A stretch of 46,622 bases of DNA from positions 1 to 46,622 of the IMG/VR virus record IMGVR_UViG_3300035698_007752, one strand, 5' to 3'. Both the position numbers and the translations under genes were made by a program. Of the stretch, positions 1 through 46,622 are shown in pieces. Every line of letters starts with the position of its first letter. Positions within the stretch are counted from its first letter, which is position 1. The DNA comes from a virus. Below the pieces are notes generated by a model, which saw nothing but the letters and a program-made list of their open reading frames with translations, searched no databases and was not told the DNA's origin.

Positions 1-127
1 TATATTAGAACTCAATCAGTATTACCTCAAGCAGATTTAATTAGGTTAGTTAATCTCATGCAACTAGATACTGACGAGCTTGGTATTAATCCGCTGTTCA
101 GTCTAGCTGGTAGGTTAAATAAGAATA
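1..127. repeat. terminal direct repeat, left copy
   Basis: Bases 1-127 are identical to 46496-46622. The repeat lies inside one reading frame that continues correctly across the join. It therefore marks a circularly closing contig, not a gene duplication. The length of 127 is a common assembler k-mer size, so it may be an assembly overlap and not a physical terminal redundancy. Confidence 0.97.
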
Positions 128-2847
128 GAGATTACTTTGGTAACCAGATAGAAAACTTTACTGGAGAAAAAGGTAAGTTCCTTGAAACAACATTTAATAA
201 AAGAAACATAGAAAAACTTAAGATCATTCCAATACTTAATGAAGTTAATAAATTACTTGGAGGTTCTGCAACAGATGCAGATAAGCTACCCTTCAAGTTC
301 AGACTAGAACAAGTGATATCTCCACTAGGAGTTACACTCAAAGACTCAGAAGAGGTTAAGTTCTTTGGCTTACTCGAAGAGGAGGCAGAACTTAAGGGGT
401 CTTATGAATCTGGTCTCGAGTCTCTATATACAAAGTATTATGCCAAGGAGAAAACATTTAAAGGCGAAGAAGTATACGAAGAGAATGTTAAGCAACTAGA
501 AAAACTTTTATTAGATAAAGGTGTTAGTCAATTAGGAATGGCTAAGCTTAAGATCAAGGCTCTAAAGAAGTCTATCAAGATGAAGATTAAAGAACAGCAG
601 TTAGATAAGGTTGAAGAACGAGGTAAAGGATTTAGTATGGATACGATAGAAAGAAACATTAAGAACTTCTTTGAACCTACACCAGAGTTAAGAGCAAGAG
701 ATATCACAAGAGAGTTATACGATTTAATAGTACCAGAAGTAGCACAGACTCCAGAAGAAGCTAAGAAATTAAACTACAAGCCAGTACAAATAAATCAAGA
801 TGGACATGGGTTATATACTTCAGATGAAGGATTCCTAGTTACAATTAATGATAAAGGTGGAATAGGTATGGACCCAATGGGAGCAGTAGGTTCTCTGAAG
901 TCTACAGTTGCTAAGGCAGGTAAAGAAGTAGCACGGAAGACAGTCTTTGCTGGGTTCAAAGATATATCATCGAATGTACTTAAACAGATGGAAGGGAAAT
1001 TTAGAGTAAGTAAACAATTCGTTAATGATTTACTTAAGAGACCTATCATGACAAAGGGAGAGAAAGCTATAGTACAAGAAGTACTTGACGAATTCGATGG
1101 TAAGAGAATACCCGTAGAAGAATTTGCTAATAAAGTTAAAGCTAAGCTTCTACCATTAGAGACTGAGCAAGCTTTCTCGAATGGGAAAGTAATTACGAAA
1201 TGGGAAGACGTAGCTTTAACAGACGATTTAAGAGGTAACGTTTCTAACTACTACGAGAATATATACGAGTCTCCTATAAAAACAGGAGGTGGTACTCATC
1301 ATTTCCCAGGGCAAATTAATGCAAATAACTACTTTGCTCATACACGTATAGAAGACATGGCAGATAATCAAACGAGAAGAGTTATAGAGTTACAATCTGA
1401 TTTATTCCAAAGGGGTAGACTTGCTAGAGAAGGAGCGAATCTTACTGGCTTTTCTAAAACTGATATCGCAATCCAAGATCGAAGTGGCTTTAAGTCTGCA
1501 GCAATCGATGAGGCTAGGGAGAGTATTGCAAAAAGAGAAAAAGAAATAGCACAGTTAGAACCATACAAGAATATATGGTACGAGAGACTAGTCAGAGAAG
1601 AGATTAAGAAGGCAGGGCAATCAGATGTAAAGAAATTACAATTCCCAACTGGTAAGACTGCAATGGAGATCGAACAACTAACTGGTGAAATAAGTCGAGA
1701 CGCATTAGAAGATTTCGTAGAAGGATCTATTCATCAGCACCAAGGGAGAGACTGGGTAGTAACGAGTGTGCATGCAAGTGAAGGTGATCTATCTGCATTC
1801 CCAATTGATAAGCTAGATGATATTAATAAAAAATTCGATACAGAAATAACAGTTGACGATATAGTAAACTTTGACCTAGATGCTAAAGTAGACCGAGACA
1901 TTCTTGACCAAGTAGAAGATGCAATAGCAGACTTAGAAGAAAATATAGCAGCAGAAGATGTACTGAATATTAATCACTCAGTATATAAATTCTACGAGAA
2001 CACAATGCAGAAGTACTTGAAGAAGGTAAAGCCAGGAATGAAAAGAATAACTGACTCACAAGGCGTTGAATGGTTCGAGATACCAATAGACGAAGCAGAT
2101 AAAGTAAACCCAGTAGATGCATTCTCTAAGTTTGCTATACCAATTACTATGATGGACCAGTTCAGAAATGATAAAGAAACAGTAACAGATGATAAAGGAA
2201 AAGATACAGAACAGTTTACTTATCAAGATCCTGTAGGATTTCTTAAGTATCATCCTTCATTACAATATCCCGATACAGTCACGACTAAAGAAGAAAAGGC
2301 TAGCGCATTACAGAAGGCAGCAAACGAGGATAAGAAAAGGAAGAAAGTTATAGTAGACAGAGACAATAGGTCAGTAGATGTAAATGATATTAATACTCTG
2401 ACTTCGATTTATAAAGTTAAGAAAGACTGGGGCAAAGAAGCAACGATAGGTAACATAGATCTTACTACTCACAAGTACGCTACAAGTACAGAGCATGTAG
2501 AGAGAATCAAAGATATCTACGAGAATACTAAAGACTATACAGTAGAAGAAATGGAAGCAGACTTCAGAAGACTAGGTAGCCAACTCCAATACATTACAGA
2601 AGACCTAGAAAAAGTATTAGGTCACTTTGAAATAACACCAGGAGAATTCACAGCAGTAGTAAGGCAGGACTCTCAAGCAGGTACTACTGGGGCGGGATCT
2701 AGAACTAAGAACCCTGGTAATATAGGTAACGTAGATGATGGAAGTACTATTACATTCGGTACATGGATAGAAGGATCTACAGCTGCAATACGTAACCTAG
2801 CAGAACGCAAAGTTAAAGAAACAAAGATAGCTAAAAACGAGGAGTAA
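1..2847 (+). CDS. giant virion protein, C-terminal part (residues ~791-1737)
   Basis: This is the continuation of the gene that starts at 44129. Base 1 is the first base of a codon, and joining the ends gives one 1,737-residue protein. An internal ATG at 58 is residue 809 of the joined protein and probably not a real start. Around residues 1215-1260 there is a block with YFAHTR followed by ELQSDLFQRGR; I recall similar blocks in large polyvalent phage proteins that enter the cell with the DNA. The last ~50 residues (from ~1688) contain NPGNIGN and a downstream FGTW...NLAER pattern. This resembles the NPGN-type region of phage muramidases or transglycosylases, though no full catalytic domain can be claimed. 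The rest is charged and helical. By size and last position in the late operon it most resembles an internal or ejection protein. The gene ends with TAA just before a bidirectional terminator. Confidence 0.85.
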   Translation, partial: YIRTQSVLPQADLIRLVNLMQLDTDELGINPLFSLAGRLNKNRDYFGNQIENFTGEKGKFLETTFNKRNIEKLKIIPILNEVNKLLGGSATDADKLPFKFRLEQVISPLGVTLKDSEEVKFFGLLEEEAELKGSYESGLESLYTKYYAKEKTFKGEEVYEENVKQLEKLLLDKGVSQLGMAKLKIKALKKSIKMKIKEQQLDKVEERGKGFSMDTIERNIKNFFEPTPELRARDITRELYDLIVPEVAQTPEEAKKLNYKPVQINQDGHGLYTSDEGFLVTINDKGGIGMDPMGAVGSLKSTVAKAGKEVARKTVFAGFKDISSNVLKQMEGKFRVSKQFVNDLLKRPIMTKGEKAIVQEVLDEFDGKRIPVEEFANKVKAKLLPLETEQAFSNGKVITKWEDVALTDDLRGNVSNYYENIYESPIKTGGGTHHFPGQINANNYFAHTRIEDMADNQTRRVIELQSDLFQRGRLAREGANLTGFSKTDIAIQDRSGFKSAAIDEARESIAKREKEIAQLEPYKNIWYERLVREEIKKAGQSDVKKLQFPTGKTAMEIEQLTGEISRDALEDFVEGSIHQHQGRDWVVTSVHASEGDLSAFPIDKLDDINKKFDTEITVDDIVNFDLDAKVDRDILDQVEDAIADLEENIAAEDVLNINHSVYKFYENTMQKYLKKVKPGMKRITDSQGVEWFEIPIDEADKVNPVDAFSKFAIPITMMDQFRNDKETVTDDKGKDTEQFTYQDPVGFLKYHPSLQYPDTVTTKEEKASALQKAANEDKKRKKVIVDRDNRSVDVNDINTLTSIYKVKKDWGKEATIGNIDLTTHKYATSTEHVERIKDIYENTKDYTVEEMEADFRRLGSQLQYITEDLEKVLGHFEITPGEFTAVVRQDSQAGTTGAGSRTKNPGNIGNVDDGSTITFGTWIEGSTAAIRNLAERKVKETKIAKNEE

Positions 2848-2860
2848 TACACACAAAAAA

Positions 2861-2914
2861 AAGCTCGCATTACTAATGCTAGATCTAGGTCTAGTATATA
2901 TAGTATGCGAGCTT
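2861..2914. terminator. bidirectional terminator between convergent operons
   Basis: A perfect 10-bp inverted repeat (2861-2870 with 2905-2914, AAGCTCGCAT) can extend by a further four pairs past a one-base bulge. The loop contains nested CTAGATCTAG palindromes. An A-run at 2855-2862 supplies a U-tract for minus-strand transcripts. It lies between the end of the plus-strand late operon and the end of the minus-strand replication operon. Confidence 0.75.
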
Positions 2915-2959
2915 CTTTGCGTTTAAATGCGAGACGTTTTGGAGTACTGGCTAGCTGAT

Positions 2960-3142
2960 TTATAACAGCTTTAAGTAATGCAATATCTTGTATATCCTTG
3001 TACCCTGTATCTCGTCGATAATACTACCAAGTCTTGTTATTTCATTCTCACAATCTTCAATCGTAACTCTTTCCTTCATAAACTTCTTTGCTCTATAAAC
3101 CATTGCTGGTGAAACAATTAGCATTGGCTCAAGATTCATCAT
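2960..3142 (-). CDS. small hypothetical protein, last gene of minus operon
   Basis: 60 residues, not recognised. The start codon overlaps the stop of the upstream gene as ATGA (3139-3142), which implies translational coupling and supports this start. The middle is charged and helical (RAKKFMKERVTIEDCENEI). It is the last gene before the terminator at 2861-2914 and part of a chain of four microproteins following the DHH phosphoesterase. Confidence 0.6.
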   Translation of the reverse strand: MMNLEPMLIVSPAMVYRAKKFMKERVTIEDCENEITRLGSIIDEIQGTRIYKILHYLKLL

Positions 3143-3300
3143 ATTACATCTATGAACTTAGTTAATTTAACTGAAACAATTTCGTTCATAGGAAATTGCT
3201 TAGAAATCTTTCTCTCTGCTTTAGAGGTACTTGAAGATTTAACTAGGTACCTTTCTTTTTTATCTTCGTCATTGACGATTACTACTTCGTAATAATTCAT
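3139..3300 (-). CDS. small hypothetical protein
   Basis: 53 residues starting MNYYEVVIVNDEDKKERY. A longer frame reaches 3354, but the start at 3300 makes an ATGA overlap with the upstream microprotein, matching the coupling of its neighbours, so I prefer it. The protein is a short, charged, probably alpha/beta fold with alternating hydrophobic stretches (VVIVND, YLVKSS, IVSVKL). No family recognised. Confidence 0.55.
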   Translation of the reverse strand: MNYYEVVIVNDEDKKERYLVKSSSTSKAERKISKQFPMNEIVSVKLTKFIDVI

Positions 3301-3446
3301 TTCTTTATAACCGGTATTCTCATTCCGCATCTTTGGCATTGATAAGCAATGCACGATGCAGGAAGAAAGAGCATCGGTTTTTTATGTTTAATTTTACATA
3401 AGAAACTCTTTTTAAATTTCTTCTTATCTATTTTCTTAGGTATCAT
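3297..3446 (-). CDS. Cys-containing microprotein, possible zinc ribbon
   Basis: 49 residues, read by hand. It begins MIPKKIDKKKFKKSFLC, and the C-terminal half has CIAYQCQRCG. The four cysteines (about residues 17, 32, 37, 40) with a CxxC pair suggest a small metal-binding fold. It overlaps both neighbours by ATGA (3443-3446 upstream and 3297-3300 downstream), which is the strongest evidence that it is real. The basic N-terminus would suit nucleic-acid binding; this is inference. Confidence 0.55.
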   Translation of the reverse strand: MIPKKIDKKKFKKSFLCKIKHKKPMLFLPASCIAYQCQRCGMRIPVIKK

Positions 3447-3595
3447 ATTACTATATTAAATGGGTCGTTACATATCCATGCTAGAAAGGCGACTAGACAA
3501 TACAGAGCAAAGCATGCTGCTATAAATATTATAATTATAAATAGCACTACTATAACGTAGACTAGAAAGTCATCTACTTCTTTACTCATCCTCAT
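3443..3595 (-). CDS. single-span membrane microprotein
   Basis: 50 residues, read by hand. A short charged N-terminus (MRMSKEVDDF) is followed by an almost continuous hydrophobic stretch of about 30 residues (VYVIVVLFIIIIFIAACF, then more). It should be an inner-membrane peptide. Its ATG overlaps the stop of the DHH phosphoesterase gene as ATGA (3592-3595), and its stop overlaps the next start the same way. It could be an antiholin, an exclusion protein or another membrane effector; nothing in the sequence decides. Confidence 0.6.
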   Translation of the reverse strand: MRMSKEVDDFLVYVIVVLFIIIIFIAACFALYCLVAFLAWICNDPFNIVI

Positions 3596-4473
3596 TTAAT
3601 TATATAACCTCCTGCTCCTTTGTGTCCTCCTCCTCCATGCTTCTTAGCTATCTCTGAGACATCGACCTTGCCATCAGAATATAAGCTAACTTTCTTTACT
3701 CCATCTATATCAGTATAGACTTCTATATATTCTACCTTATCATACTTCGTATTATCCCTCATCAATATTACTGCTATACCCATTGGGTAATGCTTCTTAG
3801 CTTCTATTGCTAAGAAGAATCTTTTATCTTCATCAATCTTTAACTTACCAGTAAGCAAGATCTCTGAGATCTCTGTCTCTTCTTTAATCTTTAAACCAGT
3901 TGCTTCTATCTCTTCTTCAGCAGTGAACTGTCTGAAGTCAGCAAATGATTGTACAAATAAATCTATTCCTAGTTTCTTAAAGTAATAGTTTAATAATACT
4001 CCAGTCTTTCGATATGGAGAATCTAACTTCCAAGAATCCCATGCGTCAATTTGATTTACTGTATGCTTATATACTTCGACATTACCTGCATGAAGTAACT
4101 GCCAGAATAAAAATGTAGCAGAATTTCTTTCGTCGAAGCACACGTTAGCAATATTATTTGATAAGTAGTCTCTAGATTTATGATGATCAATTATATGTAC
4201 TCTTTCATCTTCGAGTAATGCCTTACCAAGATGCTCTGAGGGTGACATATCTGCAAAGATTATTAAGTCATAATTGATTTTGTTTTCTAAGAGACGATCA
4301 GATACTAAGTCATCAATCATATCGTACCCAATATAATGTCTTTCTACATTAGGTGCATGCTCATTAAATTGTAGAGCATAGTTGAAAGCTATTGCACAAC
4401 CTGCTCCATCAAGATCTGTATGAGTAATGAAGAGTATGTACTTAGCTTCTTTTATTTTTTCTCTTAAGTTCAT
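3592..4473 (-). CDS. DHH/DHHA1-family phosphoesterase
   Basis: 293 residues. N-terminal DHH domain motifs: HTDLDGAGC (metal-binding DxDG), FADMSPSE, IIDHHKS (the DHH signature) and VNQIDAWDSW. The C-terminus ends in HGGGGHKGAGG, the glycine-rich DHHA1 substrate-binding motif. Families with this layout include NrnA-type nano-RNases and RecJ-like 5'-3' exonucleases; the size fits the NrnA/oligoribonuclease type. In a phage replication operon it would plausibly recycle short oligonucleotides or trim DNA ends. A longer frame starts at 4542, but the ATG at 4473 sits one base after the upstream stop and the DHH domain begins just after it, so I use it. The TGA stop overlaps the next ATG. Confidence 0.85.
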   Translation of the reverse strand: MNLREKIKEAKYILFITHTDLDGAGCAIAFNYALQFNEHAPNVERHYIGYDMIDDLVSDRLLENKINYDLIIFADMSPSEHLGKALLEDERVHIIDHHKSRDYLSNNIANVCFDERNSATFLFWQLLHAGNVEVYKHTVNQIDAWDSWKLDSPYRKTGVLLNYYFKKLGIDLFVQSFADFRQFTAEEEIEATGLKIKEETEISEILLTGKLKIDEDKRFFLAIEAKKHYPMGIAVILMRDNTKYDKVEYIEVYTDIDGVKKVSLYSDGKVDVSEIAKKHGGGGHKGAGGYIIK

Positions 4474-4474
4474 A

Positions 4475-4945
4475 TTATTTACATTGTGCATAACATATAC
4501 CAATAGAGTTCTGTAACTCTTTGACATTCTGTAAGCAACCATTATGTGCTATATTAATTTTTTCTTGGTACTCTAAGCATTTATCTATTGCTGCTTTGTA
4601 ACCTGAGAGTGTAATAATCTCTTTCTCTAATTCTACTACCCTTTGCATTGCTTCCCATGCTCCATCATTGCAGTACATTAATTCGTTCTCGTACTGAATA
4701 TACTTATCTGTTACGTTGTCTTCTGTAAATGCTAGACCTTCTACTTCTGGAGTCTTAGCTTCTGAGACACATGGTACTGAACTGCATTTACCAGTACTCT
4801 TTGGAATATAGACTGTCTTAGATTCACAGACATTAGTACCATTACTTATATCTAATACTAAAACCCATAGACCGTATGCTGCAGATATTAACATTAGTAT
4901 TACTATTAATGTAAGAAAGAAATCCCCTACTGTTTTATATTTCAT
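4475..4945 (-). CDS. membrane-anchored, Cys-rich coiled-coil protein
   Basis: 156 residues. An N-terminal transmembrane segment (FFLTLIVILMLISAAYGLWV, about residues 9-28) follows a short basic start, placing the C-terminus outside the membrane. The external part has several Cys residues (VCESK, KCSSVPC, YCNDG, KCLEYQ, GCLQN, ICYAQC) and a heptad-like helix (VVELEKEIITLSGYK). The start at 4945 gives an ATGA overlap with the VRR-NUC gene. Anchored coiled coils of this kind include i-spanins and superinfection-exclusion proteins, but the position among replication genes does not favour a lysis role. Function unknown. Confidence 0.7.
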   Translation of the reverse strand: MKYKTVGDFFLTLIVILMLISAAYGLWVLVLDISNGTNVCESKTVYIPKSTGKCSSVPCVSEAKTPEVEGLAFTEDNVTDKYIQYENELMYCNDGAWEAMQRVVELEKEIITLSGYKAAIDKCLEYQEKINIAHNGCLQNVKELQNSIGICYAQCK

Positions 4946-5295
4946 ACACATTCTCTTAAAATTTTAATTATATCTTCACCAGACCTACACATTATAGCAT
5001 TGAACTCTTTGCAATCATTGAAGGACTCGATAAAGTCTTTCTGAACTTTAGATAGTTTACCCTTAGAAGATTTCATTTCAATAAACATAAAATCTTTCTT
5101 CTCTCTATTGATAGCTATTAAGTCTGGAACTCCTTTATCTTTATCTTCCTTCTTCTTGTATGCAACGAATCCCTTCCTGCAACCAGCGGGTATACCACCG
5201 TTGTATATTTTATACACATGGTATCCCCTCGACTCTAGCGCAGCTACTACATCATTAGTAGTTCTAGTTTCTTCTTGTTGCTTTCTCTTAGCCAT
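4942..5295 (-). CDS. VRR-NUC domain nuclease
   Basis: 117 residues, a minimal single-domain PD-(D/E)XK nuclease. The catalytic core is visible: GVPDLIAI supplies the Asp after an upstream basic helix, and FIEMKSSKGKLS supplies the ExK pair, followed by the usual Q-containing helix (KVQKDFIESF). Stand-alone VRR-NUC proteins are common in phages and act as structure-specific or Holliday-junction-type nucleases, so resolution of replication intermediates before packaging is the likely role. Its start overlaps the upstream stop by 8 bases and its TGA overlaps the next ATG, so it is coupled on both sides. Confidence 0.85.
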   Translation of the reverse strand: MAKRKQQEETRTTNDVVAALESRGYHVYKIYNGGIPAGCRKGFVAYKKKEDKDKGVPDLIAINREKKDFMFIEMKSSKGKLSKVQKDFIESFNDCKEFNAIMCRSGEDIIKILRECV

Positions 5296-6145
5296 CTGCT
5301 CTTAAGCCACAACCTGTGTCTGGACTTTTATTAGATGCATCATGACCATGACCCTTGTTCTCTATATCTCTTCCAATTCCAACGTCAAATGAACTCTTTA
5401 CTTTTCTAAATCCTGCAGGCTTAACTTCTTCTTCGTGATATCTTATATCTCCAGCATTTGCTACCTCTTCGATTGCATCTGCATTTGTTAATACTGCAGA
5501 CATAGTTGCTTCGCATAAGTCATCAATCTTATCATTCAATTCACTGATAACTTTATTCTGTGAACTAATCTGAGATTTTAGATCTCTTGTATTCTTAGTA
5601 AGCATTGACTCTAATTGGTCATGACTTACGAATGAACGTTCTAAGTTACATACTCTATTGAATATATTCTTTAGATCGTTCAGGTTATCTCTTAACCATT
5701 TTAATCCTTTGTACATAGATGTTTTTTCTTTAATTTTATTATTTATATAATCTGTTGAATAAGCTTTGCCCATCATTGAGTACATCCAAGTAGCTGCTTG
5801 GTCATTAGAATGTTGATGCATCTTCGTAAAGAAATTCTGCTTATAGTATGGAGTACTTATCATTATAACTGATTCATCTTTACCTCCTTTCTCTGCTATA
5901 TCTATTCCAATACTATACTTTCTTTTCTCCCATCCTTCGTGTTGTATTACTTGACCTTTCAATACGTCAGCTAGTACTCTATCTAATTCTCCATCTCCTA
6001 CCAAATCTAACGTTGTACCTCCTTCTGGTATATCAAACAAAGCATTTTCGTTTTTGAACTTTACTCTTGGCCTTCCGAATATTTTGTGAGGTTGATTCCA
6101 ACTGGGCATCAACAGACTCTGCTTTGACTCTTGTGTCGATTTCAT
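5288..6145 (-). CDS. unknown protein with RNase H-like motif and coiled coil
   Basis: 285 residues from the ATG at 6145; an ATG at 6109 is an alternative. Both overlap the 3' end of the polymerase gene by about 80-110 bases in another frame, which is long for this genome. Around residue 80 it reads YSIGIDIAEKGGKDESVIMI. This resembles the first acidic motif of RNase H-fold nucleases and this phage's own terminase motif (GVDVAGEGRDESAIV). No second or third acidic motif is obvious. Residues about 155-235 form a long coiled coil (LESMLTKNTRDLKSQIS and onwards), and the C-terminus is polar and Gly/His-rich. The place between polymerase and VRR-NUC suggests a DNA-metabolism role; the specific activity is unknown. 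Confidence 0.6.
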   Translation of the reverse strand: MKSTQESKQSLLMPSWNQPHKIFGRPRVKFKNENALFDIPEGGTTLDLVGDGELDRVLADVLKGQVIQHEGWEKRKYSIGIDIAEKGGKDESVIMISTPYYKQNFFTKMHQHSNDQAATWMYSMMGKAYSTDYINNKIKEKTSMYKGLKWLRDNLNDLKNIFNRVCNLERSFVSHDQLESMLTKNTRDLKSQISSQNKVISELNDKIDDLCEATMSAVLTNADAIEEVANAGDIRYHEEEVKPAGFRKVKSSFDVGIGRDIENKGHGHDASNKSPDTGCGLRADG

Positions 6146-8459
6146 ATTGTTTCCAATCGTGCTCAGGATGTACTACTTCTAGCACTCTCATAAGCATCGG
6201 ATAAAATTTATGATTCCAATAGTATACAGCATCGTACTGGCCCTTCTTGTATACGTGAATACTTGTACCAGTTATTCCTTGACCTCTAGTCTTATCTGTA
6301 ACTATATATCTAACGTAACTTCCTCTCTCCCAAGCATTCTGACCGTCCTCTTGTATATTATTATCTCTTAACCATCTTGCTACTTTAACATGAGCAAGTG
6401 ATGATGGTTTCCTACTAATCTCATCACCATCTTCATCTCTCTTAACTTTATCGTACTCTTCTATTTCTTTTGTGAGATGGCCATTGATAAGTAATTGTTT
6501 CTTAGTTAATGTCATAGAGAATACTTTATCTCTGTATTTCAATATGTACTTTAATATATCTGCTAGAGTAGCATCTTCTAACATAATCATTTCAAATAAC
6601 TTTACTTGTTTCTTTGCAGCAATTGGAACAGTCTCTCTTCTTCTTGCTTCAACTCCTACGTAAATAAGTTCGTCACCCTCTTTCTTGATATACTTTTTCT
6701 TAGTTCCAAATAATAATACCTTATCATAGACTGCTTCTACTTTCAAATCGATATAACTCTTTGTAACATTAAACTCTTTAAATAAATGATAAGCAATAAA
6801 AGTATTTATTTTACTATGAAATTCTTCTGGATCTATTGTCTTACCATTAACAAATACAGAATCAGTATCTCCATATAAAACTACCATACCTTCAGTCTCG
6901 AAGAAAGCTTTGATCAAAGCAATTAAGTATTGCCCTGATAATGTAATAGCTTCAGCATTCTCTAGCTTATAATACCTAGTGAATGATGCACCAAGAATAC
7001 CGTAGAAAGAATTACTCATAGTCTTAAAAGCATATTGCTTAAAATATAATTCTTCATATCTTGGATCATCATCTTTCATATCTTTCATTTCTACCTTACG
7101 TACTTGATTCCTTGCATCAAGTAAACCTTGAATCGTAGTAGGAATAATACCAGGCTCTCTCTCATATAATTGCATATTAGGTGACAGAATTTGATCATAA
7201 GTTATTGCTGCTTTATATTTATCTCCTTTACCAGTATGAACTCTATGAGTCTCTGGACTAATATTCCAAGTACGAAGTATGCTAGGATATAGACTTGTAA
7301 AATCAAAATGATATACGTCTCTATGTATACCCTTTGATGGTTCTAATACTACACCACCTTTATATCTAGATTCTTTTTGGTCGTAGTTATCTTCACTCCA
7401 TTCTGGTTTAGTAACAAACCTAACTCCTTTCGGTGCATTCCTTAGAACGTATGTATCTAATATTCTAGAGATAGCATAAAAGTTTAAGAAGTTACCAGTA
7501 ATACCATGCTCAACTATCTTCTGCTTCAATATCCTTAGTTTATCATCTATCCTTTTTACTAACCAGCAATCTTGTATATTGTATTCTCTAAGTAGATCTG
7601 GGTTATTCTCAAACATCTCGTAGATACCTTCTTCGTGATCTACCTTCTGTTCTCCTAGAAATTCTTTAGATACGTTATTCAATGAAAAGCTTCTCACCCT
7701 TTTAATCAGTTCAATGTTTCTTTTATTAATCTCTTTTAACTTCTCCATCATATCTACATGTACTTCTCCTTTGCCATGGTCTGCCCATACTCTTAACTTC
7801 TTAGCACGTTCTCTTATATATGGTACATCGAATCTTCCACTGTTCCATCCTGATATGATGTCGTACTTCTCTTCAAGTTTATACCATCGTTGTATGATCT
7901 TCTTCTCTTCTTTGTGAGTTATATAATATTCTTTACCGTCTTGATCTACTGCTGCAATTGAAACTATTCTTTCTCCACCAATAACGATCTTGTCTTGCCT
8001 ATCGTCAGTTTCAATATCGAAGTATAATATCTTATAATCTTGTGAGACTTTTAAGTCTTGGTCAATAACTAACCTCTGAGATGAAGTAAGATCTGCTTCA
8101 TAAGTTTGTACTTCCATTTCCTTAAGTTCTTCTAGTAATTCTTTCTTTGCATCTAGTAGCCAACGGCTGTTAAGATTTCTACAAAAGATTTTTACATATT
8201 TACCATCGCCAGTAGTCTTTGTAATAAGACCTTCCTTCTTTCTAGCTTTAATAAATCTACCTACTCTATTACTGTCTCTATCTTTTTTTGTTATACAGAA
8301 GTACCAGTTGTAATTCTTAATATGTAAGTAAGTCTTTACATCTGGTACATCTCTGTACATTAAAGTAATGATATCTTTTTTGTCGTAAGCTCCTATATAT
8401 TTACGTTCTGGTTCTTTAAGAAAATCTTGGTACGATATTTCTTTGTCTTGTATTAGCAT
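6033..8459 (-). CDS. family B DNA polymerase with 3'-5' exonuclease
   Basis: 808 residues; the replicative polymerase. Exonuclease motifs: LYFDIETDD (Exo I, ~residue 148), GWNSGRFDVPYI (Exo II) and YNIQDCWLV (Exo III). Polymerase motifs: DFTSLYPSIL (A, ~387), KTMSNSFYGILGA (B, ~480) and YGDTDSVF (C, ~530), then the DNA-binding TKKKYI and VEARRRETVPIA. These spacings match DNA-primed B enzymes. I see no TPR1/TPR2 insertions of protein-primed polymerases, and the genome encodes a primase, so priming by RNA or DNA is expected. It starts with ATG at 8459, which overlaps the stop of a zinc-ribbon microprotein by 7 bases. Confidence 0.96.
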   Translation of the reverse strand: MLIQDKEISYQDFLKEPERKYIGAYDKKDIITLMYRDVPDVKTYLHIKNYNWYFCITKKDRDSNRVGRFIKARKKEGLITKTTGDGKYVKIFCRNLNSRWLLDAKKELLEELKEMEVQTYEADLTSSQRLVIDQDLKVSQDYKILYFDIETDDRQDKIVIGGERIVSIAAVDQDGKEYYITHKEEKKIIQRWYKLEEKYDIISGWNSGRFDVPYIRERAKKLRVWADHGKGEVHVDMMEKLKEINKRNIELIKRVRSFSLNNVSKEFLGEQKVDHEEGIYEMFENNPDLLREYNIQDCWLVKRIDDKLRILKQKIVEHGITGNFLNFYAISRILDTYVLRNAPKGVRFVTKPEWSEDNYDQKESRYKGGVVLEPSKGIHRDVYHFDFTSLYPSILRTWNISPETHRVHTGKGDKYKAAITYDQILSPNMQLYEREPGIIPTTIQGLLDARNQVRKVEMKDMKDDDPRYEELYFKQYAFKTMSNSFYGILGASFTRYYKLENAEAITLSGQYLIALIKAFFETEGMVVLYGDTDSVFVNGKTIDPEEFHSKINTFIAYHLFKEFNVTKSYIDLKVEAVYDKVLLFGTKKKYIKKEGDELIYVGVEARRRETVPIAAKKQVKLFEMIMLEDATLADILKYILKYRDKVFSMTLTKKQLLINGHLTKEIEEYDKVKRDEDGDEISRKPSSLAHVKVARWLRDNNIQEDGQNAWERGSYVRYIVTDKTRGQGITGTSIHVYKKGQYDAVYYWNHKFYPMLMRVLEVVHPEHDWKQYEIDTRVKAESVDAQLESTSQNIRKAKSKVQKRKCFV

Positions 8460-8602
8460 AGAATATGTTTTTTACTTATAATCTTTTCACATTTTAAGCA
8501 TATGTACGTCTTATCTTTCACAATGTATTGGAAGTCATTGTGTCCACATACGCATTTGACATTCTCTCTACCGAAAGGAGTTTGTACAGTTTTTATATTC
8601 AT
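8453..8602 (-). CDS. zinc-ribbon microprotein
   Basis: 49 residues, read by hand. After MNIKTVQTPFGRENVK come CVCGH and then CLKCEK about 18 residues later: two CxC/CxxC knuckles as in a minimal zinc ribbon. It sits directly upstream of the polymerase gene and overlaps its start by 7 bases, so translation is probably coupled. A DNA- or polymerase-interacting accessory role is possible but not shown. Confidence 0.65.
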   Translation of the reverse strand: MNIKTVQTPFGRENVKCVCGHNDFQYIVKDKTYICLKCEKIISKKHILC

Positions 8603-8603
8603 A

Positions 8604-9290
8604 TTAATACCTTTTTAATAGCTCCCAGTCTTTCGCATAGATATGAAGACTCGATGCTTGCATTAAGAATTTACCAACTTCATTTTTAGTATGCTTAGCT
8701 ATATACTTTTGTAACTCTAGTGCTAACCATATATCATTTTGAAAGTGAGTAGCAAAGTCTGTACTTCGCATATTATAAATTAAATCTAGCTTTCCATTTC
8801 TAAGCATTAAATGATAGAACATGGAACATGGTAATCTTTCTTCTCCCATTACTTCTTGATCTGTCAATCTGTTATGTACTTGAATGATTGCTTGACGTGT
8901 TGCTGGGTGTAATTTAATTTCTTCAATCACTGGACCTATTTGCCAATGCATTCTCTCTGAATATGTATAATCGAATTTACCATCTTCACCTTTAAACTCT
9001 GCCCATATATCTTCTCGTAACTTCCAAGCTTCTCCTGGGTTAATAGCTACGTCAGATATTCTTTCTTTGAATTCTGCTTTACACCATTCAATAGTTAAGT
9101 CTGGCATAGAATCTTTATCCTCTGGATTTATAATAGCAAAAGAAAATCCTTGAAGTTCTCTCGTATTATAATTACTATCTCCAGCAATCTTTTTGTTCTG
9201 CATAGTTTGAGTGTGAACCTCAGAAGAACATTTCTGTAGTTCTCTCCCGATATCTTTAATTGCCTCGGAGCAATTGTCATATATACGCAT
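8604..9290 (-). CDS. ThyA-family pyrimidine methyl/hydroxymethyltransferase
   Basis: 228 residues. From the catalytic Cys onward it aligns without gaps to E. coli thymidylate synthase as I remember it: C155 (ERLPCSMF) = C146, R175-S176 (NMRSTD) = R166-S167, D178 = D169, H216/Y218 (SSLHIY) = H207/Y209. At the position of Asn177, which selects uracil in thymidylate synthases, it has Asp186 (HFQNDIWLA), as in T4-type dCMP hydroxymethylases. Reductive methylation of dUMP is the family default, but dCMP chemistry is at least as likely. It lies in one operon with a dUTPase and a dNMP kinase. It is shorter than E. coli ThyA (264 aa), and the N-terminus is divergent. Confidence 0.8.
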   Translation of the reverse strand: MRIYDNCSEAIKDIGRELQKCSSEVHTQTMQNKKIAGDSNYNTRELQGFSFAIINPEDKDSMPDLTIEWCKAEFKERISDVAINPGEAWKLREDIWAEFKGEDGKFDYTYSERMHWQIGPVIEEIKLHPATRQAIIQVHNRLTDQEVMGEERLPCSMFYHLMLRNGKLDLIYNMRSTDFATHFQNDIWLALELQKYIAKHTKNEVGKFLMQASSLHIYAKDWELLKRY

Positions 9291-9504
9291 CTTGTTTTTT
9301 AGAAAGAACCCAAGTATTTACCTTATGCATATTAAGTGCAAGTGAGCAACCCTTTGTTGTACAGACAAAAGAAAATGTTATGGGGCACTTTATGATATCC
9401 CCAGTTATATCAGATCTTCTTCTTTTGATTATCTTTTTTCTCATGACCTTGCAACTTCCACATGGCAATGGCGTTGGATGCTTGTTAATTATTACTGTTG
9501 ACAT
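9277..9504 (-). CDS. Cys-rich small protein
   Basis: 75 residues. It has a PCGSCK knuckle near residue 15, and further cysteines in KCPITFSFVC and TTKGCSL, which could form one metal site. The middle is basic (RKKIIKRRRS). It starts with ATG at 9504, one base after the dUTPase stop, and overlaps the ThyA-like gene by 14 bases. Not assigned to a family. Confidence 0.6.
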   Translation of the reverse strand: MSTVIINKHPTPLPCGSCKVMRKKIIKRRRSDITGDIIKCPITFSFVCTTKGCSLALNMHKVNTWVLSKKQDAYI

Positions 9505-9505
9505 A

Positions 9506-9922
9506 TTAGTACTTTGACTTAATTCTTTTTTGATTAACTATAATCTTTTTCAAAACTAGTTGCGTCAATTCTTCTGGATCAATACCAGAAGCTAGACATA
9601 GATTAATAAAGTAGATCATGATATCAGCTACTTCGTCTTTGTATTCATTTACATCTGTGAAGTACTTAGCTTTCCTCCAAGTCTTCCCATTCTTCAAAGC
9701 AACTACAGCTTCGTTGATCTCTTGAACCATTCTCCATAAGATCTGGTCATTTATAAAACGACAAACTTCTGGGAGATGTAGGTTCTTTTGCTTACCAAAG
9801 ATTAAACGTTCAGGGACACCTTCTACAATAGCGAACTCTTTCTCGACTAATGTTTGCTTTCTAAACATTAGCTCTAAGAAGTCTCCTTGTATGTCCTGTT
9901 TTTTGATTTCAGATATGTCCAT
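9506..9922 (-). CDS. all-alpha NTP pyrophosphatase, probable dimeric dUTPase
   Basis: 138 residues. It shows the all-alpha NTP-pyrophosphohydrolase pattern: a helix with QEINEAVVALKNGKTWR (ExxE metal ligands) and a second with EYKDEVADIMIYFINLCLAS (ExxD), then GIDPEELTQLVLKKIIVNQ. The GID...KK..N..R tail is typical of dimeric dUTPases rather than MazG. It would convert dUTP to dUMP, limiting uracil in DNA and supplying substrate for the pyrimidine pathway. It overlaps the kinase gene upstream by 49 bases. A dCTP/dUTP-type specificity is also possible given the odd ThyA homologue next door. Confidence 0.78.
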   Translation of the reverse strand: MDISEIKKQDIQGDFLELMFRKQTLVEKEFAIVEGVPERLIFGKQKNLHLPEVCRFINDQILWRMVQEINEAVVALKNGKTWRKAKYFTDVNEYKDEVADIMIYFINLCLASGIDPEELTQLVLKKIIVNQKRIKSKY

Positions 9923-10433
9923 TTTTTTGTTATAAACTTGATAGCATGAGTTAAGTTTGAGCTCATATCATTATCAGAGCTTAGTGTTAGAGATTTAAGA
10001 GAACTCTGCTCAAGGTAACTATCGTAATAAGATAGTATACTTTGTATCTTTGAAGGTGGGAGATATTCTTCTTTCTCCTCTAAGTGACGAGTTCTTAACG
10101 TTTGCATTGAAGCTTTCATATAAATTACGATAGCTTCTTCTGCTAGCGAATGATCTACCTTGTCCCATGGAAGTGTTAAGTTCTTATCGTTCCTAACTAC
10201 TTCGCTGTAGACCACTTCAGTGATATGACTTCGATCCAAGATGATTAACTCTTCCATATCATTGCAGGCCAGCAGAGACTGATATGTCCCTGCGTATAGG
10301 CCTGCCATGAAATCTTTCGAGTAATCAGTTGGCTTGAGTAGATTCTTCAGAACACTACAACCATAGATGTTCTGAAGTTCTTTGATCAAAGAAGTCTTAC
10401 CACTTTTGTCGCATCCTTCAACCAGGATCAACA

Positions 10434-10434
<1 letters not shown>
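9874..10434 (-). CDS. deoxynucleoside monophosphate kinase (thymidylate kinase-like)
   Basis: 186 residues. It opens with a P-loop, LVEGCDKSGKTSLIKEL, and has the DR motif of thymidylate-kinase-like enzymes (LIILDRSHITEVVYSE, ~residue 68), then a charged LID-like helix (RTRHLEEKEEYLPP). It would phosphorylate dTMP, or a modified dNMP, made by the ThyA-family enzyme two genes downstream. The ATG overlaps the upstream stop by one base (10434). The exact nucleotide specificity cannot be read from the sequence. Confidence 0.8.
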
Positions 10435-11198
<764 letters not shown>

Positions 11199-11216
11199 AC
11201 TCCTAAGATGTTAGAT

Positions 11217-11600
11217 TTATAATGCTAATGTTTTCTTTTTCTTTTTACCTTTCTTTTTCTTCTTACCTTTTTTCACTACGCTCTTTTTCTTTTTCTTTAG
11301 CTGGGTAATCTCGTCTACGTCATAATCTGTTTTGTTACCCATCCCAAGACGTTTAACTCTAAGCATAGTGTCTGGTTCAATCCTCGCCATCTTCCTTAGG
11401 AATTTAGCAGAGGACGTTGCTAGAACTTTTTCTACTCCATCTATATTAAAGATGAAATGGAAACTAGTCTTTTTATACTTATCACTGTACTCTTCTTTGC
11501 AGTCAATATATACACCCTCGATTGAACCTTCCTCTTCGAGTTTGATATACTTACTAGCAGCGTCAGCAGCTTTAAGTAATTTCTTGTTTACATATCCCAT
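11217..11600 (-). CDS. possible OB-fold ssDNA-binding protein with Lys-rich tail
   Basis: 127 residues. The core alternates short hydrophobic beta-like stretches (GSIEGVYIDCKEEY, TSFHFIFNIDGVEKVL, TMLRVKRLGMGN) over about 90 residues, which would suit an OB fold. The last ~27 residues are almost all lysine and glycine. It sits directly downstream of the primase-helicase, where phage ssDNA-binding proteins are often found. However, it lacks the acidic C-terminal tail of typical SSBs, so the assignment is tentative. Confidence 0.6.
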   Translation of the reverse strand: MGYVNKKLLKAADAASKYIKLEEEGSIEGVYIDCKEEYSDKYKKTSFHFIFNIDGVEKVLATSSAKFLRKMARIEPDTMLRVKRLGMGNKTDYDVDEITQLKKKKKSVVKKGKKKKKGKKKKKTLAL

Positions 11601-11617
11601 ATAAATATAAGATTAAA

Positions 11618-13195
11618 TTAATTAACAGAAGTACCAGTGAAGCGTGTAGTCTTAGAATTAAATCTTAAACTTACCATACCGGTTTCTCCTTTACGATTCT
11701 TAGCAATGTTCAAGTCTGCCTTCTCACGATATTCCTCGTTGAGAGATCTGCTTAGTAACATTACTACATCAGCGTCTGCTTCGAGATCTCCAGAATCTCT
11801 TAGATGATGTAACTGTGGAGACCTTGATTCACTTGTCTCAGATTTCCTATTTAATTGTACTGGTGTAATGACTGGTATATTTGTCATCCTTGCTAACATC
11901 TTTAAATTCTTAGAGATCTTTCCGATTCTAGATGCTGAGTTACCATTCTTACCTTCATGATCTCTTAGGTATTGCAAGTAATCTACTACTATTAAATCAA
12001 CGTTACCTTCGATGAGCTTTGCTTTTACGACTTCTATAACTTCATCTGAAGTTGCTTTAGCTAATTCAACAATAGATAGATTTAGTTTTCTCGCTTTCTT
12101 ATATGCTTTCTTTAAAAGCTTAACAGAAATTTTACCCTGAAGAATGTCATTGCATCTTTTCTGAGTAATGAATGCTATCAACTTATCATATATATCAAGA
12201 GCTGACATCTCAATAGAAAAGAATAAAACATTTGATCCAGCTTTAGCAGCATTGTAAGATACTGATAAGGCAAGTGAAGTCTTCCCGACTGAAGGTCTTG
12301 CTCCAATCATTATTAAATCACCCTTCTTGAATCCTCCATTTAACTTTCTATCAAGTTCAGGTATTCCAGATCTAACTCCGTCTAGAATACCAAGTCTTCT
12401 CTTCTCCATTATTTCTATATGCTGTGTAGAAATTTCTTTCATAGATAGAACCTCTTGTTCTGAATCTTCCTTATGATAAGATATTCTGCCCGATATACTT
12501 TCAAATACTGCTCTTAATTCTTTCTCCCTCAGTGGTGGTTGGTTCTTCTCGTTCCATTCCTTTGTTGCTGGCCATGCTAATTGCTCCCATAATGTATAGG
12601 GAGTTTTGGTTAAAAATAACCCACAGACTTTAGCAGCAGTATCATTTCTCCCACCCTCTGAAGTTCCTTCTAGTATATCGTCCCATTGATTTTTCTTTGC
12701 TTCTTCAACAGATTCTTCATAAAATAAATGTACTGGGAAAGGTGAAAGATCTTCCTTCTTAAACCATTTATATCTTTTTCCAGATTGATGCATTGATGGA
12801 GGAGCTACTACGTACCCTGAATTATTTCTTAGATCTGTCAATGGTTTAACTCTTACCCCATTTTTAAATCTCTTAGAGTAACGGTAGTAATAATGATAAC
12901 CACCTCCGCCCGTTTTTGATATAAGGGTTTCAGGTAAGTATTCATGGTCTCCACCTTTCTCAACATCTACTACTGTTAAGCCAGAGATCTGACCTGTAAC
13001 AATACCGATGTTAGCATCTGGAAAATCTTTCCACCATTTCTTAATCTCTGTTCTAGTTGGTAGTCGTGTAGTGTATTCCTTCCATGGTAGTAATGGTTTC
13101 TTATCTGTACCAACTGGTATAACAGAAATTTCATTCTTCCGATAATGCAATGCATGTTTAAGAATTGATATTTTCTTTTTCTTATTAGTAGACAT
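11618..13195 (-). CDS. PrimPol primase fused to DnaB-like helicase
   Basis: 525 residues. The N-terminal ~190 residues are a bifunctional primase-polymerase (archaeo-eukaryotic primase) domain: IPVGTDKKPLLPWKEY, a metal motif in LTVVDVEKGG, SKTGGGGYHYYY (the GGxH-like motif) and GYVVAPPSMHQSGKRY. The C-terminal ~280 residues are a RecA-fold DnaB-type helicase: Walker A GARPSVGKTSL (~300), VLFFSIEMS, Walker B LIVVDYLQYL and SGDLEADADVVMLL. It should unwind and prime the fork for the family B polymerase. The architecture parallels T7 gp4 but with an unrelated primase. The second acidic residue of the DxD metal motif is Glu. Start ATG at 13195, adjacent to the HTH gene stop. Confidence 0.93.
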   Translation of the reverse strand: MSTNKKKKISILKHALHYRKNEISVIPVGTDKKPLLPWKEYTTRLPTRTEIKKWWKDFPDANIGIVTGQISGLTVVDVEKGGDHEYLPETLISKTGGGGYHYYYRYSKRFKNGVRVKPLTDLRNNSGYVVAPPSMHQSGKRYKWFKKEDLSPFPVHLFYEESVEEAKKNQWDDILEGTSEGGRNDTAAKVCGLFLTKTPYTLWEQLAWPATKEWNEKNQPPLREKELRAVFESISGRISYHKEDSEQEVLSMKEISTQHIEIMEKRRLGILDGVRSGIPELDRKLNGGFKKGDLIMIGARPSVGKTSLALSVSYNAAKAGSNVLFFSIEMSALDIYDKLIAFITQKRCNDILQGKISVKLLKKAYKKARKLNLSIVELAKATSDEVIEVVKAKLIEGNVDLIVVDYLQYLRDHEGKNGNSASRIGKISKNLKMLARMTNIPVITPVQLNRKSETSESRSPQLHHLRDSGDLEADADVVMLLSRSLNEEYREKADLNIAKNRKGETGMVSLRFNSKTTRFTGTSVN

Positions 13196-13402
13196 TTATA
13201 ATTTTTTAGACTTCTGTTTATTAAAAAAAGAAATAACATCACTACCCAATACCTTTCTCCAACTAGTACCCGCTTGTACAAATGAAAGCTTACCTTTTTT
13301 CATAGCGTTCATATATAAGCTGCGAGACTTAGTTGGAAGATAACCATCCTGACCTGCCTTAAGCAATTCCGAGATCGTATACCATTTTTTTGGGTCTATC
13401 AT
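13196..13402 (-). CDS. small helix-turn-helix DNA-binding protein
   Basis: 68 residues with an excisionase/MerR-like layout: WYTISELLKAG opens the helix-turn-helix, followed by SRSLYMNAMKKGKL (recognition part), then a wing-like TSWRKVLGSDVISFFNKQ. It lies between the Cas4-like nuclease, which it overlaps by 44 bases, and the primase-helicase. It could be a replication initiator or helicase loader that recognises an origin, or a regulator; with no integrase present a true excisionase role is unlikely. Confidence 0.65.
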   Translation of the reverse strand: MIDPKKWYTISELLKAGQDGYLPTKSRSLYMNAMKKGKLSFVQAGTSWRKVLGSDVISFFNKQKSKKL

Positions 13403-14207
13403 ATGAAATTTCTAACTTTGAATTAAACATCTCTTCATACTTATAGCAATCGCAGAAACCTTTTCTTCCGTGACTCCTATTGAACCAACCTTTGTCAACT
13501 TTCTTTTTGACCATGTTGATTGTAGATATTAACTTAACAATATCTGCCATGGTTCGATGTGTTTCTAGTACATCTATTGGATCTTTCTTTCTCTTCTTCA
13601 TGAAGACAATATAAATAAATCCTTTTGGTAACTTACCGTATGTAAGATAATACCATAGATAATACATAGTCGGTTGAACTGATTCGTCAACCATTTTTTG
13701 TGAGTACTTCTTACTGCTTGTTTTATAATCAGCTAGTTTCTCATCGGTACGTACTACATCAACAATACCAGATAGATCTTCAATCAAGCATTTCTTTTTC
13801 TTTTGATCATTGATCTTGACTTTGAATCTCTCTTCTGTATGTAATACCTCATAGTTATATAACTTTCCTTTCTTACCTTCCCTTTCTTCTAAGAAATATT
13901 CTAGTAACCTAATACCATTCTCGACATGAGCTTCGAATATTTCTTCAGCCTCTTCTTCGGTGTAAGGGATCCACTGATAGTTAACCCATAGAACATCTTC
14001 ATATTTGAAGTCATCTAAGAATACTTGTATTGGGTCCTCCCCATTGTCTTCGTATTCTTCTAAGCCTTTATGGATGGATGATCCAAATACTAGTGGTAAC
14101 CCCTTCTTTGCTAATTTCATCTTTAAGAGCTGGCGATAGTAAAATAACTTCGGGCACCTTAGATAATCATTTAAAGCAGATTGAGAAATTTTATTAAATT
14201 CTGCCAT
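13359..14207 (-). CDS. Cas4/RecB-like PD-(D/E)XK nuclease
   Basis: 282 residues. Family signatures in order: SQSALNDYLRCPKLFYYRQL (first Cys ligand, Y/F-rich helix), FGSSIHKGLEEY (motif with His), GIVDVVRTDEKLADYKTSSK (catalytic Asp and the D-x-K pair), VQPTMYYLWYY (Q-x-x-x-Y), and a C-terminal GFCDCYKYEEMF. The Cys near the N-terminus plus CxC at the C-terminus could hold a Fe-S cluster as in Cas4/AddB, although only three cysteines are obvious. Likely role: DNA end processing or recombination during replication. There is no CRISPR array in the window. Confidence 0.85.
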   Translation of the reverse strand: MAEFNKISQSALNDYLRCPKLFYYRQLLKMKLAKKGLPLVFGSSIHKGLEEYEDNGEDPIQVFLDDFKYEDVLWVNYQWIPYTEEEAEEIFEAHVENGIRLLEYFLEEREGKKGKLYNYEVLHTEERFKVKINDQKKKKCLIEDLSGIVDVVRTDEKLADYKTSSKKYSQKMVDESVQPTMYYLWYYLTYGKLPKGFIYIVFMKKRKKDPIDVLETHRTMADIVKLISTINMVKKKVDKGWFNRSHGRKGFCDCYKYEEMFNSKLEISYDRPKKMVYDLGIA

Positions 14208-14210
14208 CTC

Positions 14211-14915
14211 TTAACTCAAGTCTTCTGCCTTTTGTTGGTAGGCAATTCTGATGTATGCTTTTTGTTTCTTATTAAGTTTCTTGACTGCCTTTGACCGTTT
14301 GATAGTTTTAGCTACCTCATCTAAGTCTTTCTCAGTCTTAGCTAATTCAATAGCTTTTGTAAAGTCCATGATAGCTGCAAGCTCTTTCTTATTCAGTACT
14401 ACTTTATCTTCAACTGTTTCTTCATCTTCATCCTCATCTTCGTCCTCGTCTTCATCTTCATCCTCGTCGTCATCTTCTTCTTCGTCGTCCTCATCGTCGT
14501 CGTCGTCTTCTGCTTCGTCATCATCGTCATCTTCATCTTCGTCGTCATCTTCTTCCTCATCATCATCTTCGTCTGTATCTTCATCTTCTCCATCTTCGTC
14601 TGTATCTTCATCTTCTCCGTCTTCGTCCTCGTCTTCATCTTCATCCTCGTCGTCCTCATCTTCTGAATTCATTTCTTGTAAGAACTTTTCATATTCATCT
14701 TTGCCTGCTTGAATAAGTTCTAAAGATTTTGATAGAAACTCTGCGTAGACATTATCAATGTCTTCAACTGGTACGTCCTTGATTGTAATTACACAAGGTA
14801 GGTCAGCTGTTTCAAACTTAATTCCTCCATGTGCATCGTCGCTAAACTTATGAATAGCTCCGCATTTGATATCTGCTACTAAACCTTTTGCAGCAGATGC
14901 TTTTTTCTTTGCCAT
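14211..14915 (-). CDS. acidic-tract protein, first gene of replication operon
   Basis: 234 residues. A beta-rich N-terminal ~60 residues (LVADIKCGAIHKF, PCVITIKDVPVED) is followed by a helix. Next comes an Asp/Glu tract of about 85 residues (from ~84) broken only by occasional G, T or A, and a helical, lysine-rich C-terminus (ELAAIMDFTKAIELAKTEKD). Acidic tails occur in phage ssDNA-binding proteins, so an SSB-like role is possible, but here the tract is internal. It lies just downstream of a strong terminator, so a promoter or antitermination step should act between 14915 and 14986. Confidence 0.7.
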   Translation of the reverse strand: MAKKKASAAKGLVADIKCGAIHKFSDDAHGGIKFETADLPCVITIKDVPVEDIDNVYAEFLSKSLELIQAGKDEYEKFLQEMNSEDEDDEDEDEDEDEDGEDEDTDEDGEDEDTDEDDDEEEDDDEDEDDDDDEAEDDDDDEDDEEEDDDEDEDEDEDEDEDEDEETVEDKVVLNKKELAAIMDFTKAIELAKTEKDLDEVAKTIKRSKAVKKLNKKQKAYIRIAYQQKAEDLS

Positions 14916-14934
14916 GATAATTGAAAATTTAATT

Positions 14935-14986
14935 TTTAAAAAAAAAGAGTAGGCTCAGTGGAGACTCCAAAGGAGCCCCTCTTTTT
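14935..14986 (-). terminator. rho-independent terminator, minus strand
   Basis: Paired arms 14942-14949 / 14979-14986 (8 bp) and GGCTC 14952-14956 / GAGCC 14973-14977 form a stem. On the minus strand it runs directly into a long U-tract (A-run 14935-14946 on plus). It ends the early minus transcript after the gene at 15023-15328, ahead of the replication operon. Confidence 0.8.
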
Positions 14987-15022
14987 GTAGTGTTAGTTCA
15001 AGAATTTACTAATTTCTTTTTG

Positions 15023-15328
15023 TTAGATATCTAATGAAGATTTTTTCCCTCTTGCTTTCTTAGTTCTTTTTTTCTTAGAAGTCTTAGCTTTTTTAGTACT
15101 CGATTTTGATTTAGAATTACCAGTAGATTTTTTTGCTTTCTTAGTTTTAGTCTTTTCTGCTTTTTCTGGTAGAGAATCAAATTTACTTATTTTGTATTTC
15201 TCTCCATTTTTCATTTCTTTTTTCTTTCTACGTAATCCAGCTTTGTTAGTACTTTCTTCTACAACTTTTCCAGATGTAGAATGAATCAAGTAATACATTT
15301 GTTTACTTGCTTTTTTTACTTTTGCCAT
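15023..15328 (-). CDS. YYLIH-domain paralogue 1, basic tail
   Basis: 101 residues from the ATG at 15328; a GTG at 15346 is an upstream alternative. Residues ~11-50 (YYLIHSTSGKVVEE...LRRKKKEM...YKISKF) match the N-terminal domains of the proteins at 17553-18089 and 18902-19357. The rest is Lys/Ser/Thr-rich, with many KK and TKKAK runs, and ends GKKSSLDI. The shared domain looks like a small beta-hairpin plus basic helix; the tail suggests nucleic-acid contact. The gene ends before the terminator at 14942-14986. No known family. Confidence 0.7.
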   Translation of the reverse strand: MAKVKKASKQMYYLIHSTSGKVVEESTNKAGLRRKKKEMKNGEKYKISKFDSLPEKAEKTKTKKAKKSTGNSKSKSSTKKAKTSKKKRTKKARGKKSSLDI

Positions 15329-15380
15329 AATGTTAAATTCACCCACTTTCTAGTTTAATTTTTATATTAATAATTCGACC

Positions 15381-15692
15381 TTAAAAATACCTCCAGAAAA
15401 ATCTTTTGACTTTATATGGCCAAGTCTTTTTCTTTGCCCTTAGTAGATTACCATCTTCAATCCTTTGTATTAGATCTGCTTCGTCTGCTTTGATTTGCTT
15501 CTTAGCAAGATCATGTTCTTCTCTCATTGTCTTCTCTTTCAATTCGAACTCTCGTTCTAATTGTTTAGCATCAACATTTTTATTGGTAGCTAATATACCA
15601 ATCTTGATCATTGCTTCAATTTGAAGGTAATCATAGCCAGTTTTTCTAAGCCTACGTATAGTACGTAGTAGCTGTCGCTTTGTTTCAGTCAT
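15381..15692 (-). CDS. coiled-coil hypothetical protein
   Basis: 103 residues. Residues ~35-90 form a charged coiled coil (ATNKNVDAKQLEREFELKEK, then KTMREEHDLAKKQIKADEAD). The C-terminus is aromatic and basic (WPYKVKRFFWRYF) and could touch membrane or nucleic acid. The N-terminus resembles a short helix-turn-helix (TIRRLRKTGYDYLQIEAMIK) but is not diagnostic. It is an early minus-strand gene 8 bases from its upstream neighbour. Confidence 0.6.
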   Translation of the reverse strand: MTETKRQLLRTIRRLRKTGYDYLQIEAMIKIGILATNKNVDAKQLEREFELKEKTMREEHDLAKKQIKADEADLIQRIEDGNLLRAKKKTWPYKVKRFFWRYF

Positions 15693-15699
15693 AGTTTTG

Positions 15700-16023
15700 T
15701 TATAGAGTTCTACTCAGATTGTCATCCTCTGAGTTACGCTCTTTAATAATTAATCTTTTTTCATTTGCTAGTAATACCATAAATCTATATAGTATTTCAT
15801 ATAGAGCCATCTCTGTTTCTCTCCACCCCTTCTTCTCTGCTTCTGTTATAAAGAATTTAACAATAAACATTAACTCTGGATCCTTTTGCAGATTCATACC
15901 TATACCATTTAATTTCTCTACAAGTTTCTTTGCTTGTTCGTCTGGGTTCTTATGGTTATACTTCTTCTTGAGTTTACCATTAGCATTATCCTTTAGAAAT
16001 TTGTTTAGATCACTTAACTCCAT
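15700..16023 (-). CDS. helical hypothetical protein
   Basis: 107 residues from the ATG at 16023, two bases past the upstream stop; a frame opening at 16056 would overlap that gene and seems less likely. All-helical pattern with DEQAKKLVEKLNGIGMNLQ and WRETEMALYEILYRFMVLLA. No recognised domain. Early minus-strand operon. Confidence 0.6.
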   Translation of the reverse strand: MELSDLNKFLKDNANGKLKKKYNHKNPDEQAKKLVEKLNGIGMNLQKDPELMFIVKFFITEAEKKGWRETEMALYEILYRFMVLLANEKRLIIKERNSEDDNLSRTL

Positions 16024-16025
16024 AT

Positions 16026-16382
16026 TTATTTTGTATTTAATTCTTTTAATAAACAATGATATCTACATCTTCCATCGCATTGAAACCAATTCCTTTGATC
16101 ATAGACATCAAAATATTTATGACCTTCGTCTCCGCATTTAGGACACTTGATTTTATTACTTGGGAACATCTTTAGTTGTGTACCATCTCTTCTTACTTGT
16201 AACTCCTTCTCTATATAATTAACTGCATCCATTAACTCTTCTTGTAAATGCACAAGAAAGTCATCTGAATTATTTTCGTAGAGAGTTGTACCATATTTCT
16301 TTATTCCTACCTTACTTCTTTCTTGTAACTTTCTAACAACACTCTCTACTATTGGGTCTGTTTTCATTTTTGACATATTCAT
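16026..16382 (-). CDS. MazG-like/dATP-dGTP diphosphohydrolase-type domain plus zinc ribbon
   Basis: 118 residues. The N-terminal ~65 residues (VRKLQERSKVGIKKYGTTL, then HLQEELMDAVNYIEKEL) show the Gi.kYG...hl.EEllDa..Yi pattern of small phage all-alpha NTP pyrophosphatase-like proteins. The C-terminus has four ligand-type cysteines in KCPKCGDEG and FQCDGRCRYHC, a zinc ribbon. One helix pair alone may be too short for catalysis, so a binding role is possible. It lies downstream of the structured element at 16402-16502. Confidence 0.65.
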   Translation of the reverse strand: MNMSKMKTDPIVESVVRKLQERSKVGIKKYGTTLYENNSDDFLVHLQEELMDAVNYIEKELQVRRDGTQLKMFPSNKIKCPKCGDEGHKYFDVYDQRNWFQCDGRCRYHCLLKELNTK

Positions 16383-16401
16383 TTTTTATTTACTTATCTT
16401 G

Positions 16402-16502
16402 TACTAAGAAGAGAAAAGAAATAAGCTCCACGAGAGTCATAGCCCTAGGGCCTCTGAGTACCGTCGATGAGAATTCCTAAGCTTGTCGCTCCCTTCTTAG
16501 TA
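16402..16502. ncRNA. candidate structured RNA or leader element
   Basis: This 101-nt segment is closed by a perfect 10-bp stem (16402-16411 with 16493-16502, TACTAAGAAG). A second 7-bp helix (16421-16427 with 16480-16486) has one G-U pair if read on plus. The interior holds the palindrome GCCCTAGGGC (16442-16451) flanked by AGAG/CTCT. It is visibly richer in G+C than its surroundings and contains no gene. It is the leader of the minus-strand gene 16026-16382 or a separate RNA; the strand is not settled. Confidence 0.5.
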
Positions 16503-16510
16503 GAAGATAA

Positions 16511-16786
16511 TTAAATCCTCTTTCCTGGTGTTTGTCTTTTAGGTCCACCAGATAATGATGTATCTTCTTTCTTCATTTTCTTAGCAATACCATCACTGAT
16601 TACATCTAATTGTTCGATGTCGAAATATTCTACCTTTTTAACATCTCCATCTTTATCTAATTTTTCTGCTGATACTCCTAGCTGATGGCAACCATTTAGA
16701 AATTTAGTATGACTTGTTACTATACCTTTTAGCCTAGTAACTTTGTCTTCAACCTTTTGACCAAGTTTGATATCTTTGACCTGCAT
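16511..16786 (-). CDS. small phage protein, LGQKVEDKVT type
   Basis: 91 residues. The N-terminal core (LGQKVEDKVTRLKGIVTSHT, then LNGCHQLGVSAEKLDKDGDV and YFDIEQLDVI) has a compact, repeated beta-strand pattern that I recall from small hypothetical proteins of many phages. The C-terminus is disordered and ends in PKRQTPGKRI. Function not known; early minus operon. Confidence 0.65.
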   Translation of the reverse strand: MQVKDIKLGQKVEDKVTRLKGIVTSHTKFLNGCHQLGVSAEKLDKDGDVKKVEYFDIEQLDVISDGIAKKMKKEDTSLSGGPKRQTPGKRI

Positions 16787-16899
16787 TTGATTTTTCTTCT
16801 ATATTCACATCTGCAGCATTTCTCATTAAATATTATCATGTGATAATGATGACCTCCTGTTAAGAAACAGAAGACTTGAGTTGCTGTGAAATGTTTCAT
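16729..16899 (-). CDS. possible Cys-containing microprotein
   Basis: 56 residues, read by hand: MKHFTATQVFCFLTGGHHYH, then an internal Met and EKCCRCEYRRKIKC. CCRC plus a later Cys may bind metal. A good GGAGG lies 13 bases before the internal ATG at about 16839, which could be the real start. It overlaps the 16511-16786 gene by 58 bases, so it may be spurious. Confidence 0.35.
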   Translation of the reverse strand: MKHFTATQVFCFLTGGHHYHMIIFNEKCCRCEYRRKIKCRSKISNLVKRLKTKLLG

Positions 16900-16911
16900 A
16901 TAGTTATTTAA

Positions 16912-17088
16912 TTAATTAGTAGATCTTGAGCATGCAGTAAATGCGCATTTGCATAATCTTTCATTACCTGATGATTGTATACATTCTAGTATCTTTCTAT
17001 TATTATCTAAGTCAATATAGGCTACAGATAAAACAGAGAGAGAAATAAATACTAGTACTGCTATGATTGTTATTTTTTCTGTTGTCAT
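16912..17088 (-). CDS. membrane microprotein with Cys-rich C-terminus
   Basis: 58 residues, read by hand. MTTEKITIIAVLVFISLSVL begins with a short polar end and runs into one transmembrane or signal-anchor segment (residues ~5-24). The exterior part, NRKILECIQSSGNERLCKCA followed by FTAC, has four cysteines. The start is preceded by an A/T-rich leader like its neighbours. It lies directly downstream, on the minus strand, of the long structured region 17111-17552. Confidence 0.55.
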   Translation of the reverse strand: MTTEKITIIAVLVFISLSVLSVAYIDLDNNRKILECIQSSGNERLCKCAFTACSRSTN

Positions 17089-17110
17089 ATTTATGATTAA
17101 TTATTTAATT

Positions 17111-17552
17111 ATCCATTTCTGATACTATATCAACCGTATTAAAATTTATGAGAAAAAAAATACGTTACCCCTTAAGATCTGAGTATGAATGTATAGTATC
17201 AGGAATGGATATCTCTATCCCCCTCCTAGCCTCGATAAGGAAATATCATAAGTAGTATTGGTAACTTACGAGTAGGAGCAGATAGAGAAAATGATGTAAC
17301 TATATCTGAGTATAGAAAAATATACTCGTACTGTAAGATCGCTAGTATATATTCCGTATAGTATAATTACATCATTGCTGGTATCAATTGTTATTATGTT
17401 TACTTATTTTATTAAAGCTAAGTAATAACACTTGAGTATTTGCTTGGAGTTTTTTGATTGTCGTTTTTGTTTTGCTTTTTATCCTCTTTATAATTAACAA
17501 CTATTTATTTTAGGCCTTTGAAAGAGCGCAATCGATACCAGCAACGATGTAA
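17111..17552 (-). ncRNA. candidate large ornate non-coding RNA
   Basis: 442 bases with no plausible gene but many long inverted repeats. H1: 17111-17130 with 17191-17210 (20 bp). H2: CTCTATC 17213-17219 with 17281-17287, CTCCTA 17223-17228 with 17273-17278, and an inner 8-bp stem 17231-17239 with 17265-17272. H3: 17290-17304 with 17362-17376 (14 of 15). Inside H3 a perfect hairpin GAGTATA/TATACTC lies at 17308-17327. H4: 17367-17390 with 17529-17552 (22 of 24). H3 and H4 use the same middle segment and cannot form together. The mismatches in H3 and H4 become G-U pairs on the minus strand, the direction of the flanking genes; H1 favours plus. It lies between the genes at 17553 and 17088. Confidence 0.55.
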
Positions 17553-18089
17553 CTATTTGATTTTTAAAAGTGCATACTTTAGTTTTTTATTTGTTCTATT
17601 ATAATTTTTCTTTCTTCTTCTTATCTTTCTCAATTCTTTTCTATTACTACATATAATAATATCTTCATCATCTCCTCTTATCCATGAACCATATTTCTTA
17701 GTAAGTCTAGTAAGTCTCTGTTGTTCTTTATATAACTTGACTGGATCAATTGATCTTGATCTACCCAATACGATTGACTGTATAGATGGTATTTCTACTA
17801 TGATCTTTAGACCTAGACTCATTCTCTTATCATTTATTTGTATTTGAGTATTGATAATAGTATCAGGAGATTCTCTTCTTGAGAAACCTTTTCTTTTAGA
17901 CTTAACTTGTGAAGTATCTCTTAGTCTCTTCTTCTCTTTTACTTTCTTTTCTTTAACTTCTTTATCTTTGAATTTACTAACTATAAAGTCTTGACCATTT
18001 GACATTCCCTTTTGCTTCCTTCTTAGTTTACTCTTCTTTTCATTTTCATCAATGACTTTGTTTGTAGTCTTGTTGATTAAGTAATACAT
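17553..18089 (-). CDS. YYLIH-domain paralogue 2
   Basis: 178 residues. The first ~42 (MYYLINKTTNKVIDENEKKS, LRRKQKGM, FIVSKF) match the shared domain of the proteins at 15023 and 18902. The remainder is basic. After a Lys/Arg-rich linker, residues ~85-165 may form a second small domain (IQINDKRMSLGLKIIVEIPS, LVKLYKEQQRLTRL-like helix, WIRGDDEDIIICSNRKELRK). The stop TAG directly abuts helix H4 of the structured RNA candidate. It is the first gene after early promoter 18124-18169. Confidence 0.7.
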   Translation of the reverse strand: MYYLINKTTNKVIDENEKKSKLRRKQKGMSNGQDFIVSKFKDKEVKEKKVKEKKRLRDTSQVKSKRKGFSRRESPDTIINTQIQINDKRMSLGLKIIVEIPSIQSIVLGRSRSIDPVKLYKEQQRLTRLTKKYGSWIRGDDEDIIICSNRKELRKIRRRKKNYNRTNKKLKYALLKIK

Positions 18090-18123
18090 AAATTTTAGTA
18101 ATTGTTTATTATTTGTTAATTTA

Positions 18124-18169
18124 ATTATATGATATTTATAATTATTTGTAAATAGCTAGAATTGTTAAT
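18124..18169 (-). promoter_or_regulatory. early promoter A (minus strand)
   Basis: On the minus strand: -35 TTTACA (18147-18152), 17-bp spacer, -10 TATAAT (18124-18129). A GTTAAT-type box lies 11 bases upstream of the -35 (18164-18169). Same plan as the promoters at 19664, 20556 and 20694. It drives the YYLIH paralogue 2 gene at 18089. Confidence 0.75.
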
Positions 18170-18209
18170 GTTTTTGTAGTATTTTGAAAGTTATTAACAG
18201 GATAATTAT

Positions 18210-18431
18210 TTATGATTTAATATATGTAGTTTTAAATATATTACCACATTTACAAATTCCTAGATATATTTTCCCATTAGTAATTACTGCTTTTTGCATT
18301 AATTCTAATTCTGTTAATCCTTCTGGTACTTCTATAAATAATTGCTGAGTAACAGTCTCTCCGCATTTACATTTATTAACGTAATTCTTAGTATAAATTA
18401 CTTTCCCAATATCATGGTTATTATTTGACAT
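18210..18431 (-). CDS. small zinc-binding protein
   Basis: 73 residues. Two Cys pairs, NKCKCGETV near residue 17 and GICKCGNIF near residue 60, flank a ~40-residue helical and beta segment (VPEGLTELELMQKAVITNGK). This is consistent with one zinc ribbon. Its 5' leader contains the hairpin 18443-18489. No family recognised. Confidence 0.6.
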   Translation of the reverse strand: MSNNNHDIGKVIYTKNYVNKCKCGETVTQQLFIEVPEGLTELELMQKAVITNGKIYLGICKCGNIFKTTYIKS

Positions 18432-18442
18432 ATACTTTATTA

Positions 18443-18489
18443 TTTGCGAGATGCTAGTACCTTATAGGTGCGTCGCATTTAATCGCAAA
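18443..18489. other. leader hairpin
   Basis: TTTGCGA (18443-18449) pairs with TCGCAAA (18483-18489). The loop holds a small ACC/GGT stem. It lies in the leader of the minus gene at 18431. The right side shares an 18-base core (CGCATTTAA-W-CGCAAAGA, one mismatch) with the reverse complement of 2914-2931 beside the operon terminator. Confidence 0.45.
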
Positions 18490-18559
18490 GACTAATTATT
18501 ATATAATATGTAGCTTAAAGTCTAGAGACTCTTAAACTGTCTCGTATAGCTTTATAGCT

Positions 18560-18625
18560 TTCTATCCCGACGATGTAATTAATTGTAAGTCTGATCTTCT
18601 TATCAATTAATTGATCGAGATAGAA
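18560..18625 (-). ncRNA. long hairpin, candidate structured RNA
   Basis: Outer arms 18560-18570 and 18615-18625 pair in 10 of 11 positions; the odd pair is G-U when read on minus. Inner arms AATTAATTG (18577-18585) and CAATTAATT (18604-18612) are perfect, extended by TAAG/CTTA (18586-18589 with 18599-18602). No gene overlaps it apart from nearby small reading frames. It sits between minus genes 18642 and 18431. Confidence 0.45.
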
Positions 18626-18641
18626 TTGTGATCTTGTGAAT

Positions 18642-18785
18642 TTAGATTTGAGCATCTTTTTCTTTTAAAATAAATAATTCTTTATTCTCACATATTTCAA
18701 ATTTCTCTTTTGGTAAAATAATATAATTTTTACCTCCGATATTCATCATCTCTACTTCGTATTTTATTATTGTTGCTTTAGTCAT
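18642..18785 (-). CDS. hypothetical microprotein
   Basis: 47 residues, read by hand: MTKATIIKYEVEMMNIGGKN, then YIILPKEKFEICENKELFIL and a short charged end. Alternating beta-like pattern with a central Gly-Gly. Codon use and A/T-rich leader resemble its neighbours, but nothing else supports it. Confidence 0.45.
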   Translation of the reverse strand: MTKATIIKYEVEMMNIGGKNYIILPKEKFEICENKELFILKEKDAQI

Positions 18786-18835
18786 ATAACTTTTTTAAAA
18801 TTGGTTTCATTTTATAATTTAATATTAACTTATTG

Positions 18836-18880
18836 CATTGCTTTAAAGTCATAATCTCGGTAGCCAGTTTTAAAGCAATG
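18836..18880. other. perfect 12-bp stem-loop
   Basis: CATTGCTTTAAA (18836-18847) pairs perfectly with 18869-18880 around a 21-base loop that is G+C-richer than its surroundings. It lacks a U-tract on either strand, so it is not a simple terminator. It lies between two minus-strand genes, in the leader of the gene at 18785. Confidence 0.5.
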
Positions 18881-18901
18881 GATATAAATAAATATATCGT
18901 A

Positions 18902-19357
18902 TTATTTTGAGAAGAGTTTATCATGGAATATTTCTATTTCATGTTCTCTTCCACCTTTATCTTTCCTCCTCTTACATCTTGTATTAATACCACCTTTAAT
19001 CATTTTCTTCATATCCTCTTCCGTTTCAGGTTTGATCTTAATTTTTCTTTTAACCATTTTACCTGGTCTTTTACTTAAAGCTCGTGGTCCTTTAAATCTA
19101 ATTCTCTTTGTTTTTCTTACTCCTTCAATTTTGTCTCCATCATTATGTTCTTCTTCCTCCTCGTTTTCCTCTTCATCTAAATCAACCTCTTTTACTCTTT
19201 TCTTTTTGGTAGCTGTAAGCGTTGAATTCTTGCTTACTTTATAATCCTCCTTATCTTCCATCTTTTTTTGTATTCTTCTTAACCTACCCTTTTTACCTTC
19301 TTCTATTATTTCTCCACTTTCTTTATGGATTAAATAATAGTCTTGAGTGTTACTCAT
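18902..19357 (-). CDS. YYLIH-domain paralogue 3
   Basis: 151 residues. Residues ~6-45 (DYYLIHKESGEIIEEGKKGR, LRRIQKKM, YKVSKN) are the clearest form of the shared domain. An acidic patch (DLDEEENEEEEEHNDGD) follows, then a basic C-terminal region with RFKGPRALSKRPGKMVKRK and a Cys/His-poor end (FHDKLFSK). The mixture of acidic and basic blocks echoes the polyampholyte proteins elsewhere in the genome. Function unknown. Confidence 0.7.
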   Translation of the reverse strand: MSNTQDYYLIHKESGEIIEEGKKGRLRRIQKKMEDKEDYKVSKNSTLTATKKKRVKEVDLDEEENEEEEEHNDGDKIEGVRKTKRIRFKGPRALSKRPGKMVKRKIKIKPETEEDMKKMIKGGINTRCKRRKDKGGREHEIEIFHDKLFSK

Positions 19358-19427
19358 AAATTTATATATTATTATTTAATTAAATTATCCTTATTATCAA
19401 TATCGTATTAATAATAAGAGAATGTAA

Positions 19428-19607
19428 TTATAATGATGCTACTAGTTTACTTGAATTTAAATCATTTAAAATACGTTGAGAGTCTTGTGGTAATAATTCA
19501 AAATCTTTAATCTTTTCAAGTTGGCTTAAATGTTTTTCTTCTAATACTTCAATTCCTTGCTTAAAGAAATTACTAATTAAATTTAATTGCTTCTTAGTTA
19601 GTTTCAT
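19428..19607 (-). CDS. helical microprotein
   Basis: 59 residues, read by hand: MKLTKKQLNLISNFFKQGIE, then VLEEKHLSQLEKIKDFELLP and a helical C-terminus ending LVASL. Amphipathic helices throughout. It is the first gene downstream of early promoter B (19664-19714), with about 55 bases of leader, which supports it being real. Confidence 0.6.
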   Translation of the reverse strand: MKLTKKQLNLISNFFKQGIEVLEEKHLSQLEKIKDFELLPQDSQRILNDLNSSKLVASL

Positions 19608-19663
19608 AATTTTTATATTATTATTTAAATGATCTTTGTGTAATGTTTTAAGTTATTAATTTA

Positions 19664-19714
19664 ATTATATCATACTTCTTAATTCTTGTAAATGTTCATA
19701 ACATGTTAATAACT
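19664..19714 (-). promoter_or_regulatory. early promoter B (minus strand)
   Basis: On the minus strand: -35 TTTACA (19687-19692), 17-bp spacer, -10 TATAAT (19664-19669) with an extended TGA before it. AGTTATTAAC (19705-19714) lies 12 bases upstream of the -35. This is the best match to the early promoter consensus in the window. Confidence 0.8.
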
Positions 19715-19735
19715 TTTATCATTAATTAACTCATT

Positions 19736-19771
19736 ACTTATTACTATACTATATACTATATAATAATAAGT
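19736..19771. other. A/T hairpin between early genes
   Basis: ACTTATTA (19736-19743) pairs with TAATAAGT (19764-19771) around an alternating TATAC-rich loop. It is nearly the same sequence as the hairpin at 20071-20101, so the two bracket the gene 19784-20038. It may be an RNA processing or stability element. Confidence 0.4.
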
Positions 19772-19783
19772 AGGAATTAATTA

Positions 19784-20038
19784 TTATGAATCATAATTAC
19801 CATAATTCAAATATTCATCCTTAACATCTAATTCTAAAATCTTAAATAAATCTTTTAATCCATATTGTAATTCAATACCCCATTCTTGACAATATTCGAA
19901 ATAGGAATTTAAGTCTTTTACTTTATACTTATCAATTTCTCTCATTATTTCATCTTCACTTAATCCATCATCTTCTAAATTTTCTTTTATGTATAAATTA
20001 ACTTTCTCGTTTATTTTATTGAGTTGGCATAATGTCAT
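19784..20038 (-). CDS. acidic hypothetical protein
   Basis: 84 residues, strongly acidic and helical: KVNLYIKENLEDDGLSEDEI, then a Tyr/Asp-rich second half (YFEYCQEWGIELQYGLKDLF). Size and charge resemble DNA-mimic or antirestriction-type early proteins, but there is no specific match. It is bracketed by two related hairpins and lies in the first minus early transcript. Confidence 0.6.
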   Translation of the reverse strand: MTLCQLNKINEKVNLYIKENLEDDGLSEDEIMREIDKYKVKDLNSYFEYCQEWGIELQYGLKDLFKILELDVKDEYLNYGNYDS

Positions 20039-20070
20039 AAATTTTGTCTTTAATTATTAAATAGCTTATT

Positions 20071-20101
20071 ACTTATTACTATCACTTTAATAGTAATAAG
20101 T
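20071..20101. other. perfect 12-bp A/T-rich hairpin
   Basis: ACTTATTACTAT (20071-20082) pairs perfectly with 20090-20101 around a 7-base loop. It lies between the minus genes 20109-20378 and 19784-20038. There is no U-tract, so it is more likely a processing site than a terminator. Confidence 0.45.
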
Positions 20102-20108
20102 CTATAAA

Positions 20109-20378
20109 TTATTTATTCTCTATCTTCTTAACTCTTTCCTTTAATTTCTCAAATTCATCTTCATCAACTTTTTCATATCTATCATTTTCATTCTCTCTTT
20201 CAATATCATCAATTCTATCTGATAAATGATCTATATCTCCATCTCCTAATTTATTACCTAACTCGTTATCTATTTCATCAAATTTATCATTCATCTTTTC
20301 AAAATCATCTTTTACATTTTCTTTTAATTCATCTAATTCTAAGAAATTAATTAAAAGCTTTTTGATCATGTTTCTCAT
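20109..20378 (-). CDS. acidic coiled-coil early protein
   Basis: 89 residues. After a hydrophobic, basic start (MRNMIKKLLINFLELDELKE) the protein is one highly charged helix, with DDFEKMNDKFDEIDNELGNK and DDIERENENDRYEKVDEDEF segments giving a coiled coil. It is the first gene on the minus side of the divergent region, about 180 bases from promoter C. Function unknown. Confidence 0.6.
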   Translation of the reverse strand: MRNMIKKLLINFLELDELKENVKDDFEKMNDKFDEIDNELGNKLGDGDIDHLSDRIDDIERENENDRYEKVDEDEFEKLKERVKKIENK

Positions 20379-20555
20379 AAATTTTATTATATCAAATAAT
20401 AATATAATATATAATACTTCTTGATTAATATTATTCTCGATTTAATAAATACTTAGAATATTATTATTAATCATTTCTTATATATTATATATATTATTTA
20501 ATATTTTCATAAATTGTTAAATGTTCATTTTCTTGTTGTTTTGTTTGTTAATTTA

Positions 20556-20604
20556 ACTATATCATATTAATATATATTTGTAAATGGGTAAGGTGTTAAT
20601 AACT
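20556..20604 (-). promoter_or_regulatory. early promoter C (minus strand)
   Basis: On the minus strand: -35 TTTACA (20579-20584), 17-bp spacer, -10 TATAGT (20556-20561) with a preceding TGA. AGTTATTAAC (20595-20604) lies 10 bases upstream of the -35. It drives 20109-20378 and the first minus-strand early genes. Confidence 0.78.
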
Positions 20605-20693
20605 CTATATTTCCTTTAACGTTACAATCAATTAATTAATTATAATATACTTATTTAACCTACTAAATAGTAATAAAATATAATAAATATAAT

Positions 20694-20733
20694 AGTTATT
20701 AACATTTACAATATAATAATATCATGATATAAT
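20694..20733 (+). promoter_or_regulatory. early promoter D (plus strand)
   Basis: AGTTATTAAC (20694-20703) sits one base before -35 TTTACA (20705-20710), then a 17-bp spacer and -10 TATAAT (20728-20733) with an extended TGA. It points to the plus-strand genes from 21203 through a leader of about 460 bases. The same box lies 10-12 bases before the -35 in the minus promoters, so here it is shifted by about one helical turn. Confidence 0.8.
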
Positions 20734-20830
20734 TTTAAGTATAAATAACTAAACAAGATATAAATACTTATACCTATTCTATTCAATTTTCTATAAGAGA
20801 ATATTTATATATATTTATTATATAATTATA

Positions 20831-20938
20831 AGTAGTATATAGTATAGTAGTATATATATACTATACTATTACTATACTATTACAATACAATACTATTACA
20901 ATACTATACAAATACGTACATAATACTATTCTATTCTT
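20831..20938. repeat. A/T tandem and inverted repeat tract
   Basis: Imperfect repeats of ACTAT, ATACT and TATTACAATAC, with an AGTATAG/CTATACT inverted pair (20841-20847 with 20861-20867). There is no reading frame. It may be a DNA-unwinding element near the divergent promoters, or simple-sequence expansion. Confidence 0.5.
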
Positions 20939-21202
20939 ACTTTTCTTATCTTTTTCTCTCGAGCATTTTTCTTTCAACGAATACATTACGCGCATATTAT
21001 ATACATCATTGAATTACTTTCTCCTCGCGCATTAATAAATATCTCCTTTATTATATATCGAGAACGGGGAATGAAATGGTATCTCGTCTATATAAACTAT
21101 ATATGAATAAAATTCAAACTGATGCACAAGATATTCTGTAGTAGTACGAGAGAATTAATAAACAGAGCTAAAGCATGGTTTTAATATTACTTACAGAATC
21201 AT

Positions 21203-21397
21203 ATGAATATAAGACCAAAATTTACATACGCATTCGATATCAAGTTCTTCTGTGAACTATTAGGAATTCACAAGAAGCCAGTTAGAAGAGTACTAGATTC
21301 ATTCTCTGGAGGTACTACTATTTCATACACATGTTTACGATGTGGAATTACCATACTTACTAAACGGGGTAGACTAATCCAGCAGAATCTGAAATGA
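21203..21397 (+). CDS. hypothetical early protein
   Basis: 64 residues; first gene of the plus-strand transcript. Basic, with a CxxC in YTCLRCGITIL preceded by FSGGTTIS; one more Cys lies near residue 16. It may be a small zinc or nucleic-acid-binding protein. TGA stop. The start lies in a TATATG context typical of this genome. Confidence 0.5.
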   Translation: MNIRPKFTYAFDIKFFCELLGIHKKPVRRVLDSFSGGTTISYTCLRCGITILTKRGRLIQQNLK

Positions 21398-21471
21398 GAG
21401 TCCTATATATTTTTCAGAGTTCTAACTGATAATTAATAAACGAATCTAAATCACTATTTAATAATACTCAT

Positions 21472-21699
21472 ATGATATTAGAAAAATATAAAGGAGTAAC
21501 AATTAACGTCAACGTAGATGAATCAAAATTTGAAATAGGATACGATATTAAAGATAAAACTTATGGAGCTTATTTCTATTTAGATAGCAAAGAAGAATTC
21601 GGTAGAATATTTGATGCACTCAGAAATGATGCTAAACTTAAGATAGATAAACTGCTACGGGGTGAGTCAATCGAAGAACCTGATAGTAGAAAAGCTTAA
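21472..21699 (+). CDS. small alpha/beta hypothetical protein
   Basis: 75 residues with a clear beta-beta-beta-alpha rhythm: YKGVTINVNVDESKFEIGYD, then YGAYFYLDSKEEFGRIFDAL and a helix with LKIDKLLRG. Acidic. The start is preceded by CATATG in an A/T leader. It is followed by a run of eight T residues and the RNA candidate at 21723. No family recognised. Confidence 0.6.
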   Translation: MILEKYKGVTINVNVDESKFEIGYDIKDKTYGAYFYLDSKEEFGRIFDALRNDAKLKIDKLLRGESIEEPDSRKA

Positions 21700-21722
21700 T
21701 TTTTTTTTAGAAGTACAACAGA

Positions 21723-21847
21723 ATATTTTCTTAGATGGAGTAGCAGCAATGATGCTCCGAAACTCTTTTAGGAACTACTAGGTTTTTTCATTTCATTTTT
21801 GCCCTAGTAGTTCCGGCCTAGGTTTCGTACTCCATCTAAGGGAATAT
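21723..21847 (+). ncRNA. candidate structured RNA, three stacked helices
   Basis: P1: 21723-21742 with 21828-21847 (13 perfect pairs at the inner end, extended by 7 more with two G-U pairs). P2: CGAAAC 21758-21763 with 21822-21827, stacked directly on P1. After a symmetric 7/7 internal loop, P3: GGAACTACTAGG 21771-21782 with 21803-21814 (perfect 12 bp), with a U-rich 20-base apical loop. G-U pairs favour the plus strand, the direction of its neighbours. It contains no gene and fills the whole gap between 21699 and 21871. Confidence 0.65.
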
Positions 21848-21870
21848 CTTAATTCCCATTAAATACATAT

Positions 21871-22194
21871 ATGAGCTTGAACAAGAAACAAAGGGATTTA
21901 GTTTCAAAGCTGAAAGCAGGCTGGTTAATTAAAGTTGTTCTATTTGACAACAAATCAAAATCCTTCACCATAACTCCTAATGGTTATCCAGAAGAAATAT
22001 CTTATCTTACGTTCGCATCGTTAAGATCTAAGTTCTACTTAAAACAACTTCCTTCAGATAGACTTGATACACGGCTATACGCATACTGCCAAAGGGGAGA
22101 GGTAGAACAGATTAAGGAAAAGGAGTTAAAGAAGTTTGGAATTAATCAAATGCCATTCGTTCCATTTTACGGAAAGACTTACGCATCAGCATAA
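21871..22194 (+). CDS. hypothetical protein
   Basis: 107 residues, basic: MSLNKKQRDLVSKLKAGWLI, a beta-rich middle (KSFTITPNGYPEEISYLTFA) and a Pro/aromatic C-terminus (MPFVPFYGKTYASA). The N-terminal helix and LRSKFYLKQL suggest a small mixed fold. Unknown function; plus-strand early/middle gene just after the RNA candidate. Confidence 0.6.
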   Translation: MSLNKKQRDLVSKLKAGWLIKVVLFDNKSKSFTITPNGYPEEISYLTFASLRSKFYLKQLPSDRLDTRLYAYCQRGEVEQIKEKELKKFGINQMPFVPFYGKTYASA

Positions 22195-22288
22195 CTAAAT
22201 CCCATACATTAGATCTGGTGATCTAAGAGTTCATTACTCTTAAGGGTGTTCGATTCCTCTTGATGAATATTATTATTAAAAAATAAAT

Positions 22289-22519
22289 ATGGCAAGTAAA
22301 AATGATAAATTTCCAGTTTTATACAAAGTAGAAATTGATTCACCTAAGAATGCAATAGAGACATTCCATTTTGTTATCAATTCAAATCAGGAAGCAAGTA
22401 CACGAGAAGAGTATATAATAATTCTTAGGAAAGCTACAGAATACTTTGGCACAGAGTATGGTAATAATTTTTATATTAAATCAATTACCAGAGTAACAGC
22501 AAACATCGTTACATTATAG
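22289..22519 (+). CDS. hypothetical protein
   Basis: 76 residues. Beta-alpha-beta pattern: FPVLYKVEIDSPKNAIETFH, a helix with TREEYIIILRKATEYFG, and a final strand FYIKSITRVTANIVTL. The leader is AAAAATAAAT before ATG, with no Shine-Dalgarno. Not recognised. Confidence 0.6.
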   Translation: MASKNDKFPVLYKVEIDSPKNAIETFHFVINSNQEASTREEYIIILRKATEYFGTEYGNNFYIKSITRVTANIVTL

Positions 22520-22528
22520 GAGGCAATC

Positions 22529-22726
22529 ATGATTGATAGAAGATTGGAAACTATAAAAAGAAATTGGCTAATGAGCGTTTCAACATTCATAATAAACCAA
22601 GACATTAAGAAGAGACGTAAAATCATAACCCCAAATAGGAGAAAGGACGATGACAGAACTTTACAAATGCAGCAAGTGCAAAGCACTAATGACGTGGTTA
22701 GCAAAGATCAGAGTAAACTTAGTTAA
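22529..22726 (+). CDS. basic small protein
   Basis: 65 residues with a strong Shine-Dalgarno (AGGAGG, 5-6 bases before the ATG), rare in this genome. The N-terminal half is basic and helical (MIDRRLETIKRNWLMSVSTF); the C-terminal third (QVQSTNDVVSKDQSKLS) overlaps the zinc-ribbon gene 22650-22787 in another frame, which may be the better-conserved one. Confidence 0.5.
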   Translation: MIDRRLETIKRNWLMSVSTFIINQDIKKRRKIITPNRRKDDDRTLQMQQVQSTNDVVSKDQSKLS

Positions 22727-22787
22727 ATGCAGAAGTTGCGAACACGAGTTCGAAATAACAAAAGAAAACACAATAAACAAAAATTGA
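22650..22787 (+). CDS. Com-like zinc-ribbon microprotein
   Basis: 45 residues, read by hand: MTELYKCSKCKALMTWLAKI, then KCRSCEHEFEITKEN. Two CxxC knuckles 16 residues apart form a textbook minimal zinc ribbon like phage Com-type translational regulators. AGGAG lies shortly upstream. It overlaps the previous gene by 77 bases in another frame. Confidence 0.65.
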   Translation: MTELYKCSKCKALMTWLAKIRVNLVKCRSCEHEFEITKENTINKN

Positions 22788-22793
22788 TTCCTC

Positions 22794-22848
22794 GTGAGAC
22801 AGCCCTCACATTCCTACCCCAAGTGCTACTACGTAATGTACTAGCACT
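22794..22848 (+). other. two short stem-loops in a C-rich gap
   Basis: GTGAG (22794-22798) pairs with CTCAC (22805-22809), and AGTGCTA (22822-22828) with TAGCACT (22842-22848). C-rich tracts (TACCCC, CTCCCTCCC) flank them, unusual in this AT-rich genome. It fills the gap between genes at 22787 and 22883 and may be a small structured RNA. Confidence 0.4.
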
Positions 22849-22882
22849 CCCTCCCTAATTAATAATTTATATAATTAATATT

Positions 22883-23089
22883 ATGCCTAAGCAAAAGAAA
22901 AAACAATCTAAGAAGAATAAAGAAGTAGCATCATTTAAGAATGACGAAAAAAGAACAGTCGCAGTTGAGAAAGTAGTAAATGGTTTTATAGTAAACCAAA
23001 CTATCTCAACAAGGGATTCATATCAAGAAAAGAAAGTAATTGCTAAGACGAAAAAAGAAGCAAATAGTATAGCAGCTAAATTATTATAA
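22883..23089 (+). CDS. basic hypothetical protein
   Basis: 68 residues. Lys-rich N-terminus (MPKQKKKQSKKNKEVASFKN), then a beta-beta-alpha C-terminal half (GFIVNQTISTRDSYQEKKVI, KEANSIAAKLL). It may bind nucleic acid. No known family. Confidence 0.55.
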   Translation: MPKQKKKQSKKNKEVASFKNDEKRTVAVEKVVNGFIVNQTISTRDSYQEKKVIAKTKKEANSIAAKLL

Positions 23090-23109
23090 TTAAAGATTAA
23101 ACAACGCCT

Positions 23110-23388
23110 ATGAGTAACATGTTAAAAAACAATGGTAATCTTGATATTAGTAAATTGATTACCGGGAAGAATAAAAAAGCAGACACTGATAAAATGAAGA
23201 AAGTAATTAAGGCCGTCGACTTTATTATGAGAGAGAATGAAGTATCAGTCGCGATGGCTATTGCAGTCTTCACGGGATTGAAAAATCGATACGACAATTT
23301 TGCAATCAACACAACAGTTTTAAAAAATGAAGATGAAACAGATGACAAATCAAAAGAACAGTCTGAAGGGGAAGGTCTCAAACCATAG
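23110..23388 (+). CDS. hypothetical protein
   Basis: 92 residues, helical: DISKLITGKNKKADTDKMKK, then VIKAVDFIMRENEVSVAMAI with TGLKNRYDNF, and an acidic disordered tail (DETDDKSKEQSEGEG). It precedes the packaging genes. The end overlaps the next gene by 62 bases. Confidence 0.55.
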   Translation: MSNMLKNNGNLDISKLITGKNKKADTDKMKKVIKAVDFIMRENEVSVAMAIAVFTGLKNRYDNFAINTTVLKNEDETDDKSKEQSEGEGLKP

Positions 23389-23779
23389 TGTATTCACTGT
23401 CTTCTCAGTATACTACAAAGACGGAAAGACTTTCAATCATTTACATTTGGGAGTTGCTAAAGATTTAGATGAAGCATTTGCAAACAGTAAACGTCAACTA
23501 GAGAAAGCCAAAGGCCACGTTGATTCACTCAATCCTTTATATTACACGTCTATCAAAGTTGAAGGAGTATTACATAAGGTAGGTCTAACGTCAGAAGAAA
23601 TTACTAAGAGACATTCAGCATTAATGAAAATGATTATCCAGAATAAGGACGATGAACTTCTTGGAAAGGTAAAACCTATTATGTCTGATTATGAATTAAA
23701 ATATATAAAAGTATGCAGAGAAAAACAAAGCGAACAAGAAAACCTTTGCTCTCCGAACGTAGGGCAAAGAGAAAAGTAA
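23327..23779 (+). CDS. hypothetical protein upstream of terminase
   Basis: 150 residues if started at 23327; the overlap with the previous gene suggests a later start, and conserved-looking sequence begins near FTVFSVYYKDGKTFNHLHLG. It continues with a helix (DEAFANSKRQLEKAKGHVDS) and ITKRHSALMKMI. Not recognised. The C-terminal 67 bases overlap the small terminase gene. Confidence 0.55.
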   Translation: MKMKQMTNQKNSLKGKVSNHSVFTVFSVYYKDGKTFNHLHLGVAKDLDEAFANSKRQLEKAKGHVDSLNPLYYTSIKVEGVLHKVGLTSEEITKRHSALMKMIIQNKDDELLGKVKPIMSDYELKYIKVCREKQSEQENLCSPNVGQREK

Positions 23780-24405
23780 AATTATCTGATGATGAGAAAC
23801 AAGCTCTGATCGATATGAGCAAACCTAATAATAAGAACACTAAGAAGAAACCAGGTAATTATATCACTGACCAAATAAGAGCTGGTAAGAAACCAATTGA
23901 ACTACCAGCAATTGAAACTAAAAGATTAAGAAAGAAAGGTACAGATATTTTTAAAAGAAAAGATTGGAAGACAATGATATTAAAGATGATGAGTGAAGGT
24001 GCTTCAAAGAGTGAAGTATTTGCTGAGCTTGGTATTACATCTAAGCAAAGTCAAAGAATACTACTGGCTGCAAGAGAGAAGGGAGCAGTTAAGAATTTAA
24101 TTACCTATGCAGAAACATTAGAAAGAGGACAAGAGATATCCGAAGCTTGGTGGAACGCTGCAGGTCGAAAAGGTTTGACTGCAGGAAAACAATTCAATTC
24201 TCATTTGTTCTTTATGAATATGAAGAATAGATATGGATGGGGAGACAATATGAAAGTTGACCTTGGGGAAGAAACTTTAAAAACTATGCAGGATAGTATA
24301 GTTGCTATTGCTAAGGGAGTAGCAGTAACTGTTCCGCATGTACAACAAGATGAAGGAGAAAACAAAAAAACTAAAAAGAAAAAAGTTCAAGCACTTGACA
24401 TCTAA
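23713..24405 (+). CDS. terminase small subunit
   Basis: 230 residues. After a basic N-terminus, residues ~75-120 carry a helix-turn-helix (SEGASKSEVFAELGITSKQS) for recognition of viral DNA. Next comes the typical TerS stretch GQEISEAWWNAAGRKGLTAG, followed by LFFMNMKNRYGWGD, and a helical oligomerisation part. The C-terminal Lys-rich end (KKTKKKKVQALDI) may contact TerL. It lies two genes before TerL with a ParB-like gene between, an arrangement seen in several phages. Confidence 0.8.
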   Translation: MQRKTKRTRKPLLSERRAKRKVKLSDDEKQALIDMSKPNNKNTKKKPGNYITDQIRAGKKPIELPAIETKRLRKKGTDIFKRKDWKTMILKMMSEGASKSEVFAELGITSKQSQRILLAAREKGAVKNLITYAETLERGQEISEAWWNAAGRKGLTAGKQFNSHLFFMNMKNRYGWGDNMKVDLGEETLKTMQDSIVAIAKGVAVTVPHVQQDEGENKKTKKKKVQALDI

Positions 24406-24778
24406 AGAAAGAGAAAACATTAGGAAGACAGTACAGTTTGAGATGACAAGAATCCAAGAAATCATTAGTGAGAGAACTGGCTACTACATGGATCTAGAAT
24501 ATTCGATATTCGAAGATGAACTGAGAAAGACTTTAGACGTTGATATAAATTTAGCTTTAGTTGAACCTGCACATTCTTGTGACGAAGCTAAAGTAAAGCA
24601 TTACCTTAAAGTCAATCCAGACAATTGCCTTAACGAACCCATAATCGTTAAGAGATATGAGTCATGGTATAAGATATATGATGGATGCCATAGATTAGAA
24701 GCAAATAGAAGATTGGGAAAGAAGAAAATAAAAGCTAAGATTATTGATTCGTGCATGGATCGTAATTCTAGCACATAA
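24338..24778 (+). CDS. ParB/sulfiredoxin-fold protein in packaging operon
   Basis: 146 residues from 24338; an ATG at 24443 would avoid most of the overlap with TerS. The C-terminal ~65 residues show the ParB N-domain pattern: a position-specifying segment (DNCLNEPIIVKRYESWYKIY), the nucleotide-binding DGCHRLEANRRLG and then KIKAKIIDS. ParB-like proteins beside terminases are common; they may bind DNA or a nucleotide during packaging, or modify a partner. The rest of a true ParB (HTH, dimer domain) is missing. Confidence 0.75.
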   Translation: MYNKMKEKTKKLKRKKFKHLTSKERENIRKTVQFEMTRIQEIISERTGYYMDLEYSIFEDELRKTLDVDINLALVEPAHSCDEAKVKHYLKVNPDNCLNEPIIVKRYESWYKIYDGCHRLEANRRLGKKKIKAKIIDSCMDRNSST

Positions 24779-24782
24779 TTTT

Positions 24783-26396
24783 ATGAGACAAGCCTATACA
24801 GATTTTGCTTACCCAAGTGCTAACAACATGAAGTTCGAAGTATTCGGTGGGCAATTAAATATTTTGAATACAACAGAAGAATTAAAATCTATCGTAGCTA
24901 AAGAAATGATAGAACTCCAGTCTGATCCAGTTTGGAAATTAGCTAACGATATGTTTACTAACCATGATGAGACTGGTAACTTCATGATGTCTCCAGCAGA
25001 AACTGAGATCTTTAAATCAGTATTCCAAAGGAAACATAAGAGAGCAGTTATCGTTTCGTCTACACAGTATGGAAAGACCTTTACATTATCTAGAGCAGTA
25101 CTTGCTAGGATATCTTCATTCCCTGAAGATTGGTTAGTTATTGTTCCAGATCAAAAACGTGGTAAGTTATTAATAAATTATATAATCAAAGACACATCAG
25201 AGAATCAATATTTCAAAAAGAAATTAATTGGTGTTAAGAATAAATCGAGAGATGCACTTAATAGATTAATGGAAGAAAGAAATAAAGCAAAGTTAACATA
25301 TCAAATACTTTGTGATGATGGACACGTAAGGTATGGATCAATAGAAATTATTTCTTGTGAAGCTAGAAACGTTCACGAGGCAATCAATTCAGTTATGGGA
25401 TTTGGTGGTAAGAATGTAATAGCAGAAGAATCATCACTGATCTCAGATGAGATTGAAGCTGGTGTATTTAGGATGCTCGCTGGTAAAGGTTTAGATACAT
25501 GCTATATTAAAATTGGTAACCCATTCTCAAGAAATCATTTCTATCGATCATTCAAGCATCCGCAGTATAAGAAAATGTTTATTAATGATGCTATCGGTTT
25601 AGCAGACGGAAGATATAACGAACCATTTTTATTAGAAGCGAGAGAGAGACCTAAGTATGATGTTCTTTTTAAATGCCATTTTCCTAAAGCTTCTTCTAAA
25701 GATTCACGAGGATATTTACCACTGATGCAAGAAGAAGAAGATATTAAGAAAGCAATGGTAGTTGACTTACATCATTTCGGTGAGAAAAGAATAGGAGTAG
25801 ATGTTGCTGGAGAAGGAAGAGATGAATCAGCAATAGTCTTACGCTCAGCAGTAGGAGCAGAAGTACTATGGGCAAGTGATACTGAAGATACAATGCTCGT
25901 AGCAGAAAAGACTATGGCTTATATGGCTTTATATAATGTACACGGTGCTAACGTTTTCATGGATACGGTCGGAGTAGGTAAAGGAGCCTACGATAAAGTC
26001 AAGAGAGTACATAAAGATGTAGTATCATTCAAAGGAAACTTCAGCGTTGAGCAATCAATCAACAGTATTGATTATTATAATCTACGTGCTCAAGCGTATT
26101 GGAGAATGATTAGGTACCTAGCTGATGGTGCTAAGCTTAAAGATCATAGAAGATGGGAAGAAGTTTTAAATATTTTATACGAATCAGAAAGTGATAAGAT
26201 CAAGATCATGAGTAAGAAGATGATGAGGGAAATGCATATTGCATCTCCTGATGTTATCGATGCACTCATGATGACATTCGCTAGGAAGTCAATAAGTAAA
26301 CGAGCTAGAACTTCTAATGACCAAGCAGCGATGGATCAAAGGAAAAGAAATAAGAAAAGACGAAGGAGTAGCAAAGCTGGATTCAAAGGAATTTAA
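24783..26396 (+). CDS. terminase large subunit
   Basis: 537 residues from the ATG at 24783; a TTG at 24744 is possible, but the ATG lies four bases after the ParB stop. The ATPase has a variant Walker A, SSTQYGKTFTLS, and Walker B KNVIAEESSLIS. The C-terminal RNase H-fold nuclease shows RIGVDVAGEGRDESAIVLRS (first Asp), ANVFMDTVGVGKGAYDKV (second) and SPDVIDALMMTFARK (third). It packages DNA into proheads with TerS and portal. Head-full or site-specific cutting cannot be told from this sequence. Confidence 0.93.
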   Translation: MRQAYTDFAYPSANNMKFEVFGGQLNILNTTEELKSIVAKEMIELQSDPVWKLANDMFTNHDETGNFMMSPAETEIFKSVFQRKHKRAVIVSSTQYGKTFTLSRAVLARISSFPEDWLVIVPDQKRGKLLINYIIKDTSENQYFKKKLIGVKNKSRDALNRLMEERNKAKLTYQILCDDGHVRYGSIEIISCEARNVHEAINSVMGFGGKNVIAEESSLISDEIEAGVFRMLAGKGLDTCYIKIGNPFSRNHFYRSFKHPQYKKMFINDAIGLADGRYNEPFLLEARERPKYDVLFKCHFPKASSKDSRGYLPLMQEEEDIKKAMVVDLHHFGEKRIGVDVAGEGRDESAIVLRSAVGAEVLWASDTEDTMLVAEKTMAYMALYNVHGANVFMDTVGVGKGAYDKVKRVHKDVVSFKGNFSVEQSINSIDYYNLRAQAYWRMIRYLADGAKLKDHRRWEEVLNILYESESDKIKIMSKKMMREMHIASPDVIDALMMTFARKSISKRARTSNDQAAMDQRKRNKKRRRSSKAGFKGI

Positions 26397-26415
26397 TAAT
26401 ATAATTATAATTAAT

Positions 26416-28383
26416 ATGGCTACTAAACAAGCAACAAAGAAAAAAGATGAAGAATTCTTAGCTGATGGTATCAAAACTGAAGATGTTCTTAAGACAAACG
26501 AAGAGAAAGAACAAGCCGATGACATTCAAGATTACGTTACTACACGTATGTCTGAAGTCATGAAGATGCTAGAGATAAGAGATCAAGGCTTTGAGTTCTT
26601 TGGTTTAAATGATTGGGGAGAGAAACTAACTCTAACTAATTATATTGCTGAGTCTGAAAGAAGATTCAATTCTGTAGTACACAGAGATGAATACAAAGAT
26701 GACTGGCAAGCAAACGTATTCGATCCCGTCACAAGAAACAAAACAATGGCTATTCTAGCCAGACTCGCTGCTCAACGTATGAAGGCAGAATTTTTTAATC
26801 AACAAGGTATCTCAAGTGACCTTGCTTTAATCATTGGAAACATTTACGACGCTTCTTCTAGAGGTAAGAATGGTAAAGGTAAGGATGAAAAACTTTTATT
26901 CGATTGCATGTTTGAAGCAATCCTTAAAGGTACAGTAGTTAGAGAAACATTATGGATGGATGGAAAGAGAATGATCAAAACTAAGAAAGATAAGAATGGG
27001 AAATGGAAGAGGAAAGCAATATACGAATTCGAAGATGTATTCGATAGAGTTATCCCACTAGAATGTTTTATCCCTGGAGATATTACAAAACACAATATTC
27101 AAGAAATGGGAAGATGCGCAACAGATCAATCCTATGACTTAGAAACTTTTAAAATAGAATACGCTGACTTCAATGATATACATTTAGTAGAACCAGTTAA
27201 AGAAATGTCTGGCACACTCAGAGCTAAATTTGGTTTAACTAAATATACAGAGAATGAAGTTAGAGTTACAAGGTACTGGAATAGGAATACAGATTCATAC
27301 GATGTAATAGCAAACGGTATACTATTAACAGAAATGGATAATCCTTTACCATACCAACATAAGCAAATACCTTTACAAGCATCGAGGTATGAATATATGA
27401 GTCTACAGTTCTTCTATGGTATGAGTCTCCCATTCAAGCTTGCTTCATTCCAGGACATGTCAAATGCTCTATGGAATTTAACACTTGATAATATGTTTAT
27501 ATCATTAAAGGCTCCAATCTTTAATGCATCAAACTCAGACTTTGATATGGACTGGTATTACCCATCAGCAGTAATTGATTTAGAACCTGGAACGAACCTA
27601 GATTCAATAAGAGAATTTAAAGTAACGCCTCAAACGAACTACTCCTCTGGCTTGATGAATCAAATGAAGCAAGGTATGAATGAAGCATCGGGTCAAGGTC
27701 ATGAACAAAGTGGAGCAGCTGGAGTTGGTCGAGGAAGAACAGCAGAGGAAGTTGCAACTGCTAGAGAAGCAGCACTTGAAGTTATGGGCTTATTCTTAAG
27801 GCAGATGGAATGGTTTGAAGAAGACAGAGCAGAACAGAAGATGCAGATTATCCTAGAGTTCTATCCTAAGAGAAAGAAATCAGATGGACTACATAGAAAA
27901 TTAGTTATAGAACAAGTTCAATTACTAAACAGAGAACTCGGTAAGATGGAAGTTAACTTTAGAAATGAAGTTAGACCTAAAGAACTTCTAAATAAATTAA
28001 ACCAAGAAACAGATTCAACATCTCAAATCGTTGATATAACACCTAGAGAGATAAGGCAGTTTAAAGGCTGGATGAGAATAGTACCTGGATCATCTCTCAA
28101 AGAAACTAAACAGCAAGAGAAAGAAAACGAAATTGCATGGCAGAAGTTAACGAATGAGAATCCAATGATAAACCAAGAAGAAAGTATTAAAGATCTTGCA
28201 AGAGTATACCAGAAAAACATTGATAAGATTTTAGTACCGAATCCTAAAAGAACTGGAGCATTTGCAGAGCTACTTAATAAGGAAGGTGGAGGAGGAGCTA
28301 ATAATAATTTAGATAATAATAATCTTACTCGGGCAGTGAGTCAAGCTGATCAACTACCGAAGAGAGGACAAAACGATGTATAA
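26416..28383 (+). CDS. portal protein
   Basis: 655 residues from the ATG at 26416; the frame is open upstream to 26317, inside TerL, but the ATG has the usual A/T leader. Consistent features are the long helical N-terminus, a beta-rich wing (EVRVTRYWNRNTDSYDVIAN), MSLPFKLASFQDMSNALWNL (stem helix region) and a GQGHEQSGAAGVGRGRTAEE segment typical of podoviral portals. It forms the dodecameric DNA channel and binds terminase and the tail hub. It directly follows TerL. The C-terminus is Asn-rich and disordered. Confidence 0.85.
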   Translation: MATKQATKKKDEEFLADGIKTEDVLKTNEEKEQADDIQDYVTTRMSEVMKMLEIRDQGFEFFGLNDWGEKLTLTNYIAESERRFNSVVHRDEYKDDWQANVFDPVTRNKTMAILARLAAQRMKAEFFNQQGISSDLALIIGNIYDASSRGKNGKGKDEKLLFDCMFEAILKGTVVRETLWMDGKRMIKTKKDKNGKWKRKAIYEFEDVFDRVIPLECFIPGDITKHNIQEMGRCATDQSYDLETFKIEYADFNDIHLVEPVKEMSGTLRAKFGLTKYTENEVRVTRYWNRNTDSYDVIANGILLTEMDNPLPYQHKQIPLQASRYEYMSLQFFYGMSLPFKLASFQDMSNALWNLTLDNMFISLKAPIFNASNSDFDMDWYYPSAVIDLEPGTNLDSIREFKVTPQTNYSSGLMNQMKQGMNEASGQGHEQSGAAGVGRGRTAEEVATAREAALEVMGLFLRQMEWFEEDRAEQKMQIILEFYPKRKKSDGLHRKLVIEQVQLLNRELGKMEVNFRNEVRPKELLNKLNQETDSTSQIVDITPREIRQFKGWMRIVPGSSLKETKQQEKENEIAWQKLTNENPMINQEESIKDLARVYQKNIDKILVPNPKRTGAFAELLNKEGGGGANNNLDNNNLTRAVSQADQLPKRGQNDV

Positions 28384-28837
28384 AAAAATCATGAAGCCTA
28401 TCCGTGGTTTATTAATCAAAATATTATTTAGAGCATTAAACGTCTCGGAGTCGATGAAAGGCTTAGCGATCTACGAAGACTTAAAAGTTTTTGAAGGTCA
28501 TTCAGAAGAATCAATTGGTTTAGATAACAGAATGAAGTACAGACATTCAATGATGTTAGCAAGGCTATACTTAGATGAAGATTATAAGAACTACCTATAT
28601 TACTTAATGATGAAAGTTCAGAAAGATAATGTACAGACAATAGAACCATATAAGAGAGATGCACAGACAGCAACGTTCTTATGGATTAACAAACACATAT
28701 TTGATATGAGTGAAGCATTTAAGAAAGTAGGTAAACCAAAGGGACCTAAAGAAAAGAAGAGATTGAAAGAAGTAATGAGGAAAGCTAAAGGGAGAACGAA
28801 AGATATAGGAAAACATTTACGTCACAAGAAAGATTAA
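28376..28837 (+). CDS. hypothetical head-region protein
   Basis: 153 residues, helical and basic. It overlaps the portal stop by 8 bases, so translation is probably coupled. MRG-like start KKIMKPIRGLLIKILFRALN, a central LYLDEDYKNYLYYLMMKVQK, and a Lys-rich end. Between portal and scaffold one often finds head-assembly or protease genes; no protease motif is visible here. Confidence 0.6.
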   Translation: MYKKIMKPIRGLLIKILFRALNVSESMKGLAIYEDLKVFEGHSEESIGLDNRMKYRHSMMLARLYLDEDYKNYLYYLMMKVQKDNVQTIEPYKRDAQTATFLWINKHIFDMSEAFKKVGKPKGPKEKKRLKEVMRKAKGRTKDIGKHLRHKKD

Positions 28838-28847
28838 ATAATAATTA

Positions 28848-28883
28848 GGTGGTAGTCCACTTGTATTCCAAGTATCTTCCACC
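28848..28883 (+). other. hairpin upstream of scaffold gene
   Basis: GGTGG (28848-28852) pairs with CCACC (28879-28883), and ACTTG (28859-28863) with CAAGT (28869-28873), with an internal loop between. It ends 12 bases before the scaffold start codon and could tune its translation or be an RNA-processing site. Confidence 0.45.
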
Positions 28884-28895
28884 AAAAAGAAACAA

Positions 28896-29657
28896 ATGCC
28901 AATTCCAAAAGGTGCGGGGAAAGGACCTGCACAAAAAGAAGCCGTCAGCGATGACGACAAAAAAGAAGAATCTAAACAGATTCAAAAAACAAAGCGTTCA
29001 CGTGATGATGTCGAAGCTTTATTCATCAACAATTATTTGGTGAAGAATAAAATCGACCCTAAAGATCCAAAGGTTATCGAAGCTGGAATCGTCGATGGTC
29101 TCAAAGGTTTAGTTAAAGATCTGACGGACAGAGAATTATCTAATTCTCGTAACATGTCTAAAGTCATTGGTCAGAAGATTAAATTTAGAGATGCTAAGGG
29201 CAAGAAGCCTGTAGCGAAAGAAGACGAAGAAGCTAACGACGACGAAGAGGACGACGAGAATGACGAAGTAAAATCTACTGGTCTAGAAAAATTTCGTAAC
29301 ACTGAACGTAAGAAAGCGATTAACAAAATTATCCCTGGAATCGTAAAAGAATTCAAGGATGAGGACTTAGACTTTGAAACGGTCTACAATGAGATAGATG
29401 AGTATTACTCAGAAGACGATGATGATCAACGTCGTGAAGACTTTGAACTTCGTTTGGATAAAGCTTTCAGAGCTGCATATCCTAAACTCTACGAAGAACG
29501 TATCAAACGAGCAGCAGCAAAGAATGGCCCTTCTGATTCACCACTTATTGGTGGAGGATCACATGGTCATAAGAAGGAGACCAAGCAAACTTCTCTTAAA
29601 TCTAGAGGCGGCACAAGGAAAATAAAAAACCTTGCCGACTGGATGAAAGGAGAATAA
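28896..29657 (+). CDS. probable head scaffolding protein
   Basis: 253 residues, highly charged and predicted mostly helical or disordered. Pieces include KRSRDDVEALFINNYLVKNK, an acidic stretch (EDEEANDDEEDDENDEVKS), a long helix (NTERKKAINKIIPGIVKEFK) and a basic C-terminus (KSRGGTRKIKNLADWMKGE) that could contact capsid. The position between portal and the capsid pair, and the composition, fit a scaffold; no sequence motif proves it. Confidence 0.65.
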   Translation: MPIPKGAGKGPAQKEAVSDDDKKEESKQIQKTKRSRDDVEALFINNYLVKNKIDPKDPKVIEAGIVDGLKGLVKDLTDRELSNSRNMSKVIGQKIKFRDAKGKKPVAKEDEEANDDEEDDENDEVKSTGLEKFRNTERKKAINKIIPGIVKEFKDEDLDFETVYNEIDEYYSEDDDDQRREDFELRLDKAFRAAYPKLYEERIKRAAAKNGPSDSPLIGGGSHGHKKETKQTSLKSRGGTRKIKNLADWMKGE

Positions 29658-29689
29658 TTTAATTAACCCATTCGTAAAACAATATTTAT

Positions 29690-30091
29690 ATGTTTACTCC
29701 ATTACAATTTGATGAAGGTCAAATCGTACGGTTAGCTACTACAGATGCTCAAACATTTGTTAAAGGTGATCGTGCTAAGCATAGCTCAGGACTGATGGTA
29801 GTTGGTGCATCAGGTGATGATGAATGCTATTACATTTGCCTAGAAGACGTAGTAACAACTGCAGATAATCAAATGGTTGAATTCATGAGAATACCTAAAG
29901 TTAATATCTTCGAAGCACTTACTAGTGCTACACCTGTTCTAGCTTCTCACGTAGGAAACATCTACGATGTAACTGGAAAGGTTACAGTTGACTTAGGAAA
30001 TACAACAGACAAGGTATTCTATGTTGAAAAAATCATAGATGCAACAAACAAACTCGTACAAGGGTTCTTCATGAATCCAGCATTAGCATAA
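29690..30091 (+). CDS. candidate capsid decoration/head protein
   Basis: 133 residues, beta-rich: EGQIVRLATTDAQTFVKGDR, DDECYYICLEDVVTTADNQM and GNIYDVTGKVTVDLGNT. Small beta proteins immediately before the major capsid gene are usually decoration or head-stabilising proteins. It has no cysteine-rich or catalytic motif. The start ATG lies in a TTTATATG leader. Confidence 0.65.
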   Translation: MFTPLQFDEGQIVRLATTDAQTFVKGDRAKHSSGLMVVGASGDDECYYICLEDVVTTADNQMVEFMRIPKVNIFEALTSATPVLASHVGNIYDVTGKVTVDLGNTTDKVFYVEKIIDATNKLVQGFFMNPALA

Positions 30092-30153
30092 ACTTTCTAC
30101 TAGCGTAGTACTTTATTCTAAGGTAAATTTATTAATTTAATCATAACAACAAT

Positions 30154-31131
30154 ATGATCCGAAGACAAGATTTCGCAAAATTAAACGACGAACTTCAGGA
30201 AACATATATGGAGAGTTCTGAAAATGCCATCAACGAGATGGAAGGTCCTAAGTTTTTTGACACTAAGGAAACAGAACTTTTCACTTATCTTCATCAAGTT
30301 CTTCACGGTCTATCTGGTATCAAACGTATTGGTGATGGTGAAAACTTTCCTCGAGTATCTGGGAAACAAGGTGACAATATTTCATGGAGTCAACGACACT
30401 ATGGAGCAGAAGTACCTATTTCAAAGGACATGAGAAAGTTTGATCGCTATGATCAATCGAATGAACTAGTAGAAACTATAGTAGACGAGGCATGGAATGA
30501 CATTGATCAATCTATGGCTGATGTATTTACTCAAGGTTTCGGTACATCTTACACTGACATTTGGGGTGACACTGTCGCTTCAGTTGGTCCGGATGGGTTA
30601 GGCTTATTCAGTGCACTTCATACAAATAACGTTACATCTAATACATTCAGTAACCTTATTCATGATGGTTCCACTGTTAATCCAGAATTAACTAGAGCTG
30701 CTATTGTTTACCAAATTAGAACTGGTAAAATCAATAAAGATGTTCATGGAAAAAACAGAGCAATTAAATATGACCTGTTAATCGTTCCTCCATCTTTAGA
30801 AGATCTAGCATACAGAATTGTTGAATCAGATAAGATTCAAGGAGTTTCAGACAATGATACTAATAACTGGTTAAAGAAAAGAATTAAGATTCTAGTTTGG
30901 GAGAAATTAGAAACTGCTGCAGATGGTACTGACGGTGGTGCCTTCTGGTATATGGCTGACTCAAGAAAGTTAGCTAAGGTCTTGAAAATCTTATTCTCAG
31001 AGAAACCAACATTAGATGCTCCTGATGTTTTATCTAAAAACAAAGAGTGGGATTTCACAATTGATTTCTATTACACTTTAGGTTTCGGATATCCATTAGG
31101 ATTGGCTGGATCAAATAGTACAAAAGCATAA
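30154..31131 (+). CDS. major capsid protein (HK97-fold candidate)
   Basis: 325 residues. The order of elements fits HK97-type coats: an N-terminal helical arm (KLNDELQETYMESSENAINE), an E-loop-like stretch (SWSQRHYGAEVPISKDMRKF), a long spine helix (ETIVDEAWNDIDQSMADVF), GPDGLGLFSALHT (a motif common in this fold), and a C-terminal P-domain ending GFGYPLGLAG. Followed at once by a strong terminator, which fits a highly expressed gene. The assignment rests on position, size and pattern. Confidence 0.8.
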   Translation: MIRRQDFAKLNDELQETYMESSENAINEMEGPKFFDTKETELFTYLHQVLHGLSGIKRIGDGENFPRVSGKQGDNISWSQRHYGAEVPISKDMRKFDRYDQSNELVETIVDEAWNDIDQSMADVFTQGFGTSYTDIWGDTVASVGPDGLGLFSALHTNNVTSNTFSNLIHDGSTVNPELTRAAIVYQIRTGKINKDVHGKNRAIKYDLLIVPPSLEDLAYRIVESDKIQGVSDNDTNNWLKKRIKILVWEKLETAADGTDGGAFWYMADSRKLAKVLKILFSEKPTLDAPDVLSKNKEWDFTIDFYYTLGFGYPLGLAGSNSTKA

Positions 31132-31159
31132 CAATAGAATAGTACAACATACAAATATC

Positions 31160-31196
31160 GGAGAGGGGGTTCTCCTCTCTCCTATATTTTTTATTA
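31160..31196 (+). terminator. rho-independent terminator after capsid gene
   Basis: GGAGAG (from 31160) pairs with CTCTCC (ending 31182) around a G-rich/TTCT loop, followed by TATATTTTTTATT. It ends or attenuates transcripts right after the capsid gene, so capsid mRNA would exceed that of the tail genes. Confidence 0.8.
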
Positions 31197-31218
31197 ATTC
31201 ATACTAATATATACGCTT

Positions 31219-31797
31219 ATGTCACAAGTTAATTGGGCTAACCTCTTGCAACAAGACCGATGCAAAGCATTGGGTGTACCTTGGACAGACCAAGAACATA
31301 AAGCTATCAGGGTAGAAGGTATTCCAGCTGAATACGTTCGAGCTGGTATTCTAACTCGAGAGAAATATGATAAGGTGAAAAAGAGAGAAAAGAAAGAAGG
31401 AAGAAAATTAGATACTATGGCACTAGAAGAACTTCAAGAAAGAGCAACTAAACTCGAAGTTACTTATGCAGGCATTACGCCAAGAGAAACTTTAATCGAT
31501 CTGATTCAAAAAGCAGAACGATTAATCGAAGAAGGTATCGACGTCAATGATGGTGACGACGATGAAGATGAAGACGAAGATGAAGAAGATGAAGAAGGAG
31601 AAGACGAAGACGAGGACGAGGACGATGAAGAAGAGGATGGGGAAGAAGAAGAAGAAGAGGACGAAGAAGAAGAGGAAGAAGAAAAACCAAAAGCAAAGAA
31701 AAAGAAAAAAACAAAAGTAAAAACAAAAACAAGAGTAAAAGGCAAGAAAGCCAAAGGAAAGAAAAAATCAAAAAAGAGAAATAGAAACAAACGATAA
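31219..31797 (+). CDS. late polyampholyte protein: acidic tract then Lys tail
   Basis: 192 residues. The first ~110 are helical with a SAP-like C-terminal piece (MALEELQERATKLEVTYAGI, then TPRETLIDLIQKAERL). Next an Asp/Glu tract of about 45 residues, then a final ~35 residues of Lys/Arg/Gly. The same acid-then-base design as the early protein at 10434-11198, but in the late operon. It may be packaged with DNA or anchor to the head; function unknown. In phage head operons this slot often holds a head-completion protein. Confidence 0.7.
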   Translation: MSQVNWANLLQQDRCKALGVPWTDQEHKAIRVEGIPAEYVRAGILTREKYDKVKKREKKEGRKLDTMALEELQERATKLEVTYAGITPRETLIDLIQKAERLIEEGIDVNDGDDDEDEDEDEEDEEGEDEDEDEDDEEEDGEEEEEEDEEEEEEEKPKAKKKKKTKVKTKTRVKGKKAKGKKKSKKRNRNKR

Positions 31798-31853
31798 TTA
31801 ATAACCTAGACTATTCATATTATCTTTGAGTAGATCTTATAAACATATTTTAT

Positions 31854-32540
31854 ATGAGTGATAAAAAATTTATATCTATAATGTGTATCATCGGGTTATT
31901 AATAGTTACAGTCGCATTTAATATGCATAACCCTCTAGTTACTAACGCTGCTTACACTCTGGAATCTACACCAGACACTAGAGATGTTAATGTTAATGTA
32001 ACAGTTAATACTAACGGTGATTCATGTAACTGTACTGAAGCAGAACCTGTAGAGGATTTTGAAGGTGGAGGTACTTCTCATTGGTCGGGTAATATTCAAG
32101 CAGTAGATATCGAAGCTACTGGTGATCTTACAGTCGGTGGTACTTTGAAATATCAAGTAGCTAATACTGCAGTAAATCAAACTGCAGCAACTTCTACTGT
32201 AACCTTAACTTCTTCAGATTCTGGAAAGACATATTCTCTTTCTGGTACTGGTACTACAATTATGCTACCAGCAGTAACAGCTACTGGTTCCATCTTTAAG
32301 TTCCAAGTTAAAGGAGCAATGGGAGTAGCTAACATGGAAGTACATTCAGCAGAAGGTACTAACATTGAAGGTTCTCTAGTTGTTGCTGGTGCTGTAGTAG
32401 ATTGCGATGGAAAAAGTCAAGTCAACTTCATAGTTGATGGGGAGAACATTGGAGACTTCTTTGAAGTAGAATCTGATGGTACTCAATGGTTACTAGGTGC
32501 ATCAGGTGCACTCAGTGGTTCAAAGCTTACATGTACTTAA
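31854..32540 (+). CDS. exported, beta-rich fibre-like protein
   Basis: 228 residues. The N-terminal hydrophobic segment FISIMCIIGLLIVTVAFNMH (~5-24), after MSDKK, looks like a signal anchor or signal peptide. A Cys pair follows in DSCNCTEAE. The C-terminal ~130 residues are a Ser/Thr/Gly beta structure (LTSSDSGKTYSLSGTGTTIM, then ENIGDFFEVESDGTQWLLGA), resembling C-terminal modules of virion fibres. First of four late proteins with export signals. Acts at or beyond the membrane, or on the particle if the segment is retained. Confidence 0.7.
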   Translation: MSDKKFISIMCIIGLLIVTVAFNMHNPLVTNAAYTLESTPDTRDVNVNVTVNTNGDSCNCTEAEPVEDFEGGGTSHWSGNIQAVDIEATGDLTVGGTLKYQVANTAVNQTAATSTVTLTSSDSGKTYSLSGTGTTIMLPAVTATGSIFKFQVKGAMGVANMEVHSAEGTNIEGSLVVAGAVVDCDGKSQVNFIVDGENIGDFFEVESDGTQWLLGASGALSGSKLTCT

Positions 32541-32544
32541 CTCG

Positions 32545-32663
32545 ATGATATCTCTTACTCATCATTAACTTGGTGAGTAGGGATATATCATTAGTTACTC
32601 AATACTTGCTACTTACCTATAGGCGACTCGAGTAATTTGCTCGGGTGTAAGTAGCAAGGTATT
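32545..32663 (+). ncRNA. tandem long hairpins between late genes
   Basis: S1: 32545-32561 with 32574-32591 (7 + 3 + 6 pairs with a small internal loop). S2: 32601-32616 with 32647-32663 (16 pairs, one bulge), plus an inner 7-bp stem 32626-32632 with 32640-32646. G-U pairs in both favour the plus strand. No U-tract, so more like a processed or stabilising element than a terminator. It fills the gap between 32540 and 32698. Confidence 0.6.
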
Positions 32664-32697
32664 TATTAATTAATAATATAACTTTTAAAAAAAAGCT

Positions 32698-33714
32698 ATG
32701 GAGAAACAAACTAAAATTATTGCAGCCATCGTAACAATAGCAATGGTTGCACAAACACTCTCTTGCATTTATCTTGTTGCTGTTCTTTCAAGTAACAATG
32801 TACAGCAAGACTTCAGCGGTGGAGGAGGTAACATTCTTTCTCTTCAAACAGATGATGTTATACCAAGACAAGTCTCATCAACAAATATCAGTGCTACTAA
32901 GACTGCACTAGACGTTACTCTACCAGGAGGAACACAAGGTGCTCCAATGGATAACGTTACTGACTTAGCACTTGCTACTAGTTCTAGTGGTTCTCTAGCT
33001 ACTGGTACTTATTACTTTGTTCTAACATCAGTCGATGGTACTGGTGGAGAGACACTTCAATCTGATGAAGTAACATGTAGTCCAATAGGAGAAGGATTAA
33101 CAGGTGCACCAGTTGGATGTACTGCTACACTTACAGTAAATCCTCTAGCAGTAAGTACAAGATTATGGGTTGCAACTTCAACTGGAGTTTACTACGGTTA
33201 TGTCGCAGCTACTAGTACAACATTCGTTGGTTCTTTAACTTCACTAACTGCTGCAACAATTCCAGTTGCAAATACTGCATTCGATACTTTACCAATTGCT
33301 AGATATAAAGCTACACCACCAACATTGGTAGATGGACAAGTTATAGCTTTATTGTTAGATATACTTGGTAATATTAAAGTTACAATGGCCACAGTATTAG
33401 ATTATGTTAATGACTCAATCACTACTTATAGAGCAGGAAACTCTTATAGTTATGTTGCCGCACCTGCCGCGAATACAGTTGTAAAAGCTACAGCAGGTAC
33501 TTTATCTAAGATTATTGTTGGAGCTTATGTATCAGGTGGAACAATCGAATGTTCAGATCATGCTACAGATGGTGATGGAAATGTAAAGATATTTATAACA
33601 CAAAATTCATCTACATCTACAATGCCAATGGTATTTGATATTAATGCTACATTCGCTACAGGGATCACTTGCGACACAATCGGTTCAACACAAGTAACAT
33701 TTTTATATCGTTAA
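32698..33714 (+). CDS. exported or membrane-anchored beta-rich protein
   Basis: 338 residues. N-terminal segment IIAAIVTIAMVAQTLSCIYL after MEKQTK is a signal anchor; TLSC is not a good lipobox. After a Gly-rich linker (FSGGGGN) comes a Ser/Thr-rich, fibronectin-like middle (ATGTYYFVLTSVDGTGGETL, then CTATLTVNPLAVSTRLWVAT). The C-terminal ~100 residues resemble a small beta domain ending TQVTFLYR. It could be a surface fibre, or a secreted decoy or adhesin. Confidence 0.7.
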   Translation: MEKQTKIIAAIVTIAMVAQTLSCIYLVAVLSSNNVQQDFSGGGGNILSLQTDDVIPRQVSSTNISATKTALDVTLPGGTQGAPMDNVTDLALATSSSGSLATGTYYFVLTSVDGTGGETLQSDEVTCSPIGEGLTGAPVGCTATLTVNPLAVSTRLWVATSTGVYYGYVAATSTTFVGSLTSLTAATIPVANTAFDTLPIARYKATPPTLVDGQVIALLLDILGNIKVTMATVLDYVNDSITTYRAGNSYSYVAAPAANTVVKATAGTLSKIIVGAYVSGGTIECSDHATDGDGNVKIFITQNSSTSTMPMVFDINATFATGITCDTIGSTQVTFLYR

Positions 33715-33734
33715 TTTAATAATAAAATAAATAT

Positions 33735-34034
33735 ATGAGATTTAAAATAACAGAAGTTGATGTAGATGCAAACAATAAAGTTGCTGTTAAAGTAGATTAC
33801 ATCAAAAATGGCGTAATAATTAAAGATGTTAAGTATTACGAGAATACAGAAACACAAGCTAACATTGTAAAAGATATTAAATCTACTTCTCCTAGTGATG
33901 ATACTTTAGAAGAAGAAGCTACAAAATTAGCAGAAGAAACAAAGACAAATAGCCTTATTGAAAAATTAACTACTGATTTAATCGGTGTAGTTAAAACATT
34001 TGATCCTGCAAACTTTAATAATGAAGAATTATAA
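33735..34034 (+). CDS. small hypothetical protein
   Basis: 99 residues. Beta-rich first half (FKITEVDVDANNKVAVKVDY, then IIKDVKYYENTETQANIV), helical acidic second half (TLEEEATKLAEETKTNSLIE). No signal peptide. Four bases before the LamG protein start. Confidence 0.6.
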   Translation: MRFKITEVDVDANNKVAVKVDYIKNGVIIKDVKYYENTETQANIVKDIKSTSPSDDTLEEEATKLAEETKTNSLIEKLTTDLIGVVKTFDPANFNNEEL

Positions 34035-34038
34035 TAAT

Positions 34039-36075
34039 ATGAAAAAGAAATTAACAATATTAGCACTCTCAACACTAGCAATACTATTGGTAAGTTCTTA
34101 TATTATTGCAGGGGATAGAGAGAATATAGTAGCAACCTCAACACCAAGAATGGCTATTGATAATGAGGCTGTTAGTAGTTTGTTGTTTGATGGGAGTGGA
34201 GATTATGTAAATATTGGTAGTTCGACAACAATTAATAATACTTCATCATTTACATTCTCAACATTAATCAATCCATCAGCATTTAGTAACACTTTCTTTA
34301 TAAAAGGTAGGGGAGGTGTGAGTGGTTATGGTTTAAAGATTGGTTCAGGAGGTGGGTTAAATATTACAAAGAATGGTGTTATAGATTTAACAACAACAGT
34401 TAAGGATTTTGAAATAGGGGAATGGTCTTTAGCAACAGTAGTATTTAATGCAGATAATACAATAGATGTATATGTAGATAGTGTTTTAGCACATAGCTAT
34501 AGCAATACATCAGCAATAGTGAGTAGCGAAACATTAAATGGTTACATTGGTGCAGATGCAAATGGAGCGGGTGTTTTATCAACATTTTTTAGTGGAAAAA
34601 TAAAAAATACAATGATTTGGAATAAAATATTAACACAAGCAGAGATTACAAATTTATATTATAACAATATAATACCTACTGAAAATCTTTCACTTAATCT
34701 AGACCTAAACGAAGCCACAGGCACCACAGCCTTTGACACTTCAGGAAACTCTAACAATGGAACTATCACAGGATCTATATGGTCAACAGACGTACCTAGC
34801 AAAGCAAGAGCAACAACTACAACAAGACAAGTAGTAGTAGATGATAAGGCTAGTTTGTTGTTTGATGGATCAAATGATTACATAGAATTGCCAAAAATAA
34901 ATGCCGTAGGAGAAAGTGATTTGACTTGGGGCGGTACATTCTTAATGACGGAAAAGGCAAGTGATGATTTATTTTCAAGACCAGCAGGAGTTTCTACAAG
35001 AATTGAAATAACAGCAGGTGGGCAATTTAGTTCCGATATAGGATTAACTACTACAAGCATTACTGGCGTATCTGGAGGAAGATATGAAATAGGTAAATGG
35101 TACCAAGTATATTCAGTATTAGACTCTGGTACTTTAAACTTATATGTGAATGGATTATTAGTAGCAACAGATGCTACTGGCTCAGGAACAGTAAGCCAGG
35201 ACGTTAATCAATTCTGGAATATTGCAACGCTTAACGGTGGGGCTTTTTCAAAAATATATTGCACTGAAGCAAAGATGTATGTTGGAACTGCACTAACAGC
35301 AACCCAAATTTCTGATTTATATTACAATAATATAACACCAACAACAGGATTAGTTATGAACTTACCTCTAAACGAAGGGGCAGGAGCTACAGCATACGAC
35401 ACATCAGGAAACTCAAACAACGGAACAATAACAGGAGCTACATGGAGTTCAGACACACCATCACAAAAAAGAAAAGTAGTTAATGGTAATTTAATTGAGA
35501 ATGGAGATTTTGAATATGCACCACCTTTTGTTGCAGTTCAGACATCGGATGGTTGGATTGACGGAACAGCTAGTGGTGGTGGAGCTGGTGCGAATATAAA
35601 TCCAATAAAATGGTACTTAAATTTAAACGGAACATCAGATGTACAATTTGCAACTTCAACAACATATTCTGGAGATTATTCTTTAAGATTGTCTACAAGG
35701 GATACAAATACAGCTTTTATAGAAGTACATTATAATGATACAGGACATTATTCTAGTGGTTTAGTAGTAGAACCTTCAACTTCATACACATTAACTCATT
35801 GGATGAAAACAGATTATGTTAGTGGAGATTCTGGCGATGGTGCATTGATTGCGGTACCTCAAGGAGACGGGCAAGGAACAGGTGTTACAACTTCTAATAG
35901 TACAAAAGTAAAAACAACAACAGGTTGGACTAAATATACTACAGTATTTACAACCAATTCAGCTACAAGAGAAGTTAATATCGAACCAAGAATATATGGA
36001 CACACAGGCACAGGAACACTAATAATGGACGCATGGTTCGATGACATAGTATTAAAGAAAACATCAGACTTATAA
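34039..36075 (+). CDS. exported protein with two LamG domains and a CBM-like C-terminus
   Basis: 678 residues from the ATG at 34039. A signal peptide (MKKKLTILALSTLAILLVSS, cleavage probably near IIAG) precedes two concanavalin/LamG domains: SLLFDGSGDYVNIG to LNLDLNEATGTTAFDTSGNS (~45-245) and SLLFDGSNDYIELPK to MNLPLNEGAGATAYDTSGNS (~271-470). Both end in near-identical SGNSNNGTITG, so the pair arose by duplication. The C-terminal ~190 residues (LIENGDFEYAPPF onward) resemble a carbohydrate-binding jelly-roll. It probably binds glycans on the host or another surface. LamG-rich secreted proteins are frequent in Patescibacteria and their viruses as I recall them. Confidence 0.8.
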   Translation: MKKKLTILALSTLAILLVSSYIIAGDRENIVATSTPRMAIDNEAVSSLLFDGSGDYVNIGSSTTINNTSSFTFSTLINPSAFSNTFFIKGRGGVSGYGLKIGSGGGLNITKNGVIDLTTTVKDFEIGEWSLATVVFNADNTIDVYVDSVLAHSYSNTSAIVSSETLNGYIGADANGAGVLSTFFSGKIKNTMIWNKILTQAEITNLYYNNIIPTENLSLNLDLNEATGTTAFDTSGNSNNGTITGSIWSTDVPSKARATTTTRQVVVDDKASLLFDGSNDYIELPKINAVGESDLTWGGTFLMTEKASDDLFSRPAGVSTRIEITAGGQFSSDIGLTTTSITGVSGGRYEIGKWYQVYSVLDSGTLNLYVNGLLVATDATGSGTVSQDVNQFWNIATLNGGAFSKIYCTEAKMYVGTALTATQISDLYYNNITPTTGLVMNLPLNEGAGATAYDTSGNSNNGTITGATWSSDTPSQKRKVVNGNLIENGDFEYAPPFVAVQTSDGWIDGTASGGGAGANINPIKWYLNLNGTSDVQFATSTTYSGDYSLRLSTRDTNTAFIEVHYNDTGHYSSGLVVEPSTSYTLTHWMKTDYVSGDSGDGALIAVPQGDGQGTGVTTSNSTKVKTTTGWTKYTTVFTTNSATREVNIEPRIYGHTGTGTLIMDAWFDDIVLKKTSDL

Positions 36076-36087
36076 TTAAATAAATAT

Positions 36088-36147
36088 ATGAAAAATTTTT
36101 TATCACTAATAATAATCTCATTATGGGAGCAGGTATATTTGAAATAA
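36088..36147 (+). pseudogene. 19-codon remnant with signal-like start
   Basis: MKNFLSLIIIS begins in a standard AAATATATG leader but reaches TAA at 36145. A +2 shift after about residue 11 would give IMGAGIFEISYLHD before another stop. Either a truncated exported gene, a real tiny membrane peptide, or an assembly indel. Confidence 0.35.
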
Positions 36148-36188
36148 GTTATCTACATGACTAAGTTAATTATTAATATAAATCGCTT

Positions 36189-36488
36189 ATGGCAATTCTA
36201 ACAGCAATCATGCTCGCATGTATTTCTCAAGCCGTGAAATTAATCATGAGAGTATCTGGAGTCTCAAAGAGGGCTTCAATGTATATCGTTTTTGGTATAC
36301 TATTCATTTTAACATTAATCTTTACTGCTGGTAAAACTACAGGTTTCATTACGCAAGAAACAATTACACTAGCAAGTACAATCTTCTTCGGAGCAATCGG
36401 TGCCTACGAAATGCTACTGAACAAGACAGGTCTTGACAGTCTCATGAAAAACATTACTGAGATAAAGAGATCTGACGACAAATCTTGA
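36189..36488 (+). CDS. holin-like membrane protein
   Basis: 99 residues with two clear transmembrane segments (SMYIVFGILFILTLIFTA and ITLASTIFFGAIGAYEMLL), separated by a short loop, plus an amphipathic N-terminal segment (ILTAIMLACISQAVKLIMRV) that may be a third. Charged C-terminus (ITEIKRSDDKS). Size and topology fit a class I/II holin. First of a three-gene lysis block with 36496 and the papain-like peptidase. Confidence 0.7.
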   Translation: MAILTAIMLACISQAVKLIMRVSGVSKRASMYIVFGILFILTLIFTAGKTTGFITQETITLASTIFFGAIGAYEMLLNKTGLDSLMKNITEIKRSDDKS

Positions 36489-36495
36489 TCGTCAC

Positions 36496-36777
36496 GTGGA
36501 CGTATCAGAAATCATACAATTAATAATATCGGTTGCAACATTAGTTGGTTTAGTCATAGGTTTTTATAAATACTTTAGAGATCCAGATGTAAAAGCCCAA
36601 GAAGAAATCAAATTGATTAAGCAAGGTTGTCTCCTTCGGCACGAGACAATCGATAAGAATATTGTATTAATTAAAGAGAATCATCTTAAGCACATTGAGA
36701 AAAGTATATCTAATATGCAAGGAGATATCAAAGGTATTCTTGCTGTGCTAGAATTCTTAAAAACTAATAAAAAATAG
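36496..36777 (+). CDS. membrane protein of lysis block, GTG start
   Basis: 93 residues. One N-terminal transmembrane segment (IIQLIISVATLVGLVIGFYK) and a charged, helical C-terminal tail (IKENHLKHIEKSISNMQGDI). GTG start 7 bases after the holin-like stop. Such proteins are found as second holins, antiholins or spanin-like components; the single Cys (KQGCLLRHE) is not a lipobox. Role inferred from position. Confidence 0.65.
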   Translation: MDVSEIIQLIISVATLVGLVIGFYKYFRDPDVKAQEEIKLIKQGCLLRHETIDKNIVLIKENHLKHIEKSISNMQGDIKGILAVLEFLKTNKK

Positions 36778-36780
36778 ATT

Positions 36781-37776
36781 ATGAACAAAGCAACAGAAGT
36801 ACTGTTGAAGCAGTATCATACTATTTCAACATTAAACGTTAAAGACAGAGGAGTTGATTTAGATTCAGAAGTAAAAGCAGCTGGACCAAGAGACTACCAA
36901 TACGCAGATCATTTTGAAGCTGACGTATTTGGAGCAGTTCTCCCAAGCACTTTCCTTAGAACTCTAAATCAATTACCAAGGTTTCCATTCCAGAATTCTA
37001 TACTCAGTTGCGTAAGTAGTACTTGTACATTCATCAATTCTTATAATTCAAAGAAAGAAGGTAATGATGTATTCCTTGGATGGAGATACCCATACTCTCA
37101 GGTACCACATTACGCTGGAGGTACAAGTGTTCGGGATAATCTAAACATTCTAAAGAAGAAAGGACAATGTGAGAATAACTTTCTACCAGAAGATAAATAC
37201 TTCTTAGGTGAAAGAGCAATGCAAAATCCTAAGTACATTTCACATGATGCTCATAGGAACGCTAAAGCTTACAAGATTAAAGCTTACTACTTTCTCAAGA
37301 CATGGAGTGAAGTAGAAATGAAGAGTGCAATACTTAATGCTCCTATTGGTATTGGACTTTGGGTAGGGTACAATTGGTACAGGACTCCTACTTCTCAGCC
37401 TATACAATTTGATGGGCATAAGAGATTCGGTCACTTAGTCTCAATCGTTGGCTGGACAGAGAAGGGTTGGTTAATGGCAGATTGGGACGGGAGAGGAATT
37501 AAATTATTAAGTTATAAATATCCATTATCATTAGCTTTCGCAATAAGAGATTTGAGCGATAAGCTTAAAGGCAAATCTATGAAACCATATAAATTAGAAA
37601 ACACAAGTCGCTTATTGGTTATTCTACCTAATGGTAAATATCAATTCATATCATCACCTACCCAATGGAGAGCATTGAATGAGAAAGGATTATTACTTGG
37701 AGCAACTCAGATAATGAAAGAAGAGGATCTTAAAAAATTAACACTCGATGAAGAGCCAATCATCGTAGCAAAATAA
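36781..37776 (+). CDS. papain-like (C1) cysteine peptidase, candidate endolysin
   Basis: 331 residues. The papain tetrad is visible with exact spacing: Q71 and C77 in FQNSILSCVSS (six apart, as Q19-C25 in papain), H218 in FGHLVSIVGW, and D234 in LMADWDGRG (16 after the His, as H159-N175). The Asn is replaced by Asp. N-terminal ~60 residues may be a pro-region. C-terminal ~90 residues are an extra small domain (LVILPNGKYQFISSPTQWRA). Position right after two small membrane proteins makes it the best endolysin candidate, cutting peptide cross-links or an S-layer. A head-maturation protease is an alternative, but it is far from head genes. No signal peptide, so a holin would be needed. Confidence 0.8.
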   Translation: MNKATEVLLKQYHTISTLNVKDRGVDLDSEVKAAGPRDYQYADHFEADVFGAVLPSTFLRTLNQLPRFPFQNSILSCVSSTCTFINSYNSKKEGNDVFLGWRYPYSQVPHYAGGTSVRDNLNILKKKGQCENNFLPEDKYFLGERAMQNPKYISHDAHRNAKAYKIKAYYFLKTWSEVEMKSAILNAPIGIGLWVGYNWYRTPTSQPIQFDGHKRFGHLVSIVGWTEKGWLMADWDGRGIKLLSYKYPLSLAFAIRDLSDKLKGKSMKPYKLENTSRLLVILPNGKYQFISSPTQWRALNEKGLLLGATQIMKEEDLKKLTLDEEPIIVAK

Positions 37777-37777
37777 T

Positions 37778-38965
37778 ATGCAAGAAATATTATATTCAGA
37801 TCTAGCATCTGAGCTACAGGGTCAGTTAGGATCTACTGGTAATATTAAAGTACCTACTTCTACACAACGTGCAATCTTCAATAGAGTATTAGATGATTTA
37901 TCTTTATACGCTAATTGGAAATTCTGCATACGTAGAACAAACTTTAATTACCTACCAGACCTGACCGAGTACAATATGAGAAGCTACGTTGGTCTACAAG
38001 ATTACAAGTCTCCCTATCTATTAGGTGGAATTGGGGTTGTAGATGATAAGAGCTTTCATCCTGGAAATAACAGAGTACGCAGAGAGGCTAACAATAAGCT
38101 AAGTTCTTCCTTTAATAGGTTGGCTCCAACTATGCTTGATGGAGATCATTACTTATTAGTTAAGATGAACCAAGGTCATTCACTAAGGTTAGCTTCTCTA
38201 GATTCTCCTACTGAAGATGGAGAATGGGAAAAGATCGGTGATGCTGAAGCACCAGCCACAGATAATGTAGAATACAGACAAGGATCTGCTTCTCTGAAGT
38301 TTAGAGCAGACACAGATTTAGCAACTGGATATGCTGGTATAGAAAATTCAACAAGGATCGCAGCAGATCTCTCAGACTATGTAGATGCAAGTTCACACCT
38401 AGTTAAAATCTACATACCAGCATCTGGAGTTACTAGTGTTACAATATACTTTGGCTCAAGTACTACTGCATACTGGGCAGTCTCAGTTTCTACACCGATT
38501 AATAAATCTTCAATTCAAGTTGGATGGAATTACTTTAAATTTGACTGGGAGAATGCTACACAGATTGGTTCACCAGATTCTAGTAATGTAAAATACTTAG
38601 CAGCTAGATGTAATTATGTCTCTGCTACTTATACGGATAATGCATTATTCAGAATTGATGACTGGACTATTAACCAAAGATTTCAATTAGACTTTGATTA
38701 CTTTTCTTCTTACATGGTAATTGATACTGATGGAAACTGGAAACAAAGATTCACAGAGACTACAGATTACTTTGCTGGTCCAAGAGATACTATGATTGCT
38801 TTATCTGCTATGGCTTTCAACCAAGCACTTATCGCTAGTAGGAGAATTAGTAAAGATGAGAAGAACGAAGCAAGACTTAGATATACAGAATTGAAAGCTA
38901 GGATGAAACATAACTATGGACAGAGTCAACAAAGAGGTCCTAAGAAAATTAATATAAAAAGATAA
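37778..38965 (+). CDS. head-tail connector/tail hub A with inserted sugar-binding-like domain
   Basis: 395 residues. N-terminal ~90 (LYSDLASELQGQLGSTGNIK, then IFNRVLDDLSLYANWKF) and C-terminal ~70 helices (MIALSAMAFNQALIASRRIS, then EARLRYTELKARMKHNYG) form the adaptor type seen before the tail hub in podoviruses. Between them, residues ~145-300 (EYRQGSASLKFRADTDLATG, VTSVTIYFGSSTTAYW, YFKFDWENATQI) look like an inserted carbohydrate-binding jelly-roll. Starts one base after the peptidase stop, overlapping reading is coupled. Likely sits below the portal. Confidence 0.7.
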   Translation: MQEILYSDLASELQGQLGSTGNIKVPTSTQRAIFNRVLDDLSLYANWKFCIRRTNFNYLPDLTEYNMRSYVGLQDYKSPYLLGGIGVVDDKSFHPGNNRVRREANNKLSSSFNRLAPTMLDGDHYLLVKMNQGHSLRLASLDSPTEDGEWEKIGDAEAPATDNVEYRQGSASLKFRADTDLATGYAGIENSTRIAADLSDYVDASSHLVKIYIPASGVTSVTIYFGSSTTAYWAVSVSTPINKSSIQVGWNYFKFDWENATQIGSPDSSNVKYLAARCNYVSATYTDNALFRIDDWTINQRFQLDFDYFSSYMVIDTDGNWKQRFTETTDYFAGPRDTMIALSAMAFNQALIASRRISKDEKNEARLRYTELKARMKHNYGQSQQRGPKKINIKR

Positions 38966-38969
38966 CTAT

Positions 38970-40760
38970 ATGTCTCAAGTACTACAAAGAACAAAATTCA
39001 AGGGAATGTTCACTAAGAACCCAGTTACTAAGAATCACCCAGACACAGCATTCCTTGCTTGGAACGTCAAGATAAATGGAGAGGGGGTAGAACCAGTTAA
39101 GGGCTTCTCTCAATTCGGTGGTTCTGCACCAGCTTCTGGTCAGGCTATCATCGATGCGTTCACATTTACTTTAACGTCAGGTGAAGAGATTCCAATAAGA
39201 ATCAGAAAGGCTTCTGCTGAATGTGTTGTTGAATGGTTAGATTCTAATAGCAATGAGTGGTTCATTCTTCTACCTGGGTTATCAATAGCAAATCATTTCT
39301 CATTCTTTGATTTTAATACTAGTACTTCAAATGGTTTATACTTTGGTAACGGTCTACAAAACTATTCAGTATGGACTGGAATAAAAACAATACTTACTGC
39401 TGCAGTTACTGCTGCTGATACAAAAGTATATGCAGACATTACTGGCTTCCCTTCTTCTGGTACTATTATCTATAATGGAATAGAGATTGCATACACTTCA
39501 CTTGGTGCAGATCACTTCGTAGTTGGTAGTGCTCATGCTTCTATTGGAGCAACTGATGGGGTAGCAATAGCAGTTGACGATGCTACATATTCAGGAGTTG
39601 CTTTATCTAAGGTTATGATCTCAGCACAGAATAGAGCATGGCTCGTAGACGAAGATGACCCTAATGCTTTAGAGTATTCAGTTGAAGGAACTGCTACAGA
39701 TTTCACAGTTGATTCAAATAGAGCAGGAGCTGGTATCGAAGACTTCCCAATTGTTGGTGGAAGAATTACTGGGTTAGCAGCAAAGGACGATTACATATTT
39801 ATATTCAAAGAGAAAACTCTTATCTTATTCAGATGGGAATATCCAACTTCTATTACTAAGACTCCAGCATTCAAACATGTAGTAATGGGAGCAGACGTTG
39901 GAGCAATAAGCCATAGAGGTATTGCTAATGCTGGTAGTGAAATACTATACGTAACAAGGAACGGTATAAGATCTTTATCTAGAGATCTCTCGACTGACGA
40001 TTGGAATACTGACCCATTTACTAATATCATAGAACCTTCAATCAAGAATTTTGTATTTGATGAAGATTCAGTATCAGTCTACTATGAGAAAGAAGATGTA
40101 TTCTTATGTGCATGCAAATCTGATTCAAAGCAATCTAAGAATAATAGAGTTATAGCAAGATGGTATTACACAGATGCAGATGCTGAAGGTAACACAGTTA
40201 GAAAAAGTGGATTCTCTATATTAGATTGGACAGTAGATTCATGGTTCATCTACGGTGGTACTTTATACTTTGGTTCTTCAATGGATGGAGTAACATACAA
40301 AGCATTTGATGGTTATGGTAAAGATGGTACAACTCTTAAATCTATATACGCAGATAATAGAAATGATTATGGTTCAAAGAAAATAAAAGAAGCAGAATCA
40401 TACCAGGTCTTTGGATTAATCAAACCTGGTACTGAAATAGAATACGAAGTTGTATATGATGGAGGTAAACAAGCATCACAATACTTTACAATAAAAGCTG
40501 ATGCATCATATGTAACACAGAGTGCATTAAAAACTCTTGGAGCATTTAAGCTCGGAGAACAATTACTCGGTGGAACATTAGAAGACTCTGAAGATCTATT
40601 ACTATTTGACTTTACTAAAGAGTTACAGAACCAGAACTTCTATGACATACAGATAGTTAGAACACAGAGTAAGAATGGTGGATTCTTTAAGATATTCTTT
40701 GAGGGTCTAGTAAATCCAAACGAGGGATTTGATATACCATTAGACACATTCGATGATTAA
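38970..40760 (+). CDS. tail hub/stabilisation protein (P22 gp10 or T7 gp12-like)
   Basis: 596 residues, beta-rich, beta-propeller-like: repeated short strands from EPVKGFSQFGGSAPASGQAI through RAWLVDEDDPNALEYSVEGT, IVGGRITGLAAKDDYIFIFK and GAISHRGIANAGSEILYVTR. Residues ~140-200 (YADITGFPSSGTIIYNGIEI) form an inserted small domain. This is the layout of podoviral nozzle/tail stabilisation proteins. Four bases after the adaptor gene. No enzyme motif seen. Confidence 0.75.
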   Translation: MSQVLQRTKFKGMFTKNPVTKNHPDTAFLAWNVKINGEGVEPVKGFSQFGGSAPASGQAIIDAFTFTLTSGEEIPIRIRKASAECVVEWLDSNSNEWFILLPGLSIANHFSFFDFNTSTSNGLYFGNGLQNYSVWTGIKTILTAAVTAADTKVYADITGFPSSGTIIYNGIEIAYTSLGADHFVVGSAHASIGATDGVAIAVDDATYSGVALSKVMISAQNRAWLVDEDDPNALEYSVEGTATDFTVDSNRAGAGIEDFPIVGGRITGLAAKDDYIFIFKEKTLILFRWEYPTSITKTPAFKHVVMGADVGAISHRGIANAGSEILYVTRNGIRSLSRDLSTDDWNTDPFTNIIEPSIKNFVFDEDSVSVYYEKEDVFLCACKSDSKQSKNNRVIARWYYTDADAEGNTVRKSGFSILDWTVDSWFIYGGTLYFGSSMDGVTYKAFDGYGKDGTTLKSIYADNRNDYGSKKIKEAESYQVFGLIKPGTEIEYEVVYDGGKQASQYFTIKADASYVTQSALKTLGAFKLGEQLLGGTLEDSEDLLLFDFTKELQNQNFYDIQIVRTQSKNGGFFKIFFEGLVNPNEGFDIPLDTFDD

Positions 40761-40776
40761 TAAATTAAAATAAATT

Positions 40777-42672
40777 ATGAAAAGAATAATCACATCTGTA
40801 CTGTTGTCGTTCTTAATCTTTATGACAGCAGTACCAGCAAATGCAAGTCTCTTCGAATTCTATAGAGAGTACGATCAACCGTTACCTTCTGTAGATGCAA
40901 GAGCACCACTATATAACAAAGCTATAGCTGGCGATGTATACAGTGGAACATCAGATCAGAATAATCGATTAGAAGATTATTTAAGATCTCAACAAAGTGG
41001 TACAGATTCCTTTGGTGGAGTTAAACCATTTAGACCATCTGGGTACTCTTCTACTATATCTTCTTCACTAGCAGAAGAGGGAAGTGAAACGGAGTTAACA
41101 GTTAACTCGATCACACTCCCAGATGATACAACATTAGCATCTACAACTTACGGTGATCTCTTAATCCTAACAGTAGGAGAAGGAGAATCTGAAGAGAAGA
41201 TTGCAGTATCAAGTCTTAATGTAAGTACTCTTACTTTTACAATCGTAACGAGAGGACTAGCATACGGTTCTTATACTGAAGTAGATGATAACAAGCATAG
41301 GCATCTACCAGGTGAGAGAATATACGTATCAGACGATGATCACTTTATGAATCAGCAATACGTATCACTAGACTCTACAGAAACTATAGCAGAGCAATGG
41401 ACATTCACAGCATCTCCTATTGTACCAACACCAGCTTCAAGTGATACTACTTATGCAGCAAGTGTAGGTTACGTTAATGACGTTGCTACATCTGGAGTTG
41501 CAGTAGCATCTAAAACAATTAGTGGAAGATCAGAACATTCGACCGCAAGAGAGATGGCATCGAGTACTGCAACTGGTAGCACTGGTTCTGGATTAGTAAT
41601 TACTGCAGAAGCTTCTGGTGTCTCTGCTGTAGAAACTAGCGAGACTCTAGATTCTTACGCAGATAGCTACATCGATAACTCCTCTCAGAGTTTATCGCAA
41701 GGTCAAGCACTACTAAGAGGTCAGTCATTTATGGCTAGTTCTTCTTATTTATCTACTGCTACATTCTATCTTAAAGTCGCCTTAGGCGCACCTACTGGCA
41801 ATATGTATTCAAGGCTATATGCTCATACTGGAACGTTCGGTTCTTCTGGGAAAGGTACTGGCTCTGCTCTTGCCTCGTCGACCTTAATAGATGTATCGAC
41901 GATTACTTCTAATTATGTAGCATATACTTTTACATTTCCTACAGGTCAACAGTATGAGATGACTGCAGGTACTCCCTATGTCATTACAGTAGAATGGGTA
42001 GGGTCTGGTGTAGGAAAGCAAATAGCAGTTGGGATGGACGTAACGAGCCCAGTGCATTCTGGTAATGCATCATACAAAACATCTGGTGGTTCATGGGCTG
42101 CAGTTACTTACGATCAACCTTTCGTAGTAATAGCTACTACAAAACATACAAATGTAGTTACAGAACTAGATGGTAAAATATCTCAAGACTTCGTAGACTT
42201 TACAGAAGACATGAGCTTTACGGGTGAACTAACTGGAGCAGGTATAGTTGGAGAAGTTATAGCTTATGCTAGTTCTTCAGTTCCTACTGGTTGGTTAAGT
42301 TGTAATGGTCAATCAGTTTCTTCTACTACATACTCAAGATTGCTTGGAGTAATTGGTACTACATTTGGTTCTGGAAGTAATACATTTAAAGTTCCAGATC
42401 TAAGAGGTAGATTTATTACAATGGCTAGTACTACCCAGTCAGAATTTGATAATTTCGGGGAAACTGGCGGGGCAACTTCTACAATTTTAACAGAGGATCA
42501 AATGCCAAGTCATACGCATGGTGACGTATGGAGCGAAGGAGGTAGTGATGTTATTACTAAATCTGGTACTCCACTTATAACTTTCGATGGAACTTCAGCT
42601 TCAACAGGTGGAGATGAAGCCCACAGCAACCTAGATCCTTATATAGTATTACAATATCTAATTAAATATTAA
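40777..42672 (+). CDS. tail-collar fibre protein with Sec signal peptide
   Basis: 631 residues. N-terminal signal peptide: MKRIITSVLLSFLIFMTAV then PANA with an AxA site, so cleavage after A23 is expected. The middle is a Ser/Thr-rich beta-fibre with coiled segments (~60-490). Residues ~492-631 are a phage tail-collar domain: GEVIAYASSSVPTGWLSCNG, FGSGSNTFKVPDLRGRFI, LTEDQMPSHTHG, and NLDPYIVLQYLIKY at the very end. A collar fibre normally assembles in the cytoplasm, so a cleavable signal is unusual. It probably recognises the host; placement after the tail hub supports a receptor-binding fibre. Confidence 0.85.
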   Translation: MKRIITSVLLSFLIFMTAVPANASLFEFYREYDQPLPSVDARAPLYNKAIAGDVYSGTSDQNNRLEDYLRSQQSGTDSFGGVKPFRPSGYSSTISSSLAEEGSETELTVNSITLPDDTTLASTTYGDLLILTVGEGESEEKIAVSSLNVSTLTFTIVTRGLAYGSYTEVDDNKHRHLPGERIYVSDDDHFMNQQYVSLDSTETIAEQWTFTASPIVPTPASSDTTYAASVGYVNDVATSGVAVASKTISGRSEHSTAREMASSTATGSTGSGLVITAEASGVSAVETSETLDSYADSYIDNSSQSLSQGQALLRGQSFMASSSYLSTATFYLKVALGAPTGNMYSRLYAHTGTFGSSGKGTGSALASSTLIDVSTITSNYVAYTFTFPTGQQYEMTAGTPYVITVEWVGSGVGKQIAVGMDVTSPVHSGNASYKTSGGSWAAVTYDQPFVVIATTKHTNVVTELDGKISQDFVDFTEDMSFTGELTGAGIVGEVIAYASSSVPTGWLSCNGQSVSSTTYSRLLGVIGTTFGSGSNTFKVPDLRGRFITMASTTQSEFDNFGETGGATSTILTEDQMPSHTHGDVWSEGGSDVITKSGTPLITFDGTSASTGGDEAHSNLDPYIVLQYLIKY

Positions 42673-42682
42673 TTTAACAAAT

Positions 42683-44119
42683 ATGGCTAAAGTAAAATTT
42701 GCAAAGAATATTGCAACAGGAGCTTACCAGAAATTCGGAGATAGAGACCTGACGCAAGCAGATGCTGATGCAGGCTTCGTTCCAATCTCTGAGAAAGATT
42801 ACTTATCTGGAGTTGCTACTATTGCAGAGAAAAAGAAACCAAAGGCTAATAAAAACTTACCTAACTTCGATGACTTACCATCTCTTGGTGGTACACAACA
42901 AGAAGACCCTGGTATAGCATCTTCTGATGTATTCTCGTCGCGTGCAGACTTTGATAGAAGAAGAGATGATGAGGCTAGAGATATTAGGAGAAGAAGAGAA
43001 ACACAGGAGCAACAGAAACGTACAGTTATTGAACAACAGTTTGGTGAAGTAATTGGAGAGAGAAAAGAATTCCAAGAAGAGAAGGTTAAATCTCTAGGCG
43101 GTCAATTCGCAGATAGAAGAAGGTTATCTACTGCTGCTTCTACATTCATCTCGGGTGAACGTGCTAAGATTCAAAAAGAGATTGATACTCTAGAAGATAA
43201 GAAGAGAATAGCTTTTGCTAACTTAGATCTTGATACTGAGAAACTTATTCAAGATGAAATCAATCAATGGAAATCTGACGAGAAGGATTGGATTAAGATA
43301 CAGCAAGATGCTAAGAAAACTGAGTTCAGTCAATTCATTTCTAGAGAGAATCTAGATATTGCAAGAGGAGCAGAAGGAAGGGCAGAGTCAGCAGAAGATA
43401 GAGCAATCTCTGGAGAATCTCGAGCTGAGGAAAGTCATATCCTAGACTTGATTACTGACGAATGGTCGATCATGAAAGATATACCATCTGGAGAAACTAA
43501 AGTAATTGGTGGTATAGAATTTGAAGGAGCAGGAGCAGAAGATCCATACTTCTCAAGTGCTCAAGTTGTATCGTTAATGAAAGAAATACCAGAAGGAGAA
43601 TCGAGAGAGATTGAAGCACCAGATGGTACTAAGTATTTGATCCAAGGAGTTAGTAGTGAGATCGTAACTGCTACTGATGACAGCGGTACAATTACTGGTA
43701 TCGATAAGAAAACTGGTAAGCCAGTATGGAAGACAGCATCAGGTACAGGCAAGACTAAAACTAAAGCATCAAGTACTACAATACATCTTAATGAACAGCA
43801 GTCTTCTGCATTGCAAGATGCTAGAAAAATCTTAGAAGGTTCAATCGGAGAGAATGGTAAATATGATAAAGAAGCATACAAGAATGAGAGACTAAGATTC
43901 ACAGAGATTACTGGAGATCCTAAATTATTTGATGAGCAGTTCAAGACGGGTCTAGATCGATCAGATCCAGACAATACATTATTCTTTGATAAATCAGAAA
44001 TAGAAGAAGGTGCATTCAAATATACAGAACAACAGAAAACAGGACTTATAGATCTAGGCTTCTCAGAAGAAGAGATTACTAACTATGAGAACCTAGGAAT
44101 TGATCTTACTAAATTATAA
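42683..44119 (+). CDS. coiled-coil virion protein
   Basis: 478 residues, Glu/Lys/Arg/Ser-rich. Long coiled coils at ~90-240 (RRDDEARDIRRRRETQEQQK, KEIDTLEDKKRIAFANLDLD, SAEDRAISGESRAEESHILD). Two copies of a short repeat (DEWSIMKDIPSGETKVIGGI and VSLMKEIPEGESREIEAPDG) at ~260-310. C-terminal part contains EF-hand-like acidic turns, not diagnostic. Directly before the giant virion protein, where T7-type phages carry other internal/ejection proteins; so a DNA-ejection component is likely. Confidence 0.7.
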   Translation: MAKVKFAKNIATGAYQKFGDRDLTQADADAGFVPISEKDYLSGVATIAEKKKPKANKNLPNFDDLPSLGGTQQEDPGIASSDVFSSRADFDRRRDDEARDIRRRRETQEQQKRTVIEQQFGEVIGERKEFQEEKVKSLGGQFADRRRLSTAASTFISGERAKIQKEIDTLEDKKRIAFANLDLDTEKLIQDEINQWKSDEKDWIKIQQDAKKTEFSQFISRENLDIARGAEGRAESAEDRAISGESRAEESHILDLITDEWSIMKDIPSGETKVIGGIEFEGAGAEDPYFSSAQVVSLMKEIPEGESREIEAPDGTKYLIQGVSSEIVTATDDSGTITGIDKKTGKPVWKTASGTGKTKTKASSTTIHLNEQQSSALQDARKILEGSIGENGKYDKEAYKNERLRFTEITGDPKLFDEQFKTGLDRSDPDNTLFFDKSEIEEGAFKYTEQQKTGLIDLGFSEEEITNYENLGIDLTKL

Positions 44120-44128
44120 TATATTTAT

Positions 44129-46622
44129 ATGCCTAAAACAAAAGAAGATTTAAAAAGAGAGATTGAGTCAAGGCTGAGAGAAAGAATTAAAGCTAAAAGA
44201 AAAGAACAAGAACCTGAAAAGAAAACCATTGGTGGTGCAGCTCAAAATCTCAAAGAAGATCTAGCACAATTTGGCAAAGGTTTCCTAGCTCTTGGAAGAG
44301 AATTCGTTCTACATCCATTTGGTAGTTCTAAGAAAATACTAGAGACTGGAGCTGAAGCATTAACACAAGGAGTAGTCGGTGCACCTAAAGCTGCAGGAGA
44401 ATTAATCAAGACTGCAGCATCTACTATCGATAGTACTAAGGAAATGATCGAGAACTATAAAAAGCTTAGAGCAATACCTTACAACGATCAAAAGAAAATG
44501 ATTGAAGAATCATCACAGAATATAGCAAGCAACAAGAATCTTTCACCAGCACAGAAAACACTTGCTCAATTTGGTTCAGCAGTACTTGGTGATGTAACTC
44601 ACGAAGCTACTCATCCAGTCGAGCTCATGTATGATAAACCATTTACTTTTGGTTTAGATATAATGTCTGCTGGTGGATCGAAGGTACTTGGTAAAGGTAC
44701 TAAGTTAGTTAAACCAATGCTCAAAGAAACGAAGGTAGTTAAAGCAATTGAAGATCTAGTAATTCCACAGTCTAAATTAATTAGAGCTGGTCATAAAGAT
44801 TTTGCTAGAGATGCTGCTAAGACTTCTGAGAATATCTTTAATATGCAAGAACAAGTTATTAAAAGTACAGCAGATACATTTGAAAATACATTAAAGCTTT
44901 CAGGTAAAGAAAGGTTAGATTTCTTTGAGACAATTGATAAGCTCAGAAGAGAAGATCATTTTCTTAAGGCAGTTGATCAACCAGACCTACCTCCTATTAA
45001 AGGTAAGCTAGCAGAGAGTCCTAAAGGATTTACTAAGTTAGGTACTAAGGAAATGAAAGCTAAGAACTTAAATCCTCAGATCGATTACTACAGAGATAAG
45101 TTTAGTAACGTCTGGGAGAAAGGAAGAGAGATCTCAAGGAAGGCAGTATCTGATAATCCTAAGGTACAGTCTGCTATCGATTGGTGGTTAGATAAAGAAT
45201 TACCTAAGATACAGAAAGCATCTGGAGTAGCAGATGAATATAAGATTACAAATTACCTTCATCATTTATTTCCAGAGAAAGTATCTCAAGCAGAGAAAGC
45301 TGCTAAACCATTTAAAATTAAAAGAGGATTTCTTAAGCAGTCAAAAGATGTAGCAGGATTTAGTAAAGATCCAGTAGTTTCTATATCAGCTATTAAAATT
45401 AAAACAGCAATGGCTAATATGAAAGATTCATTTATAAAAAGAACTACTAAGAAATACGGTAAAGATATCGATGCATTGAAGAACCAACTAAGAGGTAAAG
45501 TAGGACAGAAAGAATACGATGCTCTAGCTAAATCTGGTAAGCTAGAAACTGTTATCAAGAATGAATTTGGATTTGATACTTTCAATCCTTCAGATTCTGC
45601 TAAGACTATTGGTTGGTACCCTAAGGAAATTGCAGAAGAACTTAATAAGTTATACGGTAAGAATAAATTACAAGAGACATTTAATACTCTCACAAAACCG
45701 TTAGACTTTTTTAATAGGAACTGGAAACCATTAGCTACTGCAGTGAGACCTAGATACCATACAAGAAACGTTATTGGTAATTTATATAATTCTATTATAG
45801 TTGGTATGATGAATCCAACAAGGATAGTACCAGCAGCAAGACAACAGATCTCTGGTTATGTTAATGAGTTAAGAAAATCTAAAGGCACAGCAGGTAAACT
45901 AGCTAAGACATTCTTCCCAGATAAGTTAAATGATAAAGTATTACGTAATGCTTTGAAGGATGGAGTTATTGGTAGAGGATTCTTCGCAATAGATCTTCAT
46001 GACTTAGCAAAGACTGCATCGATGTCTGAAGATATTATCAAAACAATTAATAGAGTTAAGAACCCAGCAGAGATATATAAGATACCAGTACTAAGACAGT
46101 ACTTGAATATCTCAAGAAACATTGGTCAAGCATTAGAAGATAACGCAAGACTTTCTTTATACATGGATAGAATTAAGAAAGGCTCTTCAAGATTAGATGC
46201 TAAGGATTATGTTAATAAACATTTATTCGATTATCTAAGTGGCTTGGGAGAAGGAGATAAAATAATTAAGAAGTTCATACCCTTCTGGTCATGGACTAGA
46301 TTCAATACTCCACTGCAAGTTCAATCAGTTGCTACAGTACCTAGGAAACTTAGTGCTATACAAAAGATTGGTAGAGAAAAGGTAAAGGAGATTGAAGGTC
46401 AAGATGAGAACTTGAAATACTTATCAGATACTGAGAAAGAGGCTGGCTTACTTAAGGTTGGTACTACAAAAGTTAGAGGTAAAGAATTAGATAAGTATAT
46501 TAGAACTCAATCAGTATTACCTCAAGCAGATTTAATTAGGTTAGTTAATCTCATGCAACTAGATACTGACGAGCTTGGTATTAATCCGCTGTTCAGTCTA
46601 GCTGGTAGGTTAAATAAGAATA
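44129..46622 (+). CDS. giant virion protein, N-terminal part (residues 1-~831)
   Basis: Open from ATG 44129 to the window end and continuous in frame with base 1, giving 1,737 residues in total. N-terminus is charged (MPKTKEDLKREIESRLRERI). Helical, amphipathic segments follow (EFVLHPFGSSKKILETGAEA). Near residues 525-570 is RNWKPLATAVRPRYHTRNVI followed by GNLYNSIIVGMMNP, and near 710 FIPFWSWTRFNTPLQVQSV. Hydrophobic/aromatic stretches of this sort occur in large phage ejection or polyvalent proteins as I recall them. Start lies in a TTTATATG leader. The C-terminal 947 residues are described at 1-2847. Confidence 0.85.
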   Translation, partial: MPKTKEDLKREIESRLRERIKAKRKEQEPEKKTIGGAAQNLKEDLAQFGKGFLALGREFVLHPFGSSKKILETGAEALTQGVVGAPKAAGELIKTAASTIDSTKEMIENYKKLRAIPYNDQKKMIEESSQNIASNKNLSPAQKTLAQFGSAVLGDVTHEATHPVELMYDKPFTFGLDIMSAGGSKVLGKGTKLVKPMLKETKVVKAIEDLVIPQSKLIRAGHKDFARDAAKTSENIFNMQEQVIKSTADTFENTLKLSGKERLDFFETIDKLRREDHFLKAVDQPDLPPIKGKLAESPKGFTKLGTKEMKAKNLNPQIDYYRDKFSNVWEKGREISRKAVSDNPKVQSAIDWWLDKELPKIQKASGVADEYKITNYLHHLFPEKVSQAEKAAKPFKIKRGFLKQSKDVAGFSKDPVVSISAIKIKTAMANMKDSFIKRTTKKYGKDIDALKNQLRGKVGQKEYDALAKSGKLETVIKNEFGFDTFNPSDSAKTIGWYPKEIAEELNKLYGKNKLQETFNTLTKPLDFFNRNWKPLATAVRPRYHTRNVIGNLYNSIIVGMMNPTRIVPAARQQISGYVNELRKSKGTAGKLAKTFFPDKLNDKVLRNALKDGVIGRGFFAIDLHDLAKTASMSEDIIKTINRVKNPAEIYKIPVLRQYLNISRNIGQALEDNARLSLYMDRIKKGSSRLDAKDYVNKHLFDYLSGLGEGDKIIKKFIPFWSWTRFNTPLQVQSVATVPRKLSAIQKIGREKVKEIEGQDENLKYLSDTEKEAGLLKVGTTKVRGKELDKYIRTQSVLPQADLIRLVNLMQLDTDELGINPLFSLAGRLNKN
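46496..46622. repeat. terminal direct repeat, right copy
   Basis: Identical to bases 1-127; see that entry. Removing one copy leaves a 46,495-bp circular map. Confidence 0.97.

Follow-up and report, generated by a model that had tools for sequence, protein, structure and literature searches.

A predicted Sec-secreted variant of the phage tail-collar fibre and its adhesin-like companions in a small group of podovirus-like phages

In tailed phages, both the synthesis of tail fibres and their attachment are assumed to take place in the cytoplasm, and fibres of the T7 type carry no signal peptide. Passage through Sec is known for the filamentous phage proteins pIII and pVIII. The fOg44 and SAR endolysins (PMC6116005) and the T5 exclusion lipoprotein Llp (PMC9586334) are also exported by Sec. 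These precedents are lysis enzymes, an exclusion lipoprotein or the coat of extruded phages; they share the Sec route predicted for the proteins described here, but they are not tailed-phage fibres. Open-licence papers on signal peptides and tail fibres dealt mostly with lysis proteins.

Phage-type fibres with a signal peptide are found in Bdellovibrio, whose mosaic adhesive trimer (MAT) fibres combine it with an N-terminal domain rich in beta structure and with adhesive tips that vary (PMC10769870). The fibre presented below can be likened to them by description, as a phage-type fibre with a signal peptide and a variable tip, whereas MAT fibres are encoded by chromosomal genes of a predatory bacterium and not in a phage late module. 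A functional analogue, again by description, is offered by the streptococcal PblA and PblB proteins, phage tail-fibre-like surface adhesins, of which one PblB has a putative signal peptide; the PblB of S. mitis, from a siphophage of a Gram-positive host, is released by lysis (PMC4508584).

The window analysed here, meaning the whole stretch of DNA, is the 46,622-nt record IMGVR_UViG_3300035698_007752 (G000). Its first and last 127 bases are identical (1-127 and 46496-46622), so the record represents a complete circular assembly, and ORF 44129 crosses the junction to join the open ORF 1-2847 in a single protein of 1737 residues. G000 is a complete circular genome of an uncultured, short-tailed, podovirus-like phage, in which no integrase was seen. 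The late gene order is podovirus-like: terminase (24744), portal-position protein (26317), scaffold-like protein (28896), a 133-aa protein, major capsid protein (30154) and an acidic protein (31219) are followed by three adhesin-like genes (slots A to C), small membrane proteins, a papain-like protein, adaptor, nozzle, a collar fibre (slot D) and ejection-type proteins (Table 1). The names portal, scaffold, adaptor, nozzle and ejection are given from gene position and weak matches (to PHROG families for adaptor, nozzle and ejection); the portal-position protein has no PHROG match of its own and is conserved in the relatives. The succession of adaptor, nozzle and ejection-type genes with a fibre gene beside the nozzle resembles the module of T7-like podoviruses, but a signal peptide, absent from T7-type fibres, is predicted for this fibre and for the remaining adhesin-like late proteins. 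A strong terminator-like hairpin lies at 31160-31182, directly 3' of the capsid gene and upstream of slots A to D.

Table 1. Late-region features of G000 and their counterparts in two relatives (positions refer to G000 unless another genome is named; h-core, best 10-residue Kyte-Doolittle mean)
Feature	Position	Strand	Basis
Slot A, 228 aa, signal peptide or anchor	31854-32540	+	h-core 3.38; positional counterparts with signals in G002 and G004, weak sequence similarity
Slot A counterparts	G002 42890; G004 4019		signal-type start
Slot B, 338 aa, probable uncleaved signal anchor	32698-33714	+	h-core 2.88, about 25 hydrophobic residues; positional counterparts
Slot B counterparts	G002 43662; G004 3404		signal-type start
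Slot C, 678 aa, signal peptide, two LamG stretches, CBM_4_9-like end	34039-36075	+	Pfam, hydrophobicity; h-core 2.63
Slot C counterparts	G002 44215; G004 1-2015		signal-type start
ORF of 19 codons with hydrophobic start, possible remnant, weak	36088-36147	+	hydrophobicity
Two small membrane proteins	36189-36777 (36189-36488, 36496-36777)	+	holin-like by size and position only; weak PHROG match of the first
Papain-like protein, between small membrane proteins and adaptor	36781-37776		PF00112 E=0.058, under cut-off; 52% identical in G002
Tail adaptor-like protein, without signal	37778-38965	+	weak PHROG tail match; 40% identical in G002; h10 0.78
Tail nozzle-like protein, without signal	38970-40760	+	weak PHROG match; relatives; h10 0.99
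Slot D fibre, 631 aa: signal peptide, linker, conserved anchor domain, insert, collar tip	40777-42672	+	orthologues in G002 and G004; signal-less homologue in G001
Slot D predicted Sec signal peptide, residues 1-23, cleavage between VPANA and SLF	40777-40845	+	h-core 2.61, charge +2; A-x-A in orthologues
Slot D conserved anchor-type domain, residues 77-264	41005-41568	+	48-50% identical in G002 and G004
Slot D phage tail collar domain PF07484, residues 492-547	42250-42417	+	Pfam match
Slot D orthologues	G002 5926; G004 36967		signal-type start
Inner/ejection-type proteins, without signal	42683-46621 (42683-44119; 44129 onward over the junction to 2847)	+	position and weak PHROG matches

An earlier note on this DNA had reported a signal peptide or signal anchor at the start of four late ORFs (31854, 32698, 34039 and 40777, here slots A to D), and all four do open with a charged n-region and a strong hydrophobic core. 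The slot D start reads MKRIITSVLLSFLIFMTAVPANA and is followed by SLF, with predicted cleavage after residue 23 and a mature protein beginning at residue 24. The positively charged n-region, hydrophobic core and small-x-small site expected of a Sec substrate of signal peptidase I are present in this protein and in its G002 and G004 orthologues. The proposed fusion of a clean AxA signal with a collar domain was equally borne out, PF07484 being matched with E=1.4e-20 and 73.5 bits against a curated cut-off of 24. In slot C the signal peptide ends in SSYIIA, ahead of GDR; its LamG stretches match PF13385 (1.5e-26) and its C-terminus is CBM_4_9-like (E=6.5e-4, under the Pfam cut-off). These modules and the exchangeable fibre tips described below fit the surface-binding system that had been suggested. 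The start of slot A could be either an anchor or a signal with a late cleavage site (TNA before AYT), and slot B looks like an uncleaved signal anchor. A fifth signal-bearing remnant claimed at 36088 (MKNFLSLIIISLWEQVYLK) was not confirmed; it is a weak candidate, an ORF of 19 codons.

Signal calls were based on hydrophobicity, charge, conservation and a small self-made cleavage matrix. The matrix, built on 20 E. coli signals, places cleavage sites but is not specific alone, as by itself it also scored a signal-less fibre in the relative G001.

A PolB profile search led to three close viruses, G001, G002 and G004, with PolB identities of 48%, 54% and 55%. G002 and G004 share the structural genes of G000 (capsid 45-56% and nozzle 53-59% identical), and in both of them each of the four slots is occupied, at the corresponding place in the gene order, by a protein with a signal-type start; the slot region of G004 is repeated in the near-identical contig L099. 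For slots A and C the correspondence is positional, with weak or no sequence similarity. Slot D, on the other hand, is a true orthologue in both phages, being about 50% identical to that of G004 over residues 1-277 and 48% identical to that of G002 over residues 77-264. Predicted cleavage follows AIQA (before E) in G002 and SVNA (before T) in G004, so that the homologues, in which a missing signal had been named as the observation that would count against the earlier note, carry one. The N-terminal part of slot D is conserved and its tip is exchangeable, as in receptor-binding fibres: G000 and G002 have a collar tip and G004 a different, non-collar one. Together with the position of the gene next to those for nozzle and ejection proteins, tip exchange makes slot D a putative receptor-binding-type fibre. 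An AlphaFold model of the fibre N-domain was poor (mean pLDDT 46).

The third relative, G001, has early genes in common with G000 but a different structural set, and none of its 23 ORFs is signal-like. Just upstream of the ejection genes it encodes the fibre 40100, a slot D homologue (blastp against G004 in a four-sequence comparison, E=6e-8) that opens with the anchor domain itself and has no signal. A fibre profile run against 30 virus records including G001 returned nothing, a weak empty result given that blastp links G001 and G004. The fusion of signal and collar recurs in G002, while G004 keeps the signal with a swapped tip. The pair G000-G001 offers a natural comparison of phages with and without signals. 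Adjoining the G001 homologue is a fibre with collagen-like GPTGYTGP repeats (L091 17542-20000; G001 37542-40085).

Export-like starts, counted as a hydrophobic core with a net positive n-region and no later membrane segment in ORFs of at least 150 aa, were found in 11 of the 73 ORFs of G000, G002 and G004 and in 11 of 889 from 77 background PolB-virus loci (Fisher P=8e-8, in a test that pools three related phages whose ORFs are not fully independent). The capsid, portal, scaffold, nozzle and ejection proteins of the three phages have no strongly hydrophobic starts, and every long fibre-like gene in their genomes comes with a signal. In the first 50 kb of the Bacteroides phage crAss001, hydrophobic starts occur on two lysis-region proteins only. 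The fibres of MW202484, a named phage with a slot C-like fibre, carry no signal. A signal-type start is rare on the collar-domain ORFs of other viruses: of 76 whose 5' end is closed, it occurs in two, L203 (MKRVFSIILMILLLASTSFSA) and L141. In L141, an unrelated phage, the gene lies between nozzle-like and ejection-like genes, as slot D does, and may represent an independent case of a signal-type collar fibre; the nozzle of L141 has no relative except itself in the viral collection. The L219/L141 collar gene (L141 5209-6432) belongs to a GC-rich phage.

Export through Sec of the set formed by slots A to D is well supported at the level of prediction and conservation, and the fibre- and adhesin-like late proteins of these phages probably leave the cytoplasm of the infected cell. 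Cytoplasmic fibres have no signal peptide; slot D has one in all three lineages, and it is therefore filed as a variant of the podovirus nozzle-adjacent fibre and not as an ordinary member. By sequence, it is a new, putatively secreted variant of the phage fibre, and a small group of phages has it together with the same set of companions. Conserved signals restricted to the adhesin-like late proteins would mean either that virion assembly is split between compartments or that the phage uses its own receptor-binding fibres outside the cell.

The best explanation, tentative and a little short of probable, is that slots A to D are genes for Sec-secreted fibres or adhesins and that 40777 most likely provides a virion adhesin which joins the nozzle at lysis. 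Slots A, C and D, with their secretion starts (cleavable in C and D), would enter the host Sec pathway, while slot B would probably remain a membrane anchor with its domain outside. The slot D protein, a nozzle-linked fibre with a conserved N-terminal anchor domain and an exchangeable tip (here the collar), would be cleaved before residue 24, fold outside the membrane and meet the tail nozzle once lysis breaches the envelope, to be used most likely as a virion adhesin. From the signals and their conservation, the gene position, the tip exchange and the absence of a long signal-less fibre-like gene we infer the actual export and the virion fate of these proteins. The last of these observations implies a virion that either lacks such fibres or is supplied with them from outside the membrane. 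The explanation is further favoured by the enrichment of export-like starts, by core virion proteins free of hydrophobic starts, by the signal-less G001 homologue at the slot D place and by the L141 case. Fibres or tailspikes can be added in vitro to finished heads of T4 and P22, which makes the late joining of a fibre to a virion feasible. Against this explanation, we know of no tailed phage that has been shown to acquire fibres exported by Sec, virion and fibre would have to wait for lysis to meet, and receptors could be bound by the large insert of the adaptor, leaving slot D perhaps dispensable for the virion. A bolder reading, in which a lineage of tailed phages completes its virions in two compartments, with head, nozzle and ejection proteins built in the cytoplasm and all outward fibres and adhesins outside the membrane via Sec, to be joined when the cell opens, is conceivable but doubtful.

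The exported fibres might instead not belong to the virion and occupy receptors on and around the infected cell, excluding superinfection and keeping progeny off their own host or its debris. Such masking has precedents, since T5 can no longer infect cells to which its purified receptor-binding protein pb5 has been added, and is also excluded by the exported lipoprotein Llp (PMC9586334); masking would need an exported receptor binder and no further parts, and slot B does seem membrane-anchored. It is nevertheless rather unlikely, as expression with the whole late module and adjacency to the nozzle suit a virion fibre, the G001 homologue sits at the nozzle-side place without a signal, and several different adhesins seem beyond what exclusion requires. 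Distinctly unlikely is the idea that the adhesins are host-modifying cargo of the late region, re-dressing infected or neighbouring cells for attachment in the manner of PblA/PblB or of epibiont surface proteins. The LamG and CBM-like modules of slot C would suit this role, and the slot C protein has no match among 50,697 phage records. Cellular exported fibres and collar proteins also exist. In Patescibacteria, L130 751-2925 (minus strand) combines a type IV prepilin-type start with collar domains, three in tandem, and may encode an adhesin carried on pili. As predicted for 40777, the collar is placed on an exported protein, but the type of start differs and the gene is chromosomal. On the other side, late-strand location and the lack of an integrase suggest lytic use, which leaves little time for a benefit to the cell, and an exchanged tip on a kept anchor domain is typical of virion fibres.

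It is very unlikely that the hydrophobic starts are no Sec signals at all and stay in the virion proteins as membrane-active or docking helices. Slot B, and perhaps slot A, lack a good cleavage site, but the three slot D orthologues, divergent as their N-terminal sequences are, have all retained the positive n-region, core and small-x-small site, and LamG and other unrelated proteins have the same type of start. Maturation outside the membrane, coating of cells and membrane docking, the meanings put forward in the earlier note, are not separated by the sequence, although docking is the least likely for 40777, given that all three orthologues retain a cleavable A-x-A site, and suits slot B better. 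Finally, mis-called start codons or chance hydrophobic N-termini could be suspected, the prediction being purely rule-based. This is highly improbable and already largely refuted by the orthologues: 40777 starts 16 bases past the preceding stop, is free of Met between residues 16 and 191 and keeps the stretch between signal and domain in common with G004, on which grounds a wrong start was rejected, and the enrichment of export-like starts also speaks against chance.

As for the host of G000, the translation leaders are poor in SD motifs and have T at -1, a combination seen in many Patescibacteria pieces but equally in crAss001 and hence not decisive. The slot C protein has no match in 287 Patescibacteria genomes. 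A PolB search of genome contigs gave distant, mixed matches only, the nozzle profile found nothing in genome contigs, and the Bacteroidota promoter motif showed no enrichment.

Several features lie outside the late adhesin genes. An early-strand protein (4475-4951, minus) has an export-type or anchor start, as does another early ORF in G002 (17219-17698). Proteins with long Asp/Glu runs are encoded at 10434-11198, 14211-14915 and 31219-31797, two of the three ending in Lys-rich tails, and the relatives encode such proteins too. The segment 19001-21000, near the switch between the two gene strands, is very AT-rich (21% GC) and strongly skewed.
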